Below are positions 1 to 34,554 of a stretch of DNA of 34,554 nucleotides, in pieces (positions within the stretch are counted from its first letter, which is position 1; each line of letters begins with the position of its first letter). The translations under genes were made by a program, and so were the position numbers. The notes under the pieces were generated by a model that saw only the letters and a program-made list of their open reading frames with translations, was not told the origin of the DNA and did no database searches. This stretch comes from Thiotrichaceae bacterium (GTDB lineage: Bacteria > Pseudomonadota > Gammaproteobacteria > Thiotrichales > Thiotrichaceae), in contig JALXAX010000193.1 of the NCBI GenBank assembly GCA_026991755.1, positions 1-34,554 on the forward strand. Direction: 5' to 3'.

Positions 1-2052
1 AGTGTCGGCATCCCTATTAGCTTTATGGGCGCGCTTGGCGTAATGGCTTATTTAAACGTAAGCATTAACTTAATCACCTTGTTTGCCTTTATCGTTGTGC
101 TTGGCATTGTGGTGGATGATGCTATCGTTACCGCTGAGAATATTTACACGCATCAAAAGAAAGGCAAAGACCCGTTACAAGCGGTTATTGATGGCACTCA
201 CGAGATTGCCGTTCCTGTTACTTTTGGTGTGCTAACAACGGTGGCGGCTTTTGTGCCACTGCTAATGCTAGCGGGTAATCGAGGCAAGATTTTTGCTTTT
301 ATACCCATGGTGGTTATCCCTGTTTTGTTATTTTCATTAATAGAATCCAAACTTATTTTACCCACCCATTTACGTCATCTAAAACCCATTCCTAAAAACG
401 GTCATATCAATCCTTTATTGAAAATTCAACAAAAGGTAGCCAATGGTTTAGAAGCCTTTATTGATAAAATCTATCAACCGATTCTCAACAGCGCATTGAA
501 TATGCGCTATCTAACGTTATCTCTCTTTGTTGTTATGTTGGTTATCTCAGTAGTTCTCATCAAAACGGGACATTATCGTTATACCTTCTTCCCTCGTGTG
601 CAATCTGAATATGCTAATGCGACGTTAATTATGCCCACGGGAACACCTTTTTCGGTCACTTCTAAGCATATTGATCACATTGCACAGCAAGCCAAATTAC
701 TACAGGAAAAATATATTGACCCTGATAGCCACACCTCCATTATTCAGCATATTCTTGTTAGCTACGGCTCAACAGGATCAAGATTGAGTAGCACCAAAGG
801 TAAATCCCACCTTGGGCAAGTTAAGCTGGAAATCACACCACCTGAGCAACGCACGCTAGCCATCACAAGCTCCGAGCTAGTCCGTGAATGGCGCAAAGGT
901 ATTGGTGATATTGCAGGCAAACAAGAGCTCAAGTTTCGCGCTGAAATTGCGCATGGTGGAGCGCCTATTGATATCCAGCTGCATGGACAAGATTTTGATG
1001 AATTAACGCTAGCCGCCAATGAAGTCAAACAAAAAATAGCATCAACTTACCGTGACAACGGTATCTTCAATCTTAAAAGTAGCTTTGATGGCGGTAAACA
1101 AGAGCTACAAATCACACTACACGATGATGCTGATTTATTAGGAATCCAGCTTAGCGAATTGGGCACACAAATTCGTCATGCTTTCTATGGTGCGGAAGCG
1201 CAACGTATTCAGCGCAATCGGGATGATATTCATGTAATGGTGAGATTTCCCAAAGATGAGCGCGCTTCGTTAGATGATCTCAATCGCATGTCTATTCGCT
1301 CTGTTGCTGGAGCAGAAATCCCCTTATCCGAAGCTGCAAAAATAACAACGGAACGTGGCTTACCTGTTATCACCCGCGTAGACAGGCAACGAGTAATCAA
1401 CGTAACGGCTGACCTCAATAAAGAAAAAGGCAATGCCAAAGTCATTGTTAATGATATCAAATCATGGTTGCCTGATACTCTGAGTAAGCACCCTGGTGTA
1501 AAATCAAGCTTTGAAGGCGAGCAAAAAGAGCAAAAAGAAATGATACAAAGCCTGATTACAGGGCTAACTTTCGTACTATTTGCTATCTATGCGCTGCTTG
1601 CTATTCCTTTTAGATCTTACGTACAGCCACTCATTGTCATGACGATTATTCCCTTTAGCTTAATCGGGGCGTTAATCGGCCACGCGATTATGGGAATGTC
1701 GTTAAGTATTAGTAGTATGTTGGGTTTATTGGCACTTACCGGTGTTGTAGTCAATGATTCACTCGTTATGGTTGATTATATCAATAGGCGCAGACGTGAA
1801 GGCGTGTCGATGGCAAAAGCGGTAAGAGCCGCAGGGAAAGCACGCTTCCGCCCTATTCTGCTTACTTCATTAACGACTTTCTTTGGGTTAACCCCATTGA
1901 TTTTGGAGAAAAGTACACAAGCCCAATTTTTAATTCCGATGGCAGTTAGCCTGGGTTTTGGCATCTTGTTTGCAACTTTTATAACGCTGATATTGATACC
2001 TGCTAGCTACTTGGTGCTTGAAGACTTTAAAAAGTTATTTAAGCCCCAGTAA
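1..2052 (+). CDS. RND efflux transporter permease subunit (5'-truncated by window edge)
   Basis: Inner-membrane proton-driven pump subunit of the RND superfamily, normally about 1,000-1,050 residues. The frame is open from base 1, so only the C-terminal two thirds (about 683 codons) are here and the ATG at 25 is internal. The window opens in the TM3-TM4 region, where GIVVDDAIV (DD at 115-120) matches the paired Asp of the proton relay. A large periplasmic section follows (about 560-1540), then TM8-TM12. The TM10 motif reads GVVVNDSLVMVDYIN, with Asn-Asp where AcrB-type pumps have the relay Lys, so this belongs to a divergent HAE-like branch rather than AcrB itself. The adaptor and outer-membrane partner would lie upstream, outside the window. 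It ends 8 bp from the convergent gene on the other strand. Family sure; substrate unknown. Confidence 0.95.
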   Translation, partial: SVGIPISFMGALGVMAYLNVSINLITLFAFIVVLGIVVDDAIVTAENIYTHQKKGKDPLQAVIDGTHEIAVPVTFGVLTTVAAFVPLLMLAGNRGKIFAFIPMVVIPVLLFSLIESKLILPTHLRHLKPIPKNGHINPLLKIQQKVANGLEAFIDKIYQPILNSALNMRYLTLSLFVVMLVISVVLIKTGHYRYTFFPRVQSEYANATLIMPTGTPFSVTSKHIDHIAQQAKLLQEKYIDPDSHTSIIQHILVSYGSTGSRLSSTKGKSHLGQVKLEITPPEQRTLAITSSELVREWRKGIGDIAGKQELKFRAEIAHGGAPIDIQLHGQDFDELTLAANEVKQKIASTYRDNGIFNLKSSFDGGKQELQITLHDDADLLGIQLSELGTQIRHAFYGAEAQRIQRNRDDIHVMVRFPKDERASLDDLNRMSIRSVAGAEIPLSEAAKITTERGLPVITRVDRQRVINVTADLNKEKGNAKVIVNDIKSWLPDTLSKHPGVKSSFEGEQKEQKEMIQSLITGLTFVLFAIYALLAIPFRSYVQPLIVMTIIPFSLIGALIGHAIMGMSLSISSMLGLLALTGVVVNDSLVMVDYINRRRREGVSMAKAVRAAGKARFRPILLTSLTTFFGLTPLILEKSTQAQFLIPMAVSLGFGILFATFITLILIPASYLVLEDFKKLFKPQ

Positions 2053-2060
2053 TTAATAAC

Positions 2061-2795
2061 CTATAGCGCATTCACCAGCATCAACCCCCCGAAAACTACC
2101 ACCAAACCGCCCGCAACCTGTCGCAACCATTTCTTTTGCGTCCATCTGGATAACTTTTCGGCAGCTAAGCCCATTGCTAATAAGTTAGGTAGTGTACCTA
2201 ACCCAAACGACAACATCAGCAATGCACCTTCAACCGCACTACCTGCCGATAGTGTCCAGATAAGAATGGTGTATACCAAACCACAGGGTAGCCAACCCCA
2301 AAGTAGTCCTAACGGTAGTGCTTTTTGGAAGTTGGTTGCCGGTATAAACCTTCTACTGACTGGCTCTATATATTTCCACAAGTGCCTGCCAATACCTTCT
2401 AAGTAAGAAATACCTTGCCAGATTCCAGCTAGGTATAAGCCTAGAGCTATCATAAAAAATGCTGCGACAATAGAAAATATAGATCGAGTGTATTGAATGT
2501 CGCCTAAGGTAATGGCATCAATACCTAGAATACTGATAGCACCCAATCCACCGACTAAACCACCTACTAAGGTATAGCTGAGGATTCTGCCAAGGTTATA
2601 GCCTAATAAAATACTGAGCTTGGATGGAGGAGGTGTTGGTTTTTTTGTTAGATTAGCGAGGTTGTTAGCTGAAGCGTTAGGGACGTTAAAAGAAAGTGCA
2701 GTAACAATGCCACCACACATTCCTAAACAATGCACTCCACCGAAGAGTCCTACTAGAAAAGCTCCCAGATAGTTAGATTGGGATAGCCATTCCAT
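2061..2795 (-). CDS. DsbD_2/TauE-like six-TM membrane protein with HCxGMCGG motif
   Basis: A 244-residue polytopic inner-membrane protein. The first helix carries GGVHCLGMCGG, and a second half-repeat carries LLWGWLPCGLVY. This Cys-containing pairing is typical of the cytochrome c biogenesis transmembrane family (DsbD_2), often annotated as sulfite exporter TauE/SafE-like or heavy-metal transport protein. Relatives frequently lie near cbb3 oxidase or metal-handling genes, so a role in thiol/electron or copper/nickel handling is plausible, but nothing here fixes the substrate. Residues about 40-60 form a polar Pro/Lys-rich loop that many relatives lack. The start is 3 bp downstream of the hspQ stop, so the two are probably co-transcribed and translationally coupled; I see no clear Shine-Dalgarno of its own. 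Confidence 0.85.
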   Translation of the reverse strand: MEWLSQSNYLGAFLVGLFGGVHCLGMCGGIVTALSFNVPNASANNLANLTKKPTPPPSKLSILLGYNLGRILSYTLVGGLVGGLGAISILGIDAITLGDIQYTRSIFSIVAAFFMIALGLYLAGIWQGISYLEGIGRHLWKYIEPVSRRFIPATNFQKALPLGLLWGWLPCGLVYTILIWTLSAGSAVEGALLMLSFGLGTLPNLLAMGLAAEKLSRWTQKKWLRQVAGGLVVVFGGLMLVNAL

Positions 2796-2798
2796 CGA

Positions 2799-3116
2799 TT
2801 AATTGATAGTTACATTAAGGTTGTACTTCCCCGCAGAATAGCCTGAGAACATATCTTTGACCATGGGGTGTTCAATCGGTGCGTTTTCATCATCTACTTC
2901 CAGATTTCTTTCTGCGACGTAGGTTACGACACTCTCATCATCCACTAATACGTGATACCAAGGTGCGTCTTTGGGCGGGTGCGTGTTAGCATTTTCTTCG
3001 TACCATTCATCTGATCCTTGAAAGCTGGGATCAACATCTACAATGACACCTCGGTAATTAAAATTACGATGATGGATGATCTGACCGATGTTAAATGATG
3101 CTATTGGTGTAGTCAC
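2799..3116 (-). CDS. hspQ: Heat shock protein HspQ
   Basis: A 105-residue cytosolic protein of the HspQ (YccV, hemimethylated-DNA-binding-like) family, at the usual family length. The family signature is visible: FNIGQIIHHRNFNYRGVI near the N-terminus, DPSF, then PWYHVLVD and YVAERNLE in the centre. In enterobacteria HspQ is a heat-shock protein that modulates Lon protease substrate choice. The start is a GTG (3116-3114) preceded at good spacing by GAGGG, which decides it over later codons. It is the first gene of a probable two-gene unit with the downstream membrane protein. No heat-shock promoter was identified with confidence in the upstream region. Confidence 0.95.
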   Translation of the reverse strand: MTTPIASFNIGQIIHHRNFNYRGVIVDVDPSFQGSDEWYEENANTHPPKDAPWYHVLVDDESVVTYVAERNLEVDDENAPIEHPMVKDMFSGYSAGKYNLNVTIN

Positions 3117-3378
3117 AATTTACCCTCTTATTAACCAAAATAATCATTGATCCTTCTACTAGCCTATATCAAATTAATGATTGAGGCTAATGAGTTGCTC
3201 TTTGACGGGGTCAAAAATCAGGATCAAAAATATTACTGTTCCCAAAATAAGGTGTTATTACCTGTTTTCAAGCCTTATAACCATTTGAGTTCGTATTTGG
3301 CTAATAGTTCCTACACCTTATCTGCAATTTCTGAAAACCTAAACTACTAGCGGTATAGTACACACAAACCTCTATAAA

Positions 3379-3507
3379 GAGACCTTTGCACGAAAGATAT
3401 GACGGATATAGCAAGCTTAATAATTGAGTTGACCGTTTTGATAAAACGGCAAGCTCACTAAAAAATGGCTTGAATTATCTCTCGCCATCCTTTCGTGCAA
3501 AGGTCTC
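3379..3507. mobile_element. MITE family A, copy 1 (129 bp)
   Basis: The ends are inverted repeats: GAGACCTTTGCACGAAAG at the left and its complement CTTTCGTGCAAAGGTCTC at the right, 18/18 matching. The interior has no coding capacity. The element is flanked by a 5-bp direct repeat ATAAA (3374-3378 and 3508-3512), as expected of a target duplication. It fills part of the 440-bp gap between hspQ and the next gene; the rest of the gap (3117-3378) shows no credible gene. The autonomous parent transposase is not in the window. Confidence 0.85.
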
Positions 3508-3557
3508 ATAAAAAGTGTTAATAAAAATAATAAAAATAATAAAAACAAGGAACACAC

Positions 3558-4505
3558 GTGAAAAAAATTATACTCACCCCTCTCTTACTGTCGGTTATAT
3601 CGGCAATGACAGCCTGTAGCCAACAGCAGGTACAAAAAGCAGCTGATATCCCCGTTGCTACGCCTGTAATCGTTAAGCAAAAGCAAAAACATACACCTTT
3701 ACGCCAACATCAGAAGCGAACCTATACAGCACGTAAACGCCATACTCCAACACGCGGTCCTCTTGGGTCTGCTCGTGAGCTTACCGTTATTGGTGACAAA
3801 ATTTTTCGCAATGAAGCAGGCGGTGTGAAAAGTAAGCTAGTTCACTGGAATCATGGTGAAAACTTTGCAGCTATGGGGATCGGACATTTTACATGGTATC
3901 CCTCAGGGCCACGTCGCCATCGCTTTGGTAATACCTTCCCTGGCTTATTGGCTTATTTAGAACAACGTGGTCAACGTTTACCTGCATGGCTTAAACGTGC
4001 TCAACACCAAGGAGCACCCTGGAGCAGCCGTTCTCAACTCATGCGAGCCAAAGGATCAAGACAAGTAACTGAGTTAGAAAACTTACTCTATCGTACTCGT
4101 CACCTTCAAGCTGAATATATTATCAAACGTGCTCAACGCGCTATGCCCAGATTGGTTAAGAAGACTCCGAGACATTTACGCTCTTTAGTATCGAACAATC
4201 TAAATGCAGTGGCGAATACACCGGGTGGTTGGTACGCATTGGTTGATTATGTGAACTTTAAAGGAGAAGGCTTAAACCGACGCGGTGGCTACAAAGGACA
4301 AAACTGGGGCTTATTACAAGTGCTGGAAAATATGCAACCTTCTCGACCTGGCCCTATTGCACTAAACAATTTTGCTAGTTCTGCGCTATCTGTTCTACAA
4401 CGTAGAGTGCGTAACTCACCTCGTCATAGAAACGAAGCTCGCTGGTTACGCGGCTGGTCTAAGCGAATTGATACTTATCGCTACCCTCTATTGACTCGTC
4501 TTTAA
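3558..4505 (+). CDS. Predicted lipoprotein of an uncharacterised conserved family (NEAGG / GIGHFTWYP motifs)
   Basis: A 315-residue exported protein. The first 20 residues form a lipoprotein signal ending in the lipobox SAMTAC, so Cys20 is the likely acylated residue. A basic Lys/Arg/His-rich linker (about 35-65) follows, then a globular domain. That domain begins with GDKIFRNEAGG (Glu86) and GIGHFTWYP (107-115) and ends with a GQNWGLLQVLENM stretch near residue 245. I recognise the motif combination from conserved hypothetical lipoproteins of gammaproteobacteria. A Glu followed by Gly-rich GHF/WYP resembles lysozyme-like hydrolase sites, but that is only a suggestion. The start is a GTG (3558) with AAGGA about 6 bp upstream. 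The protein is very basic overall, which could favour contact with peptidoglycan or LPS. Confidence 0.8.
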   Translation: MKKIILTPLLLSVISAMTACSQQQVQKAADIPVATPVIVKQKQKHTPLRQHQKRTYTARKRHTPTRGPLGSARELTVIGDKIFRNEAGGVKSKLVHWNHGENFAAMGIGHFTWYPSGPRRHRFGNTFPGLLAYLEQRGQRLPAWLKRAQHQGAPWSSRSQLMRAKGSRQVTELENLLYRTRHLQAEYIIKRAQRAMPRLVKKTPRHLRSLVSNNLNAVANTPGGWYALVDYVNFKGEGLNRRGGYKGQNWGLLQVLENMQPSRPGPIALNNFASSALSVLQRRVRNSPRHRNEARWLRGWSKRIDTYRYPLLTRL

Positions 4506-4702
4506 GGAAGCTCTGATTAACTCTGATCGGAATTTCCGAGACTTAGCTGAGCTTTAGCGAAACTTAGAAGCTTCAGCAGATAGAATCTGTCAGATTTTTG
4601 ATAGAAAAGTTAGCAATAGCCGTAGCTATTGGTCACTTTTATAGCAAAAAGCTGACGGATTCTAGCCTCAGAAAAACGAATCGTGAGTTGATCAGAGATT
4701 CC
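4506..4702. mobile_element. MITE family C, copy 1 (197 bp), abutting a stop codon
   Basis: Terminal inverted repeats GGAAGCTCTGATTAA (left) and TTGATCAGAGATTCC (right), non-coding interior. It is flanked on both sides by TTAA (4502-4505 and 4703-4706), consistent with a TTAA target duplication. The left TTAA contains the TAA stop of the upstream lipoprotein gene, and the element separates that gene from its intrinsic terminator. A rearranged, inverted copy lies at 20664-20938; the shared interior includes a segment around GCAATAGCCGTAGCTATTGG. Confidence 0.8.
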
Positions 4703-4731
4703 TTAACATACCATTGATTGTGGTTTTTATT

Positions 4732-4757
4732 GGGCAACTTTTTAGTTGCCCTTTTTT
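4732..4757 (+). terminator. Rho-independent terminator
   Basis: Perfect hairpin GGGCAAC-TTTTTA-GTTGCCC (4732-4751) followed by six T. It is oriented to stop transcription of the lipoprotein gene ending at 4505, from which it has been separated by the family C MITE. Confidence 0.9.
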
Positions 4758-4808
4758 ATGGCTGAGATCAATGGACTGAGTTATACGTGAATCAGTCACC
4801 TATCTAAA

Positions 4809-6050
4809 CTAATCCTTAGCAATCAACCTACTAATCGTTAACCCTTGAACAATGATTGAAAATACAACAACAACATAAGTAATAACCAAAATAGCTTCTC
4901 TTGTTTCACCCGCAGGTAGTGTTAGTGCCAAAGCGATTGAAATACCACCCCGTAAACCACCCCAAGTTAATATTCTAACTAGCCTAGGTGTGAAGGTTGT
5001 CTTTAATCGCATGATGGAAACAGGTGCGCCCACCGCAATAAAACGTGCCAATAAACTAATAGGTATCATCACTAACCCAGCCCATATGTATTGAGGGTGG
5101 AACGTTAGAACCAACACTTCTAATCCAATTAATACAAACAAGACAGCATTTAATATTTCATCAATTAACTCCCAGAAGTTGTCTAGGTGCAATCGTGTTT
5201 TGTCTGACATCGCATACTTTCTACCCTTATTACCGATCATCAAACCCGCTACAACAATAGCGATAGGGCCTGAAACATGTAATTGTGTTGCTAGCTCATA
5301 ACCACCAAAGACTAGCGCTAAAGTAATCAATATCTCTACCTGATAGTTATCGATACTAGCTAACAATCGAAACGCTAGATATCCTATGAATAGACCATAT
5401 ACAGCACCACCTAAGGCTTCTTGAGCAAATAATAGTGCAACACTACTAGCAGTGACTTCACCATGCCCACCTCCATGTCCTGCGCCAGCAATACCTAATA
5501 AAGCCAAGAATACAACTACAGCAACACCGTCATTAAATAACGATTCGCCTGCAATTTTGGTTTCTAGTGATTTTGGCGCACCAACTATCTTCAAAATACC
5601 AATTACTGCAATAGGATCCGTTGGAGAAATTAATGATCCAAATACAAGGCAGTAAATTAACGGGATATTTAACCCTAATAAACCAAAGATCCAATACGAA
5701 GAATAACCAATCAGCAGGGTTGAGGTAATCACACCCACACTTGCTAAAATGGCCACGACCCAGCGCTGTTTCTTTAGCTCATCAAGATGAACGTGTAACG
5801 CACCCACAAACAGTAATGCACTTAACATGCCTTGCATGAGGGTTTCATTAAAGTCTATTTCTGAAAGCAGTTCTTTTGCCCAGCCATCAAGTGGTAGGCC
5901 AAGCTTTCCAAGAGCAATTATAGCCAGTGAAATTAATAAGGAAATAATCAGCAAACCGATGGTAGTCGGTAATTTAATAAATCGGTAGTTGATATAACTA
6001 AACACTGCGGCCAATGTAATCAAAATGGCGAGTATTTCTGTAACGCCCAT
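4809..6050 (-). CDS. NhaP-type (CPA1) cation:proton antiporter
   Basis: A 413-residue inner-membrane protein with about 12 hydrophobic segments, normal for the sodium/hydrogen exchanger family. Diagnostic motifs are SPTDPIAV (Asp145) and GESLFNDGVAVVVF (Asn173-Asp174), the ND ion-binding pair of electroneutral CPA1 antiporters. It would exchange cytoplasmic Na+ or K+ for H+ in pH and ion homeostasis; cation preference cannot be read. There is no long cytosolic tail and no TrkA-C domain, so it is a short bacterial form. A His-Gly-rich loop (about 189-199) follows the ND motif. The ATG at 6050 has GGA about 7 bp upstream. It appears monocistronic, convergent with the preceding lipoprotein gene. 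Confidence 0.93.
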   Translation of the reverse strand: MGVTEILAILITLAAVFSYINYRFIKLPTTIGLLIISLLISLAIIALGKLGLPLDGWAKELLSEIDFNETLMQGMLSALLFVGALHVHLDELKKQRWVVAILASVGVITSTLLIGYSSYWIFGLLGLNIPLIYCLVFGSLISPTDPIAVIGILKIVGAPKSLETKIAGESLFNDGVAVVVFLALLGIAGAGHGGGHGEVTASSVALLFAQEALGGAVYGLFIGYLAFRLLASIDNYQVEILITLALVFGGYELATQLHVSGPIAIVVAGLMIGNKGRKYAMSDKTRLHLDNFWELIDEILNAVLFVLIGLEVLVLTFHPQYIWAGLVMIPISLLARFIAVGAPVSIMRLKTTFTPRLVRILTWGGLRGGISIALALTLPAGETREAILVITYVVVVFSIIVQGLTISRLIAKD

Positions 6051-6083
6051 AACAAATCCTTGCTTCTTAGAGTAAAGGCATAC

Positions 6084-6140
6084 TATAGACCTTCACTAAA
6101 ATAATTTCCCGTAGAGACGTTGCATACAACGTCTCTACCA
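6084..6140. repeat. 57-bp palindromic repeat B, left copy
   Basis: Contains a near-perfect palindrome GTAGAGACGTTG-CATA-CAACGTCTCTAC plus about 27 bp of outer sequence. The whole 57 bp matches the reverse complement of 7216-7272 with only three differences. The two copies therefore bracket a 1.19-kb segment in inverted orientation. Confidence 0.9.
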
Positions 6141-6170
6141 CAGTAATTAAGAAATGCTTTCAATCTAAAA

Positions 6171-6329
6171 GAGACCTTTGCACGAAAGATATGACGGATA
6201 CAAATGGCTTGAATTCCCTCTATTTCTGCTAAAAATTCGGTCAATAGCTCGGCTATTACCCTCTTTTTTAACAGAAATAGATGAAATTACGCTCATTTCT
6301 CTCTCGCCATCCTTTCATGCAAAGGTCTC
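6171..6329. mobile_element. MITE family A, copy 2 (159 bp), encoding the C-terminus of the adjacent gene
   Basis: Same terminal repeats as copy 1 (GAGACCTTTGCACGAAAG at the left; CTTTCATGCAAAGGTCTC at the right, one mismatch). It is flanked by a 5-bp direct repeat TAAAA (6166-6170 and 6330-6334). The right terminal repeat is read on the minus strand as the final codons Glu-Thr-Phe-Ala-stop of the membrane protein gene at 6315-7106. Confidence 0.88.
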
Positions 6330-7106
6330 TAAAAATATATCTTTATAAGAAGTATAGGTTGCAGCAATAAGCATGGGAACAACAACCAGCAGGCCTAGCA
6401 ATACCGGTATCATGCCAAGAACCATCAATATAGTACCAACAATACCGAATAGTAAGTAAGGAAGCATATTTCTAAGACATCCCCTAAAGCTATGCTTCAT
6501 CGCTTCAACTGCTCCCATATCATTAAGAATAACTAATGCAGGTGCAAACCAAACAGCCATAGCAATTGGAATGACCATGGCAAAATATATAAGCCCAGGC
6601 AGTATTAGACCTTTCATAACATCCATCTGACCAGGAGCCATTGCACCACCTTCAGCAGCTACTCTTGTAAAAGAGTCAAAACTACCTGTTGCAATAGCTA
6701 CCCCCGCAGCAATAGCCAGACTGAGAACGATACCTAGCAAGTACAAGCCTGTTACACCAAAAAGGCTACCCGCATTTTTAGAGAAACCTTGGAACAAGTG
6801 CCCTACTTTTAAATCTCTACCTTGGTCAAGCTCATTAGCGCCGTAGAACCATCCCGCCATTAGTACAGGGAAGACTAAAGAAGCTACCATTGAAACGATA
6901 GGTATTATGTTAAGGATGACAAAAATAACCGTGATGACTATCCAAATTAAGGCAGACTGCTTGAATAATCCGAAACCATCTTTTATCCATTTCAAACCAA
7001 AACCAATTGGATTTTTTCTGGGCTCATCTAAAAGCGAGCCTACTTCTTGGTTAGCTTGCACATCGGAGACGGTTGATTTGGGTGCTTCAAAAGGGTTATC
7101 AGACAT
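6315..7106 (-). CDS. BPSS1780-like polytopic membrane protein
   Basis: A 263-residue protein with a soluble N-terminus (1-45, starting MSDNPFEAPKS) and then about five to six hydrophobic segments. The GLKWIKDGFGLFKQSALIWIV stretch and the LMAGWFYGANELDQGRDL segment resemble the BPSS1780 family of uncharacterised bacterial inner-membrane proteins. The function of that family is unknown. The start ATG at 7106 is preceded by AGGAAA at 8 bp. The last four residues (ETFA) and the TGA stop lie inside the terminal repeat of MITE A copy 2, so the native C-terminus has been replaced or shortened; since the cut falls after the final helix the protein may still work. The gene lies between inverted copies of repeat B. 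Confidence 0.8.
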   Translation of the reverse strand: MSDNPFEAPKSTVSDVQANQEVGSLLDEPRKNPIGFGLKWIKDGFGLFKQSALIWIVITVIFVILNIIPIVSMVASLVFPVLMAGWFYGANELDQGRDLKVGHLFQGFSKNAGSLFGVTGLYLLGIVLSLAIAAGVAIATGSFDSFTRVAAEGGAMAPGQMDVMKGLILPGLIYFAMVIPIAMAVWFAPALVILNDMGAVEAMKHSFRGCLRNMLPYLLFGIVGTILMVLGMIPVLLGLLVVVPMLIAATYTSYKDIFLETFA

Positions 7107-7141
7107 TATTATTTCCTATTGTTATTTTATTAATTTTTGCA

Positions 7142-7154
7142 GAGACCTTTGCAC
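7142..7154. repeat. Solo family A terminal repeat fragment
   Basis: GAGACCTTTGCAC matches the first 13 bases of the family A terminus, just upstream of the membrane protein gene; no partner end follows in the expected distance. It may be a decayed MITE end. Confidence 0.45.
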
Positions 7155-7215
7155 TTAAAGTTTCTTATAAAGGACACTTCTATAGATATTCACAAATTAC
7201 ATTTCTTATCTACTA

Positions 7216-7272
7216 TGGTAGAGACGTTGCGTGCAACGTCTCTACGGGAAATTATTTTAGTAAAGGTCTATA
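7216..7272. repeat. 57-bp palindromic repeat B, right copy (inverted)
   Basis: Reverse complement of 6084-6140 with three differences, including the palindrome GTAGAGACGTTGCGTGCAAC and its outer arm. Placed upstream of the BPSS1780-like gene, while the other copy lies downstream. Confidence 0.9.
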
Positions 7273-7300
7273 TTAATTAGATAGACCCCACAGCCAAATT

Positions 7301-7613
7301 AGTACATCAACCAGCTCAAAATGTCGGTCTCAGTTATCCTGCCTGCCTTCATGGCTACGACTGCATGGATGCAGGAGGTAGGGCAATGCAGGAGCAACTT
7401 GCCGAGGCGCACTTTGCAGGGAATGGTTGTTCCCTTCACCAAAAGTGCAACAACGGCATGGAGGCAGACAGGACAACCCTTTGGGCGCATTTGTGAGGCT
7501 CTGCCTCTGCGTTACAGTGCTTGACAAGGACGCTGCCATTGCCTGCACACTGTGCCTTGATGCAAAGCCTCACAAAAGCGCTGAGACCGACATTTTGGAC
7601 TGATTAATGTACT
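7301..7613. mobile_element. MITE-like element family E (313 bp)
   Basis: Long imperfect terminal inverted repeats of about 33 bp: the left end begins AGTACATCAACCAGCTCAAA and the right end, read on the other strand, begins AGTACATTAATCAGTCCAAA; both continue into ATGTCGGTCTCAG. The interior is visibly richer in G and C than the neighbourhood and has short overlapping open frames on both strands that resemble no protein. This suggests a non-autonomous element with a foreign interior. No clear target duplication is visible. Confidence 0.75.
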
Positions 7614-7853
7614 AGTATACCTTAACAATCCTTGCTGATAAATGCATCAGTGTATACACCATCATCTTGTTTTATTGAGTATGTAGGGTATACCTTGTTT
7701 CTTGAACACCCTAAAGCAACCAGCCTGTCATTGAAGATTTTAATCCTAAGTGTTTTTCTATACTATGAGCCACGTAAAAGCACAAGAACAATGCAAACAC
7801 CACTAACAAAATAATGAAGGTTAACCCTTCAAAACCAACCACAGTTATTTTTC

Positions 7854-8975
7854 ATGAAGAAAATCGAATCAGGTAATGTCAGTATTGTCACCTTTATCAC
7901 TAAAGGGGATATTGGTGGCGCACAAATCCATGTAAAAGATATTACAGCTGCCTTACAAGCTTTGGGGAATACGGTATTAGTGGTAGTAGGTGAAGACGCA
8001 GAGTTTACGACGATGTTAGCGGAGTTAGGTATTCCCTATCGTGTGATGAATCATTTGGTGCGCGAAATAAACCCAGCAAAAGATGTTAAAGCTTATAAAG
8101 AAATCAGACAGCTACTTCAAGAAGTTCAACCTGATCTAGTCACTCTGCATTCATCCAAAGCGGGGATATTAGGTCGACTTGCTGTTTATTTTGAAAAGAC
8201 CCCCTCCACTTTTACCGTACACGGCTGGGCTTTTACCGATGGTGTAAGTGCTAAAAAGCAATTGATCTATAAGACGATTGAAAAAATAGGCGCATGGTTT
8301 CCAACGCATTTAATTGCCGTATCTAACTATGATCGTAAAATAGGCATTGATCAACATGTCTGCAAACCAACAAAGATTAAAGCTGTGCAAAACGGCATGC
8401 CTGATATAGACCCAACACTGATAGCTGATGCTTCAAGTGAACCACCAAAACTCATTATGGTAGCTCGCTTTGCCCAACAAAAAGATCACAAAACATTAAT
8501 TGAAGCGCTTGCTGAACTCAAAGACTTACAATGGGAACTTAATCTCATCGGTGGAGATGGTGGCTTATTATCAGCAGCCAAGGAGGCTATTGCTGATTAT
8601 GGGTTAGAAGAAAAGATACATATTCTGGGCTATCGAAACGATATCGATAAACTAATGGCAGATAGCCAAATCTTCGTCCTAAGTAGCCACTGGGAAGGTT
8701 TTCCCCTCACCATCATTGAAGCTATGCGTGCAGCCATGCCCGTTATTGCCTCCGATGTAGGTGGTGTGAGTGAAGCAGTCATCCATAACGAAACTGGCTA
8801 TGTGACACACTCTAAAGAGGAGATGGTCTCTGCATTACGCTCACTCATTACTGATGCCGATAAAAGAGCGGCAATGGGTAAACAAGCGAGAGCCAATTAT
8901 GAACAATACTTTACGCTTGAGACACAACTTGAAAATACCTTTTCTTTGTATAACGAGCTCCTCCAAAAATCATAA
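7854..8975 (+). CDS. Family 4 glycosyltransferase
   Basis: A 373-residue cytosolic or membrane-associated GT-B fold enzyme that would transfer a sugar from a nucleotide-sugar donor during glycan or exopolysaccharide synthesis. N-terminal acceptor half (about 1-190): FITKGDIGGAQIHV, with a Gly-Gly loop, and TVHGWAF. C-terminal donor half: LIMVARFAQQKDHKTL (phosphate-binding Arg/Lys region) and the EX7E motif in EGFPLTIIEA (Glu281, Glu289), ending with DVGGVSEAV. The retaining mechanism is a family property. It stands alone, with no polysaccharide cluster around it, so donor and acceptor are unknown. No good Shine-Dalgarno precedes the ATG. The 240 bp upstream (7614-7853) hold no convincing gene. 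Confidence 0.92.
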   Translation: MKKIESGNVSIVTFITKGDIGGAQIHVKDITAALQALGNTVLVVVGEDAEFTTMLAELGIPYRVMNHLVREINPAKDVKAYKEIRQLLQEVQPDLVTLHSSKAGILGRLAVYFEKTPSTFTVHGWAFTDGVSAKKQLIYKTIEKIGAWFPTHLIAVSNYDRKIGIDQHVCKPTKIKAVQNGMPDIDPTLIADASSEPPKLIMVARFAQQKDHKTLIEALAELKDLQWELNLIGGDGGLLSAAKEAIADYGLEEKIHILGYRNDIDKLMADSQIFVLSSHWEGFPLTIIEAMRAAMPVIASDVGGVSEAVIHNETGYVTHSKEEMVSALRSLITDADKRAAMGKQARANYEQYFTLETQLENTFSLYNELLQKS

Positions 8976-9114
8976 GTCCTAGAACGGTATAACCTCCTGA
9001 CCTTATAAATCAATCTATCACTTTTTCCAACACATCTAACCTGTTAATATTAGCGCTTACTTAAAGTGACACCTCACTTACACCTACCTATTAGTTACAA
9101 GGCAAGTACAGACT

Positions 9115-9825
9115 ATGGAAAACGTCGACCCCAATGAAATCCGTAAATTTGATGTGATAGCTAGTCGCTGGTGGGATACCAACAGTGAATTCAAGCCCTT
9201 ACATGACATTAACCCGTTACGCCTCAACTATATTGATGAGCACTGTGCAGGCTTACAGGGCAAAAAGATCATCGACGTAGGCTGTGGAGGCGGCATTCTT
9301 GCTGAAAGTATGGCGATGCGTGGCGCAGAGGTAACAGGCATTGATATGGGTGAAACACCTTTATCTGTTGCGAGACTACATAGTTTAGAAATGGATGTTG
9401 AGTTAGATTACCAACAAACAACAGTAGAGCAAATGGCTGAAGAGCATGCAGGCGAGTTCGATATAGTCACTTGTATGGAAATGCTGGAGCATGTTCCCTC
9501 CCCTGAATCTATTATTCAAGCTTGTAGCAAATTAGTAAAACCAGGTGGAAAGCTCTTTTTCTCAACCATCAATCGTAACCCTAAAGCCTTTCTATTTGCT
9601 ATTGTTGGTGCAGAATATTTACTTAATATGCTCCCAAAAGGCACTCATGAGTTTGCCAAATTTATCAAACCTTCCGAACTAGAGACACAAGCTCGTCAAG
9701 CAAGTTTAACCGTCAAAAACATGAAGGGATTGACTTACAACCCTCTATTCCAAACCTACAAACTCTCATCAGACGTAGATGTGAATTACATGATGTATTT
9801 CACTAAACAAGCAGCCGACCAATAG
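9115..9825 (+). CDS. ubiG: Ubiquinone biosynthesis O-methyltransferase UbiG
   Basis: A 236-residue SAM-dependent methyltransferase, full length for UbiG. It performs both O-methylation steps of ubiquinone synthesis at the cytoplasmic face of the inner membrane. Family markers are [14 protein letters not shown] at the N-terminus, [11 protein letters not shown], motif I DVGCGGG (54-60), the [12 protein letters not shown] stretch, and a C-terminal [13 protein letters not shown] and NYMMYF. A lipoprotein gene follows after 8 bp, with its AGGA overlapping the ubiG stop, so the two are probably one transcript. Presence of ubiG agrees with a respiring, ubiquinone-using proteobacterium. Confidence 0.97.
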
Positions 9826-9833
9826 GACTCATT

Positions 9834-10451
9834 ATGTTATTACGATTTTTTAGCTTATTACTGAGTACTGCATTGCTAACAGGCTGTGGCACTGTGCATT
9901 TCGATAATGTGAAAATGGATAAATCAGGAAAACCTGTTGCAACCAAGCTAACAGCTAAGCAAAAGAAATCCTTATCAGAATTAAGTGCAGCGATTAAAAA
10001 CCTAGGGCCTAATGTTTCACCACAAGAAGCAACCATTATGGCGCATGACTCCATTGTCTACTCTATGGTCCTAGCCAATAAATACGAGCTTACCTATCCT
10101 CCACTGTGGCATAACGTATTGGTAAACTCTAAAAAACGTCCGCGTGGTTTATGTTACCACTGGCAACGTGACCTTATAGCCCACATGAAAAAGAAGCATC
10201 TAAAAACACTACGTGTTATTGAAGGTGTTGCCTACGAGAAAGATTACTGGCGTGAGCATAATACAATGGTAGTAACCGCCATAGGCCAACCTTTTAATCA
10301 AGGGATTGTGTTAGACCCATGGAGAGACTCAGGTGTTTTAGTTTGGTCTAAAGTAAAAGAAGATAAATATCCATGGAAATTACGTATCTGGAAAGATAAG
10401 AAGCAAGTTACTAATAAGAAAACAGTACAGCCTGTGCCTGTAGCGCTTTAG
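9834..10451 (+). CDS. Lipoprotein with a transglutaminase/papain-like Cys-His-Asp pattern
   Basis: A 205-residue predicted lipoprotein. The lipobox LLTGC puts the acylated residue at Cys18. After an amphipathic Lys-rich region (28-60), the C-terminal domain has RGLCYHWQRDL (Cys107), WREHNTMVVTA (His142) and GIVLDPWRDSG (Asp161). The order and spacing (Cys, then His about 35 residues on, then Asp about 19 further) match transglutaminase-like cysteine hydrolases, so it could be a peptidase or amidase acting in the periplasm. That is inference from motif order. The start is supported by TAGGA, overlapping the ubiG stop, 6 bp before the ATG. The C-terminus is basic. The substrate is unknown, and no partner such as a matching ABC export system is present. 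Confidence 0.8.
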   Translation: MLLRFFSLLLSTALLTGCGTVHFDNVKMDKSGKPVATKLTAKQKKSLSELSAAIKNLGPNVSPQEATIMAHDSIVYSMVLANKYELTYPPLWHNVLVNSKKRPRGLCYHWQRDLIAHMKKKHLKTLRVIEGVAYEKDYWREHNTMVVTAIGQPFNQGIVLDPWRDSGVLVWSKVKEDKYPWKLRIWKDKKQVTNKKTVQPVPVAL

Positions 10452-10531
10452 GTATCTAATAGTTGTTCTTCCACTAAAGCCTGATGCTATATCAATTAAC
10501 ACCTCACTCACGACTATTTACTTGATTAGTC

Positions 10532-11404
10532 CTATGCTTGAGCCATCTTTCGAACAGTAGGAGCTGGAGCTACCTTTTTTCTTTGTCTCCTAGTTAAAAT
10601 ATTCATTACTCGCAGATCACGTTTACTCAGCTTTTTAGCAGCATCCACCCAAAGCTCAATGCTATGTTTAAGTGTTTTATAGCTGATGTTCTGCATGCGT
10701 TGTTTAATTTTCTGCAATGCCCAATGCGTATTTTCATTAGACATTCGAGCCTGTATAAAATCATCAATAGCTTGCTTACCCTCACCTTTTTCAGAAAGTG
10801 TATAAATAGCGCCATGCTCATTAAGCTCTTCGGCAGAATATCTCTTTCCCGTTGAAAATGCCCTGTCTGCTTCATTCATACCCGTAAATCTTTCTAGCAA
10901 AGCATAGCCGCCCATGCCAGGAAAAAAACCAAACAACGCTTCTGGAAAAGCAAATACAGCCTGCTTCTCAGCAAAAATATAATTACATGATAATGCAGCT
11001 TCGAAACCGCCACCTAAAGCGCTGCCTGTTACATAAGAGATAGTGGTAATTTCACGTTTTCCACCACTCAGCCCCCAGTAAATTAAGTCTATACAGCCTA
11101 TACCGTATTCGAGAAGCTTATCCCAGTCTTCTGTAGATACTAACTCTGAGAAATAATCTAAATCACCACCCGTATTAAATATCTCTGGGTTTTCTGATTT
11201 TAAAACAAGGTACTTTATATTTCCATAGACTCCAGGGTAAGGAGAACCAAATTCATCCAAAGTATGAAACAAGTCTAATAATTCCAAAAGCATAGTTAAT
11301 GTAAAACATTGCCTACTTTTTGACTTCATCCCTACCCAAATGACCGTTCCACCGTCTTCATAATCAATTATTATTTCTTTATAACTTGAACCAATATAGC
11401 CCAT
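10532..11404 (-). CDS. rpfF: RpfF-like enoyl-CoA hydratase/thioesterase (DSF signal synthase)
   Basis: A 290-residue crotonase-fold protein at RpfF length. RpfF makes cis-2-unsaturated fatty-acid quorum signals (the DSF family) from acyl-ACP. The sequence shows SALGGGFEAALSCNYIFAEK with Glu135 and AFPEALFGFFPGMGGY with Glu155. The two Glu are 20 residues apart, as are the catalytic Glu141 and Glu161 of Xanthomonas RpfF. The motif FPGMG and the C-terminal helix with SIELWVDAAKKL and LRVMNILTRRQR are also RpfF-like rather than generic FadB-like. No rpfC, rpfG or rpfR neighbour is visible; the gene is an orphan, convergent with the ubiG operon. Final residues (KVAPAPTVRKMAQA) form an unstructured tail. 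The assignment is strong, but product chain length is unknown. Confidence 0.88.
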   Translation of the reverse strand: MGYIGSSYKEIIIDYEDGGTVIWVGMKSKSRQCFTLTMLLELLDLFHTLDEFGSPYPGVYGNIKYLVLKSENPEIFNTGGDLDYFSELVSTEDWDKLLEYGIGCIDLIYWGLSGGKREITTISYVTGSALGGGFEAALSCNYIFAEKQAVFAFPEALFGFFPGMGGYALLERFTGMNEADRAFSTGKRYSAEELNEHGAIYTLSEKGEGKQAIDDFIQARMSNENTHWALQKIKQRMQNISYKTLKHSIELWVDAAKKLSKRDLRVMNILTRRQRKKVAPAPTVRKMAQA

Positions 11405-11647
11405 TGCGCTTTCATTCCTTGGGCATTTACCCTCAGTGAATTAAGTTAGTTAGGAGAAAGTTAACTTTTCCGTGCCTGATATTTAAGCAGTAAGTATAAA
11501 ATATAATCAACTGATTAGAAAGGATGGGGGAAAACCTCATGCAGTTAGTTTGAAAAAAGATATTCAATATCATGAGATGGCCACTGCTAAGCTCTCACAA
11601 GCCAGAGTAGTTATAATAAGTGTTGTTCAGCCAGGCATTTATTATAT

Positions 11648-11768
11648 GAGACCTTTGCATGAAAGGATGGCGAGAGAAAAATGAGCGTAATTTTATCTAT
11701 TTTTACTAAAAAAGAGGGTAATGCCGAGCTATTGGCCGAATTTTTAGCATAAATAGAGGAAAATAAAC
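11648..11768. mobile_element. Truncated MITE family A, copy 4
   Basis: Starts with GAGACCTTTGCATGAAAGG and follows the reverse complement of copy 2 (6171-6329) for about 120 bp with scattered changes. It is lost before the other terminal repeat, where unrelated GC-rich sequence begins. A decayed, immobile copy. Confidence 0.75.
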
Positions 11769-11900
11769 TTCCCCGGGGCAAGCCCTCTCGCTTAATGCTT
11801 GACTTTCTCGTACCTCGAAAGCGAGGTATTAATAAGGCAGTTTCTTTTACCCTTTTACGCCCCAAGGGGCGGGGAATCAAACCCAAAGGGATTGAAGTTT
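11769..11900. repeat. GC-rich segment with two perfect hairpins
   Basis: Contains TACCTCGAAAGCGAGGTA (11811-11828) and CGCCCCAAGGGGCG (11858-11871), both perfect short palindromes, between a truncated MITE and an IS200 relic. Open frames crossing it are low-complexity and look non-coding. Probably REP-like or element debris. Confidence 0.5.
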
Positions 11901-11920
11901 CTCTGACGTCCTTTGAATTT

Positions 11921-12193
11921 TCAAGCTATCGATATAGCACTTTTTCCTTTTATATATCCGACCACATTGGATACTGCATACTTCGGCGGTATGCTGATAC
12001 AAATATGGACTGATCTACCATTAAATGCCCTTCTTCTATCACCACTCCTTTTCGCTTCGATAACTCATGAAATATCTCTCCGAGGTACTTCCTTAACTGC
12101 TCGTAAATCACTTTCTTTCTATTTTTTCGCGATAAATACAATGTGGTACTTACAATCCCATCGGGTATAGGACAAACTCTTATAGTCTCGCAT
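11921..12193 (-). pseudogene. IS200-family TnpA relic (Y1 HUH transposase), frameshifted and truncated
   Basis: Read in three frames on the minus strand, this gives an IS200 TnpA. Frame one from the ATG at 12193 has YKSLSYTRWDCKYHIVFIA, then hits a TAG after an A-run. A second frame continues IYEQLRKYLGEIFHELSKRK and IEEGHLM. A one-base loss in the HUH motif region shifts to a third frame reading VHICISIPPKYAVSNVVGY and IKGKSAI, which stops at 11921. Intact relatives are about 150 residues; the C-terminal part with the catalytic Tyr is missing here. The element is dead. A matching end hairpin lies upstream at 12270-12286. Confidence 0.85.
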
Positions 12194-12269
12194 AGGCTTA
12201 CTTCCTTTTCTCTTAGTCGAGATCGAAAAGTACTCTTTACCGTTGGCTCGGTAAAACCTATGCGAGTCA

Positions 12270-12286
12270 CCCCAGCACAGCTGGGG
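12270..12286. repeat. IS200-type subterminal hairpin
   Basis: CCCCAG-CACAG-CTGGGG is a perfect 6-bp stem with a 5-base loop, 77 bp upstream of the TnpA relic start, where IS200/IS605 elements carry their left-end recognition hairpin. The stretch from here to 12551 shows no gene. Confidence 0.6.
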
Positions 12287-12551
12287 GTTTACCCGATTTA
12301 ATTACGCGGGCTATTAGGTCACATCTCAACTGCGAGTTTTAAACTCTGGGGAATAGGCTGACTCAAATAGCTGATTTCTCATCTTAACTTCATGCATTCT
12401 AGTGGTGAGGGGTGACTCAGCTTATAACGGCTGAGCTTGATAGTCGGTTCCCTGTGTTAACTAGGCATAGGCGGTTCTAACGGTTTTATTCGCTAAAGCT
12501 ACCGCTGCACATTTATTGGTGAATCAGACTGATTCAAATGATTGATAGCAA

Positions 12552-13160
12552 TTAAGAGCGTAAAGAAATAATCATTCGCATCAAATCTGATAGCGTCTTG
12601 GCTTCCATCTTATCCATCACTTTAGAGCGATGTGCCTCAACGGTGGATTGACTAATATTCAGCTCAAACGCTATATTTTTGTTGAGCATACCATTAACAA
12701 TCAACTCCATTACCTCCATTTCACGTTCTGTTAAGCGGTTTACACGGTGTTGTATTTCAGCCAACTTGGAAGCTTTTCCGCGCTGTACGGCATCTTGTTC
12801 TAAGGCGAGATGGATACTATCCAGTAAGCGCTGTTCGTTAAAGGGTTTCTCCAGAAAATCAGAGGCCCCCGCTTTAACAGCACGCACTGCCATCTGCACA
12901 TCACCATGACCCGTGATGATGATAATGGGGGGATGTATGGGCTCATTTTGCATGTGCTCTTGCAAACTTAGACCACTCATTCCTCGCATACGCACATCAA
13001 GAATCAAACAACCCGTGCGGGATGGATCAAAGTTTTGTAAATAGGCTTGAGCAGACTCATACGTCTCGGCAACCAAGCCTATTGATTCAATCAACATTTT
13101 TAATGAGTCTCTAACTTCTTCCTCATCATCAACTATGAAAACGGTATCTTCATCCATCAT
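12552..13160 (-). CDS. FixJ/TtrR-family response regulator (REC-LuxR HTH)
   Basis: A 202-residue cytosolic transcription factor. Receiver domain 1-120: acidic pocket DDEEE (11-15), phospho-acceptor Asp55 in LILDVRMRG, Thr83 in IITGHGD and Lys105 in EKPFNE. A linker with a Gln/Lys-rich helix precedes a GerE/LuxR-type helix-turn-helix (about 140-200: LTEREMEVMELIVNGMLNK, then ISQSTVEAHRSKV). It is the partner of the kinase encoded just upstream; the genes overlap by 11 bp (13150-13160), so they are co-translated. Start MMDED has two possible ATGs. Architecture and pairing fit TtrR, but no tetrathionate reductase genes are in the window, so the regulon is unknown. Confidence 0.92.
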   Translation of the reverse strand: MMDEDTVFIVDDEEEVRDSLKMLIESIGLVAETYESAQAYLQNFDPSRTGCLILDVRMRGMSGLSLQEHMQNEPIHPPIIIITGHGDVQMAVRAVKAGASDFLEKPFNEQRLLDSIHLALEQDAVQRGKASKLAEIQHRVNRLTEREMEVMELIVNGMLNKNIAFELNISQSTVEAHRSKVMDKMEAKTLSDLMRMIISLRS

Positions 13161-15342
13161 TAAACGATCTCTCCCCTATTTCTAAACTTTCACTTACCAC
13201 AGGTAGCTTGAAGTAAAAACTCATACCTCCCTGTAGATTTTCTTCAATATTAATCTGATCACCGTGTGCTTCGATAATACCCTGACTAATTGATAAGCCT
13301 AAGCCCATACCTTGTTGCTTAGTCGTCACAAAAGGATCAAAGATTTGCTCCATTAATGCTTCATCCATTCCCGTTCCTGTGTCGGTTACTCGAAATTCGA
13401 CGTGGTCATCCCCTTGACGTGAAGTTTTGATTATCAAATGACGTTGCTCTTCGGGTATGTTTTCCATCGCTTCTATGCCATTTCTGACCAAATTTAGTAT
13501 GACTTGCTCAATCTGCGTATCTTGCGCTACAACCCTGGTCACATAAGGGTCTAAGTTAACCTCAAGGATCACCTGTTTGTGAGCCATTTCCATATGCGTA
13601 AGATCTATAATCACATCCAACATATCAGAAATTCTAACGGCTTTTTTATCAGGAATATCTTTCTTCACAAAATGACGAATCTGCTTAATTACCGCACCCG
13701 CACGTTCTGCCTGTTTGGATATTTTTTCCATCACATCCGAACATTGTTCTTGCATCGGTTTGTTAGATTCCAACATGCGTACGCAAGCCCTAGAGTAATT
13801 ATTAATAACGGTAAGGGGTTGATTGAGCTCATGTGCTATACCTGAAGCCATTTCTCCTAATGTACTTAACCTGGCGACATGAGTAAGCTGCATTTGGTGC
13901 TCAAGGTTCTTTTCCTCAATTAACTTTCTTTCAGTGATATCACGAAATACTACAACGCTGCCTATCACCTTGTCACCTGTGCCTTTAATAGGTGTACAAC
14001 TGTATTCAACATAAATGGACGAACCGTCTTTTTTCCAAAAAACATCATCGTCCACATAGCGCGATATATGATCTAGGGACGTCGCATAAACGGGGCACTC
14101 TGATGCGGGATAAGGTGAGCCATCGGCATGCGTATGGTGTAGTAATTCATGTTGGTGTGCACCCATCAGTTCATCTTTTTTCCAACCTGTTAGATGCTCC
14201 ATTGCCTTATTGATAAAAGTACAATTACCATCTAAATCAACACCGTAAATACCATCACCCACTGAGTCCAAAATATGCTCGTAATGTTTTTCCATACGCC
14301 TTTGTAGCCGCTTGAGTCGTTTGTTTCGCCTCACAACAGCGGAGGTAATAGCGCTCATAATTAGTAACGTGACTAGTGCCAAGATAGCCCAATACCAGTA
14401 CTTTTTAATCGCATCTTTTAAGGTAAACCCACCAATCACATCATAGGGAGGGAGTTTAAGCTCCTGAAAAAACTCATGTACCTGCTGATAATCCAGTGGA
14501 ATATCCCAACCTGCATAGTTACCTGCTTGTGCAGCGGGGTGCTGATGTGGCATTTGGAATAATGCCAAGGCCACTTTTTTTGCTAACGCATCGGACGTAT
14601 GTTGGACTTTACTGAAAGGCCATTCAGGATAAAGCCGCGTACTATGTCGAAAAGGAAAGGCATCATCATTCTGCCAATTGATAATACGAATATCATCTAG
14701 GTTTAAATCACCTGTTGAGGCCATTCGCTCTAAAATATCGGTACGTACTGTACCAACATCTACTTTGCCCTCAATAACAGACTGCACCACATCATCATGA
14801 ATACCTCCAAAATCAAGCCTGGAAAAATCATCATAGGGGTTGATACCTTTAGTATTGAACTCACGCCAGGCCATTTGAAAGCCACCTAATGAGGTAGCAT
14901 CTACCGCCATAAATGATTTACCGCGCACATCCTCAAGCTTATGAATACCGTTATTATCACTGCGTGTAAAAATAACACCACCGAAACTTTGATAACTTGC
15001 GTCATCACCTCGCAAGTTAATCATTGTTGCAAGACGTGACACGCGGTATTTATATTCAAGGTTAACGTAAATACCAGGGTTCACGAGAATGAAATCTACT
15101 TTATTTTCACGCACCGCTTCATCTACTTCATCAAAATCAAGAGGTACTATTTCAAAATCGTATTCAGGTAATTGAGTGGTTAAGTAATAGGCAGTAGGAT
15201 CCCATGTATTTGATGTGAATTGATCACCACGGTGACTTAATACACCTATACTTATAAATGGATCTTCCGCATACAGCTGCGTCATAGCTAATAAACAGCC
15301 GTTGGCTAGCAGTATTTGCAGAAAACGTAAAAACAGATGCAT
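13150..15342 (-). CDS. TtrS-like hybrid sensor: periplasmic PhnD-type binding domain, PAS, histidine kinase
   Basis: A 730-residue inner-membrane sensor. Order of parts: signal peptide (1-25, ending LYA); periplasmic substrate-binding domain of the PhnD/TtrS type (about 28-300: SIGVLSHRGD, FILVNPGIYV, GGIHDDVVQSVIEGKVDVG); one TM helix (about 316-337); a PAS domain (352-470) with the DGSPYPASECPVY stretch; HisKA with phospho-acceptor His504 in GEMASGIAHELNQPL; and HATPase_c with N box NLVRNGIEAM (617-626), DTGTGMD and GMGLGLS. TtrS senses tetrathionate, but related proteins with this layout detect other oxyanions or sulfur compounds. It heads an operon with the response regulator and is divergent from the dockerin-DUF1800 gene, sharing a 361-bp intergenic region. 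Confidence 0.92.
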   Translation of the reverse strand: MHLFLRFLQILLANGCLLAMTQLYAEDPFISIGVLSHRGDQFTSNTWDPTAYYLTTQLPEYDFEIVPLDFDEVDEAVRENKVDFILVNPGIYVNLEYKYRVSRLATMINLRGDDASYQSFGGVIFTRSDNNGIHKLEDVRGKSFMAVDATSLGGFQMAWREFNTKGINPYDDFSRLDFGGIHDDVVQSVIEGKVDVGTVRTDILERMASTGDLNLDDIRIINWQNDDAFPFRHSTRLYPEWPFSKVQHTSDALAKKVALALFQMPHQHPAAQAGNYAGWDIPLDYQQVHEFFQELKLPPYDVIGGFTLKDAIKKYWYWAILALVTLLIMSAITSAVVRRNKRLKRLQRRMEKHYEHILDSVGDGIYGVDLDGNCTFINKAMEHLTGWKKDELMGAHQHELLHHTHADGSPYPASECPVYATSLDHISRYVDDDVFWKKDGSSIYVEYSCTPIKGTGDKVIGSVVVFRDITERKLIEEKNLEHQMQLTHVARLSTLGEMASGIAHELNQPLTVINNYSRACVRMLESNKPMQEQCSDVMEKISKQAERAGAVIKQIRHFVKKDIPDKKAVRISDMLDVIIDLTHMEMAHKQVILEVNLDPYVTRVVAQDTQIEQVILNLVRNGIEAMENIPEEQRHLIIKTSRQGDDHVEFRVTDTGTGMDEALMEQIFDPFVTTKQQGMGLGLSISQGIIEAHGDQINIEENLQGGMSFYFKLPVVSESLEIGERSFNDG

Positions 15343-15703
15343 GAACGTTGGGGGGTAGAGACAAAGACTTCTACAAGTTTATCCCATAAATACTGATGAT
15401 AATATAGTGACCAACATTTGATTCCTCCTCATAGAACCATTATTTCAATATCTATTAATTCTGCTTAGAATTTCAGCTGACTTGATCAAAACTTCCTATA
15501 GAAAGCTCAGCTATTCATCTTATATTCATTGATAGCGTGGTAATTTGTGCTTTTAAGCACACACCCTATGGGGCTTATAAGGCTTGATCTCTTCAACAGC
15601 CACAATACGTTGATTACTCACATCACCTCAGAAAGGCTATATCCAAGAACATAGCCAATCAAACGCCTTAGCTAATAAATTAGGGTGCAATATTGGATGG
15701 ATA
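15343..15703. other. Divergent intergenic region, no gene
   Basis: This 361-bp AT-rich gap separates the sensor kinase gene (minus strand) from the dockerin-DUF1800 gene (plus strand) and must hold both promoters. It contains a short palindrome GTGCTTTTAAGCAC near 15548. I cannot assign -35/-10 boxes or a riboswitch with confidence, and no credible open frame is present. Confidence 0.6.
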
Positions 15704-18178
15704 ATGCACACCGCCAACCATAACTTTATACAAGCCCTACTCTTCTCGACCTGTCTACTAACCAGTATCAATACGACAGCTGCACCTTTTACCTGGGATA
15801 TTGATGGCGACGGCGAAGTTAAACCCCTCACCGATGGACTTTTGCATATTCGCTATCATTTTGGCTTTAGAGGAAACACGCTGATTAGCAATGCAGTCAG
15901 TAACACTGCTAGCCGTACCAGTGCTACTGATATTGAGGCTTATCTATCCAGTGGCATCGCAGAAAGTGATATTGATGGCGACGGTCTGGTTAAACCGCTT
16001 ACTGACAGCTTGCTACTACTCCGTTACTTATTCGGTTTTCATGATACCTCGTTGATTACAAATGCTGTTGATCAAAACGCAAGTCGTACACTAGCTGCGG
16101 ACATAGAGCAATATATCCTGCTAAAAACCCCCAACCATATTGACACTGATAACGATGGTATAACAGATATCAACGACCCTGATGATGACAATGATGGGCT
16201 ACTAGATACGGTAGAGATTGCCCAAGGCACAGACCCCTATAATAGTGACAGCGATGGTGATGGCGTAGCCGATAATATTGATGACTTTCCTTTAGACAGC
16301 AACAAAGCAACCAGCTATGAGAAAGCACACCGTTTTCTTGTTCAAGCTACCTTTGGCCCCAGCACTGATGATCTTCAAGAAGTAGAAACTAAAGGAATTG
16401 AAGCCTGGGTTGATAAGCAACTTGCTTTGCCTTCTGCCTATGACAATACAAGCGATGCCCATCAAACACACTTGCAACGACTTATCGAGATAGCTACAAC
16501 CGCTGAACCCAATACAAACTGGTTTGGCAACAGTGTATTTAATAAAGCCGTAGCATCCTTTACTGCGGATGAATACCAGATGGCCGCCTGGTGGGAGAAT
16601 GCATTAAGCCATCCAACAAAAACAGCACATGGAGCAGATCAACTACGCCAGAAAATAGCCTACGCACTGAGCCAGATTGTAGTTGTCTCGAACGGTGAAT
16701 CACCCTTACACCGCCGAGGTGAAGCCTTAGCTAGCTATTACGACATTCTGGCAAAAAATGCCTTCGGTAACTATCGTGACTTACTCGGAGAAATCTCACG
16801 TAGCCCTACCATGGGTGTTTATCTATCACATCAAGGTAATCGTAAAACAGATTTAGCCGCAGCAACCAGCCCTGATGAAAACTTTGCACGAGAAGTCATT
16901 CAACTATTCACTATTGGTTTATATGAACTCAATAATGACGGCTCATTTAATCGAGACAGCAATCCAAACACCTATCCTGATGCGGGTACGAACATCATCC
17001 CTACTTATACTCAGAATGATATTGCTGAAATGGCCAAAGTCATGACTGGCTGGGATTTGGTAGGCAATAATAAATACGGAAAAGCTTCATTTACCCAAGG
17101 TGATTATACCGTTCCGATGGAATTTACAACTGCGCAACACGAAGATGAAGTGGCTGAAGGCGGCGATGGTTTAATTACCCTTATGGGACAAACTTTTGCG
17201 CTAAACTCTGGCGCTGACCATAGTGGTATGGATGCAGCACTTGATGTGTTATTTCAACACCCTAATATTGCGCCTTTTATTAGTCGTCATTTAATTATGC
17301 GATTAGTGACATCCAATCCCTCTGCAGATTATATCGCACGAGTTTCACAAGCCTTTAATGATAACGGCAATGGTGTAAAAGGTGATCTAAAAGCAGTGGT
17401 CAAAGCGATTCTGTTAGATGAAGAGGCACGACTGATAACAAATACGCAAGCAACTGGATTTGGCAAAGTTAAAGAGCCCCTATTAGCTTTTACACAGTTT
17501 TTACGCGCATTCACTGTACGCCCACTCAATGGTTGGATAGGCAAGGATAAGTCAACGGTTGTAAACAACGTGTATTGGTATAAAGCACCTGAAAAGCACT
17601 TTGGACAAGCACCTCTACGCTCTCCCAGCGTCTTTAATTATTATTCACCTGATTTCATTCCGAGCGATAGTAGCTTCGCCCAAAATGCCAGAGTAGCCCC
17701 TGAATTACAAATACAGACTGATCAGGTATTGGTAGAAATGAACAATCGTTTTTATTCCCTGCTCAATACCTATGAATACAACAAAATTACCGTTCTGGAT
17801 GGCAAAACCTTAAGCCAGTTTGCAGCCAGTAAAAAATTCAACAGTGAGAATTTATTCCTAATCGACTTTACGACAGAACTCAACGTATATGAGCAAGCAT
17901 TAGACGGTAATACTAATGGTGACTTTGCCAATATGGAGCTTATTAACCCGACGACAGGTCTACGTTATAAAGATTCTGCAATAGACGCTTTGCTAGAACA
18001 TCTTAATAAGCGTTTATTAGGAGGGACAATGACAACAGAGTATCGCGCAGGTCTAAAACATTACTTATTGAGCGCCGCAGGCTCCAGACATAACAATGAC
18101 TATAAAGAAGCTTGGCTCAATATTAGAGATGCAGTGCGATTAATCGTCACATCCAGTGCTTATATGGTTCAAAAATAG
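15704..18178 (+). CDS. Exported dockerin-DUF1800 protein with thrombospondin-3-like calcium repeats
   Basis: An 824-residue secreted or surface protein. Signal peptide about 1-27 (ends TTAA). Residues 32-140 form a paired dockerin-like module: DIDGDGEVKPLTDGLLHIRY and DIDGDGLVKPLTDSLLLLRY, each an Asp-rich calcium loop plus helix, followed by an ASRT...IEAYL/IEQYI tail. Residues 145-197 carry further calcium loops (DTDNDGITD, DDDNDGLLD, DSDGDGVAD) of the thrombospondin type 3 kind. The rest (about 205-824) is a DUF1800 domain, starting HRFLVQATFGPSTDDL and including FAREVIQLFTIGLYELN and APLRSPSVFNYYSPDF. DUF1800 genes are commonly paired with DUF1501 genes, as here; the biochemical function of the pair is not known to me. 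Probably co-transcribed with the next gene, 9 bp away. Confidence 0.9.
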   Translation: MHTANHNFIQALLFSTCLLTSINTTAAPFTWDIDGDGEVKPLTDGLLHIRYHFGFRGNTLISNAVSNTASRTSATDIEAYLSSGIAESDIDGDGLVKPLTDSLLLLRYLFGFHDTSLITNAVDQNASRTLAADIEQYILLKTPNHIDTDNDGITDINDPDDDNDGLLDTVEIAQGTDPYNSDSDGDGVADNIDDFPLDSNKATSYEKAHRFLVQATFGPSTDDLQEVETKGIEAWVDKQLALPSAYDNTSDAHQTHLQRLIEIATTAEPNTNWFGNSVFNKAVASFTADEYQMAAWWENALSHPTKTAHGADQLRQKIAYALSQIVVVSNGESPLHRRGEALASYYDILAKNAFGNYRDLLGEISRSPTMGVYLSHQGNRKTDLAAATSPDENFAREVIQLFTIGLYELNNDGSFNRDSNPNTYPDAGTNIIPTYTQNDIAEMAKVMTGWDLVGNNKYGKASFTQGDYTVPMEFTTAQHEDEVAEGGDGLITLMGQTFALNSGADHSGMDAALDVLFQHPNIAPFISRHLIMRLVTSNPSADYIARVSQAFNDNGNGVKGDLKAVVKAILLDEEARLITNTQATGFGKVKEPLLAFTQFLRAFTVRPLNGWIGKDKSTVVNNVYWYKAPEKHFGQAPLRSPSVFNYYSPDFIPSDSSFAQNARVAPELQIQTDQVLVEMNNRFYSLLNTYEYNKITVLDGKTLSQFAASKKFNSENLFLIDFTTELNVYEQALDGNTNGDFANMELINPTTGLRYKDSAIDALLEHLNKRLLGGTMTTEYRAGLKHYLLSAAGSRHNNDYKEAWLNIRDAVRLIVTSSAYMVQK

Positions 18179-18187
18179 GGGTTGACG

Positions 18188-19849
18188 ATGAAACAGAACA
18201 AAACAACACGCCGTGATTTCATGAAACTGCTATTGAGTTCCAGCGTAGTGGGTGCAACTTCTCAGTTAGGCTTAATGCAGCAAGCACTTGCGGCGGCTCC
18301 AGCGTTTTCTGATTATAAAGCACTAGTCTGTGTGTTTTTAGCAGGAGGCAATGACAGCTTTAATATGCTGATCCCTTCGGGGAGTGCCGCTAATAAAGGA
18401 TATGCCGATTATTCGGCTATTCGAGGCAACCTTGCCATTGCTAATAACCCCTTCGATTTATCACACATTGCTATTAGCAATACCAACCTTAACCAAGGCA
18501 ACTTAGGCACGGGTGCTGCCAATCCCTATAATATCGATTTAAAGACAGAAACTGCCTACCTCAGTGGCCTGTATTCTTTAGCAAATAAAGGCATTGATCT
18601 TGGCGTAAATGGTGTTATGCCAGAGTTGGCACAGCTAATCACTGATAATAAAGCAAGCGTTTTAGCCAATATTGGCACCTTGGTAAACCCCGTTAGTCGT
18701 GCAGAAATACTAGCCGACACAGCCAATTTACCCCTATTTTTATTCGCACATAATCACCAACAACGCATCTTACAAACAGGGCAAGCAGACAACCTCAGCG
18801 ATATCGGCTGGGCAGGTAAAATTGCAGACCAATGGTTAGGCATTAATAACAACTCCCCTTTTGGTTTAAATATTTCTTATGCCAGTAATGACCGCATGCT
18901 CATTGGCAATCAATCAAAGCCCTTGGTACTCAGACCAGGAGCACCACCACGTTTTCTAGAAATGGTGCAGGATGTTAATAACGCCAACAATGACCGTATT
19001 GCCATTTTTAAAGCTCTGATGGGGATTGAAAACAATTCTTCATCAGGCAATGTGAGTTTTGGCACAACCAACACCTTCACTACCACTGATGATTTCAAAC
19101 GTGTCTATGGGGAGGGTTTAAATAAATCCTATAATACCTTTGATTCGCTTTACAGCACTTGGAATGCCAACCCTATTAACTACACCAGTACTGGCTCCTA
19201 TGGTGAGGCTCTATTTGCCAAACCATCAAAAGCCGATTTAGGATTCAGCGATGAAATAAAAGGTGGACTATTTTCTCAGCTTGATGCGGTTGCCAAGATG
19301 ATTAATTTGGGCGCTAGTGGTGCTTTTCAGGGAACTGCATTTAATCGTCAAATTTTCTACGTTAAACTAGGTGGGTTTGATACTCATAGCGGACAAGTAA
19401 CCAAACACCCTCTGCTATTACGTGAACTTAGCTTGGGTTTGTGGAAATTCCAAAAAGCAATGGAAGAGCTAGGTCATGCCAACAAGGTAACCACATTTAC
19501 CATGTCCGATTTCGGTCGTTCCATGAGTAATAACGGTGATGGTACAGACCACGCTTGGGGAGCACATCATCTGGTAATGGGTGGAGATGGACAGAATGCA
19601 ACAGGCAATCTACATGGCGGGCAAATGATTGGCGACTTACCTGACATCACTTTACAAGGAACGGATGATCACGATAAAAAGGGCAGAATCATTCCTTCGA
19701 TAGCGCAAGATCAGCTCAATGCGAGCTTATGCCGATGGTTTGGAGTCGATGAGAATACGATTTCTAGTATTTTCACCAATTTGCCTAACTTTGAAACTCA
19801 GAATGGCGTGACAGATAGTGCTTATTTGAATAGTTTATTTGTAACCTGA
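18188..19849 (+). CDS. Tat-exported DUF1501 protein
   Basis: A 553-residue protein of the DUF1501 family, which shares an alkaline-phosphatase/sulfatase-like fold. The N-terminus has a twin-arginine signal, TTRRDFMKLLLSS, with the cleavage region ALAAA, so it is exported folded. Family markers include LVCVFLAGGNDSFNML, LFLFAHNHQQRI, YVKLGGFDTHSGQ, FTMSDFGRSM and HAWGAHHLVMG; the Asp/His-rich motifs could hold metals. I place the start at the ATG at 18188 with AGGGG 6 bp upstream rather than the in-frame TTG at 18182. It is tightly downstream of the DUF1800 gene, the usual order for this pair. It has no dockerin module, so if it joins the surface complex it must do so through DUF1800. Function unknown. 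Confidence 0.92.
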   Translation: MKQNKTTRRDFMKLLLSSSVVGATSQLGLMQQALAAAPAFSDYKALVCVFLAGGNDSFNMLIPSGSAANKGYADYSAIRGNLAIANNPFDLSHIAISNTNLNQGNLGTGAANPYNIDLKTETAYLSGLYSLANKGIDLGVNGVMPELAQLITDNKASVLANIGTLVNPVSRAEILADTANLPLFLFAHNHQQRILQTGQADNLSDIGWAGKIADQWLGINNNSPFGLNISYASNDRMLIGNQSKPLVLRPGAPPRFLEMVQDVNNANNDRIAIFKALMGIENNSSSGNVSFGTTNTFTTTDDFKRVYGEGLNKSYNTFDSLYSTWNANPINYTSTGSYGEALFAKPSKADLGFSDEIKGGLFSQLDAVAKMINLGASGAFQGTAFNRQIFYVKLGGFDTHSGQVTKHPLLLRELSLGLWKFQKAMEELGHANKVTTFTMSDFGRSMSNNGDGTDHAWGAHHLVMGGDGQNATGNLHGGQMIGDLPDITLQGTDDHDKKGRIIPSIAQDQLNASLCRWFGVDENTISSIFTNLPNFETQNGVTDSAYLNSLFVT

Positions 19850-19981
19850 ATGCGTGACCTCACGGGTTCAAATAAGCCCATGCTATAAGGTGAAGACTTT
19901 ATTAGTGTAGAATACACAATATGGGTTACAGATTTACAATCAAACATCTAAGTAGCTCAAAGCTATCTTCTGAAAACTTAG

Positions 19982-19987
19982 TATAAT
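19982..19987 (+). promoter_or_regulatory. Candidate -10 box for the cohesin-like gene
   Basis: A consensus TATAAT lies 44 bp before the ATG at 20031, in the 181-bp gap after the DUF1501 gene. No good -35 hexamer is seen at 16-18 bp, so this is tentative. It would allow the cohesin-like gene separate expression. Confidence 0.3.
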
Positions 19988-20030
19988 GATCAATTAATAA
20001 CTGTGGCTTACATCATAATTGGGGACTAAT

Positions 20031-20663
20031 ATGGACAAAAACATTACTTTAAAAACAGCAATAGCTTTAACAGTTCTCTCACTAGCTAGCTTTGCAACGG
20101 CATCTACCCAAACCATTTCAGCCAGAGACTCGTCTGGATATGACACAACCTCAGGTGAAAGCTTTGATATACCTCTTGACTACACATCAGACTCAGCTAA
20201 TTTAGCAGGGCTAGGAGTATCATTAGCTTTTGATTCCACAAAACTTGCCTTCCAGGGTTTCTCTTCAGCATCAACATTAGATAAGGATTTATTGGCAGCT
20301 GATACAACAGCAACTAATGATTCTGCTAACCTTGACCAAGATGATTCAACCGACAAACTCGTTACTATTGCATGGGCATCACTGAACGGCGATTGGCCAG
20401 GAACAACATCTACCCCGTTAACAACTGCACGTTTCAAAGTACTTGATAGTGCATCATCAGATTCTGCAATTAATATAACGGGCAATGCGGCTTCTAATAC
20501 CACATTCTCTTCTAGCCCTATCGTTGTCCGTATAGAAAAAAATTCTGAACAACCTTCACCCTCTACACAGACTAACAGCGGAGGGGGAGGTAGCTTTTTC
20601 TGGTATTTATTCCCGTTGCTTATTTTTCTTAAAGGTATTAGGAAACGCCTACTAGTGCTTTAA
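20031..20663 (+). CDS. Cohesin-like domain protein with GlyGly-CTERM (rhombosortase) anchor
   Basis: A 210-residue exported protein. Signal peptide 1-24 (ends FATA). Residues about 27-168 resemble a cohesin/carbohydrate-binding beta-sandwich: FDIPLDYTSDSANLAGLGVS, FDSTKLAFQGFS, then VTIAWASLNGDWPG and TPLTTARFKVLD. A Ser/Pro/Thr linker (170-182) leads to SGGGGS (183-188), one hydrophobic helix (189-200) and a basic end KGIRKR, the tripartite GlyGly-CTERM signal recognised by rhombosortase in type II secretion species. The ATG at 20031 has GGGGA 6 bp upstream, so the in-frame TTG at 20019 is rejected. Its neighbours on both sides carry dockerin-like modules, which suggests it is their surface receptor. 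Domain assignment by pattern; binding not shown. Confidence 0.82.
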   Translation: MDKNITLKTAIALTVLSLASFATASTQTISARDSSGYDTTSGESFDIPLDYTSDSANLAGLGVSLAFDSTKLAFQGFSSASTLDKDLLAADTTATNDSANLDQDDSTDKLVTIAWASLNGDWPGTTSTPLTTARFKVLDSASSDSAINITGNAASNTTFSSSPIVVRIEKNSEQPSPSTQTNSGGGGSFFWYLFPLLIFLKGIRKRLLVL

Positions 20664-20938
20664 GGAAGCTCTGAACAAGTCATTTTACGTTTTTACGAGG
20701 CCAATATTCGCTATAAAAGTGACCAATAACTACTATTATTGCTAACTTTTCTATCAAGAATCTGATAAATTCTATCTGCTGAAGCTTCTAAGTTTCGCTA
20801 AAGCTACGTGCCGATTAAGATCAAGGATTCAGGGGATAAAAGGTTGCTATACCCTTTGGGTACAAGTCAGAACGTTCAAGTTATTTCATGCACGTTCCTT
20901 AGTCACTGAAATTCCGATCAGACTTGATCAGAGCCTCC
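20664..20938. mobile_element. MITE family C, copy 2 (275 bp), inverted and carrying an insertion
   Basis: Left end GGAAGCTCTGAACAAG and right end CTTGATCAGAGCCTCC are inverted repeats; flanks are TTAA (20660-20663, containing the stop of the cohesin-like gene) and TCAA (20939-20942). The interior matches copy 1 (4506-4702) in reverse orientation but contains about 100 bp extra, between the AATTCCGATCAG end and the segment TTTCGCTAAAGCT. It separates the cohesin-like gene from the protease gene and may hold the latter's promoter. Confidence 0.78.
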
Positions 20939-21025
20939 TCAAGTTTATCTATTTTCTCAAGTACGAGTAAAAGCTGTCCAAGGACGGGAGCTAACTTATT
21001 TAATGTTTATATTTTGGTAATTCCC

Positions 21026-24000
21026 ATGATTTTTCACCCTTTTCGCTTATTATTCTTATTGCTTTGCACAACGTCAGTATTCGCAGATTCAAACTCACTT
21101 TGGTCTGATATTAAGACGTTGGAACATGCTAAAAATGCATCTCAGGCAAAAGTAGCAGTTGCTAAAAATACCTCACTCTCATTAATGCCCGACACATACA
21201 GGCTGTATCGTCTTGATGAAGCAGGTATGCGATCAGAGTTGGCGCAACATAATACGGTTACAACAGGGCAAAACAATAAAATAGCAAATGAGTTACAACT
21301 TCCTTTACCCTCAGGCAAGTTAATATCTCTAAAGGTTGCAGAACAAAGTATCATGGCAGCAGAACTGGCGGCCAAATACCCTGAAATTAAAACTTACCGA
21401 GTAGATGCTAATGATAATAACGGAATATATGGCGTTATAGACATCACCCAGCAAGGCTTTCATGCCATGTTGTTTATGCCAAATGGCCTCCAATGGTTCG
21501 TTGATCCACGTAAGTCTGCTGATGAAACCTTCTATATTAGTTATTATTCCAAGCATTATCATCCTTCTGAAAAACAGCCCTTTCAATGTAACATTGATGA
21601 ACATAATCACGATAAAGATCCATCGCCCGCTGCACAAACAATAACTCAGAATAAAACAGCACAACGATCAGGCGCTAATCTAAAAACATACCGACTTGTT
21701 ATGTCTGCAACAGGTGAATATACGGCATTTCATGGGGGTACCGTTGCAAGTGCACTAAGCGCAATCACGACTACTGTCAGCCGAGTTAATGTTATTTATG
21801 AACGTGATTTGGCCGTTAAGTTACAGCTGGTCGCCAACAACAATCTAATGATATTCACCGATGCTTCCACAGATCCTTTTACTGACCCCGCTGATGGAAA
21901 CCTATTGCTAGATGAAAACCAGGCACAAACCGATACTGTTATTGGCTCCGCTAACTACGATATAGGACATGTTGTAGGAATAGGAGGAGGTGGTCTTGCG
22001 GGCTTAGGTGTAGTGTGTAATACCTCACGTAAAGCCTTTGGCGAAACGGGAAGTTCTCAACCTGTGGGAGATGCTTTCGACATCGATTTTGTGTCACATG
22101 AAATAGGCCATCAGTTTGGCGGTAGTCATACCTTTAACAGTACTACGGGAAGCTGCTCAAACTCAAACCGCTCTGCCCTTCACGCTTTTGAACCAGGTAG
22201 CGGTACGACCATTCAGGCCTATGCTGGCATTTGTGGTAGTACGAATAATATACAAAACAACTCAGATGCCATGTTCCATATTGGTAGTATTGCACAAATG
22301 AGTGACTATATTGATAACGGAACGGGAAATACCTGCGGTGTAGCGTCTTCACTCTCCAATCAACAACCCATAGCGAACGCTGGGGCTGACTATACTATTC
22401 CCGCCAATACACCCTTTGCGTTAACAGGCGTAGCCTCAGACCCCGACGGTGACACCCTAAGCTATTCATGGGAGCAAATAGATGCAGGAACGGCTTCGGA
22501 CATTAATGTCGTTGAAATAGACAATGCTATTTTTCGTGCCTTTTTGCCTCAAAACACACCCACTCGCGTATTTCCAAAGCTAAGTAGTATTATCAGTAAT
22601 ACCGTCAGCAAAGGAGAAACATTATCTCCCATGGCACGTAATATAAACATGTCATTTGCGGTACGAGATCAAAAAGGAGGTGTGCAAGCTGATGAAATGC
22701 TAATAACCGTGGCTGCTTCAACAGGGTTTAAGATCACCTCACATAATACAACTAGTACATTAGGACCAAACACAGTGACGACCGTGACATGGGATGTGGC
22801 AAATACTGCCTCAGCCCCGATCAATTGTAGTGCGGTGAATATTTTGTTGTCTATTGATGAAGGTAATACCTTTACAACAATAGCTAATACGACTGCAAAT
22901 GATGGCAGTGAATCGGTTACCATACCCAGCAATGTAGCTGCAACGACGACGGGCAGATTTAAAATTGAATGTGCCAATAATATATTTTTTGATATCTCAG
23001 ACGCAAACCTAACCATACAGACTTCAGGTGTTAGCATTCTACCCGCTATCCTTTCCAATATTGGTAACAATAATAGTGTAGATCCAGGCGAAACAGTCTA
23101 TTTATCAATACCCCTACAAAGTTATGAGGCAATTACTGCAACCCAAGTATCTGGCACGCTTAGCAGCTCCGCCACAGGCGTTAATATTACGGTAGCCAAT
23201 AGCGCGTATCCTGATATCCCACCCTCCTCTCAGGTAAGTAACTCAGCCTTGTATCAAATGCAAATCCCATCGGATTATGTTTGTGGTACATCGATTCCTG
23301 TTACTTTAGATGCCAACTTTACACTTACAGCCGCAGCAACCGCCACATCAAACTTTTCTATCCCTGTGGGCACTAGTTCTGCAGCTGCGACAACGAACTC
23401 GACCGTCCTTACCATTCCTGACAATGACAGTGCGGGTATTACTTCGACCGTTACATTAGCAGCTGTAGGAACGGTTATTTCACCCGAAATAACCGTTGAT
23501 GTAGATATTACACATAGTTTTCGTGGTGATTTAAAACTTGAATTAACATCTCCACAGGGCACAACGGTTCTACTAAAAAACGCCGACAGCGGTGACAATG
23601 CGACGAACCTAATAGGTAATTACCCTAACACATTTGCACCCGTAGGCGACTTAACCAGCTTTAATGGTGAGAACCTCAATGGAGATTGGACGTTGAAGGT
23701 AAGTGATAATTTTAGTGTAGATACAGGCAAGCTTAATAGCTGGACGCTTCACTATGCTACAACTACATGCGAAACGGTGACCAACACAGCGCCTGTAGCT
23801 ACGAACAGTAGTATAACCACTAATGAAGGTATCGCTAAAACAGGCACACTACAAGCAACAGATGCTGATGGCAATGTGCTGATTTATAGCATTATCAGCA
23901 ATGGCACAAAAGGAAATGCGGTTATTACCAACACCACAAACGGTGCGTTTACCTATACACCGACCAATGGAGAAACAGGTCAAGACACCTTCACCTTCAG

Positions 24001-24421
24001 TGTCAGCGATGGGACTGCTACTTCAAATATAGCCACGGTCACTGTCACCATTAATTCAACAACCCCAACATCTACCTGGGACATCGATGGCAATGGCACA
24101 GTCAAACCTCTCACAGACGGCATACTGAATATACGTTATTTATTTAACTTTACAGGCTCTACCTTAATTGACAGTGCTTTTGATGCAACAGGCACTCGAA
24201 CCGATGCTACAGCGATAGAAGCTTACCTTGCTTCCATTCAATCGGTTAACGACATAGATGGCGACGGAACAACAAAACCATTAACAGATGGTTTATTACT
24301 GTTACGCTATTTGTTTGGATTCCGTGGCGACGCATTGGTGCAAGGTGCTGTTGATGCGGGAGCTACTCGACAAACTGCCGCAGCAATAGAAGCGTATATA
24401 GCGGCAGAGTTAGCGCAGTAG
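21026..24421 (+). CDS. Secreted reprolysin-like zinc metalloprotease with P domain, cadherin-like repeat and C-terminal dockerin pair
   Basis: A 1,131-residue exported protein. I start it at the ATG at 21026, which gives a clean signal peptide (MIFHPFRLLFLLLCTTSVFA); the frame extends upstream into MITE sequence that should not be coding. A propeptide-like region (about 20-215) precedes a metzincin domain with HEIGHQFGGSH (358-368; zinc His and catalytic Glu) and a Met-turn candidate in SDAMFHIGS. Next come a PKD/Ig-like part after QPIANAGADY, a proprotein-convertase P domain (about 806-914: HSFRGDLKLELTSP, NGDWTLKVSD), a cadherin-like tandem repeat (915-1012) and paired dockerin-like repeats (1016-1131: DIDGNGTVKPLTDGILNIRY, DIDGDGTTKPLTDGLLLLRY). 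Likely a surface or secreted protease acting on proteins outside the cell. Confidence 0.9.
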   Translation: MIFHPFRLLFLLLCTTSVFADSNSLWSDIKTLEHAKNASQAKVAVAKNTSLSLMPDTYRLYRLDEAGMRSELAQHNTVTTGQNNKIANELQLPLPSGKLISLKVAEQSIMAAELAAKYPEIKTYRVDANDNNGIYGVIDITQQGFHAMLFMPNGLQWFVDPRKSADETFYISYYSKHYHPSEKQPFQCNIDEHNHDKDPSPAAQTITQNKTAQRSGANLKTYRLVMSATGEYTAFHGGTVASALSAITTTVSRVNVIYERDLAVKLQLVANNNLMIFTDASTDPFTDPADGNLLLDENQAQTDTVIGSANYDIGHVVGIGGGGLAGLGVVCNTSRKAFGETGSSQPVGDAFDIDFVSHEIGHQFGGSHTFNSTTGSCSNSNRSALHAFEPGSGTTIQAYAGICGSTNNIQNNSDAMFHIGSIAQMSDYIDNGTGNTCGVASSLSNQQPIANAGADYTIPANTPFALTGVASDPDGDTLSYSWEQIDAGTASDINVVEIDNAIFRAFLPQNTPTRVFPKLSSIISNTVSKGETLSPMARNINMSFAVRDQKGGVQADEMLITVAASTGFKITSHNTTSTLGPNTVTTVTWDVANTASAPINCSAVNILLSIDEGNTFTTIANTTANDGSESVTIPSNVAATTTGRFKIECANNIFFDISDANLTIQTSGVSILPAILSNIGNNNSVDPGETVYLSIPLQSYEAITATQVSGTLSSSATGVNITVANSAYPDIPPSSQVSNSALYQMQIPSDYVCGTSIPVTLDANFTLTAAATATSNFSIPVGTSSAAATTNSTVLTIPDNDSAGITSTVTLAAVGTVISPEITVDVDITHSFRGDLKLELTSPQGTTVLLKNADSGDNATNLIGNYPNTFAPVGDLTSFNGENLNGDWTLKVSDNFSVDTGKLNSWTLHYATTTCETVTNTAPVATNSSITTNEGIAKTGTLQATDADGNVLIYSIISNGTKGNAVITNTTNGAFTYTPTNGETGQDTFTFSVSDGTATSNIATVTVTINSTTPTSTWDIDGNGTVKPLTDGILNIRYLFNFTGSTLIDSAFDATGTRTDATAIEAYLASIQSVNDIDGDGTTKPLTDGLLLLRYLFGFRGDALVQGAVDAGATRQTAAAIEAYIAAELAQ

Positions 24422-24425
24422 TTCC

Positions 24426-24488
24426 CCGTATTCCGTAAACTCCATACGGGCTACGTCGCTAGCCCGTATGGAGTGCAACGCAATACGG
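24426..24488. repeat. Large hairpin after the protease gene
   Basis: Perfect 15-bp arms ACTCCATACGGGCTA (24439-24453) and its complement (24460-24474) around a 6-base loop, with weaker outer pairing CCGTATT / AATACGG. It starts 5 bp after the protease stop. There is no T-run, so it is a repeat or mRNA 3' stabiliser rather than a classical terminator. Confidence 0.8.
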
Positions 24489-24687
24489 AGAGATGGTGCA
24501 CATTGCCACACATCACATTCTCAACTTTCTTCCGATAAGCCTTACGCGCATCCAGCCAACGTCGGAATTTCACATCACTATAAAAGTAACCCTCTCTAGC
24601 ATATAAAACGGTGACGGTTCTTATGTCCAAACACAAAATCATCTTCATCCAGCCCATTTCCCAAATAAGCTGCAAATCTTCAGACAC
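24451..24687 (-). pseudogene. Possible short gene remnant
   Basis: A 78-codon open frame (GTG start; reads MSEDLQLIWEMGWMKMILCL and later KFRRWLDARKAYRKK) whose end runs into the large hairpin repeat. The frame stays open upstream of the GTG for some 15 codons. Composition is protein-like, but I recognise no family, and a Shine-Dalgarno is lacking. Could be debris of a lost gene or chance. Confidence 0.22.
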
Positions 24688-24788
24688 GGCTGTTGGATCA
24701 AAGTCATAAATATATAGAGAGAGGCAGCTTATGTTGCTCTTAATTGACTACAATAATAGTAACTCGACAAATAACCAGAGGCTTACTG

Positions 24789-25202
24789 ATGACCACACTA
24801 ACCAGCCTACTTCCTAAAGAAGGGTTTGAGTTTTTAAATAACAACCCTGATGCACTACTTATTGATGTACGCTCTTCTATGGAGTTTCTCTTTGTAGGTC
24901 ACCCTATTGGCGCTATACATATTGCCTGGATTGATGAACCTGATTGGGAAGTTAACCCTAACTTTGTTATAGAGGTTGAGCGTGCTTTGGGAAAGGTATC
25001 CATTCACAAAAGAAACACACCTATCATTCTCATATGCCGTAGCGGAAAACGCTCAAAACTCGCGGGTGAACTTTTGATTAAGAATGGCTTTGCTAACGTC
25101 TCTCACATTTCTGAAGGTTTTGAAGGTGAAAGAAATGAAAGCTACCAACGCGGTACTGTGGGTGGGTGGCGATTTCATCATTTACCTTGGGAGCAGTGCT
25201 AA
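24789..25202 (+). CDS. Single-domain rhodanese-like sulfurtransferase
   Basis: A 137-residue single rhodanese domain, probably cytosolic as no signal peptide is visible. Active-site Cys83 sits in LICRSGKRSKLAG, the six-residue loop typical of sulfurtransferases that move sulfane sulfur. Other family marks are ALLIDVRSSMEF, GAIHIAW and ISEGFEG. The C-terminal GTVGGWRFHHLPWEQ is a common extension in this subgroup. I use the ATG at 24789 with AGAGG 7 bp upstream; the in-frame TTG at 24744 would add 15 unlikely residues. It stands alone between repeat elements. Single rhodaneses of this kind are common in sulfur-oxidising bacteria, but also elsewhere. Confidence 0.9.
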   Translation: MTTLTSLLPKEGFEFLNNNPDALLIDVRSSMEFLFVGHPIGAIHIAWIDEPDWEVNPNFVIEVERALGKVSIHKRNTPIILICRSGKRSKLAGELLIKNGFANVSHISEGFEGERNESYQRGTVGGWRFHHLPWEQC

Positions 25203-25222
25203 CCGAAATTTAAACTTGAAAT

Positions 25223-25306
25223 GAGACCTTTGCACGAAAGATATGACGGGTAAAATATGAAAAATTACGCTCATTTCTCTCTCGCCATACTTCATGCAAA
25301 GGTCTC
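25223..25306. mobile_element. MITE family A, copy 3 (84 bp, internally deleted)
   Basis: Left end GAGACCTTTGCACGAAAG and right end CTTCATGCAAAGGTCTC are retained, and the interior is shortened to a CTCATTTCTCTCTCGCCAT stretch shared with copy 2. Flanking five bases (GAAAT, AGAAT) do not match, so the target duplication has decayed or was never present. Confidence 0.8.
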
Positions 25307-25440
25307 AGAATCAACTATTCGATGAACGGGTATATCCTATTTTAGATGGCTACCCTATAATTAGCGTAATAAGACGGTACAAAGTGTAGTTCGTGCCGTA
25401 CTAATAATAAATATAATAAACGAAGTAACATACTACCTAG

Positions 25441-25600
25441 GAGACTGTCCGAGAACTAAGAAGCTACTACAAATCCCATGAACATCATAATCTGACCTTA
25501 TTGAAATCGTTAAATAGCTACGGCTATTCGCCTCTTCCAATAATCTCACCTTATGATGCTCCTGTGATTTTCGTTACGCTTCTAATTCTCGGACAGCCTC
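25441..25600. mobile_element. MITE family D (160 bp) just upstream of the minor pilin operon
   Basis: Terminal inverted repeats GAGACTGTCCGAGAA and TTCTCGGACAGCCTC extend imperfectly for over 40 bp per side. It is flanked by a perfect CTAG direct repeat (25437-25440 and 25601-25604), the kind of 4-bp target used by IS5-group elements. Ends 31 bp before the fimT start, so it has probably displaced or supplied the operon promoter. Confidence 0.85.
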
Positions 25601-25631
25601 CTAGAACACCTATACTAAAACACCTATAAAA

Positions 25632-26171
25632 ATGAATAATAAAGGAAAACAATTGGGTTTTACTCTGACCGAAATGATGGTCACCATCGCTATTGCGGGG
25701 ATACTAGCAGGTGTTGCAATACCCTCTTTTCAAGCTATTTTTCTTAAGAATACAACCATTGCCTATACCGATGATTTCAAAATGGCACTTTATCTTGCTC
25801 AAAGCGAGGCTGTAAAACGTAATACTAATGTCTTAATAGCTCCTAAAACCACAGGTAACGATATCTGGGAAGATGGCTGGAGTATTTTCATTGATGGAAA
25901 TAGCAATAATACATTCGAATCAGCTGATGACGAACTCATACGAACCTATACGCCCAGTGCCAATAACTACCGATTAGAATCAAGTTTAAGTGGCTTTGAT
26001 ACGGGGCTAGCCTTTAATTCACTGGGTGAGCCAAGTACCCCTTCTGGTACTGCATCTGGGGTGGAATTCTGGGTGTGCGGTCAAAATTCAAATGATTCAC
26101 AGTCACGTCGCACAGTAACCGTAAGCTTTGCAGGCAGTATCATTGTTAAAGAAGGTGCAACATGTCCTTAA
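25632..26171 (+). CDS. fimT: Type IV minor pilin FimT/GspH-like
   Basis: A 179-residue pseudopilin. The short basic leader MNNKGKQLG ends at the prepilin peptidase site G|FTLTEMM, with Glu5 of the mature protein present, followed by the hydrophobic N-terminal helix and a GspH-like C-terminal domain (LYLAQSEAVKRNTNVLI, GWSIFIDGN, GEPSTPSGT, and a final Cys-Pro). Minor pilins prime assembly of the pilus and sit at its tip with PilY1. First gene of the cluster fimT-pilV-pilW-pilX-pilY1; its stop overlaps the start of pilV by 10 bp. The upstream 31 bp are all that separates it from a MITE, and I see no strong Shine-Dalgarno. Confidence 0.92.
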   Translation: MNNKGKQLGFTLTEMMVTIAIAGILAGVAIPSFQAIFLKNTTIAYTDDFKMALYLAQSEAVKRNTNVLIAPKTTGNDIWEDGWSIFIDGNSNNTFESADDELIRTYTPSANNYRLESSLSGFDTGLAFNSLGEPSTPSGTASGVEFWVCGQNSNDSQSRRTVTVSFAGSIIVKEGATCP

Positions 26172-26650
26172 ACCTAGAAAACGCATTTGGGTTAAATAAT
26201 CACCCCCATTCTACTGTTTCTCAAACTGGCTTTAGCCTTATTGAAGTACTTGTAACTGTCGTCGTAACGGCCTTTGGGTTAATTGGTCTAGCGGGACTTC
26301 AGATGAGTTCTGTTAACACCACTACTAAAGCTTCCGCAAACACACATGCTCAGATAGCCATGCAAGAAATTGTTGGGCAACTTCTTGCCAACAAAGATGC
26401 CGCAAAAGCGGGGAGCTTTAATCTTCTGGCTAATACTGATGGTACGTTGCAAACCTTTACCGTTAACCCCGACATATCAAATCTGGATTTTTCTCAGAAA
26501 ATTACCTATCGCTGGTTCAATAACCTAAACAATGTAATACCAGGAGTAAGGGCAGGAATAGAATGTAACGCCACAAATATGTGCGCGATTCGTATTCAGT
26601 TAAGCGAGTCTATTGAGAACATGGAACAAGTCGTTTCAATACAATTATGA
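26162..26650 (+). CDS. pilV: Type IV minor pilin PilV
   Basis: A 162-residue prepilin. The leader is longer than usual (about 23 residues: MSLNLENAFGLNNHPHSTVS and on) before the cleavage site G|FSLIEVLVTVVV. The motif GLAGLQMSS after the helix is typical of PilV. The C-terminal domain has a Cys pair near residues 137 and 144. The gene starts inside the end of fimT and ends overlapping pilW at ATGA (26647-26650), so translation is coupled across all three. An internal Met is not available close to the cleavage site, which supports the long leader. Confidence 0.9.
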   Translation: MSLNLENAFGLNNHPHSTVSQTGFSLIEVLVTVVVTAFGLIGLAGLQMSSVNTTTKASANTHAQIAMQEIVGQLLANKDAAKAGSFNLLANTDGTLQTFTVNPDISNLDFSQKITYRWFNNLNNVIPGVRAGIECNATNMCAIRIQLSESIENMEQVVSIQL

Positions 26651-27726
26651 GAAAAAAATACTTACATCAATTAAAGCTACCTAAATCATGCAAGCAACAT
26701 GGTTTTAGCATTATTGAGCTTATGATTTCATCTGCTCTCGGTATTTTTTTGACAGCTGGGGCGCTAAGCCTCTATAGCTCTAATAAAGATTCCTACCGAA
26801 TACAACAAGCAATATCTAATACACTTAAAAACAGTCGTTTCGTTATCGGTCGCTTAGAAAAAAGTATCTCTAGTGCAGGTTATTCGGGATTTTTTGGTAG
26901 TTATGTAGACGGTGTAGAAAACACACTAAACTCTCCTACCAATATCCTTTGGGACATTGAAATTCCTATTAAGGGATATAACAATGTAAGCAGTTCAGAC
27001 ACAATTGCAGGTATTACGGGTATTACTGCGGGTACCGATGTTTTAGTACTTAAAAGCATGGTTTATGAGTCAAATCTAATCAACCAAACATCCAGTAGCT
27101 CATTTACCATCAATGCGGCATCAGGGTATAGCGATGGAGATATAGTCATCGTTACTGATCTCAACAAAGCATCTATGTTTCAAATCAGCGATGCTGATGA
27201 CACTTCAACAGTAGGCCAAACAACTGTAACGGTTACTGCAGGCGCCTCACCTAAACCTGGAAATGCAGCACTTCCTATAAACACTTTTGATAATACAGCG
27301 ACGATAGGCAGGTTAGAAACCGTCATCTATTTCTTGAAAGCGAATGCTAATGGAAATACTTCTTTATACGAAGGCCGACTAACAACCTCTACCGATCCTG
27401 ATGTTGACCCTATAACAACAGCCATAGAAATCATCCCTAACGTCGAAAACATGCAGTTTATTTACGGCATTGATTCTGATAACAACAAAAGTATCGACAA
27501 ATATATTGATGCCTCAACTGTCACCGCAGCAGAGTGGGGATTAGTTCACACCATTGGCGTTAGCCTGCTTTTACACAGTAATCAGGATAACATTACCGAT
27601 GATAGTACATCCTATAGCTTTGATTCTACTAACTTTACTTTTACTAAAGATACAACAGCATCATCTACTGCTACCAAGCATTTGAAACAAACCATCAATA
27701 CTTATATAAAACTGCGAAATCTTTAA
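26647..27726 (+). CDS. pilW: Type IV minor pilin PilW
   Basis: A 359-residue prepilin-like protein. The basic leader ends at HG|FSIIELMISSALG, followed by a 20-residue hydrophobic helix and then RIQQAISNTLKNSRFVIGRL, a segment typical of PilW. The large C-terminal beta-rich region includes GTDVLVLKSM, LETVIYFLKAN and ENMQFIYGIDSDNN, the last shared by most PilW proteins. Start overlaps the pilV stop by 4 bp. Followed by 108 bp without a gene before pilX. Confidence 0.92.
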   Translation: MRKKYLHQLKLPKSCKQHGFSIIELMISSALGIFLTAGALSLYSSNKDSYRIQQAISNTLKNSRFVIGRLEKSISSAGYSGFFGSYVDGVENTLNSPTNILWDIEIPIKGYNNVSSSDTIAGITGITAGTDVLVLKSMVYESNLINQTSSSSFTINAASGYSDGDIVIVTDLNKASMFQISDADDTSTVGQTTVTVTAGASPKPGNAALPINTFDNTATIGRLETVIYFLKANANGNTSLYEGRLTTSTDPDVDPITTAIEIIPNVENMQFIYGIDSDNNKSIDKYIDASTVTAAEWGLVHTIGVSLLLHSNQDNITDDSTSYSFDSTNFTFTKDTTASSTATKHLKQTINTYIKLRNL

Positions 27727-27834
27727 ATTACAAACTGTAAAATACAAGAATACAAGTACAACAGCCACACAACTCATTGACATAACGTAACAACGTATAA
27801 ATCACTAAATACCGAGCTTATAACATAACTAATA

Positions 27835-28506
27835 ATGAATAATAAAAACAACCCATATCAGCGCATTCATTCTTTAAAAGCTACACAACAAGGTGCAGCT
27901 GCACTCGTTATGACGCTTATTATCTTATCAGTGTTAACCATTATAGGTATAACCTCGTCAAAAACTGCTGTGATTGAAACACGCATGACAACCAATTCCA
28001 TCGAAAAGTTTAAATCACGAATTGCTGCTGAATCAGCCTTTAATTATGCCATTAATCAACTTGATGATTTCAATGAAATCGACTGGTTAAACACATGTGG
28101 TAGAAATGGTATATACGATCTACGCACTACCGCCAGCCCAACTTGCCCTGACCCTCTTAATTCGGGATCTACCGTACCTGCTAAAAGCCAAGCCCAATGG
28201 AACAGCATGCTTAATGTAAGTAATTGGAGCTGGGCAAGCAGTAGTTCTCATGCTGTCCTGTTAGATAAACTCTCAGCAGATGATGCCCAAATACTAACAA
28301 GTAGCTCTCAGCGCACTAACCCAATGGGCTTAGTGACGAACCCTCAATACATTATAGGCATTCATGATCCTGTATTACGACCAGGATCAGAGAACAAGCA
28401 TTGTTTTCCTGTGACTATTGTTGCCGCCTCTAAAGGTGGGGTAGATAGCTCTCAAACATTCATCAAAGTCAACGCAATCCCCGAAAGTGGATGTTATTAC
28501 CCATAA
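27835..28506 (+). CDS. pilX: Type IV minor pilin-associated protein PilX
   Basis: A 223-residue protein with the PilX N-terminus QQGAAALVMTLIILSVLTII followed by RMTTNSIEKFKSRIAAESA, where the AAESA stretch is a PilX/PilV family mark. The classic G|F cleavage site is replaced by a QQGAAA form, as is normal for PilX. Four Cys are present in the C-terminal half. Works with PilW and PilY1 in the tip complex. Lies 24 bp before pilY1. Confidence 0.9.
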   Translation: MNNKNNPYQRIHSLKATQQGAAALVMTLIILSVLTIIGITSSKTAVIETRMTTNSIEKFKSRIAAESAFNYAINQLDDFNEIDWLNTCGRNGIYDLRTTASPTCPDPLNSGSTVPAKSQAQWNSMLNVSNWSWASSSSHAVLLDKLSADDAQILTSSSQRTNPMGLVTNPQYIIGIHDPVLRPGSENKHCFPVTIVAASKGGVDSSQTFIKVNAIPESGCYYP

Positions 28507-28530
28507 AAAAGACAATAAAGTAGGTTAGTT

Positions 28531-31500
28531 ATGAAATATTCAATTTTTCAAAAAACAATGCTTGGTTTTGTTCTCCTTGCCATTTCCAGCTACGTTTCTG
28601 CCGCAAGCACCCCCATATCTCTTTATAAAAGTTTTGAAGGTAATATTGCCGTTGCTGCTATTGGTAATTCAGAATTAACTGAAACGGGGGGGACGGGTAA
28701 CTGTGGTAACGATAACGCCACTACTGCCACTCTGGCACTGCCAGCAGGTGCACAAGTCAAAGCAGCGTACTTATATTGGTATGCGATGACCGCTAACATT
28801 ACGTGGGGAGATAGCTTCGGATATGGAGCACTGTCGCAGTCTGCACCCGTCACTTTTCCTGCTTACACGGGGACTATTAACTCATCTCGTAAAATCAGTA
28901 CCAAGAAATTTAGTTGGGAAGGATATTGGAAATACAGTGGCTATTTTGCTGATGTGACTAGCCAGGTAACTAGTGGTATCAATGGAAACTATACTGTTGA
29001 CGTTCAAGGAGGCGCTTCAAGTTCAGCTTGTCCTCTGGTTGAAGAGAATGCTCGAAGCTGGAGTCTTATCGTTATCTATGAAGCCCCTTCCATCACTGAG
29101 AACAAAAAAATCTATGTTTATGACGGCATAAAAGGTTATCAAAACGAGAGTATCAGTATCCCTGTTTCTGGCTATGAAGTTCCAGCTATCTCTACAGCTG
29201 GTTCAATGACCGTCATCTCTATACAAGGAGACCCTGGTTTAGATGGTGAATACCTTAATACATCAGATACTAGCTTCCCTAGCTTCCCTAGTGACTTTGC
29301 AGACAGTGATCACGGTGCTGCACTTGATATTGACACCGTATCGGGAAATTTCACAGCAGGCTCTACATCAATGAGCCTAGACTCTGGGTCTATTCGAGAT
29401 TTGATATTTACCACCAATATTATTCTTTCTATACCTACAGTACCTACAGCTCAATGTTTTGCTATGCCAGATAATGCAGCAGAGCTTTATAGTTTTGACC
29501 TTAAAACAACCACTGCACCCACAGTAGTTGCGACTACCAAAATGTTAAATGGAGAGGGCTCAGCATATAGAGCAACCGATAATGCCATTTATGCTTTCCA
29601 CCAAGATGTTATTAGTGACACAGACCCTTCTGATCTATACAAAGTGCAGATGGACGGAACGGTTACTTTAATAAAAGCAGGTTTCCTCTCTCAAGCAGCG
29701 GTAGGAGGCGAGTTTATTCGTTATGAGGATGGCTCGGAGTATTTCTATGTTTTACAAAACCAAGGCAGTTCAAGTTTACTTAAGTTTGATGCTAAAAGCC
29801 TCTCAACGGGCACTCCTATAAGCACCACTGCGTTATTGTTCCCCGATACTACCGCTGCTAGCGTTTCTGGGTTAGCAATCAACCCCGTGACAGGAGAAAT
29901 ACTAGTATCTGACGATAGTTTAGATAGTACGGATTTTGTTGAAATCTATACGGTTAACCAAAGTAGTGGCCAGTTAACATTGAAAACTACACTAACCGTT
30001 GCAGGTATAGATGGTGAGTCGTTAGCCTTCTCAGAAAATGGTGACTTATATACTGAAAATGAGAGTGCGGGTGCTGCCATCAATGATAACAAAATCTTCA
30101 AAATTGATTTAGCAACAGGCAACTTAACCGAGGTTGAAACCAATATTAATGCCGTTGTTAATGGTGATATTGAGGCCATGTCATGTACGGGTAGTAAGTT
30201 ATTTACAAAGAACAGTATTACTAACCTAACGATTGTTACTAAAATCATCAACGACAACAGTGGAACACAAACCACAATGGCGGGGCTTAATGTTACTACT
30301 GACGCAGGATCACTTACCTTCGGCTCTGGTACAACAACAGGCTCCACTACTAGCTTTACTAGTAGTGCTGTAACAATAAATGAAGGACGCTACCAACTTT
30401 CAGCAACCAATCTGGCAAACTACACAACTGGAGATTGGAGTTGTAGCGGATCAAGTGGCGTTACTCTCAATCAAATTTTTGTTGAGGGTTCTGCTCAAGC
30501 GAATGTATTTATTCCCAATGGAGATAATGTAACTTGTACCATTACTTATGACGACGATGGTGGCTCTTCCTGTAGCGCTGGTCTAACGGGGGATATTAAT
30601 GCAGGGTTTACACCCGCAGCAAAACTGAAAAGTGGAGCTAAGGTCTTCCTTAGTAGTACCAATATATCTTCTAACGAGGGACATTTAAAAGCCTATACCA
30701 TTGCATCTAACGGCCTTCCCACTACAAGCTCATCTAACCTTGATTGGGATGCATCGACTGCCATGCACACTCAAAACAAGAGAGGCAAGCGTTTGTTCTC
30801 TACACAAGGGGGCAATAAAAAGAAATTTAAAAAACTCAATAATAATGCCTTTGGCAGCGTTGGCTTACCTTCTAATGACCAGATTAAAGATAATGTTGCA
30901 AATGCACTATTAGGTGCCATTTCACCTAATAGTAATCTTGGCTTATTAGACGACAAAGTTGATGTCGCACGTTATCTCTCCGATGCGGATTATAAAGCTT
31001 TTTATACGGATATTGCTTCAGCTCGTTCTGATGCTTCAGGTGCAACATCACCTAAGTTAGTGCTTTTAAGTAGTGATGATGGTTTTGTATATGCCTTTAG
31101 GCAGAACAATGGATATCTACATTGGGGTTGGACGCCACGAAGCTTAGTCAAAGAGATGCGTAATGCATCCAAGTTTATTAAGCAACACTACATGCAAGGA
31201 ACTATTGATGTTATGGATCTAAAAGATGGTTCTAACTACGCTTCTTATGTAGTAGGAAGTTATCGTGATGGTCTAGGACAATATGTTTTAAAACTTAAAG
31301 ATAACGGTAAATTGGACTCCATCGTTTGGGATACTGATCATAAAGATAGTAATTCATTAGCTGAAAGCTCGCCCAACCACGGAAAACGTGCTTATTTCTC
31401 TGATGGCAGTGGTAATAAATATATAGCATATATCATTACCAACTCATCGGATGAGTCAACTTTACATATTAGAAGTATCGTTAGTACATCCGTGCATTAT

Positions 31501-32316
31501 CAGATTAATCTCGGTTTTACAGCTACCTCTACTCCCTTCATCATGCCCGTCTATCAACAGGGGGGAGTGGCAGGTGATACGATGTATTTAGGAGATAGCA
31601 ATGGCAATATCTACTCAGCGCCTTTATTAGTTACATCGGGTAGTAGTAAAGGTGATCTAAATTCAGAGTCGACCCTTGACTCCGCATTCTCGCAAAATAG
31701 TGTGGCGGCACTACATACCTCTGATAGTTCAGCGGTACAGTTTATAGGAGCTAGCGCTTCAAAAGCGGGGAATACCATCTATCTACACGCCCAATCTAAA
31801 GACCGTTTAAGCATATTTACTTACCAGCCAGCTACTGCTAATAGCAGTGCAAGCTGGCGAATTAAATGGACTACCTCTACCAGTGGAAGCAATAAGTGGG
31901 ATACCGCTAACAACACACTAACAAGCGATGCATCAATTACTGTTATACCTACAGGTGCAATGATAACTGACGATTCGTATGTAGTGGCTAATAGTCTTGT
32001 TGTACCCGTTACCTTAGCGGCAACAGGAACAAACTGTGATGGTGCTGCCTATTATTATTTATACCAGCTAACCGATGGACATGTGCCTACAGAAACATTC
32101 TATAATACTAGCGATAATTCAGCTATTACCAGCAGAGTTAGCTTAGGAAAAGGTACGGCAAGACGTCTTCATGTAGCAGAACACCCTAGTAGTAAGAAAC
32201 TAATTGGGTTAGGCATATCAGACCAGACATCCAGTGGCTCAACAGGTGTTGGAAGTAGTGTCTATATTGAAGACCCTGTTTCTACAGGTGTCAGAAGTTG
32301 GGAAATATTGCAATAA
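28531..32316 (+). CDS. pilY1: PilY1-type pilus tip protein with an unusual adhesin-like N-terminus
   Basis: A 1,261-residue exported protein. Signal peptide 1-24 (ends VSA). Residues about 28-300 resemble DUF3344 surface domains (ALPAGAQVKAAYLYWYA, ARSWSLIVIYEAPS). Residues 308-560 look like a beta-propeller (FSLAFS-like SLAFSENGDLY, GLAINPVTGEILVS). Residues 566-680 look like a prealbumin/SpaA-like fold (NLTIVTKIINDNSG, YQLSATNLANY, GDWSCSG). The C-terminal 570 residues are the PilY1 propeller: FLSSTNISSNEGHLKAY, KLVLLSSDDGFVYAFRQNNG, GWTPRSLVKEM, MYLGDSNGNIYS, ending GVRSWEIL. The usual von Willebrand A domain is absent, and I do not see the calcium loop that normally precedes the YxGDxxGN motif. 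Last gene of the minor pilin operon; no pilE follows. Confidence 0.9.
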   Translation: MKYSIFQKTMLGFVLLAISSYVSAASTPISLYKSFEGNIAVAAIGNSELTETGGTGNCGNDNATTATLALPAGAQVKAAYLYWYAMTANITWGDSFGYGALSQSAPVTFPAYTGTINSSRKISTKKFSWEGYWKYSGYFADVTSQVTSGINGNYTVDVQGGASSSACPLVEENARSWSLIVIYEAPSITENKKIYVYDGIKGYQNESISIPVSGYEVPAISTAGSMTVISIQGDPGLDGEYLNTSDTSFPSFPSDFADSDHGAALDIDTVSGNFTAGSTSMSLDSGSIRDLIFTTNIILSIPTVPTAQCFAMPDNAAELYSFDLKTTTAPTVVATTKMLNGEGSAYRATDNAIYAFHQDVISDTDPSDLYKVQMDGTVTLIKAGFLSQAAVGGEFIRYEDGSEYFYVLQNQGSSSLLKFDAKSLSTGTPISTTALLFPDTTAASVSGLAINPVTGEILVSDDSLDSTDFVEIYTVNQSSGQLTLKTTLTVAGIDGESLAFSENGDLYTENESAGAAINDNKIFKIDLATGNLTEVETNINAVVNGDIEAMSCTGSKLFTKNSITNLTIVTKIINDNSGTQTTMAGLNVTTDAGSLTFGSGTTTGSTTSFTSSAVTINEGRYQLSATNLANYTTGDWSCSGSSGVTLNQIFVEGSAQANVFIPNGDNVTCTITYDDDGGSSCSAGLTGDINAGFTPAAKLKSGAKVFLSSTNISSNEGHLKAYTIASNGLPTTSSSNLDWDASTAMHTQNKRGKRLFSTQGGNKKKFKKLNNNAFGSVGLPSNDQIKDNVANALLGAISPNSNLGLLDDKVDVARYLSDADYKAFYTDIASARSDASGATSPKLVLLSSDDGFVYAFRQNNGYLHWGWTPRSLVKEMRNASKFIKQHYMQGTIDVMDLKDGSNYASYVVGSYRDGLGQYVLKLKDNGKLDSIVWDTDHKDSNSLAESSPNHGKRAYFSDGSGNKYIAYIITNSSDESTLHIRSIVSTSVHYQINLGFTATSTPFIMPVYQQGGVAGDTMYLGDSNGNIYSAPLLVTSGSSKGDLNSESTLDSAFSQNSVAALHTSDSSAVQFIGASASKAGNTIYLHAQSKDRLSIFTYQPATANSSASWRIKWTTSTSGSNKWDTANNTLTSDASITVIPTGAMITDDSYVVANSLVVPVTLAATGTNCDGAAYYYLYQLTDGHVPTETFYNTSDNSAITSRVSLGKGTARRLHVAEHPSSKKLIGLGISDQTSSGSTGVGSSVYIEDPVSTGVRSWEILQ

Positions 32317-32954
32317 ATGAGTTATGAAATAACGCATGTATAAGTGAAGCCGGATAAAGCTATTTACTTTATACTATCAAGAACTTACTTAATATTGGAA
32401 GCGGTTAACTGAGGAGTTTAGATTCAATAAAAGCGGAATGACTTAACTTCATTCTGGCTTGAAAGAAAGCTGAATTTGTAACATGCTGAACATCATCATC
32501 TAGACCAAGATGCTTGCGGAAAAGCTATCTAGCTCTGTTTGAGATGAATGCCTCCTGAGATTTAAAAGGAAGAGTACTTAATGTGGGGAAATTGAGACCT
32601 CGGTTTCGGGTGAAGTCAGTATCAAACTGACGGCGATGATGTTTGAATATGTCCGAGTAAACAGTATTTTTTATGTACCTATATGTATTTTCAAATGAGG
32701 GTGGTTAATTTCATTTGATGGTTCCTTTGGGTAGACTTAACGGGTTTAAATATTCATATATATTAGCATAAACATATAGTTATGCCTTAACTTACTGGCA
32801 TTGAGGTCAGTGTAACGTTTTAGACTGTTGAAAATTCCGGTAGCGCCCCCCCTATTCTCGAATATTTATATCTAAGGTTCTTCTTACCTCTGCGTCGGAT
32901 GGCGTTCCTTATCCGACCTGCCGCGCTGACCCTTCCATCTTCACTTAAGAAGAA
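32317..32954. other. Non-coding region after pilY1
   Basis: No credible open frame on either strand over 638 bp. It includes a potentially structured stretch around 32600-32640 (hairpin GTCAG-TATCAAA-CTGAC and GC-rich flanks) and a REP-like hairpin at 32894-32917. It might hold remnants of a mobile element or an RNA, but I cannot assign it. Confidence 0.5.
32894..32917. repeat. REP-like hairpin
   Basis: GTCGGAT-GGCGTTCCTT-ATCCGAC: 7-bp perfect arms with a 10-base loop, resembling enterobacterial REP units in form. Single copy in the window, close to the 3' end of the minus-strand lipoprotein gene. Confidence 0.55.
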
Positions 32955-33317
32955 TCAATCAATTGTCGCAAGACAATTATCCCGAAGAGTGATTTTGTAA
33001 TTTCTTGTTCCAGGTGCCTCTATATAGCCATCAACAAGAATTGAACAATATTTTTTATTATCATAAGTCAGATAAAATTGTATTTCCTTCTCATGAAAAA
33101 TACGGACAGTTAGGTCGCTGCCACTTTTCAATACGGCTGTAGAACTAAGAACATTATCATAACTATCTTTGATTTCAATAGATTGTAATGTATCCCCAGT
33201 GTTATTAATGATCCTTACATTGAGGGCGGAATCTCGACCACACCCATATAAGAGAAATAAAGTAATACAACAAAAGAGCACTTTCATCAGTTGATTAGAA
33301 AGTCTAGTACAATCCAT
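32955..33317 (-). CDS. Small predicted lipoprotein, unknown family
   Basis: About 120 residues. A hydrophobic segment MKVLFCCITLFLLYGC ends in the lipobox LYGC, followed by GRDSALNVRIINNTGDTLQS, which looks like the first strands of a beta-sandwich. Further Cys occur in KKYCSILV and near the C-terminus in RDNC and may pair. The ATG at 33317 has AAGGA about 9 bp upstream; the ATG at 33287, directly before the hydrophobic stretch, is the alternative. I recognise no family. It is followed on the same strand by REP-like sequence and preceded by another lipoprotein gene 80 bp away. Confidence 0.65.
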   Translation of the reverse strand: MDCTRLSNQLMKVLFCCITLFLLYGCGRDSALNVRIINNTGDTLQSIEIKDSYDNVLSSTAVLKSGSDLTVRIFHEKEIQFYLTYDNKKYCSILVDGYIEAPGTRNYKITLRDNCLATID

Positions 33318-33398
33318 TATAACTAGTCCTTCCACAAATAAAGCTCAGAAATATTCCAGTAAAACTTGCACATCATTAATTATATTATATATTTATCT

Positions 33399-33884
33399 CT
33401 ATGGAGCCTGAACTCTTTGGTTTAAGTCGTTCAACAAACGTATGACTTGCTTTTTTTGGGCTAAATAAATAGTAGAGGATGACTCCCCTAGTGAATCTAC
33501 TGGCACATGGTAAGCAATCCAGTTTTTGCCTACAGAAATATTTATGAGGTTACCAGATTGACCCTGATAACTTATAAATAGCAACAGAACATGTCGTGGA
33601 GGTATTTCAACATTATTAAACAGACCCATGCGCTTACTATTTGACACTAAAAAGTCATAAATGACTTTGTATTCTAGCTCTCCTTTCTTTGCTTTACCCC
33701 CTAAGGAACTTATTTTAGACATACTATCATCCTCAAAATCAAACACATCAGCATCAAGTATCTTAGTTCCTCCGATACTGTAATTGAATTCAAAGAAATC
33801 TGGTTTATGGATTAAAAGTGACTTATTTGGACTTTCACAACCAACTAAAGCAAGAACCAATATGATTAAATACCTGGCATCCAT
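33399..33884 (-). CDS. Predicted lipoprotein, unknown family
   Basis: A 161-residue protein with a short lipoprotein signal, MDARYLIILVLALVGC (lipobox ALVGC), then a mixed alpha/beta domain: KPDFFEFNYSIGGTKI, ELEYKVIYDFLVSN, RHVLLLFISYQGQ, and a C-terminal helix with KKQVIRLLNDLNQRV. I know no family for it. It lies 80 bp upstream of the previous lipoprotein gene on the same strand and could share its transcript. The upstream side is bounded by a perfect palindrome and direct repeats. AGAGG lies about 8 bp before the ATG, supporting the start. Confidence 0.7.
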   Translation of the reverse strand: MDARYLIILVLALVGCESPNKSLLIHKPDFFEFNYSIGGTKILDADVFDFEDDSMSKISSLGGKAKKGELEYKVIYDFLVSNSKRMGLFNNVEIPPRHVLLLFISYQGQSGNLINISVGKNWIAYHVPVDSLGESSSTIYLAQKKQVIRLLNDLNQRVQAP

Positions 33885-33920
33885 GGGTATACCTCTCTTC
33901 GAATTCTATTAATGATAATC

Positions 33921-33960
33921 GGGGTCAGAGTAAAATAAAAACTAATCTTACTCTGACCCC
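33921..33960. repeat. Palindrome GGGGTCAGAGTAA / TTACTCTGACCCC
   Basis: Perfect 13-bp arms around a 14-base AT-rich spacer. Palindromes with this core occur widely as repeats near REP-associated transposase genes (established pattern, not tested here); no such gene is in the window. Lies upstream of the 161-residue lipoprotein gene. Confidence 0.8.
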
Positions 33961-33963
33961 TAT

Positions 33964-34098
33964 TATTTCCTATTATAACAACATATTAACTTGGTTCGAC
34001 CCTCTATAATCGCCCAATAAATAGTTGCTATTTCCTATTATAACAATGTCTTAACTTGGTTCGACCCCTCTGTAAGTTACGACCCCTCTGTAAGTTAC
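33964..34098. repeat. Direct and tandem repeat array
   Basis: A unit starting TATTTCCTATTATAACAA and ending in ACTTGGTTCGACCC occurs at 33964-34005 and 34029-34071 with a few differences. Its end is extended by a perfect tandem duplication of GACCCCTCTGTAAGTTAC (34063-34080 and 34081-34098). The second tandem copy overlaps the stop codon of the small lipoprotein gene (34095-34097). Confidence 0.85.
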
Positions 34099-34247
34099 TT
34101 TACAAACTCAACATCAAAGGGATAGCAATGAATATCCACATAATCTAGTCCATTTTCAAGCGGAACTCTTTTTGTACTGCTTGAGCTACAACTTATAAGT
34201 ACTAATAGCACAGAGGCCAGAAAGGGTACTAAAATATTTTTATTCAT
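34095..34247 (-). CDS. 50-residue predicted lipoprotein
   Basis: Starts MNKNILVPFLASVLLVLISC, a clean lipoprotein signal with lipobox LISC (Cys20), followed by SSSSTKRVPLENGLDYVDIH and a second Cys at 41, ending DVEFVK. The mature part would be only 31 residues. The signal is convincing, but the gene is short and ends inside a tandem repeat, so it may be a longer lipoprotein cut off by the repeat. The same 29-bp repeat also lies upstream (34278-34306), so the gene is bracketed by direct repeats. No family known. Confidence 0.6.
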   Translation of the reverse strand: MNKNILVPFLASVLLVLISCSSSSTKRVPLENGLDYVDIHCYPFDVEFVK

Positions 34248-34277
34248 ATTAACCTGTCAAAGCTCATCTGCATGAAG

Positions 34278-34306
34278 TCTTAACTTGGTTCGACCCCTCT
34301 GTAAGT
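34278..34306. repeat. Third copy of the TTAACTTGGTTCGACCCCTC repeat
   Basis: These 29 bases are identical to 34049-34077, in direct orientation 229 bp away, bracketing the 50-residue lipoprotein gene. Confidence 0.9.
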
Positions 34307-34344
34307 GAAAGTGACCTTCTGTTATTTCAGTGTTGTTCCTCTCA

Positions 34345-34551
34345 TTATAGGTTCATGTGGGGAGAAACAAAGTTCTCCTTTATCAACGGAGTATGAAAAC
34401 TATCATAAAGATAATCATGATTATTATTACCTGAATCCGTGACTTCAATATTATAAAAGACCAAATGAAAAATTAAATAAGACTTTCCACCCAGATAGAT
34501 AATGATAAGAATAAAACCATCTATTAAAAGGATTATAATCGACCTATTCAT
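34345..34551 (-). CDS. Small membrane-anchored protein, uncertain
   Basis: A 68-codon frame starting ATG at 34551, close to the window edge. The N-terminus MNRSIIILLIDGFILIIIYL is a strong hydrophobic segment; the rest is polar (GNNNHDYLYDSFHTP). It could be a small single-pass protein or the N-terminus of a damaged gene. Promoter and Shine-Dalgarno lie outside the window and no family is recognised. Confidence 0.4.
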   Translation of the reverse strand: MNRSIIILLIDGFILIIIYLGGKSYLIFHLVFYNIEVTDSGNNNHDYLYDSFHTPLIKENFVSPHMNL

Positions 34552-34554
34552 CGT

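Follow-up and report, generated by a model that had tools for sequence, protein, structure and literature searches.

The plug-and-socket principle of cellulosomes is known. In type I cellulosomes such as that of Clostridium thermocellum, a scaffoldin with several cohesins holds cellulases, and the type I dockerin carries a 12-residue F-hand loop in segments of about 22 residues. Cohesin and dockerin proteins outside cellulosomes were reportedly described by Peer et al. in 2009. In the hypothetical planctosome of the Nemodlikiaceae, freshwater Planctomycetes, cohesin-dockerin pairs are proposed to hold peptidases (PMC6461901), and non-cellulosomal cohesin/dockerin proteins occur in ANME archaea (PMC9012536). 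Display through a GlyGly-CTERM tail and rhombosortase is exemplified by VesB, in which the enzyme itself bears the tail (PMC6219818).

We analyzed a window of 34,554 nucleotides from a Thiotrichaceae bacterium (contig JALXAX010000193.1), in which the plug-and-socket principle appears to be used with a protease and a DUF1800 protein instead of cellulases. The locus is likely to be a small non-cellulosomal cohesin-dockerin display system with a rhombosortase-tagged receptor that binds both proteins. It resembles the type I cellulosome in the cohesin fold and in paired calcium-loop plugs at protein ends, and single proteins of other genomes combine several cohesins with one or more modules (L058, L071, L098); it differs in having one cohesin per protein in place of a multi-cohesin scaffoldin, a 57-residue repeat, a 13-residue loop and a different cargo. 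The planctosome likewise lies outside cellulose degradation and is proposed to hold, among its peptidases, an M12B Reprolysin_4-like one; P-domains and TSP3 repeats are present there as well, borne by the anchoring protein (PMC6461901). Compared by description, however, the planctosome anchor has 2,210 aa and a lamin-tail/P-domain/TSP3 composition and is used together with an adaptor (PMC6461901), whereas here a protein of 210 aa with one cohesin and a tail of the rhombosortase type would serve as anchor and one partner is a DUF1800 protein. The ANME proteins likewise use cohesins and dockerins outside cellulose degradation but are archaeal, with partners that carry S-layer domains or are ABC-transporter binding proteins (PMC9012536). 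With VesB the locus shares the tail architecture and, elsewhere in its genome, a rhombosortase and type II pseudopilin genes; in contrast to VesB (PMC6219818), the tail is on the cohesin receptor and the plugs are on other proteins. The literature covered on rhombosortase/GlyGly-CTERM and on cohesin-dockerin, which included few subscription papers, described neither this module nor a cohesin tagged for rhombosortase.

All genes of the locus lie on the forward strand. An exported DUF1800 protein of 824 aa (15704-18178; Pfam DUF1800, 282.1 bits; signal peptide recognized by eye) is followed by a DUF1501 protein (18182-19849, alternative ATG at 18188) with a Tat-like N-terminus, whose Tat signal score of 14.4 bits is under the cut-off of 16.7. 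The gene of the exported 210-aa cohesin protein, the presumed receptor (20031-20663; signal peptide again by eye), is located between the DUF1800 gene and that of an exported M12B reprolysin-like protease (21026-24421). The protease contains a Reprolysin_4 domain (21683-22297; 107.5 bits in Pfam), a proprotein convertase P-domain (23486-23752) and Ig/cadherin-like domains. It probably starts at ATG 21026, because a stretch resembling a signal peptide when read by eye opens there; the listed TTG is probably too far upstream. A scan for promoters and terminators gave no excess of sites over shuffled sequences (21 versus 24.3 and 5 versus 8.1) and an operon is therefore not claimed.

The domain of the 210-aa protein (20097-20546) had been read as a cohesin, and this is borne out by its fold and, through relatives, by sequence. 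An AlphaFold2 model of the domain (pLDDT 95.0, pTM 0.88) retrieved cohesins in 26 of the best 27 rows of a Foldseek search against the PDB, with a best E-value of 1.8e-8, and structural superposition (VIA) to 6kgf_C gave a Z of 15.0 and an rmsd of 2.2 over 131 residues; as modelled, the domain has the cohesin fold of PF00963. The window protein itself gives no match to Pfam Cohesin, nor does any protein in a search of its own genome. We take the empty genome search as a sensitivity miss because members of the family do match: 11 of 30 at E<=10, the best at 3e-8. Three of six homologous proteins pass the gathering score of 24.1 within the domain (L098 with 50.0, L071 with 42.1 and L058, from Cocleimonas, with 42.4), while among the remaining three L162 reaches 16.1, L164 gives none and L085 passes elsewhere. 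When profile A7 of the cohesin family was run against the PDB, the one sequence found at E<=10 was the scaffoldin C cohesin 5lxv_A (E 1.2e-4). Membership of the window protein in the Pfam family is thus transitive, through these relatives.

The paired calcium-loop module that the original prediction assigned to both the DUF1800 protein and the protease was confirmed. In the former it lies near the mature N-terminus, soon after the signal-peptide-like start (15785-16135; units 15791-15955 and 15962-16126, with 121.5 and 113.9 bits in the module profile), and in the latter it forms the C-terminal end (24068-24418; units 24074-24238 and 24245-24409). Per-unit E-values of 5.1e-35 to 1.6e-32, obtained with a profile of which the four window units are themselves rows, exclude chance for the repeat. 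The two units of a pair are 56% identical in the reprolysin protein and 58% in the DUF1800 protein, and 22 of 56 columns are invariant across all four. Among the window reading frames only these two proteins match the profile; the DUF1501 protein has no module.

As judged from sequence, each window module is composed of two near-repeated calcium-loop-and-helix segments, as in type I dockerins. The repeat, 57 residues in the protease, is longer than the classical dockerin segment, and 13 residues instead of 12 run from the first to the last loop Asp, although relatives in G437 and G467 have a loop of 12. In 30 or 31 of the 31 pairs, both units retain Asp at loop positions 1, 3 and 13 and Arg 19 in the helix. 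The window modules do not match Dockerin_1 (Pfam PF00404). However, 11 of the 31 module pairs do so at E<=0.1 (best 4.1e-6), and in two of nine module-bearing proteins the module itself scores at or above the cut-off of 22.9 (L164, 31.7; L162, 22.9), which the other seven do not attain there. The module is thus dockerin-related by a transitive link through distant relatives, longer and with a loop one residue longer, and the earlier designation as dockerins holds through the relatives that reach Dockerin_1. PDB profile searches with the modules placed dockerins at E-values of 0.066-2.5, behind the unrelated phage repressor 2fjr; these results were not significant and were not relied on. When the protease module pair was searched as a single sequence, one PDB chain was returned at E<=10, a dockerin (E 0.9).

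The tail of the 210-aa protein (20574-20660) had been called GlyGly-CTERM, a call that stands for the architecture and fails for the HMM. An SGGGGS motif without Cys, a short hydrophobic stretch and a K/R-rich end are present; the hydrophobic stretch is weak, with a mean Kyte-Doolittle value of 1.54 versus 2.2-2.5 in most tailed homologues (1.45 in L088). The window protein has no match to TIGR03501 at E<=10, and in a search of its own genome at E<=1, where it was again not matched, the only sub-threshold match was a TSP3-repeat protein on contig C175 (14.7 versus 15.5 bits). Haft and Varghese curated such proteins by the Gly motif, the hydrophobic stretch and the basic end and note that true members can escape the HMM (PMC3237569). 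Of the expected machinery, a rhombosortase is present with about 135 bits (134.7-135.4) against a curated cut-off of 84, and the adjoining GspG/H/I/J pseudopilin genes, all over their cut-offs, bear out the predicted type II secretion genes.

The lack of an HMM match is consistent with a receptor that stays in the periplasm or is released, its tail being an ordinary membrane anchor, so that the complex would never be at the outer surface. All five cohesin proteins examined in genus g2 (L048, L049, L052, L053, L054) lack a hydrophobic tail, which points the same way. We nevertheless regard such a location as unlikely, in view of the rhombosortase beside pseudopilin genes, of a tail with the three features used for curation (PMC3237569) and of the IPTL-like tails on both cohesins examined in g5 (L050, L051). 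The predicted tie between rhombosortase and the cohesin is, however, only local: relatives' cohesins have IPTL-CTERM tails or no visible anchor. Rhombosortase was found in 39 of 57 genomes and the cohesin in 14, two of which (G017, G021) have no rhombosortase at E<=1e-15. A linkage of cohesin and module running through rhombosortase was consequently rejected as a general rule.

Cohesin and module are themselves strongly linked across genomes, often as neighbouring genes or in one polypeptide. Both are found in 13 of 57 relatives' genomes (14 with the module, 14 with the cohesin; Fisher 8e-11), in the same three of 369 genomes class-wide (1.2e-7) and, among 398 genomes phylum-wide, in all six cohesin genomes, which fall within the ten module genomes (4e-11), counts that are not phylogenetically independent and partly come from genomes that supplied profile rows. 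In G004 a cohesin is present and no module was found. In a scan of named genomes, cohesin and module are joined in one polypeptide, the cohesin first, at 33 of the 34 loci from Hormoscilla and at 10 of the 46 from elsewhere; 30 of these 46 have a module with no cohesin in the DNA covered.

Such fusions would be expected if the cohesin-like domain and the module pair together formed a single structural composite, comparable to an X module beside a dockerin, or were common secretion-associated domains, in either case stabilizing or spacing the proteins without binding in trans. A model of the cohesin+module cassette is well folded (pLDDT 93.1), although its overall arrangement is not confident (pTM 0.72); helices are present in its module part, and the fold-search rows shown span the cohesin part. 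We consider a composite unit improbable. At 11 of 17 loci of the own genome and relatives and at 10 of the 46 non-Hormoscilla loci, a frame with the cohesin has a separate frame with the module less than 700 bases away, several module-free cohesin proteins have C-terminal anchors, and the window holds the separate form only.

The genome does not hold the one-cohesin device originally predicted: two cohesins were matched, one per protein, the second with a similar tail on contig C140. Further module proteins, also predicted, were found, giving at least three intact ones in the genome; the third, a GDSL lipase/LamG/DUF4832 protein, is encoded on C175. That the system is a true one in which the window cohesin serves other partners, such as the C175 protein, while its neighbours pair with the C140 cohesin would accord with these numbers and with an identity of only 35% between the two cohesins, but is less probable still, as the window genes are adjacent on one strand and the module units of their two proteins are much alike.

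For the display system that we favour, the following course can be proposed. The 210-aa protein would be exported, its Gly-rich tail probably cut by the rhombosortase of the genome and a lipid put in its place. As has been proposed for VesB of Vibrio cholerae, a type II secretion system would then carry the lipid-bearing cohesin to the surface. There the single cohesin would grip, via the calcium-loaded paired modules, the protease by its C-terminal plug and the DUF1800 protein by its N-terminal plug; the C175 module protein and the tailed C140 cohesin would belong to the same set. The near symmetry of the units suggests that a plug may bind in two orientations, like type I dockerins.

More tentatively, and with the balance tipped slightly to the other side, the locus may represent a widespread unnamed display system of Gram-negative bacteria, in which a cohesin receptor attached by interchangeable sorting tags at its C-terminus (GlyGly-CTERM-like, IPTL-CTERM, perhaps JDVT/MYXO-CTERM-like) catches varied secreted enzymes via a dockerin that is enlarged and has a loop of 13 residues. 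A lipid-anchored socket with separately secreted plugs would allow one sorting event to display many enzymes. The locus suggests why small proteins that lack an enzyme domain may bear GlyGly-CTERM-like and IPTL-CTERM tails, gives the DUF1800/DUF1501 pair a possible surface context, and is a source of candidate cohesin/dockerin pairs from Gram-negative bacteria that might be used to display proteins. It also provides a concrete case in which the use of cohesins and dockerins outside cellulose degradation can be tested, in metagenome-assembled genomes of Leucothrix and Cocleimonas, genera that have cultured species. The predicted absence of any relation to cellulose fits the cargo domains identified in the window, which like those on C175 include no cellulase, and does not extend to other genomes, in which related modules sit on GH81 and GH16 enzymes.

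The locus lies on the + strand and comprises genes for a DUF1800 protein (15704-18178), with a pair of dockerin-like modules soon after a signal-peptide-like start, a DUF1501 protein (18182-19849), an exported protein of 210 aa (20031-20663) and, from a probable ATG at 21026 to a stop at 24421, an M12B reprolysin-like protease that has a P-domain and, at its C-terminal end, two module copies. DUF1800 and DUF1501 genes are described as paired in other bacteria also, some adjoining chitin synthase genes (PMC5122149). The original prediction gave the 210-aa protein a cohesin-like domain. Modelled alone (AlphaFold2; 30 sequences, the window and loci of a scan of named genomes as input), it reached a mean pLDDT of 95.0 and a pTM of 0.88. 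Cohesins made up 26 of the 27 best PDB rows for this model in Foldseek, the sole non-cohesin row belonging to a fibrillar adhesin (its CLIPPER domain). VIA-align gave a Z of 15.0 against CaCohA2 (rmsd 2.2 over 131 residues), the top non-cohesins being CLIPPER (12.0) and then a pilin (11.2). The window protein alone had no Pfam match; among the 30 members of its family, 11 matched PF00963 (Cohesin) at E<=10, the best at 3e-8. The gathering score of PF00963 was passed inside the domain by three of six domain-bearing proteins scanned (L098, L071 and Cocleimonas L058), while L162 scored 16.1, under the cut-off, L164 gave no match and L085 passed elsewhere than in the domain. Searched against PDB sequences, the cohesin family profile retrieved one at E<=10, the scaffoldin C cohesin (1.2e-4), and an earlier seven-row profile two, both cohesins (0.59 and 1.0). 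Combined, these results identify the 210-aa protein as a cohesin.

The calcium-loop module is indeed common to the DUF1800 protein and the protease, 22 of 56 columns being invariant in all four window units. The repeat in the protease is 57 residues long and consists of a loop (DxDGDGxxxxLTD), a helix holding an invariant Arg and about 30 further residues with the motif ATR...IExYL; in the predicted structure of a relative's cassette (cohesin and module in one polypeptide), each unit has the post-loop helix, a short helix and a further helix. No dockerin model matched the module pair of the protease alone or the whole window proteins, and module profile searches against the PDB gave nothing significant, a phage repressor ranking first. 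Dockerin_1 was matched by 11 of 31 module pairs at E<=0.1 (best 4.1e-6), and its gathering score of 22.9 was reached by the paired modules of two distant genomes, G437 (L162, 22.9) and G467 (L164, 31.7); a second G437 protein (22.0) and Leucothrix L068 (13.5) fell below it. L085, L163 and L058 had no Dockerin_1 match inside the module, and the matches of L098 and L071, which fall outside their modules, were left uncounted. The L162 and L164 modules have a classical 12-residue loop and are sited within or beside cohesin proteins. The window-type loop has one residue more than the xylanase Y dockerin (1ohz_B; a one-residue alignment gap). In both units, 30 or 31 of the 31 pairs retain the loop residues Asp 1, 3 and 13 and Arg 19 of the helix. 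The modules are dockerin-related, not classical. Type I dockerins have been described as symmetric plugs with two binding orientations (PMC12484212); since identity between the paired units averages 56% (35-81% across 31 pairs), a symmetric plug binding in two orientations is plausible here also.

Module and cohesin travel together across genomes. Among 57 relatives, the module was found in 14 (E<=1e-3), the cohesin in 14 (E<=1e-5) and both in 13 (Fisher 8e-11). Of the exceptions, G015 has modules, one on a gene cut at the contig start, and in the G021 counterpart of that gene the cohesin is located in the part missing from G015; in G004, of the same genus, a cohesin lies in a 2103-aa protein (L161:313-6621), and profile A1 found no module. 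In the class (369 genomes), the identical three genomes hold module and cohesin, and in the phylum (398 genomes) the 6 with cohesin all fall within the 10 with module. The p-values overstate independence, as the genomes that contributed profile rows (G000, the window's own, G017, G021, G023 and G467) match by construction and several positives come from one family or genus. In G467, stretch L151 matches the Magnetococcales locus L074 exactly, and L074 is a row of module profile A9 and not of the cohesin profile; identity between G467 and the L074 record extends over 3.3 kb. The loci of G274 and G458, outside the window's family, have no match of >=90% identity to loci of the named-genome scan; their module and cohesin are about 7 kb apart.

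In the window's genome and its relatives, 13 of 17 loci hold module and cohesin, in one polypeptide in 4 and in different frames no more than 700 bases apart in 11, forms that may coexist at a locus. Outside these 17, the distance is about 2.4 kb by match coordinates in G013 and G026. From the named-genome scan, 80 of 105 module loci were taken, and 49 of the 80 have a cohesin-like domain within the stretch examined (33 of 34 in Hormoscilla, 16 of 46 in the others); the samples overlap, L058, L068 and L086, from the Thiotrichaceae genera Cocleimonas and Leucothrix, being the same records as the relatives' L042, L045 and L044. The 34 Hormoscilla loci (L100-L106, L108-L134) come from two records of this cyanobacterium, and 33 have C-terminal cassettes of cohesin plus module that resemble one another, in reading frames of widely differing length; such proteins could form a self-assembling polymer. 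The cargo of module proteins is varied: among 18 chosen proteins (3 without any match at 1e-5) were haem peroxidase, GH81, GH16, M4 and trypsin-like peptidases, CAP, beta-lactamase-like, phosphoesterase and GDSL lipase. Two proteins (L071:6311-12565 and L098:6443-12553), one of them from Pirellulaceae, each have a trypsin domain together with four cohesins, two pairs of modules and, separately, a Dockerin_1 domain, which by domain content would make each a protease doubling as scaffold.

The system had been proposed as a one-cohesin device with a GlyGly-CTERM tail processed by rhombosortase. The single cohesin did not hold: a second one of 231 aa (contig C140:5351-6046, L013), 35% identical to the first, ends in an SSGGGS tail, and no module occurs within the 16 kb examined around it. 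As to the tail, its architecture is present in both cohesins (Gly motif, hydrophobic stretch, basic end), and the GlyGly-CTERM model TIGR03501 matched neither; its authors state that the HMM misses true members, which they curated by these features (PMC3237569). The genome does encode one rhombosortase above the cut-off (135.4 bits vs 84), adjoined by the type II pseudopilin genes GspG, H, I and J, each above its cut-off. Rhombosortase occurs in 39 of the 57 genomes, among them 12 of the 14 that have a cohesin, and is thus shared machinery and no mark of this system. Anchors appear to vary among homologous cohesins, judging by their tails: IPTL-CTERM exceeds its cut-off of 20.5 on L070 (28.2) and L050 (22.7), L068, L051 and L088 have sub-threshold IPTL/XrtH or JDVT/MYXO-CTERM scores, Leucothrix has a GlyGly-like tail next to an IPTL-like one, and many others, including 5 of 5 examined from genus g2, have no hydrophobic tail. 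The further module genes anticipated in the genome include an intact one on contig C175 and a remnant on C40. The remnant (L015:5375-5640, - strand) retains the end of unit 1 and all of unit 2; it follows stop codons, its open frame of 87 residues includes no enzyme, and it is apparently a broken module gene. On C175 (L016:142-3132 and 6084-9755), the module protein (GDSL lipase/LamG/DUF4832) is preceded, 3 kb upstream, by a long protein of TSP3 repeats whose GlyGly-CTERM tail scores close to the threshold, and by a neighbour that looks OmpA-like by eye.

In V. cholerae, rhombosortase is reported to cleave a GlyGly-CTERM-type tail; the new end bears a glycerophosphoethanolamine-containing moiety, and type II secretion then takes the protein to the surface (PMC6219818). 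Applied to the window cohesin, this model makes it most likely that the receptor is displayed via its C-terminal tail and that the protease and DUF1800 protein are secreted and then caught through calcium-loaded plugs; we infer cohesin-plug binding, the role of calcium and the location of the complex. The DUF1800 protein has its plug near the N-terminus and the protease at the C-terminus, a difference in position to be expected if the binding module is portable. Peer et al. reportedly dealt with cohesin-dockerin pairs outside cellulosomes in 2009. Such pairs are described from archaea and bacteria (PMC9012536), and the planctosome of freshwater Planctomycetes, itself a proposal, would like the window system hold a reprolysin by cohesin-dockerin (PMC6461901), so the principle is not new. 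In the literature searched on rhombosortase/GlyGly-CTERM and cohesin-dockerin, we found no description of this enlarged dockerin family with its partner cohesin family, or of a cohesin borne by rhombosortase- or IPTL-type sorting tags. Directly 3' of the system (25632-32316) lies, by eye, a minor type IV pilin operon-like cluster with a PilY1-like protein last. Divergent to the DUF1800 gene (12552-15342, - strand), a LuxR-type response regulator and a histidine kinase whose sensor resembles a binding protein, both also assigned by eye, are possibly its regulator.
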